NCBI RefSeq assembly: GCF_000284015.1
Contig: NC_016943.1
Span: forward strand, 62,001 to 126,000
Length of the DNA: 64,000 bases
Origin: Blastococcus saxobsidens DD2
Lineage (GTDB): Bacteria; Actinomycetota; Actinomycetes; Mycobacteriales; Geodermatophilaceae
Direction of reading: 5' to 3'
In this document: piece after piece, positions 1-64,000 of the stretch
Layout of the letters: each line of letters opens with the position of its first letter
Numbering within the stretch: position 1 is the stretch's first letter
Notes under the pieces: model-generated
What the model was told of the DNA's origin: nothing
What the model saw: the letters and a program-made list of their open reading frames with translations, nothing else
Database searches by the model: none
Made by a program: the position numbers and the translations under genes

Positions 1-1
1 G

Positions 2-178
2 GTGGGCACGGCCGGGGACGGCACGGAGCACACCGGTGACAGCCGGATCGTCAGCCCGATGGGGGAGCTGCTGGCCACCGCTGCCGGCACCGAGACGCTC
101 GTGCTGGCCGACGTCGACGCCGCCGAGGTGGCGGCCACCCGCGACCGGCTGAGATTCCTGCCCGACCGGCGCGGCTGA
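2..178 (+). CDS. Nitrilase-superfamily amidohydrolase, C-terminal end (partial)
   Basis: Only the last 58 codons are inside the window. The frame reads GTAGDG..HTGDSRIVSPMGELLA and ends in RFLPDRRG. This is the typical C-terminus of carbon-nitrogen hydrolases of the omega-amidase type, in which a G.S.IV.P.G strand is followed by a helix and a final F..DRR. The catalytic Glu-Lys-Cys lie upstream, outside the window. The stop is only 7 bp from the stop of the convergent PRC-barrel gene. The family call is good; the substrate cannot be inferred. Confidence 0.75.
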   Translation: MGTAGDGTEHTGDSRIVSPMGELLATAAGTETLVLADVDAAEVAATRDRLRFLPDRRG

Positions 179-185
179 CCGTCCG

Positions 186-1028
186 TCAGCGGCCCGCCAC
201 GCCGCTCTCGTCGACGGTGATCTGCTCGCGCTCCACCTGCTCGGTCACCGTCTCCTGGCCCTGGACGATCTCGGTCCGCACCCGCACCCGCTCGACGGGC
301 ACCACCTCGACGGTGATGACCGGCCGCTCGCTGTGCAGGACGATCTCGCCGGGCAGCCCGCCGCTGGCCGCGTCCGCGGCGACGAGCGACTCGCCGCCGA
401 CCGCGTCCCCGGCCGGGTCGGCGTCCCCGAGCGGTATCTCCTCGAGGCGGACCTCCTCGCGCCGGATCGGCACGGTCACCTGCATCTCCTCGGTGACCAC
501 GTACTTCACCAGCCGCACCCGTCGGGCGATCACCCGCTCGGTGCCCACGCGCAGCCGCTCCTCGCTGCGGGTCATGGCGCCGTCGGTCTCGCCCGCCGTG
601 GCGGTGCCGGCCGCCGGGGGCGGGACCGGGGCCACCGCCGGCACGGCGACGGTGTCGGTAGGGCCGGCCAGCGGCGCGTCGGCGACCGGCGCCGTGGTGT
701 CCGCGTCCGCACGGCCGCCGTCCGTGATGCCGTAGTGCCGGCGCAGCTCCGCCTCCTCCCCGGGCTCGAGGTGGTTGCCGCTCATCGCCGGGGCGCTCTT
801 GACCGCCTCCGCGCTTACCGGCAGGCGCAGCGCACCGTCGTCCCAGGTCGCCTCCGCGGCCGGCACGACCGAGTGCCGGGTGCCGAAGAGGCCGGTGGTC
901 ACCGCGACCCACGTGGGTTCACCGGTCCGGTCGTCGACGAAAAAACTCTCGACGGTGCCCAGCTTGTCGCCACCGTCGCCGTAGGCGGTGCTGCCGATCG
1001 CGGCGGCCACCTCGCGCTCGCTCAACAT
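186..1028 (-). CDS. PRC-barrel / DUF2382 (YsnF-like) stress protein
   Basis: A 280-residue soluble protein. Residues 1-80 (VAAAIGSTAYGDGGDKLGTV, then a V..GLFGT strand) look like a PRC-barrel. An Ala/Pro-rich linker covers about 110-150. Residues 155-275 are a DUF2382 domain, with the typical RSEERL, R.VRL.KYVVTEE, VPIRREEVRLEE and E.PVITVEVVPVERVR strands. Such PRC-DUF2382 proteins are common in desiccation- and radiation-tolerant actinobacteria and are regarded as stress proteins; their biochemistry is not known. I chose the ATG at 1028, behind GGAGGGGAG, over a start 27 nt upstream. Confidence 0.85.
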   Translation of the reverse strand: MLSEREVAAAIGSTAYGDGGDKLGTVESFFVDDRTGEPTWVAVTTGLFGTRHSVVPAAEATWDDGALRLPVSAEAVKSAPAMSGNHLEPGEEAELRRHYGITDGGRADADTTAPVADAPLAGPTDTVAVPAVAPVPPPAAGTATAGETDGAMTRSEERLRVGTERVIARRVRLVKYVVTEEMQVTVPIRREEVRLEEIPLGDADPAGDAVGGESLVAADAASGGLPGEIVLHSERPVITVEVVPVERVRVRTEIVQGQETVTEQVEREQITVDESGVAGR

Positions 1029-1121
1029 GGGTCGGCTCCCCTCCGTGGGGCACACGCCGGTGCGCGCCCCTCCTCCCTGGCTGCCCAGCCGGGTGGCCGG
1101 ACGAACATCGCCGCCGCAGCG

Positions 1122-2084
1122 TCAGTGCGCGGGCAGCGCCAGATCGACGACGAGGGCGCGGTGGTCGCTGCCGGCGACCGGCACGTGCGCGCAGCCGGCG
1201 ACGGCGACGCGCGGGTCCACGAGGACGTGGTCGAGGGTCAGCCGGGGGAACCGCAGCCGGAGCGGGCGCCAGGTCCACACCCGCCCCCGCCCGACCGCCT
1301 GCGCCGCGTCGACGTAGCCGCGGGCCAGGACGGCCCGGAGCGCGGCGTGGTCGGGAGTGGCGTTGAAGTCGCCGGCCAGCACCCGGAGCGCATCGGGCGT
1401 GGGGGAGGGGAGCGCGGCGAGGTCCGCCGTCCAGCTCCGGACGGCGGCGGGCGAGGTGGCCGGCGGGCGGGTGTGCACCGCCGTCACCTCGAGGTCGGGG
1501 CTCCCGGCGACGGGCAGCCGGACGGTGGGCTGCTCGAAGCCGCCGGGCACCGCGCCGCGCGCGGCCACGGGCCACCGGCTCCAGACGGCGCCCGAGGCGG
1601 AGACGACGCTGCCCCGCCGTGCCGGGACGGCGTGGGAGTGGGGGAGCTCCCGGTGCAGGCCGGCGCCGGTCAGGCGCCGTTCCGCGTCGGGCGTGAGTTC
1701 CTGCACGACCAGGACGTCGACGGCATGCCGGCGGACGAGCTCGAGGACGGGCTCGGCCGGGACGAGTCCCAGCCGCAGGCTCACCGTGGCGACCCGCACC
1801 CTCGCGCCCTCGGGCGGGACAGCTCCCGCCCGTCTGCGTGAGGACAGCACCGCGGCGCCCAGGGCCGCGCCGGCGCCGGCGGCCAGGAGCGCGCCGGTGC
1901 GCGACCCGCTGCGGACGGCCGCGGTCAGCGGGACGACCGCGGTGAGCGCTGCGTAGGGCGTGAACGCCAGCGCCGGCACCAGCGGGAAGCCGCGCTCGGT
2001 CCCGGTTCCGCGCACCAGCGCCCACACCGCCCAGGGCAGGGCCATCGCCGGGGTCCACCGGCGGTCGGGGCGCTTCGAGGCCAT
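1122..2084 (-). CDS. Membrane-anchored endonuclease/exonuclease/phosphatase family protein
   Basis: 320 residues. The first ~90 form three hydrophobic segments (PWAVWAL, FTPYAALTAVVPL, AGAGAALGAAVL). A metal-dependent EEP hydrolase domain follows, with the Glu of VVQELTPDA, the Asp-Asn of AGDFNATPDH, the Asp-His of LDHVLVD and the closing GSDHRALV. All catalytic positions are present, so it is probably active on a phosphodiester or phosphate ester; DNase, sphingomyelinase-like and inositol-phosphatase activities cannot be told apart. It diverges from the CYTH gene. The ATG at 2084 was chosen because residues upstream lack family character. Confidence 0.82.
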   Translation of the reverse strand: MASKRPDRRWTPAMALPWAVWALVRGTGTERGFPLVPALAFTPYAALTAVVPLTAAVRSGSRTGALLAAGAGAALGAAVLSSRRRAGAVPPEGARVRVATVSLRLGLVPAEPVLELVRRHAVDVLVVQELTPDAERRLTGAGLHRELPHSHAVPARRGSVVSASGAVWSRWPVAARGAVPGGFEQPTVRLPVAGSPDLEVTAVHTRPPATSPAAVRSWTADLAALPSPTPDALRVLAGDFNATPDHAALRAVLARGYVDAAQAVGRGRVWTWRPLRLRFPRLTLDHVLVDPRVAVAGCAHVPVAGSDHRALVVDLALPAH

Positions 2085-2135
2085 GGCGGTCAACGTAGCC
2101 AGCGGGCGGGGGAGCTGCTGGCCGGTGTGGTGTCC

Positions 2136-2141
2136 TACGGT
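2136..2141 (+). promoter_or_regulatory. -10 box (TACGGT) of the CYTH gene, leaderless
   Basis: TACGGT is followed by six bases (CGGCCC) and then GTG at 2148, so transcription should begin at or next to the start codon. The same geometry recurs before many genes of the window. No clear -35 was identified. Confidence 0.5.
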
Positions 2142-2147
2142 CGGCCC

Positions 2148-2774
2148 GTGGTTTCCGAGCAGCTCGAGATCGAGCGGAAGTTCGACGTCGACGCGGCGTT
2201 CGTACCGCCCCCGCTCGACGGCGTCCCAGGTGTCGCCGCCGTCGACCCCCCGGTGACGCACGAGCTGGCAGCGGTCTACCACGACACGGCCGACCTCCGG
2301 CTGGTCCGCGGCCGGGTCACGCTGCGCCGGCGCACCGGGGGGCCGGACGAGGGCTGGCACCTGAAGCTGCCCGCCGGTACGGCGCGCCGTGAGCTGCACC
2401 TGCCGCTGGACCGCGGTCTGGGCACCGCACCTCCCGAGCTGCTGGAGATGGTGGCCGACCTGCTGCAGGGGGAGCGTCCGGCGCCGGTGGTCGTGCTCCG
2501 GACCCGTCGGGTGGTCACCGCGCTGCGGGACGCGTCCGGCCGGGTGCTGGCCGAGTTGGCCGACGACACGGTGACGGCGACCGTGGCGGCGGGGGGCCAG
2601 GACGAGGCGCCGGAGGTGCGGTCCTGGCGGGAGGTCGAGGTGGAGCTGGTCGACGGCGACGAGCCGCTGCTGAGCGCCGTCGGCGACGCGCTGGTGGCCG
2701 CCGGTGCCCAGCCGTCGCCACGGGCCTCCAAGGTGGCCTTCGCGCTCTCCTCCCGGCTGGGCGGCGCGGGCTGA
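2148..2774 (+). CDS. CYTH domain protein (triphosphate tunnel metalloenzyme)
   Basis: 208 residues. The signature ExExK appears as EIERKFDV at residues 6-10. It is followed by YHDTADLRL, the basic strand LRRRTGG and GWHLKLPAG, and later by RTRRVV and EVEVELVDG, all standard tunnel strands with alternating charged residues. CYTH enzymes bind triphosphates (inorganic PPPi, thiamine triphosphate or ATP) with a divalent metal. No CHAD domain is fused, so the substrate is open; triphosphatase is the conservative reading. The GTG at 2148 is preferred over GTGs at 2127 and 2130 because of the -10 box six bases before it and because the family starts just before ExExK. Confidence 0.85.
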   Translation: MVSEQLEIERKFDVDAAFVPPPLDGVPGVAAVDPPVTHELAAVYHDTADLRLVRGRVTLRRRTGGPDEGWHLKLPAGTARRELHLPLDRGLGTAPPELLEMVADLLQGERPAPVVVLRTRRVVTALRDASGRVLAELADDTVTATVAAGGQDEAPEVRSWREVEVELVDGDEPLLSAVGDALVAAGAQPSPRASKVAFALSSRLGGAG

Positions 2775-2874
2775 CCCGGCCTCCGGGAACGCCGCGCCGT
2801 TCCTGATCGTCCACCCTCTGCGCCCGGTGCACCCGCACCCGCGTCACCGCACCCTGGAGCCCCGGAGGCCGTTG

Positions 2875-4227
2875 TTGTCCGTCATCGGCCTGCTGGGTTT
2901 CGGGACCGTGGTCCTCCTGGCCGTCGGGTTGCTGCACGCCTACCTCTGGTTCCGGCTGGTCAGGAGCACCACCGGGCCCGGCCGGCTGCGCCGCCGGCTG
3001 ACCGCGCTCACCGTGGTGCTGGCCGTGCTGCCGGTCGCGGCGGTGCTCTCCCGCGGGGCGCTCTCGATCGACGCCGCCTCCCCGTTGAGCTGGATCGGCT
3101 ACAGCTGGCTGGGTATCGCCCTCTACGCCGTCCTGGCGCTGGTCGTCCTGGAGCCCGTGCGCTGGGCGGGCAACCGGTGGATCACGAAGAACACCTCCGG
3201 AACGGTCGTCCCGAGTGGGCCCCGGAGGGGTCCGGGCAGGGACGACGAAGCGGCTCAGCGTGAGTCGGGGACGGCAGTTGATCGCAATGCCGTCCGGCAG
3301 CACGGCGATGTGCAGAGCGCCGTCCGGGAGGACGGTGGTGTCGCAACCGATGTGCACAGCGAGGACGGGGACCCCGCGGCCATCGACCGGCGGCGCTTCC
3401 TCGCCCGGGGTCTGGCGGTGACGGCCGGCGCGGTGGCGCTCGGCACTGCCGGCACCGGCGCCTACTTCGCCAACGCCGCACCGGTGGTGCGCCGGGTGCC
3501 GGTGGCGCTGCCCGGGCTGGACCCGGCCCTCGACGGGCTGCGGATCGTCACCTTCTCCGATGGTCACCTCTCGGCCACGTACGGCGGCCGGCGGTTCGAG
3601 CGGCTGGTGGAGATCGTCAAAGAGCAGCGCCCCGACGTCGTGGCGATCGTCGGGGACCTGGTCGACGGGAACGTCGACGAGCTGCGAGAGGACGTGGCGC
3701 CGCTGGCCGACCTGGTCAGCGAGCAGGGCGTCTACTTCGTCACCGGCAACCACGAGTACTTCGTGGACACCCGGGCCTGGATGCGGCACCTGCCGACCCT
3801 CGGCGTGGACGTGCTGCGCAACGAACGGGTGGCGATCGGCCGCGGTGGCGCGACCTTCGACCTCGCCGGCATCGACGACCGCACGGCCGCGCGCTCCGGC
3901 CTCCCCGGTCACGGCGCCGACCTCGACGCCGCGCTGGACGGACGCGACGACTCGACGCCGGTCGTCCTGCTCGCGCACCAGCCGGTGATGGTGGAGCAGG
4001 CCGCTGCGGCGGGCGTGGACCTCCAGCTGTCCGGGCACACGCACGGCGGTCAGCTGTGGCCCTTCGACTACGCCATCCGGTTGGACCAGCCGACGGTGGA
4101 GGGCCTCTCCCGACACGGCGACACCCAGCTGTACGTCACGTCGGGAGCCGGGTACTGGGGCCCGCCGATGCGGATCGGGGCGCGTCCGGAGGTCACCGTG
4201 GTGGAACTGCGGGCGCCCCGCACGTGA
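2875..4227 (+). CDS. Membrane metallophosphoesterase with internal Tat-like segment
   Basis: 450 residues. Three membrane segments (about 2-28, 44-62, 73-95) precede a hydrophilic acidic linker. DRRRFLARG with a hydrophobic stretch follows at about 173-200, resembling a twin-arginine signal but placed internally. The phosphoesterase domain starts near 220: FSDGHLS (D.H), GDLVDGN (GD..D), GNHEYF (GNHE), AHQPVM and GHTHGGQ. All metal ligands are visible. Related proteins (YkuE type) are extracytoplasmic, so the domain is probably outside the cell. The TTG at 2875 lies 6 nt behind GGAGG; another TTG one codon upstream is too close. Confidence 0.85.
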   Translation: MSVIGLLGFGTVVLLAVGLLHAYLWFRLVRSTTGPGRLRRRLTALTVVLAVLPVAAVLSRGALSIDAASPLSWIGYSWLGIALYAVLALVVLEPVRWAGNRWITKNTSGTVVPSGPRRGPGRDDEAAQRESGTAVDRNAVRQHGDVQSAVREDGGVATDVHSEDGDPAAIDRRRFLARGLAVTAGAVALGTAGTGAYFANAAPVVRRVPVALPGLDPALDGLRIVTFSDGHLSATYGGRRFERLVEIVKEQRPDVVAIVGDLVDGNVDELREDVAPLADLVSEQGVYFVTGNHEYFVDTRAWMRHLPTLGVDVLRNERVAIGRGGATFDLAGIDDRTAARSGLPGHGADLDAALDGRDDSTPVVLLAHQPVMVEQAAAAGVDLQLSGHTHGGQLWPFDYAIRLDQPTVEGLSRHGDTQLYVTSGAGYWGPPMRIGARPEVTVVELRAPRT

Positions 4228-4273
4228 GCTGTCCCAGCCCCTCCGGATGTGACGTCTCATACGACATGACGAC

Positions 4274-4283
4274 CAGACGTCTG
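4274..4283 (+). promoter_or_regulatory. Palindrome CAGACGTCTG, candidate GntR operator
   Basis: A perfect 10-bp palindrome lies 10 bp upstream of the -10 box of the GntR gene, between -35 and -10. A related GACGTC sits about 23 bp further upstream. The position fits autoregulation; assignment to this GntR protein is inference. Confidence 0.3.
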
Positions 4284-4292
4284 CTCTGGCAG

Positions 4293-4298
4293 TACCTT
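4293..4298 (+). promoter_or_regulatory. -10 box (TACCTT) of the GntR gene, leaderless
   Basis: TACCTT, seven bases, then GTG at 4306. No Shine-Dalgarno sequence precedes the start, which agrees with a leaderless transcript. Confidence 0.45.
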
Positions 4299-4305
4299 TG
4301 ACCGC

Positions 4306-5046
4306 GTGGTGAGCCCCGTCTCCGGACCGAAGTACCTGTCGGTCCGCGAGAATCTGCGGCGCCGGGTCGCCGCGCTGCCCGAGATGACCCTGCTGCCACC
4401 GGAGCCCGTGCTGTGCGCCGAGTACGGCGTCAGCCGGATCACGCTGCGACGGGCGGTGGACGGCCTGGTCGCCGACGGGCACCTCGTGCGGGAGCAGGGT
4501 CGGGGCACGTACGTGACCCGACCGGCGATCCGGCACGAGTACCGCGAGAGCTTCGTGCACCGGATCGCGGGGTTCAACTCGGTCATGACCGAGCAGGGCG
4601 CCCAGGTCGGGACGACGGTCCTCACCCAGCGGATCGTGCCGGCGCCGGCCGCGGTCGGGACCGAGCTCACGCTGGATTCCGCGGCCGACGTCGTCGAGCT
4701 GGTCCGGCTGCGCAGCGTCGACGGTGCGCCGAACCACGTCGCGCACAGCTTCCTGCCCGCGAAGCTCTACCCCGCGGCCGCGGTGGAAGACTTCCGCCAG
4801 GGCTCCCTGTACGACTACCTGCGGCGGGAGTACGGCGCCGATCTGGCGCACGGGCGCATCGTCGTCGACGTCGGCACCGCCGCGCCCGAGGAGGCCGAGC
4901 TGCTCCGGGTGGTGGCCGGTTCCCCCCTGCTGGTGGTGCGCACCACCGTCCGCGACGGTGGCGGCCGCCCGCTGGTGCACAGCTTCTCCCGGTTGCGGCC
5001 GGACGTCAGCCAGGTGGAGTTCGAGGTGTCGGTGGGAGGACGCTGA
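4306..5046 (+). CDS. GntR-family transcriptional regulator, HutC/UTRA type
   Basis: 246 residues. Residues 10-75 are a winged helix of the GntR kind: LPPEPVLCAEYGVSRITLRRAVDGLVADGHLVREQGRGTYV. From about 90 a UTRA ligand domain follows (FNSVMTEQGAQVGTTVL, ELVRLRSVDGAP, SFLPAKLYPA, LLVVRTTVRDGGGRPLVHSFSRLRPD). HutC-type regulators are usually repressors released by a small metabolite. The next gene, for an SRPBCC protein, begins 1 nt after this stop and should be cotranscribed. No transporter or catabolic gene adjoins, so the effector is unknown. Confidence 0.88.
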   Translation: MVSPVSGPKYLSVRENLRRRVAALPEMTLLPPEPVLCAEYGVSRITLRRAVDGLVADGHLVREQGRGTYVTRPAIRHEYRESFVHRIAGFNSVMTEQGAQVGTTVLTQRIVPAPAAVGTELTLDSAADVVELVRLRSVDGAPNHVAHSFLPAKLYPAAAVEDFRQGSLYDYLRREYGADLAHGRIVVDVGTAAPEEAELLRVVAGSPLLVVRTTVRDGGGRPLVHSFSRLRPDVSQVEFEVSVGGR

Positions 5047-5047
5047 G

Positions 5048-5515
5048 ATGACCACGGCGACCGGCGTCCGCGAGGTCCCCCAGCCCCCGGCCGAGGTGTG
5101 GCGGGCGCTGGCGGTGCTCGAGCCGTACTGCGCCGTCTGCGACGTCTCCTACGTCGTCGACCGGGCCGGCTCGGGCCCGCAGGTCGGGACGACGTTCGTC
5201 TGCGCCCCCGGCGAGCTCGCCGGCGCTGCGCCCCGGCCGGGGTCCCCGCGCGGGGAGATCCTCGCCTGGGACGAACCCCGGCTGGTGGTCACCCGGCTGG
5301 ACCTGACCCCGGAGACCTGGACGACGCGGCTCGAGCTGGCCGGGACGTCCGCCGGTGGGACCCAGGTCTCCATCACCGTCACCCACGAGCCGGTGGGTGG
5401 CCGGGTCGTCCGTCGGCTGCAGCGGGGCGCGATGCGGCGGCTGGTGCGGCGGACCGTGGACGCGGAACTGGCGAAGGTGCCCGCCCACGTGGCCCGCGCC
5501 GCGAATACCGCGTGA
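5048..5515 (+). CDS. SRPBCC (polyketide cyclase/START-like) family protein
   Basis: 155 residues with the helix-grip pattern: REVPQPPAEVWRAL at the N-terminus, GTTFVCAPG, GEILAWDEPRLVVTRLDL, W.TRLELAGTSAGGTQVSITVTHEP, and a long amphipathic C-terminal helix (RRTVDAELAKV). Such proteins bind hydrophobic ligands or act as cyclases or hydratases; no catalytic residue stands out. It follows the GntR gene after 1 nt and is presumably translated from the end of that gene (GGAGG 7 nt before the ATG). A role in detecting or handling the GntR ligand is possible but unproven. Confidence 0.75.
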   Translation: MTTATGVREVPQPPAEVWRALAVLEPYCAVCDVSYVVDRAGSGPQVGTTFVCAPGELAGAAPRPGSPRGEILAWDEPRLVVTRLDLTPETWTTRLELAGTSAGGTQVSITVTHEPVGGRVVRRLQRGAMRRLVRRTVDAELAKVPAHVARAANTA

Positions 5516-5653
5516 ACGACGCTGATCACAAGCTCGATCGAGGGAATGACGCATCACTGTAACGCTGCGGGGTACTGGAGCGGGTCGTGCACCGGCGTGG
5601 TGCGCCCGGCTTCCTGCCGGAACCGCAGCGCCGGTCGAACGAAGGAGAACGCT

Positions 5654-5929
5654 GTGTTCGACATTCTCGGTCTCATCGTGATCGGCCTGGTCATCGGCGC
5701 GCTCGCCCGGCTGATCCTTCCCGGCAAGCAGTCCATCAGCATCGTCGCGACCCTGCTGCTGGGTGTCCTCGGCGCGGTCATCGGTGGCTTCATCGCCAGC
5801 CTGTTCGGCGCCGGCGACATCTTCGAGCTCAACGTCGTGGGTTTCGTGATCGCCGTCGTCGCCGCTCTCGTGCTGGTCGGTGCCTACGCGGGCATGGCGG
5901 GCCGGTCGGGCCGCGCCGTCCGGCACTGA
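5654..5929 (+). CDS. GlsB/YeaQ/YmgE family membrane protein
   Basis: 91 residues with three transmembrane segments: ILGLIVIGLVIGALARLILPG, a middle segment LLLGVLGAVIGGFIASLFG, and VVGFVIAVVAALVLVGAYAG. The G-A-L-A-R-L..PG and the G.IGG repeat are diagnostic for the transglycosylase-associated (GlsB/YeaQ) family, small inner-membrane proteins linked to general stress responses. The GTG at 5654 has GGAG 6 nt upstream, and upstream codons encode nothing membrane-like. A GGGTAC about 80 nt upstream recalls alternative-sigma -10 boxes, but no matching -35 was convincing. Confidence 0.88.
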   Translation: MFDILGLIVIGLVIGALARLILPGKQSISIVATLLLGVLGAVIGGFIASLFGAGDIFELNVVGFVIAVVAALVLVGAYAGMAGRSGRAVRH

Positions 5930-5950
5930 CCCGGCCGGTCGCCGGGGGAG

Positions 5951-6589
5951 TCAGAGCTCGACGGTCTCCCCCGGGGCCAGCCGGCCGATCGGGGTCGGGG
6001 TCCCCGGGCCCCGTTCCCCGAGCAGCCCGTGGACGACGCCGAGGCCCGTGTCGTTGAGCAGCCCGTCGTGCACCGCGAACGCCTGGTCGGCGTGGACCTC
6101 CCGCACGTAGTCGATGACGTCGGCCGTCCGGGACCACGGGGCCTGCAGGGGCAGGAGCAGCGTCGCGACGGGCACCTCGGGCACCGTGAACGCGTCGCCC
6201 GGATGGAAGACCAGGCCGTCCACCAGGAAACCGATGTTCGCCACCCGGGGCAGGTCCGGGTGGATCTCCGCGTGCAGCTCCCCGTGCACCCGGACGTCGA
6301 AGCCCGCGACCGTGATCGCGTCGCCGTGGCCGACCACGTGCACCCGGTCCCCGGCCCCCTCCAGCAGGGCCGCCACGGACCGGTTGGTCCACACCTCGAG
6401 ACCCGGATTCCCCTCCAGCGCGGCACGCAGCCGGTCCGGCACCACGTGGTCCGCGTGCTCGTGCGTGACCAGGACCGCGCCGGCGCCCTCGAGCGCGGCC
6501 GGGTCGGTGAATGCGCCCGGGTCGATGACCAGACGCCGGTCCCCGTCGGTGAGCACGACGCAGGCGTGCCCGTGCTTGGTGAGCTCCAT
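5951..6589 (-). CDS. MBL-fold metal-dependent hydrolase (UlaG-like)
   Basis: 212 residues. Begins MELTKHGHACVVL. Metal-binding motif VTHEHADHVVPDRL (HxHxDH) at about 54-66, a second ligand in GELHAEIHPDLP, the acidic ligand in FHPGDAFTVPE, and the final His of AVHDGLLND. This is the compact beta-lactamase fold of UlaG-like proteins that cleave phosphodiester or lactone bonds. It converges on the GlsB gene. The start at 6589 is leaderless: CAGGAT at 6596-6601 on the minus strand, six bases from the ATG. Confidence 0.83.
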   Translation of the reverse strand: MELTKHGHACVVLTDGDRRLVIDPGAFTDPAALEGAGAVLVTHEHADHVVPDRLRAALEGNPGLEVWTNRSVAALLEGAGDRVHVVGHGDAITVAGFDVRVHGELHAEIHPDLPRVANIGFLVDGLVFHPGDAFTVPEVPVATLLLPLQAPWSRTADVIDYVREVHADQAFAVHDGLLNDTGLGVVHGLLGERGPGTPTPIGRLAPGETVEL

Positions 6590-6715
6590 GACCGCATCCT
6601 GGCACCCGGCCGCCACACCGCGCGCCGGATCCCCCGGCGCCGGATCTCCTCCTTCCGGGGGAGATCCGGCGCCGCATCGGTTATCGGGGCCGGCGGTGCT
6701 GCCGACGTCCTTCCC

Positions 6716-6934
6716 ATGATGTCCGTGACGACCGTCTTCGCCGCCGCCCGCAGCCGGGCCCACGGCCCGACGGCTGCCCTGTGGCACGCCGTCGAGGTGC
6801 ACCGGCCGGCGGCCGAGGTGGACGGCGCCTGCGAGCTGACCGTCTGCGGCACGCTGGCCCGGGTCAGCCCCGGCGAGCAGTGGCCGGTGCGCGCCACCGA
6901 CGTCTGCCCGGCCTGCGTGTCCCTGGCCCGGTGA
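6716..6934 (+). CDS. Small hypothetical protein with paired cysteines
   Basis: 72 residues starting MMSVTTVFAAARSRAHGP and ending TDVCPACVSLAR. It carries four cysteines: two in ACELTVCG and a CPAC pair at the end, spaced like a small zinc-binding knuckle. No family is recognised for certain, although short proteins of this pattern occur in related actinobacteria. Two adjacent ATGs (6716 and 6719) are possible starts; no clear ribosome binding site. It converges on the large LuxR gene, 102 bp away. Codon use and third-position G/C fit a real gene. Confidence 0.5.
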   Translation: MMSVTTVFAAARSRAHGPTAALWHAVEVHRPAAEVDGACELTVCGTLARVSPGEQWPVRATDVCPACVSLAR

Positions 6935-7036
6935 ACGCGTCGCCGGCGACGGCGACCCCTGAACGCCTTGCTGTCGGGTCGGAACCGCCCGCCCGGCGGC
7001 AGGTGCACACGTCCCGCGGGGCTGGTCCGGGTCGGT

Positions 7037-9658
7037 TCAGGCCCCCTCGGCCAATTCCGCCCGCAGCCGGGCCAGCAGATCCGAACGGCTGCTGGCACCG
7101 AGCCGCTGACGCATCCGCGAGACGTGGTGCTCGACCGTCTTCGCCGAGATGTAGAGCTGCGCACCGATCTCCCGGTAGGTCAGCCCCTCGACGACCAGTG
7201 CGGCGATCTCCCGCTCTCGTGCGCTGAGCACGCCGCCGGGCTCGGCCTGCGCCCGGCCGTGCGGGGCCGCCCCGCCCGTCGACACGTGGCGCGGCTCGTC
7301 GTCGCCGGAGAGCACCCGGGCGCACTGCAGCAGGCAGCTCCGGTCGGAGGAATCCGTCGCCCGGGCGGCGGCCTGCCCGGCCAGTCGGGAGCCGTCCCAG
7401 GTCAGCCCGATCCCCGCGAGCCGCTCGGCGGCGGTGAGGACCGACACCGCATCGATGTCCCCCACGAGGACCCGCAGCCAGCTGCGTCCCGCGTCGGCGA
7501 GCACGGCCGCGTAGAAACTGGTGCGCGCGGCGCTGACCAGTGCGGTGGCGTGCGGCTGCAGCATGGCCGGGTCGGCCATGACGATCGCCGCCTGGGCGCC
7601 GCTCCAGTGCAGGGAGGTCGACCACAACGGCGGGTTCCCCAGCCGGGCGAGCAGCGCCTCGGCCTCGGCCAGGTGCGGGGCGAGGCGCGCGGTCTCGCCC
7701 AGGCGGGCGGCGGCGACCACCAGCTCCCCCAGGGGCAGCAGCGTGAAGAGGTCGACCGGGTGCCGGACGACGGCCTCCCGCGCCCGGCCCCACGCCCGCA
7801 GCAGGGCGGGTAGGTCGCTCGCGCGCCGGGCCAGCCCCACCTCCAGAGCGCGCAGGAAGAGCTCGTCGCGCGGCTCCAGAGGTCCCCGTCCCGACCGGGC
7901 CTCGTTCATCCGCTCCACAGCGATGGGCATGCGGCCGCGCAGCATCGCCGTCCAGGCCAGCAGCAGCAGGTGGCGCGACCGGGCGGGCGGCCCGCCGATG
8001 TCCGCGGCCAGCGCCCGCTCGAGCACCGACTCCGCGCTGCCCAGCTCACCGGTGTGCAGCGCGACCAGCGCGGCGAGCGCGGACGGGGTGTCCATCAGCA
8101 GCGCGGTGCGCCCGACCGGTTCGAGCAGCGTGGCTGCCCGGGTCAGCGTGGAGAGCGCGGTCGTCGCCGCCTCGGCCGTGCTCGGCCCCGGGCGGATCGA
8201 CTCCAGCACGCCTCGGGCCATCAGCGATTCGCAGCCGGAGACCAGGTGCGGCGACCAGCGTCCGGCCGCACCCTCGGTCGAGGCCAGCTCCGCCTCCGCA
8301 TCCTCCCGGGCCCCCACCGCGAGCAGTGCCAGCGCCGTCGAGCCGGCCCGCTGCGGTCCGGCCACCCGGTAGAGCTCGGCGGTGCTGGTGAGCAGTCCTC
8401 GCTGCGCCAGCACGGCGGCGGTGATGCCGGCGGCCTGGCGGTGGCCGGGAGCCGACTCGTCCCGCAGCGCCGGATCGGCCCACTGCAGCGCGCCGTCGAG
8501 GTCTCCGACGAGGGCGGCCGCCAGCGCGCGGCGCACAGCCAGTGGGGCGGCGGGTGCACCGGCGTCCACGGCCTCCGACAGCAGCGCCCCGGCCAGCCCC
8601 GGGTCCTCGGCGAGGGCCGCGTCGGCCTGCTCGAGCAGCAGCCGTGCCACCCGCGGTTCCCGCACCCGGTCGGCGGCGAGCGCGCGGGCCAGCTCGACCG
8701 GCTCCTCGCCGCGGTCGAGCAGCAGCGTGAAGAGGCGCCGGCGCACCGACCGGGTCACGTCGTGCGGCGTGGTCGACAGCAGGGCGCTGCCGATGGCCGG
8801 CACGACCCGCCCGGTGGCGAGCAGCGCACCCGTCGTCTGAACGCGCTGGACGAGGTCGGTGGCGTCCGCGGTGCCCACGAGCTCGGCCAGCAGCTCGGCG
8901 TCCAGCGGCGCGCCCGCGGCAAGGGCGTGGAGCACCGCCCGGGTGCACGGATCGAGGTCGGCGAGGGCGGCGCAGATCTGCTCGCTCACCACGCCGGGCG
9001 TCTCGGCCATCCCCACCGGTCCGGGAACGGCACCTCGTGGTGCGAGCGCTGCGCCCTGCCGCGCGGCGCCCGCCGCGGCGAGCGCGCGGAGCATGGGCTC
9101 CACCAAGGCCGGCAGACCACCGGTCTGGCGCAGCACCGGGTCGACCACCGCCGCAGCCGCCGGGCCGAGGTGGTGCTCCGCGCAGCCGCGGACGACGTCG
9201 CGGTCGAGGTGACCGAGCACCACCAGGCGCCGGTCACCCGCCATCGCCTCGATCAGTTCCTGCAGCGCCGGCGGCCGCGGCCACGGGCGGTAAGCCACCA
9301 CGATCCCGACCAGCGGATGCCGCAGCAGCACCCGCAGCCGGCCGGCGGCGCCGGGGGTGAGCCGGTGTGCGTCGTCCACCAGGACCACCAGCCGGTCGGT
9401 CACCTCGCCCGGCTCCGGCGCGGCCTGAGCGTCCACGACCGCCACGCCGGCCCGCCGGTAGAGCCTCACCAGCTCCGCGAGCAACGTGGTCTTGCCGGTG
9501 CCCCCGGGACCGAGGACGGCGACGTGGGTGGCACCGTCGCCGGCGACCTGCTCATGCACCACCCGGCGGGCCATCGCCTGGGGGGAGCCGGGCCAGCAGG
9601 GGTCCTCCTCGGTCTTGCGCATCGGTGTCGGAACGGGTGTGCGGACGTCGACGCTCAT
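7037..9658 (-). CDS. iniR: Large ATPase/LuxR-type regulator, IniR-like
   Basis: 873 residues. A P-loop GPGGTGKTTLL lies near 49-59, a Walker B VVLVDDAHRL near 94-103, then a long helical repeat region. The C-terminal LuxR helix-turn-helix (about 805-865) reads LSAREREIAALVVEGLTYREIGAQLYISAKTVEHHVSRMRQRLG. The size and plan match LAL/STAND regulators, and the place next to iniB-iniA-iniC-like genes mirrors the mycobacterial locus, where iniR lies divergent to iniBAC. The ATG overlaps the stop of the Hsp70-like gene (ATGA), so the two are translationally coupled. Naming it IniR rests on architecture and synteny. Confidence 0.82.
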   Translation of the reverse strand: MSVDVRTPVPTPMRKTEEDPCWPGSPQAMARRVVHEQVAGDGATHVAVLGPGGTGKTTLLAELVRLYRRAGVAVVDAQAAPEPGEVTDRLVVLVDDAHRLTPGAAGRLRVLLRHPLVGIVVAYRPWPRPPALQELIEAMAGDRRLVVLGHLDRDVVRGCAEHHLGPAAAAVVDPVLRQTGGLPALVEPMLRALAAAGAARQGAALAPRGAVPGPVGMAETPGVVSEQICAALADLDPCTRAVLHALAAGAPLDAELLAELVGTADATDLVQRVQTTGALLATGRVVPAIGSALLSTTPHDVTRSVRRRLFTLLLDRGEEPVELARALAADRVREPRVARLLLEQADAALAEDPGLAGALLSEAVDAGAPAAPLAVRRALAAALVGDLDGALQWADPALRDESAPGHRQAAGITAAVLAQRGLLTSTAELYRVAGPQRAGSTALALLAVGAREDAEAELASTEGAAGRWSPHLVSGCESLMARGVLESIRPGPSTAEAATTALSTLTRAATLLEPVGRTALLMDTPSALAALVALHTGELGSAESVLERALAADIGGPPARSRHLLLLAWTAMLRGRMPIAVERMNEARSGRGPLEPRDELFLRALEVGLARRASDLPALLRAWGRAREAVVRHPVDLFTLLPLGELVVAAARLGETARLAPHLAEAEALLARLGNPPLWSTSLHWSGAQAAIVMADPAMLQPHATALVSAARTSFYAAVLADAGRSWLRVLVGDIDAVSVLTAAERLAGIGLTWDGSRLAGQAAARATDSSDRSCLLQCARVLSGDDEPRHVSTGGAAPHGRAQAEPGGVLSAREREIAALVVEGLTYREIGAQLYISAKTVEHHVSRMRQRLGASSRSDLLARLRAELAEGA

Positions 9659-11781
9659 GCCGCGGTTCCCCGGTCGCTCCCGGTGGGCTCGGCCGGCGGG
9701 GCCGTCTCCGGCGCCGTTTCCGTCTCCGGCGCCGTCTGCGTTCCCGTCTCCGGCGTGGTGCCGGTCTCCGGCGCGGAGCCGGTGTCCGACCCCGGTCCGG
9801 TAGCGCTGGTGGTGGTGGGGGTCGCCGGCGGCGGGGTGCTGGTGGTGGGGGTCGCCGGCTCGGGTGCGCCGGTGGTGGGGGTCGAAGGCGACGGGGTGCT
9901 GGCCGGCGGCGGGGTGCTGCTCGGGGGGATGCTGGCCGGTGGAGCGCTGGTGGTGGATGTGCTGGCCGGTGGCGTCGTCCCGGTGGTGGGTGCCGGGCTG
10001 GTGGGCGTACCGGGCGCCACGTCTGCCGACGGGCTCGGGCCGGTGGTGGTCTCCGCGGGGGCAGGGCTGCCGGCAACGGTCGCCACGTCGGGGTCCTCGG
10101 TGCCGGTACTCCCGCCGGCCGGTCGCCCACCGGACGTGGCACGGACGGGTTCGTCCGCCGGGTCCGCAGCGGCGGGGGCGGCCATCCGCCGCGCCGCCGC
10201 CAGGGACGTCCCGGTCACCTGGTCGGCGCCCTCGGCCGCCGCGGTGCCGGGGGTGACGTCACCGGTCTGGTCACCGGCGGCCTCCGCTGCCGCGGCCGGC
10301 CACCAGGAGGACGGCCACCCGGCGTTGCGGTCCTCGGCCGCGGCGAGCGCGTCCGCCGTGCCCGTGCCGGCCGTCTCCCGGCTCTGCGGGAGCCCGAAGG
10401 CGGCCGGTACCGCCAGGAGCGTCACGAGCACCCCGCCGACGACGACGACCCGGCGGCCACTCCGCCGGCCGGCCGGCGCGACCGGCGATCGGGTGCGCGA
10501 CGGCCGCGCGGCGGGTGGGCGCCGGACGGCCTGCCGCCGGGGGGCCACCGCGGCGGCCGGATGACCGGTGTCGTCGCCGTCGGATGCGACCGCGGCCGGT
10601 TCCCCGTGGTCGCCGTCGGCCGGCTTCGTGCCGCCTCCCGCCCCGGCGCCGGCGACCAGGGCGTCCAGACCCAGCCGTGCGGCGCCGAGGGCGAGGGCCA
10701 GCGCAGGGTCCTCGGGCACGAGCAGCGGCCGGCCCAGCTCCGCCGAGAGCAGTTCGGCGACCAGGGGCATCCGCCCGGCCCCGCCGACGAGGAGCACGCC
10801 GTCGAGGTCGGTCACCCGGAGCCCGGCGCTCTCGACGGTGCGGCGCAGGGTGTCGACGGTGCTGCGGACGTCATCGGTCAGCAGTTCCTCGAGGTCCTCC
10901 CGGACCACCCGGAGCGTCGTCGTCCCGGCGGGCAGGTCGACGTCCAGCCGGACGTGGGTACCGGTGGAGAGCGCCTCCTTGGCCGTCACGCACTGGGCGC
11001 GGAGCCCGGCCAGCGCCGCCCGCACCTCAGGTGTCGCCCGCGGTCCGCCGGACAGCGCGGCCACGACGTGGCCGAGGACGGCGTCGTCGACGTCGCGCCC
11101 GCCCCACGCGAGCGGAGCGGGCGGCACGGCGACGTGCGCCGGGCCGCCGTTGGTGGCAGCCCGGACGACCGCCGTGTCCAGGGTGCTCGCGCCCAGGTCG
11201 TAGACCGCGACGGTGCGGCCGGCGCCGTCTCCGTCCGCGAGCTGGTGACGGGCGGCCGCCACCGCGCCGGACGCCAGGAAGACCGGGCCGGTGGCGTGCT
11301 CGGCCAGCGCCTCGGTCAGGGCGGCCTGCCGGTGCGGCCCCCACGAGGGGGGCACGGCGAGGACCGTCCAGGACGTCGGACGGCCCTCCTGCGCCGCTGC
11401 GAGGGACTGGACGGCGGCCACCACCGCGGCCACGAGGTCGGCGGCCTGCACCGGGTGCCCCGCCACCAGCAGGGGGACCGGGACGCCGACCCGGGACATC
11501 AGGTGGCGGGTGACCGGGGCCGCCGTCCGCGGGCGGGCATCGGCCTGATCGATCAGGCCGATGCCACCGACCGCCGCCAGCCGCACGGCGGCCGCGGCGC
11601 ACACCGCGTCATCGACCGGCACGGGGGCCGCCGTGCCGTCCGGGTGGCAGACGGCCGCGGTGACCGTCTCGTCACCGATGTCGATGCCGAGCGCATAGGG
11701 CTCATCGAAATCCCGGCCCCCCGCCTGACGGCTGCATCCAGCGGTGGCCTCGCGAGTGGAACTCCGTTGTTCACGATGCAC
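9655..11781 (-). CDS. Membrane-anchored Hsp70-family protein with Pro/Thr-rich tail
   Basis: 708 residues. About 30-390 form an actin-like Hsp70 ATPase: LGIDIGDETVTAAV (phosphate 1), VAVYDLGASTLDTAVV (phosphate 2), GGRDVDDAV, and LLVGGAGRMPLVAELL (adenosine). There is no canonical Hsp70 peptide-binding domain. Instead an Ala-rich linker leads to one membrane segment near 440-462 (VVVVGGVLVTLLAVPAAFG). A ~240-residue tail follows that becomes a run of Pro, Thr, Ser and Glu (PTTSTPPPATPTT), presumably outside the membrane. It is first in an operon with the IniR-like gene. The GTG at 11781 is leaderless. Confidence 0.82.
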   Translation of the reverse strand: MHREQRSSTREATAGCSRQAGGRDFDEPYALGIDIGDETVTAAVCHPDGTAAPVPVDDAVCAAAAVRLAAVGGIGLIDQADARPRTAAPVTRHLMSRVGVPVPLLVAGHPVQAADLVAAVVAAVQSLAAAQEGRPTSWTVLAVPPSWGPHRQAALTEALAEHATGPVFLASGAVAAARHQLADGDGAGRTVAVYDLGASTLDTAVVRAATNGGPAHVAVPPAPLAWGGRDVDDAVLGHVVAALSGGPRATPEVRAALAGLRAQCVTAKEALSTGTHVRLDVDLPAGTTTLRVVREDLEELLTDDVRSTVDTLRRTVESAGLRVTDLDGVLLVGGAGRMPLVAELLSAELGRPLLVPEDPALALALGAARLGLDALVAGAGAGGGTKPADGDHGEPAAVASDGDDTGHPAAAVAPRRQAVRRPPAARPSRTRSPVAPAGRRSGRRVVVVGGVLVTLLAVPAAFGLPQSRETAGTGTADALAAAEDRNAGWPSSWWPAAAAEAAGDQTGDVTPGTAAAEGADQVTGTSLAAARRMAAPAAADPADEPVRATSGGRPAGGSTGTEDPDVATVAGSPAPAETTTGPSPSADVAPGTPTSPAPTTGTTPPASTSTTSAPPASIPPSSTPPPASTPSPSTPTTGAPEPATPTTSTPPPATPTTTSATGPGSDTGSAPETGTTPETGTQTAPETETAPETAPPAEPTGSDRGTAA

Positions 11782-11787
11782 CGGGGG

Positions 11788-11793
11788 AACGTA
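11788..11793 (-). promoter_or_regulatory. -10 box (TACGTT) of the hsp70-iniR operon, leaderless
   Basis: On the minus strand TACGTT is followed by six bases (CCCCCG) and GTG at 11781. No Shine-Dalgarno is present. The box is about 70 bp from the repeat pair that may control the divergent iniB promoter. Confidence 0.45.
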
Positions 11794-11863
11794 ACTCTGG
11801 GCAACCCGATTGGGAGGTGCCTGACGTCTCTTGGGGTGGATGTGACGTGAGGGAGAGGCGACA

Positions 11864-11910
11864 CCCCGATCCCCCTAACGCTCCGTCAGTACCCGATCCC
11901 CCCTAGGGGG
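11864..11910 (+). promoter_or_regulatory. Repeat pair and palindrome in the iniB/hsp70 divergent region
   Basis: CCCGATCCCCCTA (ending 11877) recurs as CCCGATCCCCCCTA at 11892-11905, about 28 bp on, almost three helical turns. The second copy runs into a perfect 12-bp palindrome CCCCCTAGGGGG (11899-11910). These lie in the 235-bp gap between divergent genes, 100-150 bp upstream of iniB. They are candidate binding sites for the IniR-like protein. A TTGACT at 11960-11965 could be the -35 of the iniB promoter; no good -10 was found. Confidence 0.4.
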
Positions 11911-12016
11911 TCACCGAGTGGGGGGTCGTTCCCCGATGGGCTGCCGACCGCGCGGTGCGTTGACTGCTCCCGGCAGCCGGCCACGACGGACGGCCCGGAC
12001 CTCAGGAGAAACAGCA

Positions 12017-13588
12017 ATGTCTGACCTCTACACCTCCCTGCTCGACTTCATCCTCGACCTGCTCCGCGACCCGGAGGCGGCCGAGCGGTTCGAGGAGGAC
12101 CCCGCGGGCGCGCTCGAGGCCGCCGGCCTCGAGGACCTGACCGCGGCCGACGTCGAGGCGATCATGCCGATGGTCGCCGACTTCGCCCCCGTCGCCGTCA
12201 GTGCCGGCGCCGGTGGCGGTGGCGGTGGCGGCCACGCCGGCTGGGGCAAGGACGACGACGACCACTACAAGCCGCCGATGAAGGACCACTGCGACGACGA
12301 CGAGAAGCCGGTCGAGAAGCCGGCGAAGTGCGACGACGAGGAGAAGCCGGCCGAGGGCGGCGGCGGCGGCCACGAGCCCGCCGCGATCGAGCACCTCAAG
12401 TACATCTCGCACAGCTACCACTACGAGGTCGACGCGTCGCACAACGTCTGGGGCGACACCTACAAGGTCTTCGGCGAGGACATCGTGCTGAACACCGGTG
12501 ACCACGCCGTCGTCGCCGGCGATGACATCGAGGACTCGACCGTCGACACCAGCGTCGACAACAGCGACCACTCCATCCACGTGACCGGCGACGGCAACGC
12601 CGTCGGCGAGGACAACCACGTCGACAACTCCGACAACTCGGTCGACGTCGACGTGGACGTGCGGGACTCGCTCAACGGCTCGTTCAACGACAAGTCGGAC
12701 CACTCCACCACCGTCGGCACGGTCGTCAGCGGCAGCAACAACCACGCCTACGTCGACAACAGCCAGGAGTACAAGTTCGAGATCGAGGACGTCTTCATCG
12801 GCGACGGAACCACCGTCATCGAGGACTCCACGAACGTCGGCAACACCTACACCGACTCGTTCAACGACAACTCGGACAACTCCGTCCGCATCGAGGACTC
12901 GTTCCAGGACAACTCGGTCGACAACTCGGTCAAGATCGACGCCGAGATCGAGGACTCGTTCAACACCGACAACTCGGACAACTCGACGACCATCAGCGAC
13001 TCCGGGAACGACAACTCGACGCACCTGGACGTGGCCGTCGACGACTCGTTCAACACCGACAACTCGGTGAACGACTCGGGCAACGACAACTCGACGACCG
13101 TCAGCGACTCGGGCAACGACAACTCGACGAACGTCAGCGACTCGGGCAACGACAACTCGACGAACGTCGACATCGAGGACTCGTTCCAGGACAACTCCAC
13201 CGACGTCGACGTCGACGACTCCTTCAACACGGACAACTCGGTCGAGGTCGAGGACTCGTTCAACGACAACTCCGACAACTCGGACAACTCGACGAACACG
13301 GAGGTCGAGGTCGAGGACTCGTTCAACGACAACTCCGACAACTCGACGAACACCGAGGTCGACGTCGACGACTCGTTCAACGACAACTCCGACAACTCGA
13401 CGAACACCGAGGTCGACGTCGAGCTCGAGGACTCGTTCAACGACAACTCCACGGAGATCGAGGACTCGTTCCAGGACAACTCCACCGAGGTCGACGTCGA
13501 GGTCGAGGACTCCTTCCAGGACAACGACCTGGTGGACGACTCCGGCAACAACAACGACCTGTCCACGACTCTCGAGGGCGCCGCCTGA
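12017..13588 (+). CDS. iniB: IniB-like protein with acidic Asp-Asn-Ser repeats
   Basis: 523 residues. Residues 1-60 (LYTSLLDFILDLLRDPEAAERFEEDPAGALEAAGLEDLTAADV split over two helices) match the N-terminal domain of mycobacterial IniB. A Gly-rich patch (GAGGGGGGG) and a Lys/Asp segment with two Cys follow. From about 170 to the end the chain is an acidic repeat of 8-16-residue units such as DSFNDNSDNSTNTEV and SDSGNDNSTNV, in which hydrophobic residues alternate with Asp/Asn/Ser. This is the look of a beta-solenoid or filament. No signal peptide or membrane segment is visible. AGGAG lies 8 nt before the ATG. First gene of the rightward ini operon. Confidence 0.85.
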   Translation: MSDLYTSLLDFILDLLRDPEAAERFEEDPAGALEAAGLEDLTAADVEAIMPMVADFAPVAVSAGAGGGGGGGHAGWGKDDDDHYKPPMKDHCDDDEKPVEKPAKCDDEEKPAEGGGGGHEPAAIEHLKYISHSYHYEVDASHNVWGDTYKVFGEDIVLNTGDHAVVAGDDIEDSTVDTSVDNSDHSIHVTGDGNAVGEDNHVDNSDNSVDVDVDVRDSLNGSFNDKSDHSTTVGTVVSGSNNHAYVDNSQEYKFEIEDVFIGDGTTVIEDSTNVGNTYTDSFNDNSDNSVRIEDSFQDNSVDNSVKIDAEIEDSFNTDNSDNSTTISDSGNDNSTHLDVAVDDSFNTDNSVNDSGNDNSTTVSDSGNDNSTNVSDSGNDNSTNVDIEDSFQDNSTDVDVDDSFNTDNSVEVEDSFNDNSDNSDNSTNTEVEVEDSFNDNSDNSTNTEVDVDDSFNDNSDNSTNTEVDVELEDSFNDNSTEIEDSFQDNSTEVDVEVEDSFQDNDLVDDSGNNNDLSTTLEGAA

Positions 13589-13616
13589 GAGTCGGTCCCC
13601 AGACCGGATGGGAACG

Positions 13617-13654
13617 ACCCGGTGGCGGTGGTGGACCGCGCGCCGCCACCGGGT
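13617..13654 (+). terminator. 12-bp hairpin between iniB and iniA (attenuator or processing site)
   Basis: ACCCGGTGGCGG (13617-13628) pairs perfectly with CCGCCACCGGGT (13643-13654) around a 14-nt loop, 28 bp after the iniB stop. There is no T tract. In a 183-bp gap inside one operon it may lower expression of the GTPase genes relative to iniB or protect the iniB mRNA 3' end. Confidence 0.5.
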
Positions 13655-13771
13655 GATCCGTCCCGAGCCCGGCCCCCTCTCGCCCTCCCGGGCAGGATCG
13701 GGGCCGGGCTCGGGCCTGTGCGGGGGTCGATCTCCTGGTGTGATGTCGGCAGGCACGTCGGAAGGGGCACC

Positions 13772-15616
13772 GTGGCAACGCCGCTCGAGTTGATCGACCG
13801 GGCCCGCGCCCTCGCGGAGACGGGTGGCCGGGCCGACCTGGAGCGCCGGCTGGCCCTGGTCCGCGAGCGGGTCGGGGCGGCCAGCGTCCGGGTGCTCGTC
13901 GTCGGGGAGCCCAAGCAGGGCAAGAGCCAGCTGGTCAACGCGCTCGTCGGGGCGCCGGTCTGCCCGGTGGCCGACGATGTCGCCACCGTCGTCCCCACGG
14001 TGATCCGCGAGGGTGTGGCACCCCGGGCGGTGCTGGTGCACAGCGTGGCGGCCGGTGGCACGGCCGACGGCCGAGCGGTGCCCGCGGCAGAGGGGCCGGT
14101 CGAGCGCACCCCCGTACCGATCGAGTCGCTCTCGGCGCGCACCACCCGCGGTGCGGACGCCGGCGACGGCCGGCACCTCGTCCGGGCCGAGGTGGAGCTG
14201 CCCCGCCGGTTCCTGGCCGGGGGCCTGGAGCTCGTGGACACCGCAGGGGTCGGGGGCATCGGGACCGGCCACTCCCTGCAGACCGTCGACCTGCTGCCCA
14301 GCGCCTCCGCGGTGCTCGTGGTGTCCGATGCGTCGCAGGAGTACACCGGCCCGGAGATGGCCTTCATCCGCCAGGCCGAGGCGCTGTGCCCCACCGTGGT
14401 GTTCGCGGTGACGAAGACCGACGTGCACCCGTCGTGGCGGTCGATCGTCGAGCTGGACCGGGCGCACCTCCGTCGGCAGGGGATCGAGGCGCCGCTGTTC
14501 CCGGTCTCGGCGTCCCTCGGCATCCTCGCGGTGCAGCAGAAGGACGCCGAGCTGCACGCCGAGTCAGGGCTGGCGCCGCTGGCCGAGCACCTGCGCCGGG
14601 AAGTCCTCGGCCGGGCCGAGGCGCTGCGCCAGCGGTCGACGGTGCACGACCTCCGCTCGGTCACCGAGCAGCTGGCGCTGTCCCTGCGCGCCGAGCTCGC
14701 CGCGCTCGAGGACCCGGCCGGCAACGACGCCCTGGTGGAGGAGCTGACCCAGGCCCGCGCCCGGGTCGAGGAGCTGCGTCGCCGGTCGTCGCGCTGGCAG
14801 CAGATGCTCGGCGACGGCGTCACCGACCTGATGGCCGACATCGACTACGACCTGCGGGACCGCTCCCGGGTGCTCATCCGCGAGGCGGAGGAGGCCATCG
14901 ACGCCCGCGACCCGGGGCCGGTCTGGGCCGAGTTCACCGAGTGGCTCGACGAGCGGCTGGCCACCGCGGTGACCGACAGCTACGTGTGGGCCGGGCAGCG
15001 GTCGGAGTACCTGGCCGAGCAGGTGGTCGAGCAGTTCGCCCGCGACGGCGGCGTCGTCGCTCCCGAGCTGGACATCGGGTCGCCCGCGGAGGCGCTCGGC
15101 GCCCTGGTCGACGTCGCGAGCATGGACGACGGCTTCCTCCCGATGCGGGAACGGCTGCTCATCGGCCTCCGCGGCTCCTACACCGGCGTGCTGATGACCG
15201 GGCTGGTCACCAGCCTGGCCGGGCTCGCCGTCATCAACCCGCTCTCGCTGGCCGTCGGCGTCGTCCTGGGCCGCAAGGCCTACCAGGACGACAAGGTCGC
15301 CCGGCGGCAGCGGCGGCAGAGCGAGGCCAAGCAGATCGTCCGGCGGCACCTCGACGAGGTGGTCTTCCAGGTCGGCAAGCAGCTGAAGGACCAGCTGCGC
15401 CTGGTTCAGCGGACCCTGCGCGACCTGATCACCGACACCGTCGACGAGCTCTCCCGCACGCTCGGCGACGCCCTCGCCGCGGCGCAGCGGTCGACGAAGG
15501 CCGCCACGGCCGAGCGCACCGCCCGGATCCGGGCGGTGCGGACCCAGCTCGAGGTGCTGGACCGGTTCGCCAAGGAGATCGCCCGGCTCGAGGCGGCACC
15601 GGCGGCCCTGCGGTGA
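13772..15616 (+). CDS. iniA: Dynamin-like GTPase, IniA type
   Basis: 614 residues, close to mycobacterial IniA (about 640). GTPase motifs: G1 GEPKQGKSQLVNALVG near 44-59, G3 DTAGVGG near 156, G4 TKTD near 213. Long helical stalk segments follow, with a hydrophobic paddle or membrane insertion near 468-502 (YTGVLMTGLVTSLAG, INPLSLAVGVVLG). Mycobacterial IniA is a bacterial dynamin-like protein that remodels membranes and is induced by cell-wall inhibitors. The next gene overlaps by GTGA and is a second GTPase, so a heteromeric pair is likely. The GTG at 13772 has GGAAGGGG upstream. Confidence 0.85.
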   Translation: MATPLELIDRARALAETGGRADLERRLALVRERVGAASVRVLVVGEPKQGKSQLVNALVGAPVCPVADDVATVVPTVIREGVAPRAVLVHSVAAGGTADGRAVPAAEGPVERTPVPIESLSARTTRGADAGDGRHLVRAEVELPRRFLAGGLELVDTAGVGGIGTGHSLQTVDLLPSASAVLVVSDASQEYTGPEMAFIRQAEALCPTVVFAVTKTDVHPSWRSIVELDRAHLRRQGIEAPLFPVSASLGILAVQQKDAELHAESGLAPLAEHLRREVLGRAEALRQRSTVHDLRSVTEQLALSLRAELAALEDPAGNDALVEELTQARARVEELRRRSSRWQQMLGDGVTDLMADIDYDLRDRSRVLIREAEEAIDARDPGPVWAEFTEWLDERLATAVTDSYVWAGQRSEYLAEQVVEQFARDGGVVAPELDIGSPAEALGALVDVASMDDGFLPMRERLLIGLRGSYTGVLMTGLVTSLAGLAVINPLSLAVGVVLGRKAYQDDKVARRQRRQSEAKQIVRRHLDEVVFQVGKQLKDQLRLVQRTLRDLITDTVDELSRTLGDALAAAQRSTKAATAERTARIRAVRTQLEVLDRFAKEIARLEAAPAALR

Positions 15617-17139
15617 CCGCCCCGCCGGACGGCGTGCAGGCCACCACGCTCGTCGACGAGGTCCGCCTGCTGCTCGACGAGGCCCTCGACGCCTACCGCG
15701 ACGACCCGGACGCGCTCCCGGTCCTCCGGGCGCAGCGCGAGCGGTTGGACGAGCCGTTGCGCATCGCGCTGGTCGGCCGGGTGAAGGCCGGGAAGTCGAC
15801 GCTGCTCAACGCCCTGGTCGGGGAACGGCTGGCGCCGACCGACGCCGGCGAGTGCACCCGGGTCGTCACCTGGTACCGCCACGGCTCCGTGCCGCGGGTC
15901 GCGCTGCACCCGGTGGACGGTCCGCGGCGGGTGCTGCCGGTCCGGCGGGCCGACGGTGCGCTGCGGCTGGACCTCGCCGGGACGCCACCGGAGGACGTCG
16001 AGCGCCTCGTGGTCGACTGGCCCACCGCGGGGCTCGCCGTGGCGACGCTGCTGGACACCCCCGGCATCTCGTCGCTGGACGTCGGCATCAGCGCCCGTGC
16101 GTGGGAGCTCCTGGCCCGCGACGAGCTGCCGGTCGCCGACGCGGTCGTCTTCCTCACCCGGCAGATGCAGCCCGAGGACCTCGACTTCCTGGCCCGCTTC
16201 CAGGAGGCGACCGGTGGGTCCGGGGTGCACACGACGACGATCACCGTGCTGTCCCGGGCCGACGAGGTGGGCGCCGGCCGGGTGGACGCGCTGCTGGCCG
16301 CGCAGAAGGTGGCCCGCCGGATGTCCGGGGACCCCGCCGTGCGGGCGCTCAGCCAGGCGGTCGTCCCGGTGGCCGGCCTGGTCGGGCTCGCCGGCCGGAT
16401 GCTCCGGCACCGGGAGTTCGTGGCCCTCCGGAGCCTCGCCGTGGCAGAGCGGGCCGACCTCGAGGCGATGCTGCTGAGCGCCGACCGGTTCTGCCGCGAC
16501 GACGCACCGGTCCCCGTCTCGAGGGAGCTGCGCGCCACGCTGCTCGAACGGCTCGGCTTCTTCGGCATCCGGCTGGCGGTGGCGCTGATCCGCACCGGGG
16601 TCTCCGACGCCGGGGAGCTGGGCGACCAGCTGGTCCGCCGCAGCGGTCTGGCGGAGCTGCAGCGGCTGCTCATCGTCCACTTCCTCCGGCGCAGCGCCGC
16701 GCTCCGGGCGGCGACCGCCGTCCGCCTGATCGAGCGCCTGCTCCGCCAGCGGCCGGTCGCGGACACCGGCCCGCTGAGGGCGCGGGTCGAGCGGCTGCAG
16801 ATCGGCTCCCAGGAGTTCGTGGAGCTCGAGCTGCTGGCGCGCTCCCGGGCCGTCGACGGGCCGATCCCGCCCGAGTTCCGGGCGGAGGCCGAACGCCTCC
16901 TCGGCGCCGAGGGGCCGGACCCGGCCGATCGGCTCGGCCTCGCGGCGGACGCTCCGCCGGAGGAGCTGCGTGCCGCCGCGCTGGCTGCCCTCGACCGCTG
17001 GCGGGCGCGCGCCGCCGACCCGCTGGCCGGGCGGCCCGCCGTGGACGCCTACGCGGTCCTGGCCCGGTCCTGCGAGGCGGCGGTGGCGACGCTCGACGCC
17101 GCCGGCTCAGGGTCGCGGGCCGCGCAACCAGCTCCGTGA
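15613..17139 (+). CDS. iniC: Dynamin-like GTPase, IniC type
   Basis: 508 residues (mycobacterial IniC is about 490). G1 GRVKAGKSTLLNALVG near 55-70, a Thr-containing switch (ECTRVVTWYRHG), G3 DTPGISS near 148, G4-like LSRADE near 213. The rest is helical, with a moderately hydrophobic segment FFGIRLAVALIRTG near 315. Its start GTG overlaps the iniA stop, showing coupled translation. The last 33 bp overlap the 3' end of the convergent membrane-protein gene. IniC follows IniA in the known mycobacterial operon, and order and size match here. Confidence 0.85.
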   Translation: MTAPPDGVQATTLVDEVRLLLDEALDAYRDDPDALPVLRAQRERLDEPLRIALVGRVKAGKSTLLNALVGERLAPTDAGECTRVVTWYRHGSVPRVALHPVDGPRRVLPVRRADGALRLDLAGTPPEDVERLVVDWPTAGLAVATLLDTPGISSLDVGISARAWELLARDELPVADAVVFLTRQMQPEDLDFLARFQEATGGSGVHTTTITVLSRADEVGAGRVDALLAAQKVARRMSGDPAVRALSQAVVPVAGLVGLAGRMLRHREFVALRSLAVAERADLEAMLLSADRFCRDDAPVPVSRELRATLLERLGFFGIRLAVALIRTGVSDAGELGDQLVRRSGLAELQRLLIVHFLRRSAALRAATAVRLIERLLRQRPVADTGPLRARVERLQIGSQEFVELELLARSRAVDGPIPPEFRAEAERLLGAEGPDPADRLGLAADAPPEELRAAALAALDRWRARAADPLAGRPAVDAYAVLARSCEAAVATLDAAGSGSRAAQPAP

Positions 17140-17694
17140 CGACCCGACGAACAGGGTCACCAGGGCGACGACGACGAGCGCCGCCTGGACCAGGAACGAC
17201 AGCTCGTCGACCGTGGTCCCCCCGGCGACCAGGCTGAGCACGAGGGGGAGCAGGAACAGCGTCAGCACCCCGGCGACGGCGAGCACCCAGCGCATGCCGG
17301 GCGTGCGCCGCAGCGCGAGCACCAGGCAGAGGGCGGCCACGACGACCAACCCGGCGGCGGTACCGAGCATGCCGTCGACCGTCACGGTCACCCCGGTCTC
17401 GAGGACGTCGGGGGCCAGGGCCGGGTCGGTCTCCAGCGCCGCCTCGGTGACCCGCGCCCGGATGGTGTCCCGGTTGACCAGGGCGGTGGCGAGACCCAAA
17501 GCTCCGGCCGCGAAGCTGCCCGCCCAGCACCAGGCCGAGGCCCGCAGTGCGGCCGGGCGCCGCCCGTCGGCCGGCGTGTCCGGGGGCGGCGGCGCGGGGC
17601 TGAACGCCGGCCGCGGTGGTGGCCGGCGGGGGAGCCGGTCACCGGGTGCCCCGGCAGGGCCGGGGGGCACCGGCGGGCTGGACGGATCGGACAC
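17107..17694 (-). CDS. Integral membrane protein of unknown function
   Basis: 195 residues. The first 50 are Pro-rich and hydrophilic (PPVPPGPAG, PAFSPAPPPPDTP). Four hydrophobic segments follow: SAWCWAGSFAAGALGLATAL, MLGTAAGLVVVAALCLVLAL, WVLAVAGVLTLFLLPLVLSL and FLVQAALVVVALVTLFVG. A mid-protein loop (NRDTIRARVTEAALETDPAL) lies between the first two. I know no named family; Pro-rich small membrane proteins of this plan are common in actinobacteria. The gene converges on iniC and overlaps it by 33 bp; function within the ini locus is not implied. A similar architecture appears in the membrane protein at 23963-24676. Confidence 0.7.
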   Translation of the reverse strand: MSDPSSPPVPPGPAGAPGDRLPRRPPPRPAFSPAPPPPDTPADGRRPAALRASAWCWAGSFAAGALGLATALVNRDTIRARVTEAALETDPALAPDVLETGVTVTVDGMLGTAAGLVVVAALCLVLALRRTPGMRWVLAVAGVLTLFLLPLVLSLVAGGTTVDELSFLVQAALVVVALVTLFVGSSRSWLRGPRP

Positions 17695-17710
17695 GGAACC
17701 TCCTCGACGG

Positions 17711-17798
17711 GCGCCTGCGGTCCAGCGTGGGGTACGGCCGGTGCCTTGTCACGGGCCGCCGCGACGCGCCTGCGGCCCAGCGGGGGGTACGGCCGGTG
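17711..17798 (+). repeat. 33-bp direct repeat pair upstream of the TnpB-like gene
   Basis: Positions 17711-17743 and 17766-17798 are the same 33 bases with two mismatches. Both begin GCGCCTGCGG and contain GGGGTACGGCCGGTG. Starts are 55 bp apart. A 9-mer GCCTTGTCA follows the first copy (17743-17751) and recurs at 17852-17860. The pair fills the 189-bp gap between the divergent membrane protein and TnpB-like gene. Iterated binding site, attachment scar and slippage product are all possible. Confidence 0.6.
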
Positions 17799-17883
17799 GC
17801 CGGCTCAGCTCCCGGTCGGTTCGGCAGCAAGGTGAGATCTGCTGTGCGTAAGCCTTGTCAGTGGTATCGGGCAGTCTGCGGCC

Positions 17884-19719
17884 ATGTCCTCCTCACGCCC
17901 GCGGCTGCCGACCCATGTGGTCGCGCCACCGTCGGGCGTCAGCGTCGGCAGCAGGCTGCGGGTGACCGACTGGGAGCAGCAGTTGTTGGCTGCGGTCGGC
18001 ACGCATCTGTCCCGGGCGCGGGCTACGGACCTGGCCGCGGCGCAGCGGCGGGAGCGGGCCAACGACCGGCAGAAGGCGCTCTCGGCGCGGTTCGGCATCC
18101 ACTCCCGGTACGCGGGCAGCATCTGTGTGGACAACGACGCCGCCGCACGCGCTGTGAAGGAGCAGCTGTGGGCACACCAGCAGCGACTGCAGGCCGCCTT
18201 TCGGCATGTGGAAGCGCGCACCGCGCTGCCCAGCAGAGCGGCCTGCTGCGGCTGCGGAAAGCGCCGCTGCCACCGGTGCGGGGGCGGCTATGTCACGGAG
18301 AACGAGCGAGTGATGAAGCGCCGCCGACTCGACGTCCTGCGCGCCGAGCTCGCCGAGGTGCAGCGCCGCCGGTCCGAGGGCCGGTACGGGGCGTGCCTGG
18401 GCGGCAAGCGGCTGGCCACCACCCGCCACCACCTGAACCAGGCCGGCCTGACCGAGCGGCAGTGGCAGCAGCTCTGGCTCCGGCGGCGTGCGTGGTTCGG
18501 CTGCGTCGGCAACGCCGGCGTTCTGGGTGGCAATCCGTGCCTGAGCCTGCGGCAGGACGCTCCGGACCGACCCGGTGAGTGGTTCCTGACCGTGTCGGCG
18601 CCCGGACCGGTGCGGGCCCGGTTCGGGTGTGGCAGCCAGGTCCGGCTCACCCACCCGGTGCCGCTGCACCACCGGCGCGAAGAGCTGGAGGAGCGGCTGT
18701 CCGCCCGCCGCGCCGTCCGGCTCGACGTCGACTTCACCATCGACCGGCGCGGCCGGGGTCGGGTGATGCTGCGCGTGGCGTGGGTGCGGCGAGCGCAGCC
18801 GGCGCTGACGCTGCAGCAGGCCCGGCTCGGCGGCCTGGTCGGAGTGGATCTGAACGCCAATCACCTCGCCACCGCGAGGCTCGACCAGGACGGCAACCCG
18901 ATCGGGCGGCCAATCCGCATCCCCCTCGATCTCGACGACCTACCGACGACCACGCGGGACGCACGGCTGCGCGAGGCGATCACCGCCCTGCTCGACTTCG
19001 CCGCAACGACCGGGGCACAGGCGGTCGCGGTCGAGGAACTCGGCTTCACCGACGAAACCACCCGGGAGAAGCACGGCCGCAACCGGCGGTTCCGCCGGCT
19101 GCTGTCCGGCTTCCCCACCCTGGCGTTCCGCCGCCGGCTGGCCGCGATGGCCGCCACCGCCGGGCTCGCGGTCATCAGCGTCGATCCGCGCTACACCAGC
19201 AAGGTCGGCGGGCGGGACTGGCAGCGAGTGCTCACCGGCGGCCCTACGGCCCCACTCACCTCACAGACGAGCGTGACTCGGCACCACGGTGCCGCGGTCG
19301 CGATCGGCCGACGCGCCCTCGCGCACGGCCTCACGGCCGGACCCCGCGGTCCGGAGCGCCGATCCGCACCCCACCAGCGCCGCCGCCCGGACACCCGTCC
19401 GGCCGGCCGCGGGGATGGAAGCACGAGCAGCCGGTCTGCTCCGGTGCGGGCACCCGGCGCGCCCGCGAGGCCGACCCCGCGCGACCGCGCCGGCGCACGA
19501 GCTGCCCGCCGCACCCCGGCGGCCGTCTCGGCGCCCGCCCCACCCCCCTTCGGTGGGCGCGGACCCGGTGAGACAGGCCGCCGGGCGGGCAGAACGCCGC
19601 GCATAGGTTCCGCGGCGCCACAGCCCCACCGGGCTGACGGCACAACGCCAGCAGGGCGTGACGGCTGCGCGACTTCCGCACATCCATCACACCCTGCTGC
19701 CGAACCTAGCTCCCGGTGA
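17884..19719 (+). CDS. TnpB-related RuvC-like protein without transposase partner
   Basis: 611 residues. A Cys-rich knuckle CCGCGKRRCHRC lies near 120-131, then basic helices. The RuvC core begins GVDLNANHLATARLD (Asp near 321) and VAVEELGF (Glu near 384), as in TnpB. The third part is altered: DPRYTSKVGGRDW lacks the usual CxxC zinc finger after YTS, and the closing motif reads TRHHGAAVAIGRRAL, with His where TnpB has the catalytic Asp of D.NAA.NI. A ~135-residue Arg/Pro-rich tail follows. No TnpA lies nearby. NCBI-style 'TnpB-related accessory protein' fits. The ATG is six bases after CAGTCT, the host-like leaderless layout. Confidence 0.75.
   Translation: MSSSRPRLPTHVVAPPSGVSVGSRLRVTDWEQQLLAAVGTHLSRARATDLAAAQRRERANDRQKALSARFGIHSRYAGSICVDNDAAARAVKEQLWAHQQRLQAAFRHVEARTALPSRAACCGCGKRRCHRCGGGYVTENERVMKRRRLDVLRAELAEVQRRRSEGRYGACLGGKRLATTRHHLNQAGLTERQWQQLWLRRRAWFGCVGNAGVLGGNPCLSLRQDAPDRPGEWFLTVSAPGPVRARFGCGSQVRLTHPVPLHHRREELEERLSARRAVRLDVDFTIDRRGRGRVMLRVAWVRRAQPALTLQQARLGGLVGVDLNANHLATARLDQDGNPIGRPIRIPLDLDDLPTTTRDARLREAITALLDFAATTGAQAVAVEELGFTDETTREKHGRNRRFRRLLSGFPTLAFRRRLAAMAATAGLAVISVDPRYTSKVGGRDWQRVLTGGPTAPLTSQTSVTRHHGAAVAIGRRALAHGLTAGPRGPERRSAPHQRRRPDTRPAGRGDGSTSSRSAPVRAPGAPARPTPRDRAGARAARRTPAAVSAPAPPPFGGRGPGETGRRAGRTPRIGSAAPQPHRADGTTPAGRDGCATSAHPSHPAAEPSSR
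19649..19699 (+). terminator. 13-bp inverted repeat at the TnpB-like / enoyl-CoA hydratase junction
   Basis: CAGCAGGGCGTGA (19649-19661) pairs with TCACACCCTGCTG (19687-19699), 12 of 13 pairs, around a 25-nt loop. It lies just before the two convergent stops and could serve as a bidirectional terminator. A smaller hairpin CAGCCC-CACC-GGGCTG is at 19621-19636. Both are inside the reading frame of the TnpB-like tail. Confidence 0.45.
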
Positions 19720-20494
19720 ACCGCGGTGCGCGCTTGGCGAGGAAGGCCTCGACCGCCTCCCGGTGGTCGGCGCTCTGCCCGACCTCGGCCTGCAGCCGCG
19801 CCTCGAGCGCGAGGGTCTGCTCCAGCGAGTCGGTCGCCGCGGTGGCCAGCACCGTCTTGACCGCCCGGTAGGCCGCGGTCGGGCCCGCCGCCAGCCGGAC
19901 GGCGAGCTCGCGGGCCTCGGCGAGGACCTGCTCGGGCGCCACCACCCGGTGCACCAGTCCCCATTCCGCGGCCGACTCGGCCAGGAACGGATCGGGCATC
20001 AGCAGCAGCTGCGCCGCGCGGGAGCCGCCCACGCTGTGCACCAGGCGCGCGGCCAGCGCCGAGTCGCTGGACAGCCCGATCCCGGTGAACGCCGTGGTGA
20101 ACTTGGACCCAGCCGCGGCCACGCGCAGGTCGCCGGCCAGCGCGATGCCCAGCCCGGCCCCCGCGCAGGCCCCGTTGATGGCGACGACGACCGGTACCCG
20201 CAGCCCGGCCAGCGCCAGCACCAGCGGGTTGTACTCCCGCTCCACCACCGACAGCGGGGCGTCGTCCCCGTCCGCGCCACCGCTCTGCAGCTTCTCCAGG
20301 TGCTCCGCCAGGTCCTGGCCGACGCAGAAGGCGCGGCCGGTACCGGTCAGCAGCACCGCCCGGACCGAGTCGTCGGCCGCCACCTCCTCCACCGCGGCCC
20401 GCAGATCGCGACGCAGGGCAGAGGTCAGGCCGGCGCGGAGGAGGGTGAGGGTGGCGACGCCGTCGGCGTCCTCCCGGGTCACGGTGTCGGACAT
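19706..20494 (-). CDS. Enoyl-CoA hydratase/isomerase family protein (PaaG-like)
   Basis: 262 residues. Crotonase fold: RAVLLTGTGRAFCVGQDL carries the first oxyanion-hole segment, and VPVVVAINGACAGAGLGIALAGDLRVAAAGSKFTTAF (split) the second. The FC.GQDL spelling is typical of PaaG-type isomerases of phenylacetyl-CoA breakdown. The usual hydratase Glu pair is not obvious: the region reads FTGIGLSSDSALA, with Asp/Ser, again as in PaaG-like members. No other paa gene is adjacent, so it may act in general acyl-CoA metabolism. Start ATG 20494 chosen (GGAAGGCGGGG upstream). It ends 14 bp inside the convergent TnpB-like frame. Confidence 0.82.
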   Translation of the reverse strand: MSDTVTREDADGVATLTLLRAGLTSALRRDLRAAVEEVAADDSVRAVLLTGTGRAFCVGQDLAEHLEKLQSGGADGDDAPLSVVEREYNPLVLALAGLRVPVVVAINGACAGAGLGIALAGDLRVAAAGSKFTTAFTGIGLSSDSALAARLVHSVGGSRAAQLLLMPDPFLAESAAEWGLVHRVVAPEQVLAEARELAVRLAAGPTAAYRAVKTVLATAATDSLEQTLALEARLQAEVGQSADHREAVEAFLAKRAPRFTGS

Positions 20495-20829
20495 CGTCGC
20501 CCCGCCTTCCGGCTCGGTGGTGCGCCGCGGGTCCGCGGCGTCGACGGTCACCTTGCCAGGTCCGCGGGGAGACCAGCACCGTCCCCTGCCCCACCGGTGG
20601 CCGGGCGCGGGCGGGTGGTGCTACGCGCACCCTCCGTAGTCGACGCGCCGCAGCGGTGGTGCTGCCGTGACCCCTGTTCGGGTGGAGATCGGTGGGTCCG
20701 GGACAATGCACCCCTCCGGCGATGTGTAGGTCGCGGCCGGAGCGGACATGGAGAGCCGGGCAGAGGTGCGCCCTTGGTCGGTCATGCGGCGGCCTGAGCG
20801 CAGGGCCGGGCAGACGAGGAGTGACCACC
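20495..20829. other. 335-bp intergenic region before the kinase operon
   Basis: No gene is supported here. A GACAAT at about 20701-20706 could be a -10 box for the kinase operon, which would leave a leader of about 120 nt before the GTG at 20830. Several short GC-rich inverted repeats are present but none is long enough to stand out from the base composition. Confidence 0.4.
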
Positions 20830-22458
20830 GTGGTGGAACCAGGGCGCAGGTGCCTGGGAGACCGCTACGAGCTGGACCGGCTCATCGCCGCCGGCGGCAT
20901 GGGCCAGGTCTGGCGGGCGGTCGACGCCGCCCTGCACCGCCCGGTCGCCGTGAAGATCCTCCGCAGCGAGTACACCGGTGATCCGACCTTCGTCGCCCGC
21001 TTCCGGGCCGAGGCCCAGCACGCCGCCGCGCTCAGCCACCCGCACATCGCGGCGGTGTTCGACTACGGCGAGGAGACCGCCGGGAACGGGTCGGGGGAGA
21101 CGCTCGCCTACCTGGTGATGGAGCTGGTGGAGGGGGAGCCGCTGTCGGCTCTCCTGCGACGCGAGGGCGCGCTCGACCCCGAGACCACCCTGTCGGTGCT
21201 GCACCAGACGGCGGCGGCACTGGCCGAGGCGCACCTGGTCGGGATGGTCCACCGGGACGTGAAGCCGGGGAACATCCTGGTGCGGCCCGACGGCACCGTG
21301 AAGATCACCGACTTCGGCATCGCCTGGTCCGCCCGCAGCGTGGCGCTCACCCGCACCGGGCAGGTCATCGGCACGCCGCAGTACCTCTCCCCCGAGCAGG
21401 CGGAGGGCCGGCACGCGACCCCTGCCAGCGACGTCTACGCCCTCGGGCTCATCGGCTACGAGTGCCTCACCGGCCACCCGGCGTTCGAGGGCGACAACGC
21501 GGTCACCATCGCGCTCAAGCAGATCCGCGAGGAGCCGGAGCCGCTGCCCGCGGAGCTGCCCTCCGACGTGCGCACGCTCATCGGCCGGGCGCTGGTGAAG
21601 GACCCGGGTGCGCGGATCCCCGACGGGGCCGGCTTCGCCGCGGCGATCGCCGACGTGCAGGAGGGCCGCGAGCCCGCACCGGGCGGAGCGGCGCAGGCAC
21701 GTCGGCCGGGGGGCTCCTGGCGGCCGGCCGGATCGCGTCCCGCCCGGGCGGCGGTCGAGCGCGGTGTGGCGCGTCCGCCGGTCGCCCGCCGGCGGAGCCG
21801 GCTCACGGTGGTCCTGATGCCGCTGCTCGGGCTGCTGGCCGGCGCCGGCATCACCGCCGCGGCGCTGCAGTCGCTCAGCCAGGAGACGCCCTCGTCCACC
21901 GCTGCGGCGGCCGAGGAACGCACCAGCGGGACCATCGTGCTCGCATCCGAGGACTACGTGGGCCAGCCCGTGGGAGAGGTGGCCGAGCGGCTGGCCGCGC
22001 TCGGGCTCACGGTGGCCGTCCGTGCCGAGGTGCGCGACGACGTCGTGCCCGACCGGGTCATCAGCGTCGTGCCCGCGGACCGGCCGCTGCGCAGCGGTGA
22101 CCGCGTCGTCGTCCACTACGCCGCCGCCCAGCACCGGGAGGAACCCCGCCGGGGGACGGCGGTGACCGGGGCGGCCGTCGACCGGGTGGCGCCACCCAGT
22201 ACGCAGCCCACCGAACCGCCCGCGCCGTCGACCACCACGCCGCCGGCTCCCACCGCGCCGACGACCACGGCGCCGGCCACGACCCCGAGCCTCCCGGCCA
22301 GCACCTCCGCGCCGACGTCCACCTCGTCCGCACCGTCGACGACGAGCTCGACCTCTACCCCGACCGAGACCTCGACCCCGACGTCGACGTCCACGGCGTC
22401 GGAGACGGCCTCGAGCCCGAGCACCACGACTGCGACGACGCAACCCCCGGCGCCGTGA
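20830..22458 (+). CDS. Serine/threonine protein kinase with one PASTA domain
   Basis: 542 residues. Kinase domain about 13-275: glycine loop IAAGGMGQVWRA, Lys in PVAVKIL, HRDVKPGN catalytic loop, DFG in ITDFGIAW, TGQVIGTPQYLSPEQ activation segment, SDVYALGLIGYECLTG. A membrane segment lies at about 322-345 (LTVVLMPLLGLLAGAGITAA). Outside are a single PASTA domain at 374-432 (EDYVGQPVGEVAERLAALGL, ending SGDRVVVHYA) and a Ser/Thr/Pro-rich tail. PASTA kinases (PknA/PknB family) sense cell-wall fragments. The downstream gene is a paralogue starting inside this stop (GTGA). The GTG at 20830 lies 8 nt after GAGGAG. Confidence 0.9.
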   Translation: MVEPGRRCLGDRYELDRLIAAGGMGQVWRAVDAALHRPVAVKILRSEYTGDPTFVARFRAEAQHAAALSHPHIAAVFDYGEETAGNGSGETLAYLVMELVEGEPLSALLRREGALDPETTLSVLHQTAAALAEAHLVGMVHRDVKPGNILVRPDGTVKITDFGIAWSARSVALTRTGQVIGTPQYLSPEQAEGRHATPASDVYALGLIGYECLTGHPAFEGDNAVTIALKQIREEPEPLPAELPSDVRTLIGRALVKDPGARIPDGAGFAAAIADVQEGREPAPGGAAQARRPGGSWRPAGSRPARAAVERGVARPPVARRRSRLTVVLMPLLGLLAGAGITAAALQSLSQETPSSTAAAAEERTSGTIVLASEDYVGQPVGEVAERLAALGLTVAVRAEVRDDVVPDRVISVVPADRPLRSGDRVVVHYAAAQHREEPRRGTAVTGAAVDRVAPPSTQPTEPPAPSTTTPPAPTAPTTTAPATTPSLPASTSAPTSTSSAPSTTSSTSTPTETSTPTSTSTASETASSPSTTTATTQPPAP

Positions 22459-23949
22459 CGTCGCGGCGTCAGCCGGCGGCCACCCGGCTGCTCGACGGTC
22501 GCTACGAGCTGCTCTCCCTGGTCGCGACCGGCGGGATGGGCCGGGTGTGGCGGGCTCGCGACATCGTCCTGCAGCGCCCGGTGGCTGCGAAGGTGCTGCG
22601 CAGCGAGTACACCGGCGACGCCACCTTCCTCGCCCGGTTCCGGGCGGAGGCCCAGCACACCGCTCTGCTGACCCACCGCAACATCGCCGCACTGTTCGAC
22701 TACGGCGAGACGTCGGCCGCCGACGGCGAGCAGCTGGCCTACCTCGTGATGGAGCTGGTCGAAGGGAAGTCGCTGGCCCAGCTGCTGGCCCGCGAGGGAC
22801 GGCTCGGTGTCGACCGCACCCTGGACGTCCTGCGGCAGGCCGCCTCGGGTCTGGCCGCGGCACATGCCGCCGGGCTGGTGCACCGGGACGTGAAGCCGGG
22901 GAACGTCCTGGTCGGCTCCGACGGCACGGTGAAGCTCACCGACTTCGGCATCGCCTGGTCCGCGGCCAGCGCGCCGCTCACCCAGACCGGGCAGGTGGTG
23001 GGTACCGCCCACTACCTGTCACCCGAGCAGGCTGCGGGCGGCAAGGCCGGTCCGGCCAGCGATGTCTACGCCCTCGGCATGATCGGCTTCGAGTGCCTGG
23101 CCGGGCACCGCGCGTTCGACGGGGAGAACTCGGTGCAGATCGCCCTGCGCCAGCTGCGCGAGCCACCACCTCCGCTACCGGCCGACGTCCCCGAGCAGGT
23201 CCGCACGCTGGTCGACCGGGCGCTGGTGAAGGAGCCGGCCGAGCGGTTCGCCGACGGGGCCGCCTTCCGGGACGCCGTCGAAGACGTCCTGGCGGGGCGC
23301 CCGCTGCCCCCGGTCGTCCCCCGCGGCGGCACCCGGCCCCTGGCCGTCGTTCCGCCGCCGCACCCCGTCCGGCGCCGGCTCCTGGTGACCCTCACCGCGC
23401 TGCTGGTCGGCGCCGGGCTGGGCGTAGCCGCGCTCCAGCTGGGGGCGGACGCGCCGGCCGGACCGGACTCGGGGACGACGGAGGCGACCGAGTCGGTCCT
23501 GCTCGCGATCGCCGACTACCGCGGGCGGCTGGTGGCCGAGGTGGCAGACGAGCTCGCGACCGCCGGCCTGGGCGTCGATCTGGTGGGCGAGGAGAGCTCC
23601 GCGGTGCCGGCCGACCACGTGCTGCGGGTGAACCCGGTCGGAACGGTCCCCCGGGGGACGGTGGTGACCGTCACCTATGCCGTTCCGCCGCCCGAGCCGG
23701 AGCCCGAGCCCGAGCCCGAGCCGCAGCCGGCCCCGGCGCCCGCCCCCGTGGCGCCCCCGACGGTGGACGGGGGCGCGCCCGCCCCGGTGCCGGTGGGCGA
23801 CGGCGGCCCGGGGAACGGGAACGGCAACGCCGGTAACCCGGGGGACGGCAACGGGAACGGGCTCGACGACGTTCCCGGGAACGGGAACGGCGCGGCCAAC
23901 GGGGACGGCAACGGCAACGGCCGGGGGCGGGGGGCGGGGCAGGACGTAG
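22455..23949 (+). CDS. Serine/threonine protein kinase with PASTA domain; probable 3' frameshift
   Basis: A tandem paralogue of the preceding kinase. Kinase motifs: VATGGMGRVWRA, PVAAKVL, HRDVKPGN, LTDFGIAW, VVGTAHYLSPEQ, DVYALGMIGFECLAG. A membrane segment lies at about 307-328 and one PASTA domain at 352-409 (ADYRGRLVAEVADELATAGL). The tail is EPEPEPEP, then GNGNGN repeats. As given, the frame does not stop at 23949; it runs on to 24809, antisense through the whole membrane-protein gene at 23963-24676. Removing one G from the G-run near 23930-23938 gives GRGRGRGRT and TAG at 23947-23949. I annotate that end; the literal frame is 785 codons. Confidence 0.75.
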
Positions 23950-23962
23950 CCGGGAGCGGCGC

Positions 23963-24676
23963 TCAGTCGTCCTCGCGGCCGGTGGCGAGCCAGACTGCCC
24001 CGCCCAGGGCGCCCAGCGCGGCGGTGTGCAAAAACCCCCGGTCGGTGTCGGCGTCGGGCAGCACGACGAGCACCCAGAAGACGGCCAGACCGGTGAGACC
24101 GCCGGCGGCGACCCGCCAGGCGACCTGCCGGTCGAGCCGCCGGCCCCCGGGCAGGAGTGCGGCGGAGACCGCCAGCCCGAGCAGGACGCAGACGGTGGCG
24201 AACAGGGACCAGAGCGGCAACGCCGACCAGAACGACTCGGCGCCGAAGCCCAGGAACAGCCCGCACTGCAGCAGCACCAGCGACAACAGCACCAGGCCGG
24301 CGCCGGCGAGGGCGCTGCGGTCGCGGGGTGCCCGCTCCCGCGACGCGGTCTCCTCGCCCGGCGCTGCGGCCCCGGACTCGAGCGTCTCCGGCCACGACGG
24401 GCCGGCCGACCGCGGGGGAGCGGACCCGGCACCGGGCAGCCCGGGGACGAAGTCGACCGGCCCGGTGGGCTGCGCGGCGGGGGGCGTGTCCGGCTGCGCA
24501 GGGGCCGTACCCGGCTGCCCGGTGGCCGCGGGCGGAGGGACGGGCGCCGACGGCGGCGGGAGCTGCTGGATCGTCGTGCGCGCCGAGGCCGGCGCGGCCG
24601 ACGGGATCTCCTGCGTCGTGGGCTCCGCCGGGCCGGTACCCGGAGCGGGCGGCGAGGGGTCGGACGGCGTGCTCAC
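23963..24676 (-). CDS. Membrane protein with Pro-rich N-terminus
   Basis: 237 residues. The first ~125 are hydrophilic and rich in Pro, Ala and Thr (DPSPPAPGTGPAEPTTQE, PPSAPVPPPAATGQ). Four hydrophobic segments follow: ALAGAGLVLLSLVLLQCGLF, LFATVCVLLGLAVSAALLPGG, VAAGGLTGLAVFWVLVVLP, HTAALGALGGAVWLATG. GTG 24676 with AGGAGG six bases upstream. No named family is recognised. It lies antisense between the kinase pair and cinA; its clear membrane pattern is the main reason to end the kinase before it. Cytoplasmic Pro/Thr-rich regions are common kinase targets, so it might be a substrate; that is speculation. Confidence 0.75.
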   Translation of the reverse strand: MSTPSDPSPPAPGTGPAEPTTQEIPSAAPASARTTIQQLPPPSAPVPPPAATGQPGTAPAQPDTPPAAQPTGPVDFVPGLPGAGSAPPRSAGPSWPETLESGAAAPGEETASRERAPRDRSALAGAGLVLLSLVLLQCGLFLGFGAESFWSALPLWSLFATVCVLLGLAVSAALLPGGRRLDRQVAWRVAAGGLTGLAVFWVLVVLPDADTDRGFLHTAALGALGGAVWLATGREDD

Positions 24677-24806
24677 GGCGGCCTCCTGGCGGACTCCGGG
24701 GGCTCCCCCGGTCGGTGCTGTTCCCCGGCACGGTAGCGGCGCTGCGGCGGTTCGGGAGGGTGCCACCCGGGTCGGCGCCCGGTCTGCCCCGCCCGACCGG
24801 CACCCC

Positions 24807-24812
24807 TAGGGT
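24807..24812 (+). promoter_or_regulatory. -10 box (TAGGGT) of cinA, leaderless
   Basis: TAGGGT, six bases (CGGGAC), then GTG at 24819; no Shine-Dalgarno. Confidence 0.5.
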
Positions 24813-24818
24813 CGGGAC

Positions 24819-26102
24819 GTGGTCACGCGCGCGGGCATCGTCGTCACCGGGACCGAGGTGCTCACCGGCCGGGTGGCCGACCGCAACGGCCCCTGGCTGG
24901 CCGAGCAGCTGCGGGGGCTCGGCGTCGACGTCGGGCACGTGGTGGTGGTCGGCGACCGACCCGACGACCTCCGGTCGGCGCTGTCCTTCCTGGTCGGGAC
25001 CGGCGCGGACCTGGTGATCACCACCGGGGGGCTCGGCCCCACGGCCGACGACCTCACCGCGCAGGTGGTGGGTGAGTTCCAGGGGCGCCCCTCCGCGGTG
25101 GACCCGGAGCTGGAACAGCGGGTGGCACAGGTCGTGGCGCGGCTGATGGCCCGCCGCGGCTGGCGGGCCGACGCGGCGGCGACGGCGGCCGGGGTGCGCA
25201 AGCAGGCCCTGGTGCCCGACGGCGCCACGGTCCTGGAGCCCGTCGGCACCGCCCCCGGCCTCGTCGTGCCCCCGGCGGCCGACCGCACCGGCCCGCCGGT
25301 GGTGGTGCTGCCCGGGCCTCCCGCGGAGCTGCGTGGGATGTGGCCGGCGGCCGTGGCGGCGGCACCCGCCCGGGCCGCCTTGGCGGGCGCCGCGGAGCTG
25401 CGGCAGGAGACCCTCCGGCTCTGGGGCACGCTCGAGGCGCAGCTGGCCGCGACCCTGCGGGAGCTCGAGCCCGGGCTGGCCGGTCTGGAGATCACCACCT
25501 GCCTGCGCGAGGGCGAGCTGGAGGTCGTCACCCGGTTCCCCGCGGATGCGCAGGTGGTCTACGACCGGTTCGCCGCGGACCTCGCCGAGCGGTACGCCGG
25601 CACCCTCTTCTCCACCGGCCCCGGCCTCGACGAGCTCGTCGGCGCGGCCCTGGCCGAGCGGGGGCTGCGGGTCGCGACCGGCGAGTCCTGCACCGGCGGG
25701 CTGCTGGCGGCGCGGCTCACCGAGCGGCCGGGCTCCTCCACGTCCGTGTTCGGTGGGGTGGTCGCCTACGCGAACAGCGCCAAGGAGCAGCTCCTGGGCG
25801 TGCCGGCCGCCGTCCTCGCCGAGCACGGCGCGGTCAGCGCCGAGGTGGCCCGCGCCCTCGCCGACGGCGCGCGCGGCCGGTTCGGTGCCGACATCGGCGT
25901 GGGGATCACCGGCGTCGCCGGACCTGGCGGGGGCAGCGCGGAGAAGCCGGTGGGCACGGTGCACCTGTGCGTCGTCGGGCCGGACGGCGCGAGCTCCCGG
26001 GCGCTGGCCCTGCCCGGCTCCCGGTCCACCGTGCGGAACCGGTCCGTCACGATGGCGATGCACCTGCTGCGCGAGCTGCTCCTGGGCGGCCCGCCCGCCT
26101 GA
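24819..26102 (+). CDS. cinA: CinA-family protein (competence/damage-inducible; NMN amidase domain)
   Basis: 427 residues, full length. The N-terminal MoCF/COG1058 domain (1-170) includes VVTGTEVLTGRVADRNGPWLAEQLRGLG, TTGGLGPTADDLTAQVV and VVVLPGPPAELRGMW. The C-terminal PncC-like amidase domain (about 270-425) has TGESCTGGLLAARLTERPGSS, FGGVVAYANSAKEQLLGV, GVGITGVAGPGGGSAEKPVGTVHL. Family members hydrolyse NMN (deamidation) and ADP-ribose in pyridine nucleotide recycling. No recA follows. The GTG start is leaderless. Confidence 0.92.
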   Translation: MVTRAGIVVTGTEVLTGRVADRNGPWLAEQLRGLGVDVGHVVVVGDRPDDLRSALSFLVGTGADLVITTGGLGPTADDLTAQVVGEFQGRPSAVDPELEQRVAQVVARLMARRGWRADAAATAAGVRKQALVPDGATVLEPVGTAPGLVVPPAADRTGPPVVVLPGPPAELRGMWPAAVAAAPARAALAGAAELRQETLRLWGTLEAQLAATLRELEPGLAGLEITTCLREGELEVVTRFPADAQVVYDRFAADLAERYAGTLFSTGPGLDELVGAALAERGLRVATGESCTGGLLAARLTERPGSSTSVFGGVVAYANSAKEQLLGVPAAVLAEHGAVSAEVARALADGARGRFGADIGVGITGVAGPGGGSAEKPVGTVHLCVVGPDGASSRALALPGSRSTVRNRSVTMAMHLLRELLLGGPPA

Positions 26103-26165
26103 GCTCCGCGGCGGCCGGGACGGGATGTGGTCGCGGTGCCGTCCGGAGGACGGCGCCGTCATGGC

Positions 26166-26171
26166 TACGGT
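26166..26171 (+). promoter_or_regulatory. -10 box (TACGGT) of the aidB-like gene, leaderless
   Basis: TACGGT, six bases (GCACCC), then ATG at 26178. No Shine-Dalgarno precedes the ATG. Confidence 0.5.
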
Positions 26172-26177
26172 GCACCC

Positions 26178-27833
26178 ATGACGGCCACCCACGAGGTCAC
26201 CAACCAGGTCCCGCCGTTAACCGGGCACGACCCGATCGCCGGTGACACCGCGCTGACCGAAGCCTGCCTCCGGCACGCCGACCCGGCTGTGCTGGCGTCG
26301 CTGGAGGGGCTCGGCCGGCTCGCCGGGAGCGAGCAGGCGCAGGAGTGGGGCCGGCTGGTCAACGAGAACCCGCCGAAGCTGCGCACGCACGACCGGTACG
26401 GCCACCGGATCGACGAGGTCGAGTTCCACCCCGCCTGGCACGAGCTGATGCGGACGGCGATGGAGCACGGGCTCGGCGGCGCCCCGTGGGCCGATCAGCC
26501 CACCCACCCCACCGCCCCGGGCCGGTCCGCCGGGGACCGGCACGCGCACGTCCGGCGCGCCGTCGGCTACCTCGGCTGGACGCAGGTCGAGATGGGCCAC
26601 GGCTGCCCGGTCACCATGACCTACGCCGTCGTGCCCGCCCTCCGCCGGGCGCCGGAGCTCGCCGCCCGGTACGAGGCCGGCCTCACCGCAGGCGCGTACG
26701 AGTTCGGGCTGACCGAGCCCACCGCCAAGCGGGGCCTGGTGGCCGGCATGGGCATGACCGAGAAGCAGGGCGGGTCCGACGTCCGGGCCAACGCCACGCG
26801 GGCGGTCGCGCGACCCGACGGCAGTTACGCCCTCACCGGGCACAAGTGGTTCACCTCCGCGCCGATGAGCGATCTCTTCCTCGTGCTCGCCCAGCTGGAG
26901 GAGGGGGTGTCCTGCTTCGCGGTGCCGCGGGTGCTGCCCGACGGCAGCCGCAACGTGTTCCGGCTGCAGCGGCTCAAGGACAAGCTCGGCGACCGGTCGA
27001 ACGCCTCCAGCGAGGTGGAGTTCGACGGCACGACCGGCTGGCTGGTGGGGGAGCCCGGGCGGGGCGTGCCGGCGATCATCGAGATGGTCAACATGACCCG
27101 GCTGGACTGCGTGCTCGGTTCCGCTGCGACGGTGCGCGCGGCGCTCACCCAGGCGATCCACCACGCCCGGCACCGGCGGGCCTTCGGTTCCCTGCTCGCC
27201 GACCAGCCGCTCATGCAGAACGTGCTGGCCGACCTGGCCGTGGAGAGCGAGGCGGCCACGGCGCTCGGTGTGCGCCTGGCCGCGGCCGTGGACGACGGCG
27301 AGGAGGCCTTCCTGCGGCTGGCGGGTGCCGCGGCCAAGTACTGGGTCTGCAAGCGCACGCCCGGCGTCGTCGCCGAGGCCATGGAGGTGCTGGGCGGCAA
27401 CGGCTACGTGGAGGAGTCGGGGCTGCCGCGGCTCTACCGGCAGGCGCCGCTGAACTCCATCTGGGAGGGCTCGGGCAACGTGATCGCCCTCGACGTGCTG
27501 CGGGCGCTCGGGCGGTCGGAGGAGTCGCTGGCGGCCGTCACCGCCGAGATCGAGCTGGCCCGGGGTGCCGACCGGCGGTTCGACGACGCGGTCAAGCGCC
27601 TCTCCGCCGAGCTCGGGGACCGCGACGGGCTGCCGTTCCGGGCCCGGCGGATCGCCGGTCTGCTCGCCCTCTGCCTGCAGGGCTCGCTGCTGCTCCGGCA
27701 CGCTCCTGCGGCCGTGTCCGACGCCTTCTGCGCCTCTCGCCTGGGCGGAGACGCCGGCACGGTGCTCGGCACTCTCCCGGCGGGCACCGACGTCGCCGGG
27801 ATCGTCGGGCGATCTGGCCTCGTCCGTCGCTGA
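26178..27833 (+). CDS. aidB: Acyl-CoA dehydrogenase family protein, AidB type
   Basis: 551 residues, the AidB length. The N-terminal VTNQVPPLTGHDPIAGDTAL is the classical AidB opening (NQVPPL..YN/HD). Further blocks are GLTEPTAKRGLVAGMGMTEKQGGSDVRAN, LTGHKWFTSAPMSDLFLVLAQ, RLKDKLGDRSNASSEVEFDG, and RQAPLNSIWEGSGNVIALDVLRAL with the catalytic-position Glu of WEGSGN. AidB binds FAD and DNA and is part of the adaptive response to alkylation in E. coli; a catabolic dehydrogenase role cannot be excluded. Leaderless ATG 26178. No ada or alkA gene lies nearby. Confidence 0.9.
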   Translation: MTATHEVTNQVPPLTGHDPIAGDTALTEACLRHADPAVLASLEGLGRLAGSEQAQEWGRLVNENPPKLRTHDRYGHRIDEVEFHPAWHELMRTAMEHGLGGAPWADQPTHPTAPGRSAGDRHAHVRRAVGYLGWTQVEMGHGCPVTMTYAVVPALRRAPELAARYEAGLTAGAYEFGLTEPTAKRGLVAGMGMTEKQGGSDVRANATRAVARPDGSYALTGHKWFTSAPMSDLFLVLAQLEEGVSCFAVPRVLPDGSRNVFRLQRLKDKLGDRSNASSEVEFDGTTGWLVGEPGRGVPAIIEMVNMTRLDCVLGSAATVRAALTQAIHHARHRRAFGSLLADQPLMQNVLADLAVESEAATALGVRLAAAVDDGEEAFLRLAGAAAKYWVCKRTPGVVAEAMEVLGGNGYVEESGLPRLYRQAPLNSIWEGSGNVIALDVLRALGRSEESLAAVTAEIELARGADRRFDDAVKRLSAELGDRDGLPFRARRIAGLLALCLQGSLLLRHAPAAVSDAFCASRLGGDAGTVLGTLPAGTDVAGIVGRSGLVRR

Positions 27834-27953
27834 GGAGGGACCCGAACTACTACCCTGAGGGACGGTCCACGTGCTGCCTGTCGAACATCACGGGTGGTCC
27901 GTGCCCGTCGTCCGTGCGTGCGGACGGACGATCAGTGGACGAGAGCGGGCAGT

Positions 27954-30065
27954 GTGCAACCAGGCGACGACCGGCCCTCAGGGGTGCGGACCGACCCGTT
28001 GAGCAGCGTGCCCGACGCCGTCTACCGCCTGGACCAGCACGGCTGCTTCGCCTACCTCAACGCGTCCGCGGAACGGCTGCTGGGCCACTCCGCCGACGAG
28101 CTGCTCGGCCGTAACGCCGGCGAGGCCTTCCCGGGGCTGCGCGGGTCGCTGGCCGAGGACCAGTACCGCCAGGTGCTCGAGGACGGCCGGCCGCGGGAGT
28201 TCCAGTTCCTCTACGAGCCCCAGGGTCGCTGGTACGAGGTCCGGATCTTCCCCGATGCCGCCGGGGCGGCCGTGCTCTTCCGCGACGTCGACCTCCGGTA
28301 CCGGCGGGACCTGGAGCGGGACGCCCAGGTGCGTCAGCTGACCGCGGTGCTCGAGGCGCTGCCCTCCCCGACCGTCCTCGTCGGCCGGGACGGCCGGATC
28401 CTCTCGACCAACGCGGCCTGGATCCGCGCCGCCGACACGTTGCCCGAGGTCGTGCTGCCCGGCCGGGTGGGCGAGGACTACCTGATGGTCATGTCGCGGG
28501 GCCTGGAGCCGCAGGTGCATGCCGCCCTGGACAGCGGCCTGCATGCGCTGCTCGACGGCAGCGAGCCCTCCGGCGACGGCACGTTCCGCTGGAACTACTC
28601 GCGCGCCACCCGCGCCGGCATCGGCTGGTTCCAGCTCCAGGCCACGCGGGTCGACGGCGAGGGGCGGGTGGTCATCACCCACACCGACATCACCGACCAG
28701 GTGCGGGCGCAGGAGCAGCTGCTGTGGCGGGCGCAGCACGATGACCTGACCGGGCTGCCCAACCGGTCCCGGCTGCTCGAGCTCACCGGTGAGGCGCTCG
28801 CCGCCGACCACCGGGCGGGGGTGGCGCTGCTGGTCCTGGACCTCGACGGCTTCAAGACCGTCAACGACTCCCTCGGGCACCAGATCGGTGACGAGCTGCT
28901 CCGGCTGGTGGGCGGCCGGGTCTCCGAGCAGATCCGGCCCGGTGACGCGGTGGCGCGGCTGGGGGCGGACCAGTTCGTCGTCCTCGCGCACGGCTGCGAC
29001 GCCTCCGAGGCCGCCGCGCTGGCGTTCCGGCTGCAGACGGCGTTCGGCCGGCCCTTCGCGGTCGGGGAGATCTCCGTGCCGGTCAGCGCCAGCATCGGCG
29101 TGGCGGTGGCGCGGCCGGAGGTCCGCGACGCCCACCACCTGCTCAGCGACGCCGATGCCGCGATGTTCGCCGCCAAGAGCTCCGGCCGGGACCGGGTGCA
29201 CCTGTTCTCCCCGGCGCTGCGCGAGGCGGCCCGCTGGCGGCTGGAGGTGGCCACCCGGCTCCGCGGTGACGCCATCGACCAGCTCGTCGTGCACTACCAG
29301 CCCGTCATCCGGCTGGACACCGGCCAGGTCGAGGGCGTGGAGGCCCTGGTGCGCTGGCAGCACCCCGAGCGGGGCCTCCTCCCACCGGACACGTTCCTCG
29401 CCGTGGCCGAGGAGACCGGCCAGATCATCCCGATCACCCGCTGGCTGCTGCGGGAGACCACCCTCAAGGCGGCCGCGTGGGCGGCTCAGGGCCTGAACCT
29501 GCGGATGTCGGTGAACGTCAGCGCCCGGCACTTCTCCACCGAGACGCTCGTGCGCGACGTCCGGGTGGCCCTGCAGCACTCCGGGCTGCCGGCCGACCAG
29601 CTCATCCTCGAGCTGACCGAGACCAGCGTCGCCGAGGACCCCACCCGTGCCGAGGACCAGCTGAACCTGCTGCGCGGATTCGGTGTCCGGGTGGCGATCG
29701 ACGACTTCGGCACCGGGTGGTCGTCGCTGGCCCAGCTGTTCTCGCTGCCCATCGGCACGCTGAAGATCGACCGCTCGCTGCTCGCCGCGGCCGAGCGGGT
29801 GGCCGCCGGCGAGACCGGCGCGGTGCTCACGGCGATCGTCGGGCTCACCCGGACGCTGGGCATCCGCTCGGTGGCCGAGGGCGTCGAGACGGTGGAGCAC
29901 CTGCGAATGGTGCAGGCGGCCGGGTGCGACCTGGCCCAGGGCTGGCTGCTGGGCCACCCCATGCCGGCCGAGCGCGTGCCGGAGTGGCTCCGCGAGGTGC
30001 GGCAGGCCGGCGGCGACGTCTGCGCGCTGGCGGCCGGCGGGCGGGCCGTTCCCGCCGCGAGGTGA
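27954..30065 (+). CDS. PAS-PAS-GGDEF-EAL protein, probable c-di-GMP phosphodiesterase
   Basis: 703 residues, soluble. PAS 1 about 17-115 (VPDAVYRLDQHGCFAYLNASAERLLG), PAS 2 about 125-250. The GGDEF domain (262-420) is degenerate: the signature reads RLGADQF, so cyclase activity is unlikely, although it may bind GTP. The EAL domain (430-680) keeps EALVRW, NVSARHF, LELTET, IDDFGTGWSSL, KIDRS and SVAEGVET, so it should cleave c-di-GMP. GTG 27954 is the best start; a TACCCT at 27851 and a small hairpin at 27909-27930 suggest a leader of about 90 nt. A PilZ protein is encoded 1 kb downstream. Confidence 0.85.
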   Translation: MQPGDDRPSGVRTDPLSSVPDAVYRLDQHGCFAYLNASAERLLGHSADELLGRNAGEAFPGLRGSLAEDQYRQVLEDGRPREFQFLYEPQGRWYEVRIFPDAAGAAVLFRDVDLRYRRDLERDAQVRQLTAVLEALPSPTVLVGRDGRILSTNAAWIRAADTLPEVVLPGRVGEDYLMVMSRGLEPQVHAALDSGLHALLDGSEPSGDGTFRWNYSRATRAGIGWFQLQATRVDGEGRVVITHTDITDQVRAQEQLLWRAQHDDLTGLPNRSRLLELTGEALAADHRAGVALLVLDLDGFKTVNDSLGHQIGDELLRLVGGRVSEQIRPGDAVARLGADQFVVLAHGCDASEAAALAFRLQTAFGRPFAVGEISVPVSASIGVAVARPEVRDAHHLLSDADAAMFAAKSSGRDRVHLFSPALREAARWRLEVATRLRGDAIDQLVVHYQPVIRLDTGQVEGVEALVRWQHPERGLLPPDTFLAVAEETGQIIPITRWLLRETTLKAAAWAAQGLNLRMSVNVSARHFSTETLVRDVRVALQHSGLPADQLILELTETSVAEDPTRAEDQLNLLRGFGVRVAIDDFGTGWSSLAQLFSLPIGTLKIDRSLLAAAERVAAGETGAVLTAIVGLTRTLGIRSVAEGVETVEHLRMVQAAGCDLAQGWLLGHPMPAERVPEWLREVRQAGGDVCALAAGGRAVPAAR

Positions 30066-30181
30066 GCGCCCGCCGCCCGGGCCGGCGAGCGACCTCCCCG
30101 GCCGGTCCGCCGCGCCCCTCCGCCGCGCACGTCCCGCCGCCCCCGGGGACGACGGCGGCCGACGCCGGGCAGACTGTGCCC

Positions 30182-30883
30182 GTGCTGGACATCTCCGAGG
30201 ACGCGCCCGGGCTCGCCGAGGAGCCGGCGCGCGCCGTCGACGACGGCCGCGAGCGGCCCCCGCTGGACCTCCTGATCTGGGACGCCCCGAACATCGACAT
30301 GACCCTGTCGACGGTCATCGGCGCCCGGCCGACGGCGGCGTCCCGGCCGCGCTTCGACGCGATCGCGGCCTGGTTCGTCGACGGCGCCGGTGACCCGGCC
30401 CGACCGGACGCGTCGGACGTGGAGGCGTGCGTCTTCGCCAACATCCCGCCGCAGCCCGGGTCGCTGCAGCGGTGGGTGGAGGCGCTCCGTGGCTTCGGCT
30501 ACTCGGTGTTCGCCCGGCCCAAGAGCCAGCCCGACGACGACATCGACCAGGACATGCTCGACCACATCGCCGTGCGGCAGCACAGCCACCGGCTGCGGCG
30601 GCTGGTCGTGTTCTCCGGGGACGGGCGCAACTTCGCCGACCCGCTGGAGGACCTCGTCCGGCAGGGCGTCCAGGTCGTCGTCGTCGCGTTCAGCGAGGTG
30701 GCCGGGTACGCGATCGGCTCGGACCTGCTGGAGTTCATCGACATCGAGGACGTCCCCGGCGCGTTCACCGAGCCCCTGGACCGGGTGCGTCTGGACGCGC
30801 TGCCGCCGGACGGGGCCTGGCTGCGGCCGACCCGCAGCCTGCGCGACTTCGTCGCCGGGTTCACCGCCCGCCGCACCGGCTGA
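30182..30883 (+). CDS. NYN (PIN-like) domain protein
   Basis: 233 residues. LLIWDAPNIDMTLSTVIG carries the first Asp of the NYN nuclease fold. SVFARPKSQPDDDIDQDMLDHI and VVFSGDGRNFADPLEDLVRQGV supply the next acidic residues, with GVQVVVVAFSEVAGYAIGSDLLEFIDIED as the last strand and helix. NYN proteins are metal-dependent RNases related to PIN domains. The substrate is unknown. It starts at GTG 30182, six bases after CAGACT. It sits between a c-di-GMP phosphodiesterase and a PilZ protein, 116 bp after the former. Confidence 0.8.
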   Translation: MLDISEDAPGLAEEPARAVDDGRERPPLDLLIWDAPNIDMTLSTVIGARPTAASRPRFDAIAAWFVDGAGDPARPDASDVEACVFANIPPQPGSLQRWVEALRGFGYSVFARPKSQPDDDIDQDMLDHIAVRQHSHRLRRLVVFSGDGRNFADPLEDLVRQGVQVVVVAFSEVAGYAIGSDLLEFIDIEDVPGAFTEPLDRVRLDALPPDGAWLRPTRSLRDFVAGFTARRTG

Positions 30884-31091
30884 TCCCTCGGGTGACCTGG
30901 GCCGATGCGGCTCGGGTCATCCGGACGGGTGGCCCGTGCAGCCGGCCCGCTGACCCCGACCCGCGGCGTGCCCGCCCGGCGCGTCGCCGGGCCGGGACGG
31001 GGACGGTCTCCGAGCGGCGGTTACGGTTTCCCGTGCGGGCACGGCGGCGCAGCCCGGCCGCCTGCGCGAGCGCCCCATCGAGAGAGGTTCC

Positions 31092-31730
31092 ATGAGCAGC
31101 GTTCCCGGCGTCGACCACCCGGTGGAGCAGACCGAGGCCGAGGTGCGGCTGGCCGGCACCAACATCGCCGTCACCGCGCGGGTCGAGGTGGTCCACGAGG
31201 GCGTCATCTCCGTCCGTCCCTCCGCGGGCGACTTCGCCCAGGACACCGTCGTCAAGGTCGGGGACCCGGTGGAGGTGTTCTGGAGGACCGATGACGGCCA
31301 GCGTGCGCTGCCGGCCGACGTGCTGGAGGTGCAGCAGGGCGCGGTCGTGCGCTGGCGGCTCGCCGTCACCGGCGTGGCCGAGCACAGCCAGCGCCGCGCC
31401 GCGGTCCGTGGCCGGGTGTCCTTCCCGGTCGAGGCCCGGCTCGGCAACGTGGAGCTCACGGGCACGACCATCGACATCAGCGAGGCCGGCACCCGTGCCG
31501 AGTTCGAGGGCTTCGGGCTGGCCCCCGACGCCGGGACCACGCTGGCGCTGTCGATCGCCTTCGAGGACGGCCCGGTGAACACCACCGCGGAGGTGATCCG
31601 CCTCCAGGCCCGCGGCGCCCGCTGGGTGCTGAGCATCCGGTTCCTCGACATCGCCGAGAAGGAGCAGGACCGCATCCGCCGGCGGGTGTTCCAGGCGCTG
31701 CGCGAGGAACGCGCCCGGCTGGCGGACTGA
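31092..31730 (+). CDS. PilZ domain protein (c-di-GMP receptor)
   Basis: 212 residues in two beta domains. Residues 1-100 resemble the YcgR-N/flagellar-brake kind of barrel (VEQTEAEVRLAGTNIAVTARVEVV). Residues 100-205 are PilZ: QRRAAVRGRVSF supplies RxxxR, and DISEAGTRAEFEG supplies (D/N)xSxxG, the two c-di-GMP contacts. It is therefore a likely effector for the nearby EAL protein. ATG 31092 is preceded by AGAGAGG. No flagellar or type IV pilus genes are in the window, so the output is unknown. Confidence 0.85.
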   Translation: MSSVPGVDHPVEQTEAEVRLAGTNIAVTARVEVVHEGVISVRPSAGDFAQDTVVKVGDPVEVFWRTDDGQRALPADVLEVQQGAVVRWRLAVTGVAEHSQRRAAVRGRVSFPVEARLGNVELTGTTIDISEAGTRAEFEGFGLAPDAGTTLALSIAFEDGPVNTTAEVIRLQARGARWVLSIRFLDIAEKEQDRIRRRVFQALREERARLAD

Positions 31731-31782
31731 CCGGCCGGCGACCGGCGGGTAGCCGACGCCGTCCCGGGGCAGAGGAGTCAGC

Positions 31783-33483
31783 GTGACCTCCCCGCCGCGC
31801 CTGCCCGAGGCCTTGACGGTGCTCCGCGACCGGCTCGCCGCCGCACCGTTGGGCCTGGCCACGCCTGGGCGGGACGCCGCCGTCCGGGCCGCCCGGGGCG
31901 TGACCGACCAGATCGACGACTACCTGCTGCCCCGGCTGCGGGACCTCGACGCCCCCCTGCTCACCGTGATCGGCGGGTCCACCGGCGCGGGGAAGTCCAC
32001 GCTGGTCAACAGCCTGGTCGGCGCCCCGGTCACGACCGCGGGGGTGCTCCGCCCGACCACCCGCGCCCCCGTGCTGGTCTGCTCCCGGGCCGACGCGGCC
32101 AGCTTCGCCGGCGACCGGGTGCTGCCCGGCCTGGCCCGGGTCACCGGCGGCGCGGGCGGACCGGGGACCGTGCAGCTCGTGGTGCGCGACGACGTCCCGC
32201 CCGGCCTGGCCCTGCTCGACGCCCCCGACGTCGATTCGGTCGTGGCGTCCAACCGCGACCTCGCCGGCCAGCTGCTGGCCGCCGCCGACCTGTGGGTGTT
32301 CGTCACGACGGCGGCCCGCTACGCCGACGCCGTGCCGTGGGACGTGCTGCGCACCGCCCAGGAGCGCGGGACGGCGCTGGCCGTCGTCCTGGACCGCGTG
32401 CCGCCGGAGGCGTCGGCGGAGGTCTCCGCCGATCTGGCCGGGATGCTGGCGCGCGCGGGGCTGGCCGCGGCCCGGCTGTTCGTCGTCGAGGAGGGCCCCC
32501 TGGCAGACGGCCGGCTGCCCGAGGAGCAGGTGGCTCCGCTGCGCGGCTGGCTGCATGCCCTGGCCGCCGACCAGGAGCAGCGGGCCGTCGTCGTCCGGCA
32601 GACCCTGGAGGGTGCGCTGGGCAGCCTGCAGGAGCGCACCGGCACGGTGGTGACCGCCGTCGAGGAGCAGCTGGTCACCGCCGGGGCCCTGCGCGACGCC
32701 GCGGCCGCTGCCTACGACGCGGCCCGGGACGGCGTGGACGAGGGCATCCGCAGCGGCAGCCTGCTGCGCGGGGAGGTCCTGGCCCGCTGGCAGGAGTTCG
32801 TGGGCACCGGTGAGTGGATGCGGTCCCTGCAGACCCGGGTCGGCCGGCTGCGCGACCGGGTCGCCGCTGCTGTGACCGGCCGGCCGCTGCCGGAGGAGAG
32901 CCTGCAGGGAGCGCTGGAGAGCAGCGTCGAGCACCTGCTGCGGGCCGAGGCCGACCGCGCTGCGGAGCGGACCGTCACGGCCTGGCGGGCGCTGCCGGCC
33001 GGGCCGCCGTTGCTGGCGGGGGAGGAGCAGGAGCTGTCCCGGGTGTCCGGCGACTTCTCCGAGGCCGCCGGGGTGCAGGTGCGCGACTGGCAGGGCGCCG
33101 TGCTGGATCTCGTCCGCGAGGAGGGGGCCGACAAGCGCTCCCGCGCCCGGGTGCTGTCCTGGGGTGTCAGCGGCACCGGCGCGGTCGTCATGGTGGCGGT
33201 GTTCGCGCACACGGGTGGGCTGCTCGGTGGTGAGGTGGCCGTGGCCGGCGGGACGACGGCGGTGGGGCAGCGGGTGCTGGAGGCGGTGTTCGGCGACGCG
33301 GCGGTCCGGGCGCTCGCCGAGCGCGCCCGGGCGGACCTCCGCGAGCGGGCCGACGTCCTGCTGACCTACGAGCAGGACCGCTTCGGGGCCCGGGTGGACG
33401 CGGTCGCTCCCGAGCCGGGCGCGGCCGATGAGCTGCTGGCGGCCACCGGTGCCCTCACCGAGGCCCGGCGGGCGACGGCGTGA
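31783..33483 (+). CDS. Dynamin-family GTPase, first of pair (DynA-like)
   Basis: 566 residues. G1 GGSTGAGKSTLVNSLVG near 64-80, Thr switch RPTTRAPVLV, G3-like DAPDVDS near 146, and an unusual G4 region VLDRVPPEAS rather than (N/T)KxD. Helical stalk follows, with a hydrophobic C-terminal stretch near 457-500 (GTGAVVMVAVFAHTGGLLG). The following gene overlaps by GTGA and encodes another GTPase with two membrane segments. This gene order recalls the Streptomyces dynA/dynB pair that stabilises sporulation septa; I base that on architecture. AGAGGAG precedes GTG 31783. Confidence 0.8.
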   Translation: MTSPPRLPEALTVLRDRLAAAPLGLATPGRDAAVRAARGVTDQIDDYLLPRLRDLDAPLLTVIGGSTGAGKSTLVNSLVGAPVTTAGVLRPTTRAPVLVCSRADAASFAGDRVLPGLARVTGGAGGPGTVQLVVRDDVPPGLALLDAPDVDSVVASNRDLAGQLLAAADLWVFVTTAARYADAVPWDVLRTAQERGTALAVVLDRVPPEASAEVSADLAGMLARAGLAAARLFVVEEGPLADGRLPEEQVAPLRGWLHALAADQEQRAVVVRQTLEGALGSLQERTGTVVTAVEEQLVTAGALRDAAAAAYDAARDGVDEGIRSGSLLRGEVLARWQEFVGTGEWMRSLQTRVGRLRDRVAAAVTGRPLPEESLQGALESSVEHLLRAEADRAAERTVTAWRALPAGPPLLAGEEQELSRVSGDFSEAAGVQVRDWQGAVLDLVREEGADKRSRARVLSWGVSGTGAVVMVAVFAHTGGLLGGEVAVAGGTTAVGQRVLEAVFGDAAVRALAERARADLRERADVLLTYEQDRFGARVDAVAPEPGAADELLAATGALTEARRATA

Positions 33484-35096
33484 GGGGCGCAGACCGCTCG
33501 CTCCCGGACCGGTTGACCGCGCTGCGCGAGGCGGTGGAGACCGCCGAGGGCCGGCTGGACGTGCCGGAGGTCGGCCGGGCACGTGCCGTGCTGGCCAAGG
33601 CCGGCGCCCGCGAGGCCCTCGGCGACGCGACGGTGGTGGCGCTGGCCGGCGCCACCGGCAGCGGGAAGTCCACGCTGTTCAACGCGCTGTCGGGTAGCGA
33701 GGTGAGCACGCCGGGGGTGCGCCGGCCCACCACCGGGGTCGCGCACGCCACCGTGTGGGGGCGGCCCGACGACGGCGCCGACCGGTTGCTCGACTGGCTC
33801 GAGGTGCCCCGCCGGCACCGGCGCGAGCCGGAGGCGGCGCTGGACGGACTGGTCCTGCTCGATCTCCCCGACCACGACAGCGTGCGGCTGGAGCACCGGC
33901 TCGAGGTCGACCGCCTGGTCGGGCTGGTCGACGTCCTGGTGTGGGTGCTGGACCCGCAGAAGTACGCCGACGCCGCGGTGCACGAGCGCTACCTGGCCCC
34001 GCTGGCCGGGCACGCCGGCGTGCTCCTGGTGGTGCTGAACCAGGTGGACCGGCTGGACGAGGCCGCGGCGCGCGCCTGCCTGGCCGACCTGCGCGGGCTG
34101 CTCGACCGGGAGGGGCTGGCCGCCACCCCGCTGCTCGCGGTGTCGGCGCGGACCGGCACGGGGCTGGCGGAGCTCCGCGGGGAGCTGGCCCGCCGGGTGG
34201 GCGCCCGGCGGGCGGCTACCGAGCGGCTGCTGGCCGACGTGCGGGGCAGCGCCGCGGAGCTGGCCGCGCACTGCCCCGAGGAGGAGGCCGGCGGTTCCCG
34301 CCGGTGGGGACGGCCGGTGGCGGGCGGGTCCGTTCCGGGGGAGGTGGTGGACGACCTCACCGACGCCCTGGCCGCCGCGGCCGGGGTGCCCACGGTCACC
34401 GCCGCCGTCGAGCGCTCCACCCGGCGGGCGGGCACCGGCCGCACCGGCTGGCCGGTGCTGCGCTGGACGCGGAAGCTGCGGCCCGATCCGTTGGGCGGGC
34501 TGCACCTGGGCGACGAGCGGGCCCGCACCTCGCTGCCGGCCGCCGGAGCCGTGGAACGGGCGCGGATGGCCACCGCCGTGCGGGAGGCGCGAGATGCCGC
34601 GGCCGACGGCCTGGCACCGGCCTGGCGGGACGAGCTGCGGCGGACCGCGGAGGTGTCCGAGGACCGGCTGGCCGACGCGCTGGACCGGGCGGTCGGCGGC
34701 ACCGGGCTGGGCTCCGACCGGGTACCGCTGTGGCAGCGGGCGGCCGGGGGGCTGCAGTGGCTGCTGCTGGCCACCGCCCTCGTGGGCGCGCTGTGGTTGC
34801 TGCTGCTGGTCGGGCTGGGATTCTTCCGCCTGGACGACGTCGTTCCGCTGCCCCGGGTCGAGGGGCTGCCCCTGCCCACGCTGCTGGTCGTGGGCGGGCT
34901 GCTGGCCGGGGCGCTCCTGGCCCTGGTGGCCCGGCCGTTCGTGGGCCTGCGCGCCCGCCGGCGGGCCCGGGCGGCCGACCGGAGGTTGCGGGCGGCCATC
35001 CGCGGCGTCGCGGAGGAGGAACTGCTCGCCCCGATGGCGGAGGTGCGGGACGAGGCCGCCCGGTTCTGCGCGGCGGTCACGACCGCCGCGCGCTGA
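33480..35096 (+). CDS. Membrane GTPase, second of pair (DynB/YfjP-like)
   Basis: 538 residues. G1 GATGSGKSTLFNALSG near 57-72, switch RRPTTGVAHATVW, G3 DLPDHDS near 128, G4 LNQVD near 187, SARTGTGLAEL as G5. Two membrane segments follow at about 425-450 and 460-488 (LQWLLLATALVGALWLLLLVGLG; LLVVGGLLAGALLALVARP), and a basic C-terminal helix. Its G motifs are complete, unlike G4 of the partner. Start GTG overlaps the upstream stop. Partnership with the preceding GTPase is strongly implied by the overlap. Confidence 0.82.
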   Translation: MRGADRSLPDRLTALREAVETAEGRLDVPEVGRARAVLAKAGAREALGDATVVALAGATGSGKSTLFNALSGSEVSTPGVRRPTTGVAHATVWGRPDDGADRLLDWLEVPRRHRREPEAALDGLVLLDLPDHDSVRLEHRLEVDRLVGLVDVLVWVLDPQKYADAAVHERYLAPLAGHAGVLLVVLNQVDRLDEAAARACLADLRGLLDREGLAATPLLAVSARTGTGLAELRGELARRVGARRAATERLLADVRGSAAELAAHCPEEEAGGSRRWGRPVAGGSVPGEVVDDLTDALAAAAGVPTVTAAVERSTRRAGTGRTGWPVLRWTRKLRPDPLGGLHLGDERARTSLPAAGAVERARMATAVREARDAAADGLAPAWRDELRRTAEVSEDRLADALDRAVGGTGLGSDRVPLWQRAAGGLQWLLLATALVGALWLLLLVGLGFFRLDDVVPLPRVEGLPLPTLLVVGGLLAGALLALVARPFVGLRARRRARAADRRLRAAIRGVAEEELLAPMAEVRDEAARFCAAVTTAAR

Positions 35097-35128
35097 GGCG
35101 CCGACGGCCGCGGCAGGCGGGCGCCGCT

Positions 35129-35638
35129 TCAGTCCCGGGGGATCCCGGGCGAGCGCTGCTCGGGCAGCCGGTCGCGCAGCGGCTCGGCCGCCTCCCGGCC
35201 GGAGGGCAGCAGGGCCCAGACGTGCTTGCGGCCGGGCCGCCGCTCCCACCCGTAGCCGCGGGAGAGCTGGGCCACCAGGTGCAGCCCCATGCCGCCCAGG
35301 GCGGGGTCGCGGTCGACGGCGGGCACGGGCGGCCGGTCGGGGGCCTCGTCGCTGAGGTCGAGCAGCCAGCCGGCGGGGCCGGCCACGACCAGGGCCCGGA
35401 CGTCGCCACCGCCGTGCCGCAGGGCGTTCGAGGCCAGCTCCTCGAAGACCAGCAGCAGGCCGTCGCGAGCGTCCTCGGTGGATGCCGCGGACACCGATGG
35501 GTGGGCGATCCGCGCGCGCAGGTCGGTCCGCACCCGCGAGACGACGTGCATGGCCTCCAGCTGCCAGTGCCAGACGTCACCGGGCACGGAGGGCACGGGC
35601 GCGCACGGCCACGCGTCGTGGGCCAGCTCGTCGGCCAT
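35129..35638 (-). CDS. HATPase_c (anti-sigma-factor type) ATP-binding protein
   Basis: 169 residues. N-box FEELASNALRHGGGDVRALV, then LLDLSDEAPDRPPVPAV (G1-like) and DPALGGMGLHLVAQLSRGYGWERRPGRKHVWALLP (G2). This is the RsbW/SpoIIAB-like fold without a histidine phosphoacceptor domain, used in partner switching with SpoIIE-type phosphatases. A paralogue with the same KHVWALLP ending lies at 42046-42468, beside such a phosphatase. AGAGGAA is 3 nt before ATG 35638; an ATG five codons upstream is possible. Confidence 0.83.
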   Translation of the reverse strand: MADELAHDAWPCAPVPSVPGDVWHWQLEAMHVVSRVRTDLRARIAHPSVSAASTEDARDGLLLVFEELASNALRHGGGDVRALVVAGPAGWLLDLSDEAPDRPPVPAVDRDPALGGMGLHLVAQLSRGYGWERRPGRKHVWALLPSGREAAEPLRDRLPEQRSPGIPRD

Positions 35639-35767
35639 CGGTTCCTCTCGCATCTGCTCCGAGGCGGCGCCGGGACGCCGGTCCCGGACGCCCCCATCCT
35701 GACCGATGACGCCCCGTGACGCGACGGCGGGCGATCGGCGCGGGGCCGGCGGTGCACAATCACCGGC

Positions 35768-36457
35768 GTGGAGGAGCTGCTGCGGGACCTCAGCCGGGTG
35801 ACCCTCGGGGGCCGGGAGCTGGGCGAGGTGCTCGGCGAGATCACCGGCATCGCGGCCCGGGCCGTGCCCGGCGCCGAGGCCGTGTCCACCACCATGGTGC
35901 GTGGCGACAAGGCGTTCACGGCCGCGTTCAGCGGCCAGATGGCCTTGGACGCCGACGAGCTGCAGTACGAGGAGGACAGCGGCCCCTGCCTCGACGCCGG
36001 TCGCGGCGGCGTCGTCCTGCGGGTCGACGACATGCGCACCGAGCAGCGGTGGCCCGCCTACGTCGCCCGGGTCCGCCGGACCGGGGTGCGCAGTTCGCTG
36101 TCGGTGCCGCTGCCCTACCAGGGCTCGAGCATCGGCGCGCTCAACGTCTACTCGACGGAGCCGGCGGCGTTCGCGACGCCGGAGTCGCTGGCCGCGGGCC
36201 TCGGCGTGGCCGAGACGATCGCGGTCGCGGTGGCCAACGCCGACGCGCACGCCCAGCTGGCCGAGCAGGCCCGCAACATGCGCATCGCGATGGAGTCCCG
36301 CGCGGTCATCGAGCAGGCCAAAGGGGTGCTCATGGCGCAGCGGCACGTCGACCCCGAGCAGGCCTTCGAGATCCTGCGGGAGGCGTCCCAGCGCTACAAC
36401 CGCAAGCTGCGGGACATCGCCGCCGGCATCGTCGCCGGCGTCCAGAACGCCCGTTAG
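35768..36457 (+). CDS. GAF-ANTAR transcription antiterminator
   Basis: 229 residues. A GAF domain covers about 10-155 (LGEITGIAARAVPGAEAVSTTMV, LQYEEDSGPCLDAG, RTGVRSSLSVPLPYQGSSIGALNVYS). The ANTAR three-helix RNA-binding domain is about 165-225: MRIAMESRAVIEQAKGVLMAQRHVDPEQAFEILREASQRYNRKLRDIAAGIV. ANTAR proteins bind paired hexaloop hairpins in nascent mRNA and prevent termination. Targets are not evident here. GTG 35768 follows CACAAT after 7 nt. Its TAG overlaps the stop of the convergent nucleoside hydrolase gene. Confidence 0.9.
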   Translation: MEELLRDLSRVTLGGRELGEVLGEITGIAARAVPGAEAVSTTMVRGDKAFTAAFSGQMALDADELQYEEDSGPCLDAGRGGVVLRVDDMRTEQRWPAYVARVRRTGVRSSLSVPLPYQGSSIGALNVYSTEPAAFATPESLAAGLGVAETIAVAVANADAHAQLAEQARNMRIAMESRAVIEQAKGVLMAQRHVDPEQAFEILREASQRYNRKLRDIAAGIVAGVQNAR

Positions 36458-37401
36458 ACGACGTCCAGCCGGGCCAGCCGCCAGACCAGGAACTCCACCG
36501 CCGCCTCGCTGTCGACTTCCTCCGCCACCTGCACCGCGGCCGCGGACGGGGAGACCGCCCGGCGGTCGACCAGCGTCTGCCCCCGCCCGGCCCCCAGCGT
36601 GGTGTCGACGACGACGTCGCGCCGCACGGTGTCCACCGTGCCGGGGCAGATGGCCTCGGTGAGCGCCAGCGCGTCGTGCACCACCACGCCTGCGGTGCCG
36701 TAGGCGTCGCGGGCGTGATCCACGTACTGCTGCAGGATCGCCGCGGCGGTGCGGCCGATCGGCCCGGCGGCGGCGAACCGGGCGATGCCCTCCTCGGGGA
36801 GCACCGTGGGCAGGGTGACGTCGAGGCCCACCATGGCGGTCGGGATGGTGGAGCCGAAGACCGCGGCGGCCGCCTCCGGGTCGGACCAGATGTTGAACTC
36901 CGCGGCGGCGGTCACGTTCCCGCCCCGCCCGGCGGAGCCGCCCATGACCACCAGCCGGCCGATGCGCTCGGCGGCCTCCGGGTACACCGCCAGCAGCAGC
37001 GCCAGGTTGGTCAGCGGCCCGATGGCGGCGACGGTCACCGGGATGGGGGAGGCCAGCAGCAGCTCGGCCAGGGCGACCACGGCCGGCCGCGGGTCGGGCG
37101 CCGCCGGGGACGGCGGGAGCTCGACACCGCCGAGCCCCGCCTCGCCGTGCACGTGCCCGGCCCGCTCCGGCTGCGGGTGGACGAGCGAGGACCGCGCGCC
37201 GGCCGCGACCGGCACGTCGGACCGGCCCGCCAGGTGCAGCACCCGCAGCGCGTTCTCGGTGACCTGCCCGAGCCCGACGTTCCCGTGCACCGTGGTGACC
37301 AGCCGCAGGTCCACCTCCGGGCTGGCCAGGGCCAGCAGGATCGCCAGGGCGTCGTCGATGCCGGGGTCGGTGTCGATCACCAGGGGAGTGCGGTCGGTCA
37401 C
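36454..37401 (-). CDS. Nucleoside hydrolase (IU-nucleoside hydrolase family)
   Basis: 315 residues. N-terminal PLVIDTDPGIDDALAILLAL holds the DTDxGxDD calcium and ribose site. VTVAAIGPLTNLALLL, RLVVMGGSAGRGGNVTAAAEFNIWSDPEAAAAVF and VVVHDALALTEAICP (the HDA motif with the last Asp ligand) complete the family. It hydrolyses N-glycosidic bonds of ribonucleosides in purine or pyrimidine salvage. Base preference cannot be read. GTG 37401 is leaderless (CAGGAT at 37408-37413, six bases away). Confidence 0.9.
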   Translation of the reverse strand: MTDRTPLVIDTDPGIDDALAILLALASPEVDLRLVTTVHGNVGLGQVTENALRVLHLAGRSDVPVAAGARSSLVHPQPERAGHVHGEAGLGGVELPPSPAAPDPRPAVVALAELLLASPIPVTVAAIGPLTNLALLLAVYPEAAERIGRLVVMGGSAGRGGNVTAAAEFNIWSDPEAAAAVFGSTIPTAMVGLDVTLPTVLPEEGIARFAAAGPIGRTAAAILQQYVDHARDAYGTAGVVVHDALALTEAICPGTVDTVRRDVVVDTTLGAGRGQTLVDRRAVSPSAAAVQVAEEVDSEAAVEFLVWRLARLDVV

Positions 37402-37605
37402 CGCCGCATCCTGTCAGCCGCCCGACCGGCGCCCGGAACCACGGCGACACGCCCGCGTGCCGGCGCCGTCCGGAAGTCACCGGCGCCCCGTCAGGGCCTT
37501 CCACGCTCGTGGAGGGCCCGGGTGTCGACAAGGGCACGGGCCGGAGGCGGGGTCACCGCCCGCTCCGGGCCGGCTCCGCAACGGTTGGGTCACGCGACTC
37601 CGGCA

Positions 37606-37698
37606 AGGGCTCCGAGAAGCGCGTCGCGGAGCCCTCCGGTCCCTAGCTTTCTCCTTGTCCGCAGCACCTTCCCCGGCTGCGGACACGACTTCGGGAGG
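37606..37698 (+). promoter_or_regulatory. Promoter region with inverted repeat and 5'-terminal hairpin
   Basis: The 301 bp between 37401 and 37703 hold no gene but clear control signals. A 9-bp inverted repeat AGGGCTCCG / CGGAGCCCT (37606-37614, 37627-37635) covers the expected -35. TAGCTT (37644-37649) is a good -10. The predicted start near 37656 coincides with a 10-bp perfect stem TGTCCGCAGC / GCTGCGGACA (37656-37665, 37676-37685; 10-nt loop). GGGAGG follows at 37693-37698, then ATG 37703. Confidence 0.5.
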
Positions 37699-37702
37699 CG
37701 AC

Positions 37703-38722
37703 ATGAACAGCAGCCAGCGGGCCATCCGGCCGGCGGGCGCGGCCGTGCGCGCCGACCTCTCCGGGCGTGAGCCGGCCAGCACGCTGGCCGGGCTGATCGA
37801 CGTCCTCGACCGCGCCGACGGAGGGCTGCCGCGCCAGCGCACCCGGCCGGCCGCGCACCGGTCCGGCGCCCGCCCGGTACCCCTGCGCTCGGTCCAGCCG
37901 GCGCCCTCGGCCCGCGCCGCCCGCCGGCCGGTGGAGGCTCCCCGCACCCCGCGGGTCGTCGTCGTCCCCGAGCGGGTGCGGCAGCCCCTGGGCGGCCTGC
38001 GCGGCGTGGCCCGGCGGGCGGCGCTGTGGGGCGGCGGTGACCAGGGCGAGTACCTGGCGTGGCGCACCCCGGCCTTCCCCGCGCCGGTGCGCGGCCGGCG
38101 CCGCGCCGCCCTGCGCGCCTTCAGCCGCCGGATGGCCCTGTGGGGCGCCGGCGACCAGGGCGAGCACCTGGCCTGGTCCAGCTCCGCGTCCTCGGCGCCG
38201 ACCCGGCCGGTGGTGCGAGAGATCGACCCGCCCGTGGTGCTGCGCGAGCTGCCCAGCACCCCCTCGATCCAGCCCGTGGCGTCTTCCCCCGCCGCGGCGC
38301 TCCTTCCCGCGGGACCGGCCTCGTCGCCGGGGTCGCGAACCGGTCCGGCCGCACCTGACGCGACCGCCCGTCCCACCCCCCACCCGAGTTCTCCGGAACC
38401 CACGGACCGGTCGCAGCCGCGCGTCGGCTGGCGCCCACCGCGGGACTGGCCGTCCTCGGGTCGGTACGGGGCGCGGTCCACGCCGCCGTCCATCCCGGTC
38501 CGCACCTCCGGCCCGACCAGCCGCACCCCCGGGATGCCGGCACGGAGATCCCCCCGGGGGTCCGGTGGCGCCGGGGCCCGCGGCGATCCGTCCGGGTGCC
38601 CGGTCAGGGGCTCGCCCCTCCCGCCGCGACGAGCCGGGCCCGCGAACGGCCTCCCAGCCGGTCCGTTTCCCCCGCGGGCGCCCTCGTCGCACCCCCGCCC
38701 GGCGCCCCGCGCGCCGAGCTGA
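37703..38722 (+). CDS. Unknown basic protein with duplicated WGxGDQGEhLAW motif
   Basis: 339 residues in the open frame. It starts MNSSQRAIRPAGAAVRADLS. Residues 5-50 look like an amphipathic helix (STLAGLIDVLDRADGGLP). An Arg/Pro-rich stretch follows. Then come two copies of a basic unit about 40 residues apart: RRAALWGGGDQGEYLAW and RRMALWGAGDQGEHLAW (about 107-165). After about 190 the chain is Ser/Pro/Arg-rich, and weaker third-position G/C suggests the true end may be earlier. No signal peptide or membrane segment. I recognise no family. GGGAGG lies 4 nt before the ATG and a good promoter precedes it, so the N-terminal half at least is real. Confidence 0.55.
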   Translation: MNSSQRAIRPAGAAVRADLSGREPASTLAGLIDVLDRADGGLPRQRTRPAAHRSGARPVPLRSVQPAPSARAARRPVEAPRTPRVVVVPERVRQPLGGLRGVARRAALWGGGDQGEYLAWRTPAFPAPVRGRRRAALRAFSRRMALWGAGDQGEHLAWSSSASSAPTRPVVREIDPPVVLRELPSTPSIQPVASSPAAALLPAGPASSPGSRTGPAAPDATARPTPHPSSPEPTDRSQPRVGWRPPRDWPSSGRYGARSTPPSIPVRTSGPTSRTPGMPARRSPRGSGGAGARGDPSGCPVRGSPLPPRRAGPANGLPAGPFPPRAPSSHPRPAPRAPS

Positions 38723-39504
38723 TCCGCGTAGCGCGACCACGGCAGCCAGCCGCGGAACGCCGCCCCCGCTCTCCTGTCGAGCGCGCCGGAACCGGTCACC
38801 CTCTTCCCCGGGTGCCCGTGGACCGTCGACTCGGTCCTGCGAGCACGTCCTCCCCGGCCGACCTCGGCCGCACCTGGCCCACCTCCGACGGTGCCCCTCC
38901 CGGGCGCCGGCAGACCTCTCCGCTCTCCGAATCCGGCCTCGTCCCCCCGCACGGCTGCTGCACGCAGGCAGCGCGCGGACCCTCCAGGGAGGCACGGATC
39001 GCGGACGGCGCGGTCCGCCGGCATCCGGCGAACCGTTCGGCGAGGTGGTGGACAGGCCCCTGCCGGTACCCGGCGGCGCGACGCCCTTCGCGACCGCGGG
39101 TCTCTGACCGCAGGAGGCCTGGCCGGTCGTGCGGCGCGGAACGCCACCGGCGCCGGCCGGTCGGGTGGACGCTGCCGGACCGGGGTCGACGTCCCCGTGC
39201 GGCGCTCCGGGTCGGCGCGGACGGCGTCCCGGCACCCGTGGGCACGTGCCGGTGGACGGGTCTCCCGTCCGCAGTCCCCGCCGGACGGCGGGCGCCCGCC
39301 GCAGCGCGGGCCGCGATCGCCACCGGTCGCGGCCCCCCCGGCCGGGCGCCCGCCCCGGCCACCCGACGTCCCCGGCCAGTCTCTCCGGGCGCCCGCCGTG
39401 CGGTGCCGCCGACCTGCGGTCCCCGGTGTGCAACCCTCTGTACCGATCGCAACGCCCTGGAGCAACCGGGCCGTCGGACGCGGACCGCTGTGGAGGCAAC
39501 CGTC
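38723..39504. other. 782-bp region without a convincing gene
   Basis: All frames here are open for long stretches only because stop codons are rare at this base composition; products are Arg/Pro/Gly-rich in every frame and show no motif. There may be leader sequence for the SpoIIE gene at the right end (TACCGAT near 39441 is a possible -10). A decayed gene or a large 5' region is possible. Confidence 0.4.
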
Positions 39505-42021
39505 GTGACCGCCGCCGAGCAGCCGCCCGGGATCCCTTCCGGCGACCGCCTCGAGCTGGTGCGCCGGCTGGCCGCCGAGGCGATGGGGGACCGCAGCCTC
39601 CAGCGGCTGACCGACCTGGCCACCCGGCTGCTCGACTGCGACACCGCCCAGGTCTCGCTCCTCGGGGAGGTCCAGACCGCGGTGGCCGGCACCGGCCTGC
39701 CGCCCGGGGGCATCGGCGCCCAGCTGCCGCTGGCCGACTCGCTGTGCGCGCTGGCCGTCGCCGCGGACGCGCCCATGGTCGTTCCGGACGCCGCGCACGA
39801 CGACCGGGTCCGCGACCGCACGCCGGTCCGCGAGGGCCGGGTCGGCGCCTACCTGGGGATCCCGCTGCGGGTGGACGGCGGCGAGCCGGTCGGTGCGCTG
39901 TGCGTCTACGGACCCGAGCCGCGCACCTGGTCCGACCACGACGTCGCGCTGCTGCGCCAGCTTTCCTACTCCGTCGGCACGGAGCTGCAGCTCATGGCGC
40001 TCACGTCGGAGTACGAGGCGCACCGGCTGCGGTTCGAGCTGGCCATCGACGCGGCCGGCATCGGCAGCTTCGACTGGAACCTGGTCACCGGGCGCCTGCT
40101 GTGGGACGACCGGTTGCTCGCCCTCTTCGGCTACGACCGGGCCGACTTCGACGAGACCATCGATTCGTTCGCCGACCGGCTGCACCCCGACGACCGGGAG
40201 CGCACCCTGGAGGCGCTGCAGGCGGCGATCGACACGGTGGGCGCGTACGACGCGGAGTTCCGCGTGGTCGTGCCGTCCGGGGAGACGCGCTGGATCCGCG
40301 GGAGCGGCCGGGCGGTCGCCGACGACCGGGGAACCTCGGTGCGCCTGCTCGGTGCCGGTTACGACACCACGCCGCAGCGGCAGGACGACGTCCGCATCGC
40401 CCGCCTGCTGGAGGCGATGAAGGCCTCCTTCTTCTCTCTCGACCCGGACTGGCGGTTCACCTACGTCAACGCGGAGGCCGAGCGGGTGCTGGGCGTACCC
40501 CGTGAGGAGCTGCTCGGCGGTGACGTCTGGGAGCTCTTCCCGGCCGCCGTCGGCAGCGACTTCGAGCGGCACTACCGGGCCGCGGTGTCCACCGGCACCG
40601 AGCGGATGTTCGAGGCCTACTACCCCCCGCCGCTGGACGCCTGGTACGAGGTGCGTGCCTGGCCGACTCCCGACGGGCTGTCGGTCTCTTTCCTCGACGT
40701 GACCGAGCGGCGAGCCGCCGAGGAGCACATGCGGCAGATCACCGCCCGCCTCGCCCTCGTCGCGGACACCACCAGCGCCATGTCCGCCTCGCTCGACAGC
40801 CGCGAGCACGAGGAGCAGGCGCTGCAGCGGGTGGCCGGGCTGCTGGTGCCCGAGCTCGGGGACTGGGTGATCATCAGCCTGGTCGACCCCGAGGGTCGGA
40901 TGCACGACGTCGCCGGCTGGCACCGTGAGCCGGACCTGCGGGAACTGGTCGGCCGGTACGCGCGGGTGCGGCTGGCCGCGCTGCAGCCCGACGCCCCGGT
41001 CCTGCGCGCACTGGCCTCCGGGCAGGGGCTGGTGGTCCCCGACGTGGGGGCGACGGTGGGCGAGACCCTCCCACCGGGCGAGGTCAGCGACACGTTCTGG
41101 GCGCTGGCCCCGCAGTCGGCGATGGCCCTGCCGATGGCGGCCCGGGGCCGGACGCTGGGCGCGCTCAGCATCTACCGGTCCGCCGGCCAGCCGGTACCGG
41201 ACGACGCGGACGTCTCGGTGGCGCGGGACGTCGCCGGCCGGGTGGCGCTGGCCCTGGACAACGCCCGGCTCTACGACCAGCAGCGGCGGCTGGCCGAGGG
41301 CCTGCAGCGGAGCCTGCTCACCGCGCCCCCGCAGCCGGACCACTCGGAGATCGTGGTGCGCTACCACCCCGCGATGGCCGTCGCCGAGGTCGGTGGCGAC
41401 TGGTACGACGCGTTCCTGCAGCCGGCCGGGGCCACGATGCTGGTCATCGGCGACGTCGTCGGCCACGACACCGAGGCGGCGGCGGCCATGGGCCAGTTGC
41501 GCGGGATGCTGCGGGGGATCGCCTACCGCGAGGGCATCGGCCCGGCCGGGGTGCTCGCCGACCTGGATGCCGCCATCGATGGCCTGCAGATGGGCACGCT
41601 GGCGACCGCGGCCATCGTGCGGATCGAGCAGACGGCCACCGAGCGCGCCGCCGGGGTGACCCGGCTGCGCTGGTCGAACGCCGGGCATCCGCCGCCCTTG
41701 GTGCTGCGTCCCGACGGCCGGATCGAGGAGCTGGCCGGGGAGCGCGCCGAACTCATGCTCGGGGTGGACCGGCGCGCCCGCCGCTCGGAGTCGGTGGTCA
41801 CCGTGCCACGCGGCAGCACGGTGCTGCTCTACACCGACGGGCTGGTGGAGGGGCGGGACCTCTCGCTCGACGAGGGCACCGCGCGGCTCAAGGCGGCGCT
41901 GGGCGAGCTGGCCGGGGAGCCGCTCCCCGAGCTGTGCGACGCGCTGCTGGCGCGCCTGCGGCCGGAGGGCCTGCAGGACGACGTCGCCCTCGTGGCGCTG
42001 CGGCTGCACCCGCAGCACTGA
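39505..42021 (+). CDS. GAF-PAS-PAS-GAF-SpoIIE protein phosphatase
   Basis: 838 residues. GAF 20-160 (GAYLGIPLRVDGGEPVGALCVYG), PAS 175-290 (IDAAGIGSFDWNLVTGRLLWDDRLLALFGY, a PAS-3 type), PAS 298-405 (FFSLDPDWRFTYVNAEAERVLG), GAF 415-588, and PP2C-like SpoIIE 612-835 (EVGGDWYDAFL, VIGDVVGHDTEAAAAMGQLRGMLR, LRWSNAGHPPPLVL, VLLYTDGLVEGRD, DDVALVALRL). The metal-binding Asp residues are in place. Such phosphatases dephosphorylate anti-anti-sigma factors in response to GAF/PAS signals. The HATPase gene at 42046-42468 converges on it and may be a partner. GTG 39505 lies 8 nt after GGAGG. Confidence 0.9.
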   Translation: MTAAEQPPGIPSGDRLELVRRLAAEAMGDRSLQRLTDLATRLLDCDTAQVSLLGEVQTAVAGTGLPPGGIGAQLPLADSLCALAVAADAPMVVPDAAHDDRVRDRTPVREGRVGAYLGIPLRVDGGEPVGALCVYGPEPRTWSDHDVALLRQLSYSVGTELQLMALTSEYEAHRLRFELAIDAAGIGSFDWNLVTGRLLWDDRLLALFGYDRADFDETIDSFADRLHPDDRERTLEALQAAIDTVGAYDAEFRVVVPSGETRWIRGSGRAVADDRGTSVRLLGAGYDTTPQRQDDVRIARLLEAMKASFFSLDPDWRFTYVNAEAERVLGVPREELLGGDVWELFPAAVGSDFERHYRAAVSTGTERMFEAYYPPPLDAWYEVRAWPTPDGLSVSFLDVTERRAAEEHMRQITARLALVADTTSAMSASLDSREHEEQALQRVAGLLVPELGDWVIISLVDPEGRMHDVAGWHREPDLRELVGRYARVRLAALQPDAPVLRALASGQGLVVPDVGATVGETLPPGEVSDTFWALAPQSAMALPMAARGRTLGALSIYRSAGQPVPDDADVSVARDVAGRVALALDNARLYDQQRRLAEGLQRSLLTAPPQPDHSEIVVRYHPAMAVAEVGGDWYDAFLQPAGATMLVIGDVVGHDTEAAAAMGQLRGMLRGIAYREGIGPAGVLADLDAAIDGLQMGTLATAAIVRIEQTATERAAGVTRLRWSNAGHPPPLVLRPDGRIEELAGERAELMLGVDRRARRSESVVTVPRGSTVLLYTDGLVEGRDLSLDEGTARLKAALGELAGEPLPELCDALLARLRPEGLQDDVALVALRLHPQH

Positions 42022-42045
42022 ACGCGGCGCGCCGGGAGCCCGGGT

Positions 42046-42468
42046 TCAGCCGGGCAGCAGGGCCCAGACGTGCTTGGCGCCGTCGCCCGTGTACCACCCG
42101 TGCTGGCTGGCCAGCTCGGCGATCAGGTAGAGACCGAGGCCGCCGAGGCTCGGGTCACGGCCGACCGCCGGCGTCGGCGGCGCCTGCGCCGCCCGGTCGG
42201 AGACCTCGACGAGGTAGCCCTCGCCGGTCGAGCTCAGGGTGGCCCGCACGTCACCACCACCGTGGCGCAGCGCGTTGGACGCCATCTCGTCGAGTGCCAG
42301 GACGAGCCGGTCGAGGAGGTCGCTGGTCGCTGCGCCCGCCAGTTCCGCGCGCACCTGGGCCCGGACCGCGGGCAGCTCGGCGACGTCGCGCAGCTGCCAG
42401 GCCAGCACCGTGCCGGCCGCGGGAGGGTGCGCCGACGACCAGATGGTGCCGGCCGCCTGCCCTGTCAC
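42046..42468 (-). CDS. HATPase_c (anti-sigma type) ATP-binding protein
   Basis: 140 residues. LVLALDEMASNALRHGGGDVRATL is the N-box, VEVSDRAAQAPPTPAVGRDPSLGGLGLYLIAELASQHGWYTGDGAKHVWALLPG the G1/G2 part (two adjacent segments). It is a close relative of the protein at 35129-35638. Kinase activity toward a Ser/Thr of an STAS protein is the usual role. Start GTG 42468 has AGAGGAG 9 nt upstream; a longer frame from TTG 42516 lacks such support. It ends 25 bp from the SpoIIE phosphatase gene, with which it converges. Confidence 0.82.
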   Translation of the reverse strand: MTGQAAGTIWSSAHPPAAGTVLAWQLRDVAELPAVRAQVRAELAGAATSDLLDRLVLALDEMASNALRHGGGDVRATLSSTGEGYLVEVSDRAAQAPPTPAVGRDPSLGGLGLYLIAELASQHGWYTGDGAKHVWALLPG

Positions 42469-42586
42469 GCGCGTGATCTCCTCTGTTCGAGGCCGGCGCG
42501 ATCTGTGCTGGCCCAACAGTCACGTATGGACTCGTGGGGCCACGGCCAAACATGATGTTGCACAGATCACTTCGCCGGCCGCCCGA

Positions 42587-44247
<1,661 letters not shown>

Positions 44248-45360
44248 TCACGGTGCCTCGAAGCGGTCGACGGTGAAGGGTGCGGCCCGGTCCGGCAGCT
44301 CCCCGGTGGCGAGCAGGTCGGCGATGGCGTCGGCGGTCACCGGCGTGAGGAGCACGCCGTTGCGGTGGTGTCCGGTGGCCAGCACGAGACCCGGCACGGC
44401 CGTCGGGCCGAGCAGCGGGGCATTGTCCGGCGTGCCCGGCCGCCAGCGGGCCAGTGTCTCGGCCAGCTCCAGCTCGCTCACGCCCGGAACGACCTCGATG
44501 GCGTCGTGCAGCAGGTCGTGGACGCCCCCGGCGGTGACGGTGGGGTCGAAGCCGCGGTCCTCCGTGGTGGCCCCGATGATCAGCCGGTCCTCGCCGTAGG
44601 GCACCAGGTAGACGTGCCGACCGCGGACCAGCGCGCGCACCGTGCCGTCGAGCAGCCCGGCCGCCCCCGCCATCCGCAGGATCTGGCCCTTGACGGGCCG
44701 CACGGGCACCGGCGGGAGGCCGGGCAGCCCCGCACTGTGCGCCCCCAGGGCGACGACGACGCTGCCGGCCGGGACCGTGCCGCCCGAGCGGAGCCGCAAT
44801 CCCGTGGCGCGGCCGCCGTCCACGACGACGCCTTCGACCCGGTCGCGCACCAGCGTCACACCGGCCGCCTCGGCGGCGGCCAGCAGTGCGGCGTGCACGG
44901 CACGGCCGTCGACGGAGTGGTCGCCGGCGACCAGCAGTCCGCCACGGATCCGCGAGGTCAGCGACGGCTCGCGGCGCCGGGCGGCGCGCGGTAGCAGACG
45001 CGCGGCGGACAGGCCCAGCTCTTGCTGGAAGTCGTGCAGCGCTTCGAGCTGGCGCATGTCGTCGTCGTCGAAGCCGACTACCAGCGTTCCCACCGTGCGC
45101 AGACCCACCGGCAGCCCGCCGGCGGCCTCGAGCTCGGCGGCGAAGGCCGGCCAGCGCTCGAGGGAGGCCAGGCCCAGCCGCAGCAGCGACTCCTCGCGGT
45201 AGCCGGCCTCGGTGACCGGTGCCAGCATCCCGGCGGCGGCCTCGGAGGCGCCCCGGCCCGGGGCCTCGTCGACGACGGTCACCGTCAGCCCGCGCCGGGC
45301 CGCGCGCCAGGCCACCGCCAGGCCGATCAGCCCGCCCCCGGCGACCACGACGTCGGTCAC
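44248..45360 (-). CDS. thiO: Glycine oxidase ThiO
   Basis: 370 residues. FAD-binding DVVVAGGGLIGLAVAWRAARRG, then SEAAAGMLAPVTEA, VVVALGAHSAGLP, VRPVKGQILRM, VYLVPYGEDRLIIGATTEDRGFD, and LARWRPGTPDNAPLLGPTAVPGLVLATGHHRNGVLLTPVTADAIADLL, all standard for the DAAO/ThiO group. It oxidises glycine to iminoacetate (dehydroglycine) for ThiG in aerobes without ThiH. The GTG start overlaps the thiE stop (GTGA). Confidence 0.93.
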   Translation of the reverse strand: MTDVVVAGGGLIGLAVAWRAARRGLTVTVVDEAPGRGASEAAAGMLAPVTEAGYREESLLRLGLASLERWPAFAAELEAAGGLPVGLRTVGTLVVGFDDDDMRQLEALHDFQQELGLSAARLLPRAARRREPSLTSRIRGGLLVAGDHSVDGRAVHAALLAAAEAAGVTLVRDRVEGVVVDGGRATGLRLRSGGTVPAGSVVVALGAHSAGLPGLPPVPVRPVKGQILRMAGAAGLLDGTVRALVRGRHVYLVPYGEDRLIIGATTEDRGFDPTVTAGGVHDLLHDAIEVVPGVSELELAETLARWRPGTPDNAPLLGPTAVPGLVLATGHHRNGVLLTPVTADAIADLLATGELPDRAAPFTVDRFEAP

Positions 45361-45983
45361 GGCGCCCCGGCCAGGGCGCGCAGCAGCTCCCGGGTGGCGG
45401 CGGTCGGGTCGGGCGCGCCGGTGACCGCGCCCACCACGGCCACCCCCGCTGCGCCGGCGGCCAGCAACGCAGCCACCCGTTCGGCGGTGACGCCGCCGAT
45501 GGCGATCACGGGGACGTCCACCGCCGCGGCCACGGCCGCCACCCCGGCGGGCCCCAGCGCGTCGGGGAGACCGGTCTTCGTCGTCGTGGGCCACGCCGGT
45601 CCGACGCCGAGGTAGTCGGCGCCCTCGGCGACCAGGCGGCGTGCCGTCTCGGGGTCCCGGGCCGTGCCGCCGAGCAGGTGGCCCGGCCCGGCCACCCGCC
45701 GGGCCGCGGCGACCGGCAGGTCGGTCGCTCCCAGGTGCGTGCCGTGCGCACCGACGGCGAGAGCGACGTCCACCCGGTCGTTCACCAGGCACGTCACGCC
45801 GGTCGGCGCGCAGATGTCGACCACCTGCCCGGCGAACTCGACGAGGACCCGGTCGGTGCAGTCCTTGGCGCGCACCTGGACCACCGGCGCACCCGCGGAC
45901 ACCGCGGCGGCCACGGCGGCCAGGGCCCGCGGGCCACCGGCGGCGTCGGTGAGGACGTGCAGCCCGCCCAGCGCCCGGCTCAT
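45357..45983 (-). CDS. thiE: Thiamine phosphate synthase ThiE
   Basis: 208 residues. VVQVRAKDCTDRVLVEFA, CLVNDRVDVALAVGAHGTHLGATDLPVAAARRV, LLGGTARDPETARRLVAEGADYLGVGPAWPTTTKTGLP and VIAIGGVTAERV contain the pyrophosphate (NDR, G..DLP) and HMP (GP...T.TK) sites. Couples HMP-PP with thiazole phosphate (or its carboxylate tautomer) to thiamine phosphate. GG(T/S)AR takes the place of the usual G.S.H. Start overlaps the cytX stop (ATGA). Confidence 0.93.
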   Translation of the reverse strand: MSRALGGLHVLTDAAGGPRALAAVAAAVSAGAPVVQVRAKDCTDRVLVEFAGQVVDICAPTGVTCLVNDRVDVALAVGAHGTHLGATDLPVAAARRVAGPGHLLGGTARDPETARRLVAEGADYLGVGPAWPTTTKTGLPDALGPAGVAAVAAAVDVPVIAIGGVTAERVAALLAAGAAGVAVVGAVTGAPDPTAATRELLRALAGAP

Positions 45984-47317
45984 CGCGCGACCCGCGCGTT
46001 CCGGCGGCCGGCCAGCACGACCGGCAGCGTGAGGGCGACGGCGACGGTGAGACCGATCAGCGAGGCCGACCACCCGTTGCCCGGATCGATGCCCAGGTCC
46101 GCCTGGCGGGCGCTCCACCACGCCGTCCATCCCGAGCCCGGGCCGGGGAAGAACGTGGGCAGGGTCAGCTGGTAGGCGATGAACCCGGCCGCCCACGGCA
46201 GGAGGAACACCGGACGGGCCGGCGCGGTGTCGGAGGTGTTCCAGCTCCCGCTCGGGGTCAGCCAGTACGCCACGATCAGCACCCCGGCCAACGGCACGAA
46301 CACGGCGCCGATGAGGAACAGGAACGGTTCGTAGGCGGCGATGTCGAAGGTCAGCGCGAGCAGGGTGGCCAGCGTGCCGACGAGGACGGCGAGCACCCGC
46401 CGGTCCAGCCGCGCGACGACGTTCTGCGCCGACACCGCGGTCGAGTAGACGTTGGCGAAGGCCTCGTCGAGCTCGACGGAGACCAGCACGAGCACCGCCA
46501 CCGCGCCGAGAGGCACCATCAGCAGCGCGTCGATGACGTCGAGGCCCGCGCTGCCGTAGGCGGCCAGCGCCAGGACACCGAGCACGAACATCACGACCGT
46601 CGCCAGGCCGTAGCCCACTGCGGTTCCGGTGAAGGCCGCGCGGCCGCTGCGGACGTGCCGGGTGTAGTCGGCGGCCAGCGGCAACCAGGAGACCGGGAGC
46701 GCGATGACGATGTCGGCGGCGGTCCAGAACGACGTCGCGCCCCCTTCGCTCAGCGGCGGCAGGGGTTCGGCGAGGACCTGCACGTAGAGGTAGCCGACCG
46801 CGATCAGCGCGGCCCAGACGGCGTAGCGGGCCAGCACCCGGACCACACCGAGCGGCCGCAGCGCCATGGCGGTGGCCAGCACGCCGGCGGCCAGGACGAA
46901 CGGCCAGCGCGGCGCGTCGAGGACCCGCGAGGCGGCCTCGGCGATGATGACGATCTCGAAGGTCGCCCAGCCGATGCACTGCACGAGGTTGAACGCGGTC
47001 GGCAGCCACGAGGTCCGCCGGCCGAGCAGCCCGCGCAGCAGCACCATCCCGGGCACGCGTTCGCGCGCACCGGCCGCCGCGACCAGCCCGAGCAGCACCG
47101 AGCCGATCACCGCGCCGACGACGATCGCGGCGACCGTGACCCCGAGGGGGCGCCCCGGCAGGACGACGAACACCGCGGCCACCGGCAGCAGCAGGCTGAT
47201 GCCCAGGTTCCCCCAGAGGCCCAGGGCGTCGCGCAGGCCGAGGGTGCGGGGTGGTGGCTCGGTGAGGGTGAGCGGGGCGTCGGCCCCGGGAGTGCGGACA
47301 GCGTCGGACGTGCTCAT
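45980..47317 (-). CDS. cytX: CytX, putative hydroxymethylpyrimidine permease (NCS1)
   Basis: 445 residues with about 12 membrane segments, the first being LGLWGNLGISLLLPVAAVFVV, which fits the W.N..IS pattern of NCS1 cytosine/purine permeases. Others include FNLVQCIGWATFEIVIIAEAA, VIALPVSWLPLAADYTRH and LLALTFDIAAYEPFLFLIGAVFVPLAGVLIVAYW. Being first in a thiamine operon behind a TPP riboswitch, it is most likely the HMP (thiamine pyrimidine) importer CytX. ATG 47317 is 5 nt after GGAG, which is also the last strand of the riboswitch. Confidence 0.9.
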   Translation of the reverse strand: MSTSDAVRTPGADAPLTLTEPPPRTLGLRDALGLWGNLGISLLLPVAAVFVVLPGRPLGVTVAAIVVGAVIGSVLLGLVAAAGARERVPGMVLLRGLLGRRTSWLPTAFNLVQCIGWATFEIVIIAEAASRVLDAPRWPFVLAAGVLATAMALRPLGVVRVLARYAVWAALIAVGYLYVQVLAEPLPPLSEGGATSFWTAADIVIALPVSWLPLAADYTRHVRSGRAAFTGTAVGYGLATVVMFVLGVLALAAYGSAGLDVIDALLMVPLGAVAVLVLVSVELDEAFANVYSTAVSAQNVVARLDRRVLAVLVGTLATLLALTFDIAAYEPFLFLIGAVFVPLAGVLIVAYWLTPSGSWNTSDTAPARPVFLLPWAAGFIAYQLTLPTFFPGPGSGWTAWWSARQADLGIDPGNGWSASLIGLTVAVALTLPVVLAGRRNARVAR

Positions 47318-47321
47318 GGTC

Positions 47322-47412
47322 GCTCCCTACGCCGGCATTACCCGGTCAGGTTCCAGCGGTCGGCGACGCGTCCTGTCGCCCTCTCAGCCCGACTGCCCGA
47401 GCTCCCGCACAT
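47322..47412 (-). promoter_or_regulatory. TPP riboswitch (THI element) controlling the cytX-thi operon
   Basis: The minus strand contains the conserved CTGAGAG (47381-47387), ACCTGACC and GGGTAATGCCGGCGTAGG segments in the right order and spacing. P1 is formed by GCTC near 47402-47405 and GAGC near 47322-47325. The 3' strand GTAGGGAGC includes the Shine-Dalgarno of cytX, so ligand binding can hide it directly. No separate terminator was seen, consistent with translational control common in actinobacteria. Confidence 0.92.
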
Positions 47413-47422
47413 GGCGGGACCT

Positions 47423-47428
47423 ACCTTA
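47423..47428 (-). promoter_or_regulatory. -10 box (TAAGGT) upstream of the TPP riboswitch
   Basis: TAAGGT on the minus strand would start transcription near 47416, at the foot of a short hairpin CCCGC-catgt-GCGGG (47402-47416) that precedes the aptamer. It is back to back with the -10 of the divergent tenA gene, 9 bp away. Confidence 0.45.
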
Positions 47429-47437
47429 CGCACCCAG

Positions 47438-47443
47438 TAGGGT
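47438..47443 (+). promoter_or_regulatory. -10 box (TAGGGT) of the tenA-tenA-thiD operon, leaderless
   Basis: TAGGGT, seven bases, GTG at 47451. This operon therefore has no room for a riboswitch of its own; any TPP response would need to act at transcription. Confidence 0.45.
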
Positions 47444-47450
47444 CGCCGTC

Positions 47451-48047
47451 GTGCCGGTCGCCGAGCTGCTCACCGCCCACCCCGATGCCTGGCGGGACGC
47501 CACCCGGCATCCGTTCCTGACCGCCGTCCGGGACGGGACGCTCGCCCCCGCGGCGTTCGACACATGGCTGGCCCAGGACTCGCTGTTCGTGGCCGACCTG
47601 CTGCGCTTCCAGGCCCGGCTGCTGGCCCGCGCCCCGCGACCGGCGCAGGCGGTGCTCGCCGCGGGCTGCGTCGCCCTGGTCGACGAGCTGGCCTGGTTCG
47701 AGGAGCAGGCGGCCCGCCGCGGTCTCGACCTCGATGCCGCGCCGCTGCCGGCCACGGCGGCCTACGCCGCCTTGCTGGAGCGGCTGGACGCCGGCGACGT
47801 GCCCACCGCGCTGGCTGCGCTGTGGACCATCGAGCGGACCTATCTCGACGCGTGGTCGGCCGCCCTGCCGGGCGCGCCGGCGTACCGGGAGTTCGTGGAG
47901 CACTGGACCGTGCCCGGGTTCGCCGGCTACGTGACCGGGCTGGAGGCGGCCGCCGATGCGTCGGGCGGGGGCGACGACGCCGTGTTCGCCGAGGTGGTGG
48001 CCGCGGAGACCGCCTTCTGGAACACCGCGGTGGAGGCGGGCCGGTGA
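47451..48047 (+). CDS. TenA-family protein, Glu-type
   Basis: 198 residues, all-helical haem-oxygenase-like fold. DATRHPFLTAVRDGTL and FDTWLAQDSLFVADLLRFQARLLARAP are the usual opening. At the place where canonical TenA has the catalytic Cys (PC..LY) this protein reads ALWTIERTYLDAW, so it belongs to the TenA_E kind. FVEHWTVPGFAGYV and ETAFWNTAVEAG finish the fold. TenA_E proteins take part in salvage of damaged thiamine pyrimidine, probably in a different hydrolytic step than TenA_C. The stop overlaps the next start (GTGA). Confidence 0.82.
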   Translation: MPVAELLTAHPDAWRDATRHPFLTAVRDGTLAPAAFDTWLAQDSLFVADLLRFQARLLARAPRPAQAVLAAGCVALVDELAWFEEQAARRGLDLDAAPLPATAAYAALLERLDAGDVPTALAALWTIERTYLDAWSAALPGAPAYREFVEHWTVPGFAGYVTGLEAAADASGGGDDAVFAEVVAAETAFWNTAVEAGR

Positions 48048-48679
48048 GCATCGACGGGCTCGCCGCGCGGTTGTGGGCCGGGAATGCGGACCTCGCCGCG
48101 GCGGCGCTGGCGCACCCGTTCGTCGCGGGTCTCGCCGACGGATCGCTGCCCCGCGAACGGTTCGCCGGCTATGTCGCCCAGGACGCGTTCTTCCTCGAGG
48201 CCTTCGCCCGGGCCTACGCGCTGGGAGTCGCCCACAGCCGCGACCGCGCCACCCTCGACGCCTTCGCCGAGCTGCTGGCCGGCGTCCGGGAGGAGCTGCG
48301 GCTCCACGACGGCTACGCGACCCGGTGGGGGGTCGACCTTTCCACCGTCGAGCCGGCCCCGGCGACGCAGGCCTACACCGAGTTCCTGCTGGCCACGGCG
48401 GCGCTGGGCGACGTCGGCGAGACCTGCGCGGCCATGACGCCGTGCATGCGGCTCTACGCACATTTGGGGCGGTCGCTGGCCGGGCGGGCGTCGGCGGACT
48501 ACGCCGAGTGGGTGGACACCTACGCCGACCCGGGCTTCGAGGAGCTGGCGGTGACCCTCGAAGCGCTGCTGGACCGGCTCGCCGCGGACACCCCGTCGGT
48601 GGCCCGCGCCTACCGGCGGGCGATGGAGCTCGAGGTCGCCTTCTTCGACGCCGCCTGGGAGAGACCCGTTGTCCGTTGA
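48044..48679 (+). CDS. tenA: TenA-family aminopyrimidine hydrolase (thiaminase II), Cys-type
   Basis: 211 residues. HPFVAGLADGSLPRERFAGYVAQDAFFLEAFARAYALG at the start; AAMTPCMRLYAHLG carries the catalytic Cys in the TPC..LY context; YAEWVDTYADPGFEELA and the C-terminal ELEVAFFDAAWE match TenA. It releases HMP from amino-pyrimidine degradation products of thiamine. Coupled by GTGA to the upstream Glu-type paralogue and by an 11-bp overlap to thiD, which phosphorylates HMP. Confidence 0.88.
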   Translation: MSIDGLAARLWAGNADLAAAALAHPFVAGLADGSLPRERFAGYVAQDAFFLEAFARAYALGVAHSRDRATLDAFAELLAGVREELRLHDGYATRWGVDLSTVEPAPATQAYTEFLLATAALGDVGETCAAMTPCMRLYAHLGRSLAGRASADYAEWVDTYADPGFEELAVTLEALLDRLAADTPSVARAYRRAMELEVAFFDAAWERPVVR

Positions 48680-49523
48680 GCACCGCCACACCCCCGTCGC
48701 ACTGACCATCGCGGGCAGCGACCCGAGCGGTGGCGCGGGCATCCAGGCCGATCTCAAGACCTTCAGCGCGTTAGGTGTCTACGGCACGGCCGCTCTCACC
48801 GCGCTGACGGCGCAGAACACCCGGGGCGTCACCGGTGTCCATCCGGTACCGGCGGAATTCGTCGGCGACCAGGTGCACACCCTGCTCGACGACGTCGAGG
48901 TGCACGCCTGCAAGACCGGCATGCTCGGCACCGCGGCCGTCGTCCGCGAGGTGGCGTCGGTGCTGGCCGGGCGGGCGGCCGGACCGGTGGTCTGTGACCC
49001 GGTCATGGTGGCCACCAGCGGCGACCGGCTGGTCGACGAGGACGCCGTGGCCGCCGTCCGCACCGATCTCCTGCCCGTCGTCGACCTGGTCACGCCCAAC
49101 GTCCCGGAGGCCGCGGCGCTGCTCGGCGTGGCCCCGGCCCGCTCGGTCGACGAGATGGCCGAGCAGGCGACGGCGCTGCTGACCCTGGGCCCGCGCGCGG
49201 TGCTGCTCAAGGGCGGGCACCTGCGCGGGGACCTGAGCGTCGACGTGCTGGCCACGCCGGGACGCCTCGTGGAGACCGTCCGGCCCCGGATCGCGACCTC
49301 CGCGACGCACGGCACCGGTTGCACGCTCTCCGCTGCTGTCGCGGCGCTGCTGGCCCGCCGCCGGGCCGGTGCCGAGCCCCGGGCGGCGGACGTCGCGGAC
49401 TGGACGCCGGTCGTGGAGGCTGCCCGCGACTACCTGCAGGTGGCGCTGACCGGCGGCGAGGCGCTGGGGATCGGATCGGGGCACGGACCGGTGCACCACT
49501 TCGCCGGCATCTGGGACATCTGA
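48669..49523 (+). CDS. thiD: Hydroxymethylpyrimidine/phosphomethylpyrimidine kinase ThiD
   Basis: 284 residues. ALTIAGSDPSGGAGIQADLKTFSALGVYGTAALTALTAQNT is the HMP-binding start of the ribokinase-fold ThiD; CDPVMVATSGDRLVDEDAV, LVTPNVPEAAALLG, VLLKGGHL and THGTGCTLSAAVAALLA (the GTGC anion hole) follow. Converts HMP to HMP-PP for ThiE. Start TTG 48669, five bases after GGGAGAG, inside the 3' end of tenA. Confidence 0.93.
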   Translation: MSVEHRHTPVALTIAGSDPSGGAGIQADLKTFSALGVYGTAALTALTAQNTRGVTGVHPVPAEFVGDQVHTLLDDVEVHACKTGMLGTAAVVREVASVLAGRAAGPVVCDPVMVATSGDRLVDEDAVAAVRTDLLPVVDLVTPNVPEAAALLGVAPARSVDEMAEQATALLTLGPRAVLLKGGHLRGDLSVDVLATPGRLVETVRPRIATSATHGTGCTLSAAVAALLARRRAGAEPRAADVADWTPVVEAARDYLQVALTGGEALGIGSGHGPVHHFAGIWDI

Positions 49524-49535
49524 GCCGGGCGGCGT

Positions 49536-50828
49536 TCAGCCCAGCACGAGGCCCAGGAGCAGGTGGCCGTTGAGCCCGATGATCAGGGCGGCCACCACGC
49601 AACCCACGAGCGTGGTGACCCGGCGGTTCACCCAGCCCGCCATGAGGTCGCGCCGGCTGGTGAGCCACAGCAGCGGCACCAGGGCGAACGGGATGCCGAA
49701 GGAGAGCACCACCTGGGACCACACCAGTGCGGTGGTCGGGTCGCCGCCGAGCACGAGCACGGCGAGCGCGGGGGTCAGCGTGATCAGCCGGCGGGCCAGG
49801 ACCGGGATGTGCCTGCGCAGGAAGCCGGCCATGACCACCTGCCCGGCGTGCGTACCGACCGACGAGGACGCGAAGCCCGACGCCAGCAGGGCGAGGGCGA
49901 AGGCGAGCGCGGCGCCGGTGCCCAGCTGGTCGCCCAGGCCGGCGTGCACGCCCTCGAGGGTGTCGGCGCCGCTGTCCCCGGTGAACAGCTGGGCGGCGAT
50001 GATCAGCATGGCGGCGTTGACCAGCCCGGCGAGCCCCATGGCCAGCAGCACGTCCAGGCGCTGGGCGCGGAGCAGCCGGCCGCGGCCCTGCTGGGTGCGC
50101 CCGGCGGTGACGGCGTCGCCGTAGCGGCCGGGGGTGAGTGCGGAGTGCACGTAGATGACGTGCGGCATGACGGTGGCGCCCAGGATGCCGGCGGCCAGCA
50201 CGATGCTGTCGGCGCCGGCGAACGAGGGCACCATCCCGCCGGCCACGCCGCCCATGTCCACGCCCGCCCCGATCAGCGTGTAGCCGAAACCGAGCCCGAC
50301 GACGAGCAGCAGTCCGGTGATGACCCGCTCGAAGGGCCGGTGCCCGCGGGACTGTGCGGCCAGCAGCACGAACGCGACCACGGCGGTGATCAGCCCACCG
50401 ATCGGCAGCGGCACCCCGAACAGCAGGTTGAGCGCCACCGCGCCGCCGACGATCTCGGCGACGTCGGTGGCGATGGCCACCGCCTCGGCCTGCAGCCACA
50501 GCCCCCAGGTGACCGGCCGGGGGAGGCGCTCGCGGCACAGCGTGGCGAGGTCCCGCCCGGTGGCCAGCCCCAGCTTCGCCGTCAGCGACTGGATGAGCAT
50601 CGCCATGAGGTTGGCCGCGACGATGACCCACAGCAGCGTGTAGCCGAACGCTGCGCCGCCGGCGAAGTTGGTCGCGAAGTTGCCGGGGTCGACGTAGGCG
50701 ACGGCGGCGACGAACGCCGGGCCCAGCATCGACCACAGCCGACGGCGGCCCGGCGCGGGCGGGGCGGGGCGCGGGGCCGACGCCAGGGTCGTCGGCAGGA
50801 CGGCGGCCTCGGTCTTCGACAGGTACAC
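49536..50828 (-). CDS. mntH: Nramp-family divalent metal transporter MntH
   Basis: 430 residues, 11 membrane segments. VAAVAYVDPGNFATNFAGGAAFGY contains the metal-binding DPGN. A second helix GATVMPHVIYVHSAL supplies the MPH motif. Nramp proteins import Mn(II) or Fe(II) with protons. It is preceded, 114 bp upstream, by a palindrome like a DtxR/MntR box (50942-50958), so manganese- or iron-dependent repression is probable. GTG 50828 is chosen; GAGG lies upstream. It converges on thiD with 12 bp between stops. Confidence 0.92.
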   Translation of the reverse strand: MYLSKTEAAVLPTTLASAPRPAPPAPGRRRLWSMLGPAFVAAVAYVDPGNFATNFAGGAAFGYTLLWVIVAANLMAMLIQSLTAKLGLATGRDLATLCRERLPRPVTWGLWLQAEAVAIATDVAEIVGGAVALNLLFGVPLPIGGLITAVVAFVLLAAQSRGHRPFERVITGLLLVVGLGFGYTLIGAGVDMGGVAGGMVPSFAGADSIVLAAGILGATVMPHVIYVHSALTPGRYGDAVTAGRTQQGRGRLLRAQRLDVLLAMGLAGLVNAAMLIIAAQLFTGDSGADTLEGVHAGLGDQLGTGAALAFALALLASGFASSSVGTHAGQVVMAGFLRRHIPVLARRLITLTPALAVLVLGGDPTTALVWSQVVLSFGIPFALVPLLWLTSRRDLMAGWVNRRVTTLVGCVVAALIIGLNGHLLLGLVLG

Positions 50829-50941
50829 GGCGGCCTCGCGAGGGTGGGACGGGCGGGGGAGGTAGGTGCAGGGTGGGCGATCGCTCCTGTCCTGCCCGCC
50901 GCGGGTGTCACGCCGGGGCCGACCCGTGGCCCCCCGGGGCC

Positions 50942-50958
50942 AAGGTCAGCCTGACCTT
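50942..50958 (-). promoter_or_regulatory. DtxR/MntR-like operator upstream of mntH
   Basis: AAGGTCAG-C-CTGACCTT is a perfect 8+1+8 palindrome. It agrees with the DtxR/IdeR core AGGTTAGSCTAACCT in all but two symmetric bases. It lies at the end of the Mut7-C gene, overlapping its stop codon, directly upstream of mntH. A metal-sensing DtxR-family repressor (MntR or IdeR) is the natural candidate; none is encoded in the window. Confidence 0.6.
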
Positions 50959-51665
50959 CCCCGGGCCGTGCCGATCAGTTCGTCGATGCGCCGGGCGTGG
51001 GCGCCCCGCCAGTACACCCGCCCGCAGGCGGCGCACCGGGAGAACTCGTCGTAGCTGCGCCGGGTGCCCGGCTCCAGCAGTGCGGCGACCTGCACCTTGG
51101 CCACGGGCCGCAGCACGCCGTTGCAGGCGGTGCACCGGGTCAGCGGGGCCAGGGCGGGCGCGAACCGGTCGAGGACGTCGGCCAGCTGGGCGTCGGGCGC
51201 GGCACCGCGCACCAGCGCCCCGTGCACCAGGGCGCTGCGCATGAGCAGGCCGCGGTCCTGGGTGAGCAGCACCCGGTCCTCCGCATCCGCGCGCACCACC
51301 AGGTCGGCGTCCCCGGCCCGGTTCGACCACGCGGCGTCCAGCCCGAGCAGCCGGAGCCGCCGGGCCAGCGCGCCGAGCCCGACATCGAGCAGGTAGCCGC
51401 CGGCCGGTGCTCCCTGCGGCCGCCGGATCTCCTCGACCGTCACGGTGCCGCCCGGCCGGGCCCGGGCCGCCGGCGGCGCCGGCTCGCCGTCCAGCCGCAG
51501 CCCGCCCACTTCCGGAGGGGGGACGCCGGCCGCCCGCACCAGGTGGCCGAGGGTCGCGTCGGGGTCGAACCCCAGCCGCCGGACGCCGCCGGCCCGGTCC
51601 CGCGCCGGCAGCAGGAACCGCAGCGCCGGGGGGACGACGACATCGACCCACGGTCTGCCGCCCAC
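50946..51665 (-). CDS. Mut7-C RNase-domain protein with ubiquitin-like N-terminus
   Basis: 239 residues. Residues 1-80 form a ubiquitin-like (MoaD/ThiS-like) region (ALRFLLPARDRAGGVRRLGF, ending PGGTVTVEEI). Residues 90-230 are Mut7-C: YLLDVGLGALARRLRLLGLDAAW (PIN-like Asp), VLLTQDRGLLMRSALVHGALV, and a zinc ribbon CTACNG...CAACGRVYW. The domain is a predicted RNase. GTG 51665 is the most upstream credible start. Its stop lies inside the palindrome proposed to control mntH. Confidence 0.83.
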   Translation of the reverse strand: MGGRPWVDVVVPPALRFLLPARDRAGGVRRLGFDPDATLGHLVRAAGVPPPEVGGLRLDGEPAPPAARARPGGTVTVEEIRRPQGAPAGGYLLDVGLGALARRLRLLGLDAAWSNRAGDADLVVRADAEDRVLLTQDRGLLMRSALVHGALVRGAAPDAQLADVLDRFAPALAPLTRCTACNGVLRPVAKVQVAALLEPGTRRSYDEFSRCAACGRVYWRGAHARRIDELIGTARGRSG

Positions 51666-51766
51666 TCCGGCGGCCTACCCCCGCCGCCGCGGACGGAACC
51701 CGATGAGTCGGGAACCGCCGGTGTGGGCACACCCGGGGCCTGTCGCCGTCCGCCCGTGGAGGTCCC

Positions 51767-52570
51767 GTGTCCCAGCCGGCTGCCCGTCCCCTCGCCCTCG
51801 TCACCGGTGCCTCCAGCGGCATCGGGCTGGAGCTCGCCAAGCAGTTCGCCGAGCACGGGTTCGACCTGATCGTCGTCGCGGAGGACACCGAGCTGGAGGC
51901 AGCCACCCAGCAGCTGCGCCAGCGGGGGGCCGCCGTCTTCCCGGTGCGCGCGGACCTCACCCGCCGGGAGGAGGTGGAGAAGGTGGTCGCGGCCGTGCGC
52001 GGTGCCGGGCGGCCGCTGGACGCCGCGGCCCTCAATGCCGGCGTGGGGGTCGGCGGCCGGTTCGTCGAGTCCGACCTCGACGCCGAGATCGGCATGGTGG
52101 AGCTGAACTGCATCTCCACGCTGCACCTCGCCAAGGGCGTCCTGCAGGACATGGTCGCCCGTGGGGAGGGCCGGGTGCTGTTCACCTCCTCGGTCGCCTC
52201 TCAGGCGCCCGAGCCGTTCCAGGCGGTCTACTCCGCGACCAAGGCCTTCGTGCAGTTCCTCGCCCTCGGGGTCCGTGAGGAGCTCGCCGACACCGGGGTC
52301 ACCGTGACCGCGCTGCTGCCCGGCCCGACCGACACGGAGTTCTTCGACCGGGCCGACCTCACCGACACCAAGCTCGGGGCCAGCGACAGCAAGGACGACC
52401 CCGCGCTGGTGGCCCGGCAGGGCTTCGAGGGGCTGATGAAGGGCGAGGCCTCGGTCTTCGCCGGCTCGGTGAGCAGCAAGCTCATGGGCAAGCTCTCGGC
52501 CGTGCTGCCCGACGCGATCGCCGGGAAGAGCCACAAGCCGATGACGAGGCCGGGCTCCGCGGAGGGCTGA
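51767..52570 (+). CDS. Short-chain dehydrogenase/reductase
   Basis: 267 residues. ALVTGASSGIGLELAKQFAEHG is the Rossmann TGxxxGIG motif; ALNAGVGVGG stands for NNAG; SSVASQAPEPFQAVYSATKAFVQFL gives the catalytic Ser-Tyr-Lys (S, YSATK); ALLPGPTDTEFF is the PG segment. Classical SDR with NAD(P); the substrate is unknown. GTG 51767 has GTGGAGG five bases upstream. It converges on the alpha/beta hydrolase gene. Confidence 0.88.
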   Translation: MSQPAARPLALVTGASSGIGLELAKQFAEHGFDLIVVAEDTELEAATQQLRQRGAAVFPVRADLTRREEVEKVVAAVRGAGRPLDAAALNAGVGVGGRFVESDLDAEIGMVELNCISTLHLAKGVLQDMVARGEGRVLFTSSVASQAPEPFQAVYSATKAFVQFLALGVREELADTGVTVTALLPGPTDTEFFDRADLTDTKLGASDSKDDPALVARQGFEGLMKGEASVFAGSVSSKLMGKLSAVLPDAIAGKSHKPMTRPGSAEG

Positions 52571-52584
52571 CCCGTCCGGCTGAC

Positions 52585-53271
52585 TCAGAGCGGAACGGCG
52601 AGGCCCTCCGGCGCCGGGCGGTCCAGGGCCTCGGCGACGTCCGGCCGCATCGGTGCCAGACCGGCACCGGCGAGGACGACGTCCCGCACGAAGGTGTGCC
52701 ACAGGTACGCCCGGCGCAGCATGCTGTGCCCGCCCGCGACGGTGAAGCGGGCCACCCGCGCACCGGTCTGCTGCGCCCGGACGGCGTAGTCCGCCGACAG
52801 CTGGGCGGGCACCCACCGGTCGCCGCGGCCGTGCAGGATCGCGACGGTGCGGCCACGCAGGTGGTCCACCGGCTCGCCCGGCGGCGTCCAGGGCGCCAGC
52901 GCGCACACCGCGGCCACGCCGTCCTGCCCGCCCGCGCGCAGGACGGCACGGCCACCCATGGAGTGGCCGACCAGCACCACCGGCAGGTCGCCGTGCTCGG
53001 CACGGACCCGATCCAGGGCCCAGCGCACGTCGGCGTAGGCGTCCGCGGCCGCGCCGTTCCACCCGGCCACCCGGTAGCGCAGCAGGCCGGTCGTGAGCCC
53101 CCGGTCCGCGGCGGCCGCGGACACGAACTGCTCGATGGCCCGCATCCGCACCAGCGACAGCGCGCGCTCCTTGGGCGGTTCCACGCTGGCCACGGTCCCG
53201 CCGTGGCAGAACAGCGCGACCGCCCGCGGCGGCCGGCCGGCCGGCCGCCGCTCGAGGTACGGCTCGGTCAC
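52585..53271 (-). CDS. Alpha/beta hydrolase
   Basis: 228 residues. VALFCHGGTVAS is the oxyanion strand; VVLVGHSMGGRAVLRAG carries the nucleophile Ser; AILHGRGDRWVPAQLSADYA the Asp; and VAGGHSMLRRAYLWHTF the His. A complete but unassigned serine hydrolase. The GTG start overlaps the stop of a small upstream gene (GTGA). No signal peptide, so it is cytoplasmic. Confidence 0.83.
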   Translation of the reverse strand: MTEPYLERRPAGRPPRAVALFCHGGTVASVEPPKERALSLVRMRAIEQFVSAAAADRGLTTGLLRYRVAGWNGAAADAYADVRWALDRVRAEHGDLPVVLVGHSMGGRAVLRAGGQDGVAAVCALAPWTPPGEPVDHLRGRTVAILHGRGDRWVPAQLSADYAVRAQQTGARVARFTVAGGHSMLRRAYLWHTFVRDVVLAGAGLAPMRPDVAEALDRPAPEGLAVPL

Positions 53272-53486
53272 CCCCGGCGTCCTCGACGTCCCCGTCGCCC
53301 GCCGCCCAGGGTCGCCCGGGCCCGATCGCCGAGATCGCCGGCCGCCAGCAGCGCGTTGCTGACCGCCGACGGGCCGCGGCGCCGCTCCAGCGCCCGTCCG
53401 AGCCGGCGGAGCACGCCGGTGGCCAGGGGGACGACGACGGGAAGGATCAGCCACATGCGCAGCCGGCGGGTGAAGAAGAGCCACAT
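53268..53486 (-). CDS. Small membrane protein with basic tail
   Basis: 72 residues. MWLFFTRRLRMWLILPVVVPLATGVL forms one membrane segment with flanking Arg; the rest is basic (RRLGRALERRRGPS, ending GGGRRGRRGRRG). AGAGGAG lies 5 nt before ATG 53486, and the stop overlaps the hydrolase start, so the gene is very likely translated. Function unknown. Confidence 0.68.
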   Translation of the reverse strand: MWLFFTRRLRMWLILPVVVPLATGVLRRLGRALERRRGPSAVSNALLAAGDLGDRARATLGGGRRGRRGRRG

Positions 53487-53595
53487 AACGGCTCCTCTGC
53501 CCCGCGGCCGCCGTGCGGAACCCCCCGGCGGTGATCACTCCGGCGTGCGGACTCGCCCTGGGATCTCGGCGGGCACCGCTCTCAGCGGGTGCTGG

Positions 53596-54612
53596 TCACC
53601 CCTCGGCCAGCTTCACGATCATCTTCCCGGTGTTCCCGCCGCGGAGGAGGTCGAGGAAGGTGTCCACGGCGTCGTCCAGCCCGTCGCGGACGGTCTCGCG
53701 GACGACGAGGTCTCCGGAAGTCACCATGCGGGTGACCTTGGTGGTGAACTCGTCGCGCATGTCGGTGTGGTCGCCGACGATGAACCCGCGCAGGCTGAGC
53801 TTCTTGCCCACCATCAGGAACATGTTCCGCGGGCCGGGCGGCGGCTCGACGGCGTTGTAGCCGGAGATCGCGCCGCACAGCGCGCCCCGGCCGTGCTCGT
53901 TGAACGCGCCGATGGCCGCCTCGAGGTGCTCGCCGCCGACGTTGTCGAAGAAGACGTCGATGCCCTCGGGCGCGGCGTCGCGCAGCAGTTCGGCGACCGG
54001 GCCGTCGTGGTAGTCGAACGCGGCGTCGAAGCCCAGTTCCCCGGTCAGCCAGCGCACCTTCTCCGGCGTCCCGGCGCTGCCGACGACCCTCGAGGCGCCG
54101 TTCAGCCGGGCGAACTGCCCGACCAGGCTGCCCACCGCGCCCGCGGCGCCGGAGACGAAGACCGCGTCCGCCTCGCGGAACTCGGCCATCCGGAACAGAC
54201 CGACCCAGGCGGTCAGGCCGGGCATGCCCAGGACGCCCAGGTAGTAGCTCGGCGGGATGCCGGGGAGCTCGGGCAGCACCCTCACGTGCGCGGCGTCCAG
54301 GACGGCGACGTCGCGCCACGCGGCGTCGGCGAGCACGAGCGAGCCCTCGGGGACGGCGGGGGAGCGGGACTCGACCACCCGGCCGACCGCGCCGCCCTTC
54401 ATCGTCTCGCCGATCTCCCAGGGCGCGGCGTAGGACTTCCCGGCGTTCATGCGGCCGCGCATGTACGGGTCGACGCTCATCACGAGCATCCGGACGACGA
54501 CCTGCCCCTCGGCCGGCCCTGGCCGCTCCAGCTCCACCAGGCGGAAGTCGTCGGGGGTCGGCTCGCCGTGCGGGCGGGCCGCCAGCTGCCATTCACGCGT
54601 CGCTACGGGCAC
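53596..54612 (-). CDS. NADP-dependent oxidoreductase (MDR, leukotriene B4 12-hydroxydehydrogenase-like)
   Basis: 338 residues. [22 protein letters not shown] and [17 protein letters not shown] are the classic opening of the zinc-free medium-chain reductases acting on alkenals and prostaglandins (curA/PTGR type). [34 protein letters not shown] (AAGAVGS nucleotide loop), [13 protein letters not shown] and GKMIVKL complete it. It reduces alpha,beta-unsaturated carbonyls with NADPH. Leaderless GTG 54612 (CAGGAT at 54620-54625). It diverges from msrA, an oxidative-repair gene. Confidence 0.9.
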
Positions 54613-54689
54613 GGGTGCGATCCTGCCCTGCGCAGGTCAGGGCCGCAGGCGAGGAGTCGGTCGCGTGCCGCCGGGTTGCGAACCGGGCC

Positions 54690-54695
54690 TACGCT
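54690..54695 (+). promoter_or_regulatory. -10 box (TACGCT) of msrA, leaderless
   Basis: TACGCT, six bases (CGGGAC), ATG at 54702; no Shine-Dalgarno. Confidence 0.5.
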
Positions 54696-54701
54696 CGGGA
54701 C

Positions 54702-55355
54702 ATGTTGTTCTCCCGGTTCAAGACGCAGCCTGTCGCGGCCGAGGACGCGCTGCCCGGCCGTCCCGACCCGTTGCCGCACGTGCCCGAGGTGCACGCGATC
54801 AACGGCAACCGCATCCAGCCGCCGTTCCCCGACGGCATGCAGACCGCCGTGTTCGGCGCGGGCTGCTTCTGGGGCGTGGAGAAGGTCTTCTGGGAGCTCC
54901 CGGGGGTCTACTCGACGGCGGCCGGCTACGCGGGCGGCCACACGCCCAACCCCACGTACGACGAGGTCTGCTCGGCGCGCACCGGGCACACCGAGGTCGT
55001 GCTCGTCGTCTTCGACCCCGCGGTGACCTCCTACGAGCAGCTGCTCAAGGCGTTCTGGGAGGACCACGACCCGACGCAGGGCATGCGGCAGGGCAACGAC
55101 ATCGGCAGCCAGTACCGCTCGGCGATCTACCACGCCTCGCCGGAGCAGGAGGCCGCCGCTCGCGCCACCCGCGACGCCTACCAGGAGCGGCTGAAGGCGG
55201 CCGGCTACGGCGACATCACCACCGAGATCGCGCCGCTGGGCGAGTTCTTCTACGCCGAGGACTACCACCAGCAGTACCTCTACAAGGTGCCGAACGGCTA
55301 CTGCCCCGTGCACTCGACCGGCGTCTCCTGCCCGGTGGGCCTGCCGAACGTCTGA
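54702..55355 (+). CDS. msrA: Peptide methionine-S-sulfoxide reductase MsrA
   Basis: 217 residues. [21 protein letters not shown] carries the catalytic Cys in [59 protein letters not shown] and FYYAED..HQQYL-like [14 protein letters not shown] follow; resolving cysteines lie in the C-terminal [14 protein letters not shown]. Reduces methionine-S-sulfoxide using thioredoxin. The N-terminal extension ([20 protein letters not shown]) is typical of the longer, actinobacterial form. Confidence 0.95.
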
Positions 55356-55366
55356 CCCGCCACCCC

Positions 55367-55430
55367 CGGGCATAGGAGGCTATGCATACGGTTCTGGCCC
55401 CGAAACCGTATGCATAGGTTCCTATGCCCG
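55367..55430. repeat. Long palindrome A, upstream of the dehalogenase gene
   Basis: A 27-bp stem (55367-55393 with 55404-55430) with one mismatch and one G-T pair around a 10-nt loop. It begins CGGGCATAGG and contains CTATGCATACGGTT. Each arm contains GCATAG and CTATGC, so the arm itself is a smaller palindrome. It lies between the msrA stop and the dehalogenase start. A relative is at 56371-56432. Its A/T-rich core is unlike the surroundings. Confidence 0.8.
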
Positions 55431-55451
55431 AGGCCTGGGAGGGCCGGCTCC

Positions 55452-56378
55452 ATGGACATCCCCCGGACGCCCGACGACCGCTTCGCCGACCTGCCCGGCT
55501 TCCCGTACCAGCCGCGCTACGTCGAGATCGACGACGCCGAGGTGGGGCGGCTGCGGGTGGCCTACCTGGACGAGGGGCCGGCCGACGGCGAGACCGTGCT
55601 GCTGCTGCACGGGGAGCCGTCCTGGTCGTTCCTGTACCGCACGATGGTCCCGGTGCTGGTCGAGGCCGGCCTGCGCGTGGTCGTGCCGGACCTGGTCGGG
55701 TTCGGCCGGTCGGACAAGCCGGCCGATCGCTCCGCCTACACCTACGCCCGGCACGTCGCCTGGATGCGGCGGGTGCTGCTCGACGAGCTGGACCTGCGCG
55801 ACCTCACGTTCGTCGGGCAGGACTGGGGTGGGCTGATCGGCCTGCGGCTGGTCGCCGAGAACCCCGACCGGTTCGCCCGGGTCGTCGTCGCCAACACCGG
55901 CCTGCCCACCGGCGACCAGCCGATGAGCGAGGCGTTCCTCGCCTGGCAGCGGTTCTCCCAGGAGAGCCCTGAGTTCCCTATCGGCCGGATCGTCGGCAAC
56001 GGCACCGTGGGTGGCCTCTCCCCGGAGGCCGTGGCCGCCTACGACGCGCCCTTCCCCGACGACTCGTACAAGGCCGGCGCACGCGTCTTCCCGGCGCTGG
56101 TGCCCACGTCCCCCGACGACCCCGCCGCCGCGGCCAACCGCGCGGCGTGGGAGGTGCTCAGGAGCTGGGAGAAGCCGTTCCTCACCGCCTTCTCCGACGG
56201 CGACCCGATCACCGGCGGTGGTGAGCGGGTTTTCCAGAAGCTGGTGCCCGGCGCGCAGGGCATGGCGCACACGACGCTGCCCGGGGGCGGGCACTTCCTG
56301 CAGGAGGACGTCGGCCCCGAGCTCGCCCGGGTCGTCGTCGACCTGGTGGCCGCCACGCCTTGCCCCGCCCAGGCATAG
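55452..56378 (+). CDS. Haloalkane dehalogenase
   Basis: 308 residues, typical length. LLLLHGEPSWSFLYRTMVPVL contains the HGEPSW oxyanion/halide motif (Trp ligand); VGQDWGGLIGLRLVAENP carries the nucleophile Asp in GQDWGG; FLTAFSDGDPITGGGERVF and HTTLPGGGHFLQEDVGPELA supply the acid and the base His. Hydrolyses carbon-halogen bonds. ATG 55452 lies 9 nt after GGGAGG. Its TAG (56376-56378) lies within the second long palindrome. The gene is thus precisely bracketed by two related palindromes. Confidence 0.9.
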   Translation: MDIPRTPDDRFADLPGFPYQPRYVEIDDAEVGRLRVAYLDEGPADGETVLLLHGEPSWSFLYRTMVPVLVEAGLRVVVPDLVGFGRSDKPADRSAYTYARHVAWMRRVLLDELDLRDLTFVGQDWGGLIGLRLVAENPDRFARVVVANTGLPTGDQPMSEAFLAWQRFSQESPEFPIGRIVGNGTVGGLSPEAVAAYDAPFPDDSYKAGARVFPALVPTSPDDPAAAANRAAWEVLRSWEKPFLTAFSDGDPITGGGERVFQKLVPGAQGMAHTTLPGGGHFLQEDVGPELARVVVDLVAATPCPAQA

Positions 56379-56432
56379 GAAGCTATGCATATGGATCAGC
56401 CGCCGAAACCGCATGCATAGCTTCCTATGCCT
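56371..56432. repeat. Long palindrome B, downstream of the dehalogenase gene
   Basis: A perfect 20-bp stem (56371-56390 with 56413-56432), starting AGGCATAGGAAGCTATGC, continued after a mismatch by three further pairs including one G-T. The loop is about 15-22 nt and contains CCGAAACCG, also seen as CCGAAACCG in palindrome A. It contains the dehalogenase stop codon and the first possible start of the methyltransferase gene. TAGCTT in its right arm may be that gene's -10. Confidence 0.8.
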
Positions 56433-57560
56433 ATGACAGGTGCGGACGAGCTGTTCGGGGCGCTGCGCCGGGAGCCGGACGTCGAGTCCCCCGACCTGGT
56501 CGCCGTCGACGCGACGGACCGGCTGCTGCTGGACACCGCGGCCGACCTCGTCGCCGGCCGCGCCGCCGGCGACGTGGCCGTGGTCGACGACTCCTACGGG
56601 GCGCTGACGCTCGGGCTGGTCGCCCTGTACGGCCTGCCGGGCGTGCGGGTGAGCCAGGACCTGCTCGTGGGGGAGCGGGCGCTGGCGCGCAATGCCGACC
56701 GTGTGGGCCTGGCCGGCAGCTACCGCTCGATGCCGCTGGGCCCCGAGCTCGCCGACGGCGCCCGGGTGGTGCTGGTCAAGGCGCCGAGGGCCCTCGACGC
56801 GCTGCGGGAGATCGCCGAGGTGGTCGCCGCCTCCGCGGCGCCGGACGTCACCGTGCTGGTCGGCGGGCGGGTCAAGCACATGACGCACGCGATGAACGAC
56901 GTGCTGCGTGCGTCGTTCGGCGAGGTGTCGGCGACGCTGGCCCGGCAGAAGTCGCGGCTGCTGGTCGCCCGCGGCCCGGTCCCGGGAGCGTCGTCCTTCC
57001 CGCGGCGGCAGGTGCACCCCGAGCTGGACCTGACCGTGTGCGCGCACGGCGCCGCGTTCGCCGGCACGAAGATCGACATCGGCACCCGGGCGCTGCTGCG
57101 CGCCCTGCCGGAGATGACCGAGGACGCGCGTACCGCGCTGGACCTGGGGTGCGGCACCGGTGTGCTGGCCACGCTGCTGGCCCGGAGCCGCCCCGGGCTG
57201 CGGGTGCTCACGGTCGACCAGTCGGCGGCCGCGGTGGTGTCGGCCGCCGCGACCGCCGCCGCCAACGAGGTCGCCGATCGGGTGGAGACCGTGCGCGACG
57301 ACGCCGCGGGGTCGGTTGCCGACGGGAGCGTCGACCTCGTCGTCTGCAACCCGCCCTTCCACGTCGGTGCGGCCGTGGTGACCACGGCGGCCGATCGGCT
57401 GTTCGCCGCGGCCGCCCGGGTGCTGCGGCCGGGCGGTGAGCTCTGGACGGTCTACAACTCCGCGTTGCGCTACCGCCCGGTGCTGAACCGGGTCGTCGGC
57501 CCCACGCGGGTGGCCGGCCAGGACCCCAAGTTCACCGTCACGGTGTCCCGCCGCAGGTGA
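56433..57560 (+). CDS. RsmC/RlmG-like class I methyltransferase
   Basis: 375 residues in the two-domain plan of RlmG/RsmC: a degenerate N-terminal methyltransferase domain (VAVVDDSYGALTLGLVALYG) and an active C-terminal one with DLGCGTGVLATLLAR (motif I), LTVDQSAAAVVSAAATA, and the catalytic NPPFHVG motif. This NPPF motif is used for guanine N2 methylation of 16S or 23S rRNA, and the protein probably modifies rRNA. ATG 56433 fits a TAGCTT box 9 nt upstream; ATG 56427 inside the palindrome is the alternative. No Shine-Dalgarno. Confidence 0.85.
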   Translation: MTGADELFGALRREPDVESPDLVAVDATDRLLLDTAADLVAGRAAGDVAVVDDSYGALTLGLVALYGLPGVRVSQDLLVGERALARNADRVGLAGSYRSMPLGPELADGARVVLVKAPRALDALREIAEVVAASAAPDVTVLVGGRVKHMTHAMNDVLRASFGEVSATLARQKSRLLVARGPVPGASSFPRRQVHPELDLTVCAHGAAFAGTKIDIGTRALLRALPEMTEDARTALDLGCGTGVLATLLARSRPGLRVLTVDQSAAAVVSAAATAAANEVADRVETVRDDAAGSVADGSVDLVVCNPPFHVGAAVVTTAADRLFAAAARVLRPGGELWTVYNSALRYRPVLNRVVGPTRVAGQDPKFTVTVSRRR

Positions 57561-57565
57561 AGGGG

Positions 57566-57601
57566 CCGGTGGCGGCGGGGTGACTGCCTCGCCGCCACCG
57601 G
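57566..57601 (+). terminator. 12-bp hairpin after the methyltransferase gene
   Basis: CCGGTGGCGGCG (57566-57577) pairs perfectly with CGCCGCCACCGG (57590-57601), loop 12 nt, 6 bp after the stop. No T tract. A likely transcription end. Its GGTGGCGG/CCGCCACC core is the same as that of the iniB-iniA hairpin. Confidence 0.55.
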
Positions 57602-57897
57602 TTCACGTCCCGGGACGGACGCCGACCGAGCGCGGCGATGGTGCACGTGAAACATCGCCGCACGGGGCGCCGCCGGTGTCGGCCCGCCTGTGGGTCTCCG
57701 GCGACCGGCTCGTGTGCACCGTGACCGACCGCGGCCACGGGCTGGATCAGCCGTTCGCCGGATTCCGGCCCGCGCACGGCCCCGACCTCTCCCGCGGCGG
57801 CATGGGGCTGTGGCTGGCACGCACGCTGTGGGACCACGTCGACCTCCTCCCGGGGGAGCCCGGGTTCACCGTCCGCCTCAGCACCCGGCTGCGCTGA
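57580..57897 (+). pseudogene. Remnant of a HATPase_c (MEDS/anti-sigma type) protein
   Basis: The frame from about 57640 reads HGAPPVSARLWVSGDRLVCTVTDRGHGLDQPFAG, then GGMGLWLARTLWDHVDLLPGEPGFTVRLSTRLR. This is the second half of a GHKL ATPase: end of the N-box, DRGHGL (G1), GGMGLWLAR (G2). Everything before the N-box, including its Asn, is missing, and the available upstream start codons lie inside the terminator hairpin of the previous gene. It probably is the surviving 3' end of a deleted gene. Codons still have normal third-position G/C, so loss may be recent. Confidence 0.6.
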
Positions 57898-57919
57898 CGT
57901 CCTGACAGCAGGAGTGACG

Positions 57920-58453
57920 GTGGCCACTACGGTGAGCGACGTGGAGGACGCCGTCGACCTGATCCTGGCGCAGTGGGCTCGGGAACGGCCGGACCTCGAC
58001 TGCTCGCCGATGGGGGTCATCGGCCGGATCACCCAGCTCCAGCGGGAGGTCCACCTCGCGCAGCGGGCCACCTTCGCCCGGCACGGTCTGGACGCGCCGT
58101 CCTTCGACGTGCTCGCGGCGCTGCGCCGGGCCGGGCGCCCGTACCAGCTCACCCCCACGGCGCTGATGCGGACGGCGCTGGTCACCTCGGGGGCGATCAC
58201 CCAGCGGCTGGACCGGCTCGAGGAGCGCGGACTGATCACCCGGGAGCGCAGCGCGGCCGACGGGCGGGCCGTCGTCGTCACGCTGACCGACGCCGGGCGG
58301 GCCGCCCTCGACGCGGCGCTGCCCGATCACCTGGAGACCGAACGACGGTTGCTCGATGCGCTGCCGTCCGACGACCGGGAGCAGCTGGCCGCGTTGCTGC
58401 GGCGGCTGCTGGTGGGGCTGGGCCGGGTTCCGCAGGAGCCCTACCAGAGTTAG
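57920..58453 (+). CDS. MarR-family transcriptional regulator
   Basis: 177 residues. Winged helix: SFDVLAALRRAGRPYQLTPTALMRTALVTSGAITQRLDRLEERGLITRERSAADGRAVVVTLTDAGRAALD, with the typical DGRAV wing. Flanking helices form the dimer. Usually represses genes for efflux or aromatic compounds. The neighbour downstream is convergent, so a target may be the gene itself. GTG 57920 lies 5 nt after AGGAG. Confidence 0.9.
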   Translation: MATTVSDVEDAVDLILAQWARERPDLDCSPMGVIGRITQLQREVHLAQRATFARHGLDAPSFDVLAALRRAGRPYQLTPTALMRTALVTSGAITQRLDRLEERGLITRERSAADGRAVVVTLTDAGRAALDAALPDHLETERRLLDALPSDDREQLAALLRRLLVGLGRVPQEPYQS

Positions 58454-60327
58454 CGCGGCTGCGGCGCCGCCGTGGGCTCGGGAGAGCGGGGCCTCGGCGG
58501 GCCGGGCAGGGCTCGGGAGTCCTTGCCCGCCCGCTTGGCCGCGTACATGGCGGTGTCGGCGTCGTGCAGCAACCGCTCCGCGGTGCAGCCGGGCTCGGCG
58601 AGCGCACCACCGATGCTCGCGGTCACCGTCACCGTCCGGCCGGCCAGCTCCACCGGCTCGCGCAGGGCGGCGAGCAGCCGGTCGGCGACGTCGCGGAGGC
58701 GGCCGTCGTCGGCGTCGGCCAAGAGCAGCGCGAACTCGTCGCCGCCGAGCCGTGCGACCACGTCACCGCCGCGCACGTCGGCCGAGAGCCGGGCGGCGAC
58801 GGTGAGCAGCAGCTCGTCGCCGGCGGCGTGCCCGAGCGTGTCGTTGACCGACTTGAAGTCGTCGATGTCGACGAAGAGCACCGCCGGCGACGAGCCGGTG
58901 TCGATCGCGGCGGTGGCCTCGGCCAGCCGCTCGTTGAACGACGCCCGGTTGAGCAGCCCGGTGAGCGGGTCGGTGGTGGCCTGGCGGCGCAGCTCCTGCT
59001 CGAAGAGCTTCCGGTCGGTCACCTCGCGCAGGTTGACCACCCACCCGTGGAGACCGACGGCGTCCACCTTGCCGCTGATCCGGGCCTCGACCCACCGGCT
59101 CCCGCCGGCGCCGTGCGCGATGCGGATGTCGGTGTCGACGAAGCCGGTGACCTCGGTCCCGGCTGCGCCGGCCTCGGCGACCGCGGCCCGGAGCCGGGCC
59201 TGGTCGCGCGGATCCGCGAGCTCGATCGCCGCCCGGCCGATGTACTCGCTGCCGGAGCGGCCGAGCAGCGACCCCGCCGCCGGGCTCATGTAGGAGATGG
59301 CACCGGTGTTGTCGATGATCGCGATGACGTCGGCGGCGTTGGCCAGCAGGAGCTGCATCCGCGACTCGCTGGCGACCAGCGCCGCGCGGACTCGTTCCCG
59401 TTCGCGGTTGAGCGCGGTCAGCCGCCACAGCGCCAGGCCGGTGAGCAGCGAGCTACCCGCGCCCAGGACGTAGCCGACGCCGCCGTGGCCGATGCTCCAG
59501 AGCAGCAGGAGGGCGGGGCTGATCAGCAGCGCGGCGCCCAGACCCAGCACCCGGCCCGACGCCGCGTCCTGGTCGGACTCCGGGCCCAGGCCCATCCAGG
59601 CGACCGAGGGGTGCCGGGTCGCCAGGGTGATCGCGGCCACGGCCAGCAGGGGGAGCGGGTCGAGGAGGGGGGACTCGCGGAGCGGTCCGACGAGCATCCG
59701 GCCGCCGTAGCCGATGACGGTCAGGACGGCCGCGACCAGCATGGCCATCGTGCTGACCGAGCGGCGCCCGCGGGACATGGCGAGGGGGACGCAGACGAGG
59801 AGCAGCACCGCGGTGAGCAGCGGCGTGCCGATGCCCACCTCGACCAGGTCGGTGGACATCCCGTGCCGGTCACCGCTGACAGCGAGGACCGCGAGACCGG
59901 CGGCGAGCAGGAGGGTCGCGGTGTCGGCCAGGGCGGCCCAGTCCCGCCGCCGGCGCCCGGCGCGGAGCACCCCGACGGCGGCGACGACCAGCGCCGCGTA
60001 GGCGGCGACGTCCAGCACGGACTCCACGGCACCGAGCGCGTCGGGGAGGACCCCGGCCATCTCCGGCGCCTCGACCGCGCTGCTGGCGGCGAAGCACAGC
60101 AGGGCCACGCCCACCGCCCGCCAGGTCAGGGTGAGCGGTGCCCCGTGACGGCGGAGCGCGCAGACGACGCCGGCCAGACCCTGGAGGAAGGGCACGACCT
60201 CCGCCGCGGGCCGCCACGGCCCCAGCGGGACGACGGTGACGACGACGGCGACCACGAGGACGACCAGGGCGGCGTGCAGCCAGGCAGCACGCGCGGTCGC
60301 CGGCGCCGTGGTGGCGGAAGTGGTCAC
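58450..60327 (-). CDS. Membrane PAS-GGDEF diguanylate cyclase
   Basis: 625 residues. Residues 1-300 hold eight to ten membrane segments (AALVVLVVAVVVTVVPLG, AALVVAAVGVL, LLLAAGLAVLAV, LLTAVLLLVCVPLAM and others). A PAS domain at about 325-440 (LLLANAADVIAIIDNTGAISYMSPAAGSLLG) precedes GGDEF at 450-600 with TDPLTGLLNRASF, FVDIDDFKSVNDTLGHAAGDELL and the intact RLGGDEFALLLA. There is no RxxD inhibitory site just before GGDEF. It should make c-di-GMP, opposing the EAL protein at 28-30 kb. GTG 60327. Its TAA overlaps the MarR stop. Confidence 0.88.
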   Translation of the reverse strand: MTTSATTAPATARAAWLHAALVVLVVAVVVTVVPLGPWRPAAEVVPFLQGLAGVVCALRRHGAPLTLTWRAVGVALLCFAASSAVEAPEMAGVLPDALGAVESVLDVAAYAALVVAAVGVLRAGRRRRDWAALADTATLLLAAGLAVLAVSGDRHGMSTDLVEVGIGTPLLTAVLLLVCVPLAMSRGRRSVSTMAMLVAAVLTVIGYGGRMLVGPLRESPLLDPLPLLAVAAITLATRHPSVAWMGLGPESDQDAASGRVLGLGAALLISPALLLLWSIGHGGVGYVLGAGSSLLTGLALWRLTALNRERERVRAALVASESRMQLLLANAADVIAIIDNTGAISYMSPAAGSLLGRSGSEYIGRAAIELADPRDQARLRAAVAEAGAAGTEVTGFVDTDIRIAHGAGGSRWVEARISGKVDAVGLHGWVVNLREVTDRKLFEQELRRQATTDPLTGLLNRASFNERLAEATAAIDTGSSPAVLFVDIDDFKSVNDTLGHAAGDELLLTVAARLSADVRGGDVVARLGGDEFALLLADADDGRLRDVADRLLAALREPVELAGRTVTVTASIGGALAEPGCTAERLLHDADTAMYAAKRAGKDSRALPGPPRPRSPEPTAAPQPR

Positions 60328-60397
60328 GCCCGTTCCATCGGCCGGGGCCGGGGGCGAGGTGATCCTCGCTCACCCGCAGGGGGGATGCGGCGCCGGA

Positions 60398-61435
60398 TCA
60401 GACCGGCGGCACGTCCTCGGCGCGCAGGTCGGGGCGGGTGCGCACGAACCGGAGCGGGTGCCGGAAGACACCGGCCTGGAGGGCGGCGTCGGCGCTGACC
60501 TCGACCACGACGGAGGGCTCCACGCGGGTGAGCGGCACCGACAGCCGCCCGCCGCCGAACCTGCCCGTGCCGATGCGCTCCGGCCAGGGGTGGTCCTCCG
60601 CCGCGGGGCGCAGCACGGCGGCCAGCTCGGCCGCCTGCCCGGGGGACAGCGGGCTGGTCCGGCCGACGACGACCAGCTCGCCGTCCCGGTAGCGGCCCGC
60701 GACCAGCTGGCTGGGCCGGTCGAGGGATCCGATGACGCCGCCGGCGAGCACCTCGGTGCTCTCCCAGCTCTTCACCTTGAGCCACTCGCGCCGTCCGGGG
60801 GCGTAGCGGGTGGCCGCCCCCTTGACCACCAGCCCCTCGACCCCGGCGGCACGGAAGTCGTCGAACCACTGCCGCGCCTCGGCGGGGTCCGCCGTCACCG
60901 GCGAGAGCTGCAGCGGTGGGGTCCAGCGGTCGGCCAGCTCCTCCAGCACGGCGCGCCGCCGGCCGAGGGTGCGGCTCCGGAGATCCTCGCCGCCCGCGGC
61001 GAGCAGGTCGAACGCGACGTAGGAGGCGGGGGTGGCGGCGGCCTGGGCGGCGATCCGCGCGGCGGCGGTGACCATGCGGCGCTGCAGCAGGCCGAAGTCC
61101 AGCCGGTCGCCGTTCCAGATGACGACCTCGCCGTCGACCACCGAGCCCGCGGGCACCTGCGCGAGGGCGGCGGCCGCGACGTCGGGGAAGCGGTCGGTCA
61201 GGTCCCGGCCCTGCTTCGACCACAGCCGGGTGGAGCTCCGGTCCCGCACGATAACCAGGCGGTAGCCGTCCCACTTGGGCTCGTAGCGGCAGCCACCGGT
61301 CAGGGCCCCCGGCGGCGGGATGGTGCGCACCGGTTTGGCCAGCTCCACCGCGACCGGCCCGGCCAGCTCCGGTGGCAGCGCGGGCAGGCCCGGGACGGAG
61401 AGCGGCACCTGGACAGCCTGCTGGGCCGTCCCCAC
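60398..61435 (-). CDS. ATP-dependent DNA ligase (LigC-like)
   Basis: 345 residues. Adenylation domain with motif I EPKWDGYR (Lys nucleophile) near 53-60, DGEVVIW, YVAFDLLAAGG, EGLVVKGAATRYAPGRREWLKVKS (motifs IV-V); a C-terminal OB domain ending in VEVSADAALQAGVFRHPLRFVRTRPD. The length matches the short LigC ligases of mycobacteria, which work in repair beside LigD. No ku or ligD gene is near. GTG 61435 is tentative; a GTG at 61408 is possible. Confidence 0.88.
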   Translation of the reverse strand: MGTAQQAVQVPLSVPGLPALPPELAGPVAVELAKPVRTIPPPGALTGGCRYEPKWDGYRLVIVRDRSSTRLWSKQGRDLTDRFPDVAAAALAQVPAGSVVDGEVVIWNGDRLDFGLLQRRMVTAAARIAAQAAATPASYVAFDLLAAGGEDLRSRTLGRRRAVLEELADRWTPPLQLSPVTADPAEARQWFDDFRAAGVEGLVVKGAATRYAPGRREWLKVKSWESTEVLAGGVIGSLDRPSQLVAGRYRDGELVVVGRTSPLSPGQAAELAAVLRPAAEDHPWPERIGTGRFGGGRLSVPLTRVEPSVVVEVSADAALQAGVFRHPLRFVRTRPDLRAEDVPPV

Positions 61436-61517
61436 CCGCGCACCCCGGCGGCCGGACGTCCCACCCGATCGTGGGCCGGTCGCTGCGCAGCGTGCGGGAC
61501 GAGTCGTACGTCCCTGG

Positions 61518-62042
61518 TCACTGCGCCAGGAGGAGCAGGCTGTAGGCGGCCAGTGAGGGGCTGTCGGTGATCCGGCCGCCGCGGATCATCCGGCGCAGCT
61601 CGCTCTCGGGTACGAACGCCACCTGCATGTCCGACTCGGTGGCCTCCCGCGCCGTGGGGCCGGGGGTCAGGTCCGTGGCCACCCAGACGTCGAACCGCTG
61701 CGTCAGGAGCCCGGACGCCAGGTCCAGTCGCCCGAGATGCGCCAGACCCGCAGCGCGCAGTCCGGTCTCCTCGGCCAGCTCCGCCCGGGCGAGGTCTTCG
61801 GCCGAGCCGCTCTTGCCGGCGCCCCACGTCCCCTGCGGGAACTCCCAGGAGCGACGGCCCAGCGGGTAGCGGTACTGCTCGACCAGCCAGAACCCGCCGT
61901 TCTCCGCCGGCATGACCAGCGCGAAGTCGGCCTTTTCCACCACGCCGTACAGCCCGGTCGAACCGTCCGCGAGCTCGATGGTGTCCTCCCGGACCCGGAT
62001 CCAGGGGTTCCGGTAGACCTCCCGGCTGGCCGTCGTCCGCAT
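61518..62042 (-). CDS. NUDIX hydrolase (ADP-ribose pyrophosphatase-like)
   Basis: 174 residues. Core LVEQYRYPLGRRSWEFPQGTWGAGKSGSAEDLARAELAEETGLRAAGLAHLG contains the NUDIX box in a slightly degenerate form: the conserved Gly and RAELAEETGL are there, matching REUXEEXGU with Ala for the first Glu. EFP.G and QYRYP are typical of ADP-sugar pyrophosphatases. ATG 62042 is leaderless (CAGGGT at 62049-62054 on the minus strand, six bases away). Confidence 0.85.
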   Translation of the reverse strand: MRTTASREVYRNPWIRVREDTIELADGSTGLYGVVEKADFALVMPAENGGFWLVEQYRYPLGRRSWEFPQGTWGAGKSGSAEDLARAELAEETGLRAAGLAHLGRLDLASGLLTQRFDVWVATDLTPGPTAREATESDMQVAFVPESELRRMIRGGRITDSPSLAAYSLLLLAQ

Positions 62043-62078
62043 GTGCCCACCCTGGCAGAGACGCGGACCATGGGAGGG

Positions 62079-62554
62079 GTGACCGAACGGAAGCCGACCG
62101 GGATGTCGTTCGAGACCTGGGTGGAGCAGCAGATCCACCGCGGGATGGAGCGCGGCGACTTCGCGACCCTGCCCGGGGCGGGCCGGCCGTTGCCGCGCGA
62201 GGCGCTGTCCCAGGACGCCTACGACTGGGCGTGGCCAAGGCGCGGCGCGAGGGCGTGGAGACGGCGGAGATGCTGCCACCGGGCCTGCGGCTGCGCCGGG
62301 AGCGCGACGAGCTGCCGGCGCGGGCGGCGCGGCTGGCCTCGGAGGCCCAGGTGCGGGCGCTGGCCGAGGACTACAACGCGCGTGTCGAGGCCTTCTGGCG
62401 CCGGCCGGCGGAGAGTCGGTGGGCGCCGGTGCCCGGCCTGGCCGACGTCGAGGCGCTGGTGGCCGGCTGGCTGCGCGACCGGCCGCCGCCTCCCCCACCC
62501 GCTCCCGCGCCGCCACCCGCGGCCCGGCGCCGGTGGCGCCGCCGGCGGTCCTGA
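62079..62554 (+). pseudogene. DUF1992 (DnaJ-homologue C28-like) protein, single-base frameshift
   Basis: The first frame gives MTERKPTGMSFETWVEQQIHRG and GDFATLPGAGRPLPREALSQDAYDWAW, the standard DUF1992 opening (E..I..A...G.F..LPG.G.PL). At about 62230 homology jumps frame and continues AKARREGVETAEMLPPGLRLRRERDELPARAARLASEAQVRALAEDYNARVEAFWRRP to a TGA at 62552-62554. Adding one G (GCGTGG-GCC) restores an uninterrupted protein of about 158 residues, so a base is missing by mutation or sequencing error. GTG 62079 fits a leaderless start after GACCAT. Confidence 0.75.
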
Positions 62555-62687
62555 CCGGCGTCCATGCCGCCCGGCGTTTCCTGCCCCGCGGTGCCGGCGT
62601 CGAGCCCGCCGTCCGCCCGTGGCGAACGTGCGCCTGCCGGTGGGACCGCCGGGTAGGGGAGCGCTACGCGACGCGAAGGAGGTCACC

Positions 62688-62864
62688 ATGACCGAGGTAC
62701 CCGGCACCGACCGCGACGAGGCCAGGGAGAACGTCCGCGAGGAGACCCCGCTGGTTCCCGAGGACGTCGAAGGCGACGAGGATGCCGCGCGGCCCCGGGG
62801 CGACGAGGGGGTGACCGGCGACGACGCCAAGCCGCCGTCGGGAGGCACCGACCCCGTTCCCTGA
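62688..62864 (+). CDS. Small acidic protein of unknown function
   Basis: 58 residues, MTEVPGTDRDEARENVREETPLVPEDVEGDEDAARPRGDE and so on: about one third Asp and Glu, no hydrophobic core, presumably disordered. AAGGAGG lies 5 nt before the ATG, an excellent site, and a strong hairpin follows the stop, so it is a real single-gene unit. Similar short acidic proteins are abundant in stress-tolerant actinobacteria; function unknown. Confidence 0.7.
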   Translation: MTEVPGTDRDEARENVREETPLVPEDVEGDEDAARPRGDEGVTGDDAKPPSGGTDPVP

Positions 62865-62871
62865 TCCGCGC

Positions 62872-62914
62872 GCAGTCCGTCTCTGCCCAGCTCTGCCGGG
62901 CAGAGACGGACTGC
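62872..62914. terminator. 17-bp perfect hairpin between convergent genes
   Basis: GCAGTCCGTCTCTGCCC (62872-62888) pairs perfectly with 62898-62914 around a 9-nt loop. It lies 8 bp after the small acidic gene and 11 bp before the stop of the convergent hydantoinase gene. It should end transcription in both directions. Confidence 0.75.
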
Positions 62915-62925
62915 CCGCCGAGCTC

Positions 62926-64000
62926 CTACAGGACGTCGAACTCGTTGAACGCCGCGCCGCCGGAGAGGGTGGCGTAGCCGGGGCCGCGGTCGAAGAACGG
63001 CTCCGTCTCCGGCCGCTGGGCCCGCAGCGAAGCCCGCAGCTCCTCCGTCGCGGCCGGGTCGGCCAGGCCGTCCTCCAGCACGACGACGCCGTAGTCCTCG
63101 CGCGCGCCGGCCACCGACACCTTGCGCCAGGCGATGTCGCGCAGCACCTCCTCGACCGGGCGGTCCAGCGGGTCGCCCCAGCCGCCGCCCCCCGTCGTCC
63201 TGATCCGCACGACGGTGCCCGCCTTCAGCGGCTCCGCGTCGGCCAGCGCGTCTACCTCGTGCTCGTCGGGGCCGCCGGGGTCGACGGTGATCCGGAAGGG
63301 CTTGCCGGCCTTGCCGCCCTTGACCCCCCAGCAGGCCAGGATCGAGCGGTCGGCGATCGACATGAAGTGCGCGTCGCGCAGCACCCGGATGTGCTTCTCG
63401 TAGCCGCAGCCGCCGCGGTAACGCCCCGGGCCACCGGAGTCCGTCGCCAGGCCGAGGCGCTCGACCCGCAGCGGGAAACGGCCTTCCGTGAACTCGGTGG
63501 GCAGGTTCCGCGAGTCCGGGACGACGTGGATCGTGTCCTCGCCGTCGGCGTAGTACCGCCCGCCCGATCCGCCGCCGAGCACCTCGCGCATCAGGTAGGG
63601 CTGCCCGTCGACGTCCGTCCCGTAGACGCCGGTGTAGCGGATCGTCTCCTGGTCGGCGGGCATCCGGCCCCCGGTGGCCTTCGCGAGCACGCCGGCCAGC
63701 ACGCCGAGCAGCCGCAGGATGACGAAGGTCCGGGCGTTCGTCGGAGCGGGGAAGATCGGCGTGAGGAGGGTGCCCTTCTCCGGGAAGCGCATCTCGATCA
63801 GCGGGACGACGCCCTCGTTCACGTCCAGCTGGGCCATGCGCTCCGGTGACTCGGCCAGGTTGCGCAGGATCGGGGCCAGCCACTTCTTGAGGAAGTTGCC
63901 GTCGGCGTAGTCGCCGCAGTGGTTGATCGGCCCCTTGGCCTGCGGGCCCGTGCCGGTGAAGTCGATGACGAGCGGGACGTCCTTGGTGGAGTCCATGATC
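62926..64000 (-). CDS. Hydantoinase B/oxoprolinase family protein, C-terminal part (partial)
   Basis: At least 358 residues; the 5' end lies beyond the window. VPLVIDFTGTGPQAKGPINHCGDYADGNFLKKWLAPI, NEGVVPLIEMRFPEKGTLLTPIFPAPTNARTFV, LGGGSGGRYYADGEDTIHVVPDSRNLPTEFTEGRFPLRVERLGLATDSGGPGRYRGGCGYEK and GGGGWGDPLDRPVEEVLRDI are standard HyuB blocks. The partner subunit (HyuA) is expected upstream, off the right edge. The group includes N-methylhydantoinase, acetone or acetophenone carboxylase subunits; which one is unclear. Confidence 0.88.
   Translation of the reverse strand, partial: IMDSTKDVPLVIDFTGTGPQAKGPINHCGDYADGNFLKKWLAPILRNLAESPERMAQLDVNEGVVPLIEMRFPEKGTLLTPIFPAPTNARTFVILRLLGVLAGVLAKATGGRMPADQETIRYTGVYGTDVDGQPYLMREVLGGGSGGRYYADGEDTIHVVPDSRNLPTEFTEGRFPLRVERLGLATDSGGPGRYRGGCGYEKHIRVLRDAHFMSIADRSILACWGVKGGKAGKPFRITVDPGGPDEHEVDALADAEPLKAGTVVRIRTTGGGGWGDPLDRPVEEVLRDIAWRKVSVAGAREDYGVVVLEDGLADPAATEELRASLRAQRPETEPFFDRGPGYATLSGGAAFNEFDVL

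What the first reader, a model, noticed from the sequence alone, without database searches (positions are those of the whole stretch)
7037..17139. Complete iniR / iniB-iniA-iniC-like locus with an added membrane Hsp70
A large ATPase-LuxR regulator diverges from an IniB-domain protein and two dynamin-like GTPases, the plan of the mycobacterial isoniazid-response locus. Here an Hsp70-like ATPase with a membrane anchor precedes the regulator and overlaps it by ATGA, which ties it to the same function. This suggests a cell-envelope stress system in a genus without mycolic acids, in which a transmembrane Hsp70-like sensor may work with the IniR-like protein.
Basis: partly seen in the sequence, partly recalled or inferred. 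Interest (0 to 1): 0.75.

Follow-up and report, generated by a model that had tools for sequence, protein, structure and literature searches.

The report
Hsp70-IniR-IniBAC stress locus with operator
A soil actinobacterium carries the same kind of regulator-plus-membrane-remodelling gene set that mycobacteria switch on when drugs attack their cell wall, and comparison with relatives suggests that an Hsp70-like gene normally belongs to the set and points to the short DNA repeat through which the regulator may work.

Summary
Window 7037-17139 (IniR 89% identical to Blastococcus capsensis) encodes an IniR-like ATPase/LuxR regulator, an Hsp70-like ATPase overlapping it by ATGA, and a divergent iniB-iniA-iniC operon. 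Hsp70 is not an addition: of 59 related loci with at least 22 kb, 56 carry it and 54 carry all five genes; a dnaK-like gene beside iniR is in print for M. smegmatis (PMC5760070). A membrane anchor is optional: 37 of 103 Hsp70 relatives show none. The protein is an ATPase domain without a substrate-binding domain.

New here as an interpretation: a predicted IniR operator, direct CCCCTAA repeats upstream of a CCGAT element (window 11872-11938). CCCCTAA lies within 300 nt upstream of 125 of 164 distinct iniB genes against 0 of 132 iniA, 0 of 131 iniC, 0 of 144 iniR, 7 of 136 hsp70 and 20 of 2840 random windows. A two-part pattern occurs once in this genome, at iniB, and in three genomes precedes iniB genes away from iniR. 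Binding is untested; the founding promoter paper could not be read; the M. tuberculosis repeats are in print as a putative G-quadruplex (PMC5515968).

The parts
7037..9658 (-). IniR-like STAND/AAA ATPase with C-terminal LuxR (GerE) domain
   Evidence: NF038181 400 bits over residues 30-870 (cut-off 750 not reached), PF00196 54.5 bits; 79 related loci
9655..11781 (-). Hsp70-like protein: ATPase domain only, hydrophobic helix at residues 445-463, Thr/Ala/Pro-rich tail of 245 aa
   Evidence: PF00012 85.6 bits, profile 104-369 of 599; phmmer to DnaK/Hsc70 structures; helix and tail; 4-nt overlap with iniR
11872..11879 (+). predicted IniR box 1, CCCCTAAC
11900..11909 (+). predicted IniR box 2, CCCCTAGGGG (degenerate, palindromic)
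   Evidence: 31 nt before the anchor, where 13 of 20 Geodermatophilaceae regions have a box at -31 to -34 (looser box definition); sequence
11931..11938 (+). promoter-proximal CCCCGATG element
   Evidence: CCCGATG in 59 of 73 distinct intergenic regions, 5.25 expected from shuffles
12017..13588 (+). IniB-like protein: IniB N-terminal domain plus Asp/Asn/Ser-rich repeats
   Evidence: NF038175 72.5 bits, cut-off 40; repeats; the only match to this family in this genome
13772..15616 (+). IniA, dynamin-like GTPase
   Evidence: 6j72 430 bits over residues 7-611; PF00350
15613..17139 (+). IniC-like dynamin-family GTPase, GTG start overlapping iniA by 4 nt
   Evidence: PF00350 45.5 bits; P-loop similarity to IniA

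Best explanation
This is an IniR-controlled iniBAC envelope- or membrane-stress locus, with an Hsp70-like ATPase-domain protein as a normal fifth member. Shown by sequence: the five genes, their co-occurrence, and a conserved array of CCCCTAA direct repeats ending in a CCGAT element upstream of iniB. Inferred: IniR, a MalT-like STAND activator, oligomerises on these repeats when it senses a signal (trehalose in mycobacteria; unknown here) and switches on iniB-iniA-iniC. IniA/IniC then remodel or seal the plasma membrane by GTP-driven fission while IniB acts as a repetitive scaffold or filler. Speculative: the Hsp70-like protein, overlapping iniR in most lineages and lacking a substrate-binding domain, modulates the system from the cytoplasmic side (by holding IniR inactive or by handling IniB) rather than refolding proteins.
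For: Gene identities. Co-occurrence: all five genes in 54 of 59 loci with at least 22 kb; 4-nt overlap at 59 of 83 hsp70-iniR junctions; protein distances of HSP, IniR, IniA and IniC correlate at r 0.86-0.95 over 96 loci, not corrected for species relationship. Operator: CCCCTAA in 63 of 73 distinct intergenic regions, 1.5 expected; a box at -31 to -34 from the anchor in 15 of 16 mycobacterial, 13 of 20 Geodermatophilaceae and 40 of 61 other regions; CCCCTAACN{45,55}CCCGATG in 49 of 114 genomes with an IniR match of at least 180 bits and in 5 of 184 others, 43 of 55 matches within 5 kb of iniR, backwards-read control 3; mycobacterial form once each in 20 of 298 genomes, all 20 among the 24 with IniR over the cut-off and within 2.1 kb of it, control 0; upstream of iniB genes away from iniR in G215, G223 and G125. 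Published: M. tuberculosis IniR gives a strong ChIP-seq peak in front of iniBAC (PMC5760070, section 11 read); IniA performs membrane fission in vitro (PMC6715688, passages).
Against: IniR stays below the NCBIfam equivalog cut-off. I have no binding, expression or phenotype data for this genus. Of 128 distinct iniB genes with no other iniB just upstream, 24 lack an exact CCCCTAA. The strict pattern misses 65 of 114 IniR genomes. Both patterns were written from loci of these same groups, so their hit rates there are not independent; what is independent is their scarcity elsewhere and the hits at distant iniB genes. The signal is unknown in a genus without trehalose mycolates. Nothing tests what the Hsp70-like protein does.
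Confidence: 0.75

Rival explanations
1. Transmembrane Hsp70 sensor: the Hsp70 spans the membrane, its outer tail monitors the wall, and its ATPase state is passed to IniR.
For: The window's protein has a helix at 445-463 and a 245-residue tail; 66 of 103 relatives have a hydrophobic helix after the ATPase domain, 57 of them with at least 100 residues beyond it; 4-nt gene overlap with iniR.
Against: 37 of 103 relatives have no such helix, among them all 14 named Micromonospora loci, although gene order is kept; 14 of 15 long tails printed are low-complexity; in 14 distinct loci hsp70 is not next to iniR.
Confidence: 0.15
2. Hsp70 is a brake on IniR, as MalK, MalY and Aes are for the STAND activator MalT (comparison recalled, not tested).
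For: Overlap with iniR at 59 of 83 junctions; kept with iniR in L022, L025 and L026, which have no iniB.
Against: Pseudonocardia-type loci separate the two genes; five mycobacterial loci have IniR without hsp70 next to it.
Confidence: 0.35
3. Hsp70 is a chaperone or assembly factor for IniB rather than a partner of IniR.
For: The head-to-head hsp70/iniB pair survives rearrangement (14 distinct loci without hsp70-iniR adjacency; extra hsp70/iniB pairs in L173 and L179).
Against: No substrate-binding domain; L022, L025 and L026 keep hsp70 without iniB.
Confidence: 0.3
4. The CCCCTAA array belongs to another regulator or a sigma factor, and IniR binds elsewhere.
For: No binding data at this resolution; HpoR is reported to bind another motif in the iniBAC promoter (PMC13413693, passages read).
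Against: Presence follows IniR across 298 genomes (Fisher p 8e-19, not phylogenetically corrected) and follows iniB to sites away from iniR.
Confidence: 0.15
5. The C-runs act as a G-quadruplex (TTAGGGG on the other strand) rather than as a protein operator.
For: PMC5515968 (one table passage read) lists the stretch upstream of Rv0339c, which contains two TTAGGGG, as a putative G-quadruplex.
Against: A C-run stretch of quadruplex type covers a CCCCTAA in only 14 of 164 distinct iniB upstreams and there is none at window 11840-11960; what is conserved is the register to the CCGAT element.
Confidence: 0.05

Closest known systems
iniR-iniBAC of mycobacteria (Rv0339c to Rv0343, tags partly recalled; MMAR_0612)
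   Same: Divergent STAND/LuxR regulator, IniB-domain protein, IniA and IniC; CCCCTAA boxes upstream of iniB in 17 of 17 unnamed mycobacterial loci
   Different: Score below the IniR equivalog cut-off; IniB is Asp/Asn/Ser-rich; no iniB*; boxes at about -31 and -59 against -33 and -48 at mycobacterial iniB*; host without mycolic acids (recalled)
iniR locus of M. smegmatis with a dnaK-like gene (PMC5760070, section 10 read)
   Same: Hsp70-like gene beside iniR, with iniA and iniC
   Different: The paper says iniB is missing there and gives one sentence on dnaK, with no function
MalT of E. coli (recalled apart from the domain comparison in PMC5760070)
   Same: STAND ATPase activator with C-terminal HTH; direct-repeat sites near the promoter
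   Different: Different ligand, operator and targets
DnaK/Hsc70
   Same: Actin-type ATPase domain, E 1e-18 to solved Hsp70s
   Different: No substrate-binding domain; NEPTAAA is ASGAVAAA here (that its Glu is catalytic is recalled)

Membership tests
IniR (NF038181 equivalog) | score of at least 750 bits | tested here: not met
   400 bits over nearly full length: filed as IniR-like, not IniR
IniR (functional) | binds and activates the iniB promoter | not testable with these tools
   only a predicted operator
IniB-domain proteins (NF038175) | N-terminal domain over 40 bits | tested here: met
   72.5 bits, residues 7-55
IniA | full-length similarity to a solved IniA | tested here: met
   6j72, residues 7-611, E 1e-127; the GRKAY stretch near the lipid-interacting loop is identical (that it holds the paper's R488/K489 is my assumption)
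IniC | second dynamin-like GTPase directly after iniA | tested here: met
   PF00350 45.5 bits, 4-nt overlap
Hsp70 chaperone (DnaK) | ATPase domain plus substrate-binding domain | tested here: not met
   profile match stops at 369 of 599
Hsp70 chaperone (DnaK) | Glu in the EPTAAA motif (catalytic role recalled) | tested here: not met
   0 of 20 Geodermatophilaceae rows have Glu or Asp at position 172; 39 of 67 other rows have Glu; 13 of 13 mycobacterial rows have Asp

The most novel reading that the evidence does not exclude
IniR is a MalT-type activator that reads phased CCCCTAA repeats conserved from non-mycolate soil actinobacteria to the tuberculosis-type locus. Its regulon is defined by iniB genes, copies away from iniR included, and the Hsp70-like protein is an ancestral control component of this module that was lost from beside iniR in the tuberculosis-type lineage.
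Probability: 0.5. Interest if true: 0.7.

Novelty: new member of a known kind. Interest (0 to 1): 0.55.

Why it matters
iniBAC promoters are used as reporters of cell-wall drug action (search listing), yet a 2026 paper still calls the transcriptional regulation of iniBAC unclear (PMC13413693, passages read). A short predicted operator shared across the order makes IniR binding directly testable in harmless soil actinobacteria, shows the gene set in many bacteria without mycolic acids, adds iniB genes away from the locus to the candidate regulon, and makes the little-noticed Hsp70-like gene a regular member of the set.

Tried and rejected
Considered and rejected: (1) Hsp70 as a lineage-specific addition. 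(2) A sensor domain in the Hsp70 tail: 14 of 15 long tails printed are low-complexity by eye, L154 differs. (3) Hsp70 as strictly IniR's or strictly IniB's partner: counter-examples both ways. (4) Further operator sites in this genome: one match to each of two patterns, the same place. (5) G-quadruplex as the conserved feature.

Led nowhere: structure prediction (switched off), so the IniB repeat fold and the Hsp70 pocket were not modelled. The first anchored scan was too strict, and its short loci (L085-L108) hold little of the iniB upstream; one search showed the mycobacterial sites. Literature: searches found no paper; two unrelated ones; one, not read; some searches gave listings (25 of 46 papers shown), of which I read sections or passages of PMC5760070, PMC13413693, PMC6715688, PMC11077946 and PMC5515968 only. 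In these I saw no CCCCTAA or direct-repeat IniR site, but the M. tuberculosis stretch is printed in PMC5515968 as a putative G-quadruplex. Alland 2000, which characterised the M. tuberculosis iniBAC promoter, is not held, so overlapping elements may be in print there.

One search used 73 of 101 regions after removing similar ones. One search had no anchor in 4 of 101 and used a looser box than CCCCTAA. One search counts Hsp70 from 100 bits; its 16 'head to head, not before iniR' loci include L071 (a distance-threshold artefact; one search has it adjacent) and L143 (same contig as L060), hence 14. One search took IniB hits of at least 40 bits with at least 200 nt upstream. Sets overlap (L063/L140, L060/L143, L173/L174); one search counts identical upstreams once. 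One search covers the best Hsp70 per locus, not always the one beside iniR (L123, L129); I moved L039, L052 and L071 by hand to 'no helix'; L051 is cut off by its contig end. The random windows came from the same loci. Loci were chosen by me for spread or to follow up odd hits.
Full report
What is there. The window lies at 62001-126000 of a 4.88-Mb single-contig genome whose IniR-like protein is 89% identical to that of Blastococcus capsensis. Five genes form one block: an IniR-like regulator (7037-9658, -), an Hsp70-like ATPase (9655-11781, -; overlap ATGA), then divergently an IniB-domain protein (12017-13588, +), IniA (13772-15616, +) and an IniC-like GTPase (15613-17139, +; overlap GTGA). 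IniR-like: NF038181, 400 bits over almost the whole length, below the equivalog cut-off of 750. IniB: NF038175, 72.5 bits, over its cut-off. IniA aligns over residues 7-611 with the solved M. smegmatis IniA (430 bits).

Is Hsp70 part of it? Of the 79 loci kept from a scan with the regulator alone, 59 have at least 22 kb: IniA and IniC in 59, IniB in 56, Hsp70 in 56, all five in 54. L065 has a weaker Hsp70 match (92 bits); L067 and L069 have none in the stretch held. In 40 further loci chosen for spread, 35 have all five. Among 17 loci that I take for mycobacterial (same unnamed genus, IniR over the cut-off), five with a long Gly-rich IniB (L123, L126-L129) lack hsp70 between iniR and iniB, and two of these (L123, L129) have an Hsp70-like gene beyond iniC; I call this the tuberculosis-type plan after the description in PMC5760070. 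So Hsp70 is the usual state. This is not wholly new: Boot et al. 2017 (PMC5760070; abstract and sections 10-11 read) state that M. [quoted passage not shown] In other orders of the class 10 of the 246 sampled genomes have an IniB-domain match; I fetched stretches of seven of these, and six show all five genes, in different arrangements.

What the Hsp70 is. It is an ATPase domain without a substrate-binding domain. The DnaK/Hsc70 alignment puts ASGAVAAA where Hsp70s have NEPTAAA, so the Glu that I recall as catalytic is lost; in 13 of 13 mycobacterial rows the phosphate-1 Asp is Ser. The window's protein has a hydrophobic stretch at 445-463 and a 245-residue Thr/Ala/Pro-rich tail. Among 103 relatives 66 have such a stretch, 57 with at least 100 residues beyond it; 37 do not, including all 14 named Micromonospora loci. 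Of 26 tails printed, 15 have a long outer part; 14 are low-complexity by eye and L154 has a different outer part. The membrane anchor is therefore an option, not the core.

Hsp70's partner. At 59 of 83 hsp70-iniR junctions the genes overlap by 4 nt. But 14 distinct loci, 13 of them Pseudonocardia, keep hsp70 head to head with iniB and not before iniR, while L022, L025 and L026 keep hsp70-iniR and have no iniB. Both partner models stay open.

The operator. The hsp70/iniR-iniB intergenic regions share CCCCTAA repeats and a CCGAT element. Among 73 sufficiently different regions CCCCTAA occurs in 63 (1.5 expected from dinucleotide shuffles) and CCCGATG in 59 (5.25 expected); the most frequent 7-mer in any of 200 shuffles reached 31. 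Relative to the anchor, with a slightly looser box, one recurs at -31 to -34 in 15 of 16 mycobacterial, 13 of 20 Geodermatophilaceae and 40 of 61 other regions, and a second at -48 in 15 of 16 mycobacterial but at -55 to -59 in 19 of 20 and 47 of 61 of the rest. Within 300 nt upstream CCCCTAA is found at 125 of 164 distinct iniB genes (34 of 34 mycobacterial) against 0 of 132 iniA, 0 of 131 iniC, 0 of 144 iniR and 7 of 136 hsp70, 20 of 2840 random windows and 3 of 168 on the opposite strand. Not every iniB has it: of 128 with no other iniB just upstream 104 do, of 36 behind another iniB 21 do.

Genome-wide test. CCCCTAACN{45,55}CCCGATG gives 55 matches in 54 of 298 genomes of the order; the backwards-read control gives 3. 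This genome has exactly one, at window 11872-11938. Of 114 genomes with an IniR match of at least 180 bits, 49 match; of 184 without, 5 (Fisher p 8e-19, not corrected for relatedness). 43 of 55 matches lie within 5 kb of iniR. Of the other 12, two precede iniB on another contig (G213, G112), three precede iniB genes whose fetched stretch holds no iniA, iniC or hsp70 and at most a weak 31-bit IniR-like match (G215, G223, G125), one has no iniB near (G062), one was not fetched (G207), and five are in genomes without IniR (not fetched). A mycobacterial form, CCCCTAAYN{24,26}CACCGATC, matches once in each of 20 of 298 genomes, control 0; all 20 are among the 24 genomes whose IniR passes the cut-off, all lie within 2.1 kb of iniR by my reading of the coordinates, and all have the 25-nt spacing; four such genomes are missed. 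Both patterns were written from loci of these groups, so the hit rates are partly circular; the scarcity elsewhere and the hits at distant iniB genes are not. In 17 of 17 mycobacterial loci boxes precede both iniB* and iniB. In L022, L025 and L026, which lack iniB, no intact box is left.

In print. PMC5515968 (one table passage) lists the stretch upstream of Rv0339c, with two TTAGGGG, as a putative G-quadruplex. A quadruplex-type stretch covers a box in only 14 of 164 iniB upstreams and is absent at window 11840-11960, so this is unlikely to be the conserved feature.

How it probably works. Shown: genes, co-occurrence, conserved repeats. From the literature: IniR activates iniBAC, responds to trehalose and binds in front of iniBAC in M. 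tuberculosis (PMC5760070); IniA does GTP-dependent membrane fission (PMC6715688, passages); IniA and IniC promote vesicle release (PMC11077946, passages). Inferred: IniR oligomers sit on the phased repeats and recruit RNA polymerase, as MalT does (recalled). IniB's C-terminal part changes in make-up between lineages (Asp/Asn/Ser, Gly/Val/Leu, Gly/Ala) while its N-terminal domain is kept, which suits a filler or scaffold. The signal in a genus without mycolic acids is unknown.

Novelty and limits. The locus is a new member of a known kind. The operator reading, the distant-iniB candidates and Hsp70 as a regular component I did not find described, within the limits told under Tried and rejected. 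The system is patchy: 9 of 51 genomes of this family have an IniR match of at least 180 bits.

Noticed in passing
window 17884-19719 (+): TnpB/Cas12f-like ORF (PF07282 21.8 bits, below its cut-off of 26.3) beside the iniBAC block; no similar protein (E 1e-10) in the fetched loci.
   Followed up: partly
window 31783-33483 and 33480-35096 (+): A second pair of adjacent ORFs with P-loops (by eye), overlapping by 4 nt; the first gives a Dynamin_N match (24.9 bits, 36.9 with its neighbours).
   Followed up: no
window 2704-6802 and 17107-20551: Flanking genes (GntR regulator and metallo-beta-lactamase-fold protein by Pfam; phosphoesterase-like, small membrane and enoyl-CoA hydratase-like by eye) recur in 13-19 fetched loci, mostly Geodermatophilaceae.
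   Followed up: partly
L115, L117, L120, L133: A second Hsp70-like gene directly after iniR.
   Followed up: no
L029, L033, L044, L061, L144 and others printed: Hsp70s without a long outer tail carry a proline-rich motif, roughly PPRPPV followed by PL, near the C terminus, perhaps a docking site.
   Followed up: no
upstream of hsp70 in Micromonosporaceae- and Pseudonocardiaceae-type loci: A second conserved element, TTCGTACCA(G/A)A, near the hsp70 start (TTCGTAC in 15 of 73 regions, 0.56 expected), possibly the hsp70-iniR promoter.
   Followed up: no
genome G164 C4:15746-16867; L164 and L166: IniR matches in pieces, suggesting decayed or split copies in some lineages.
   Followed up: no
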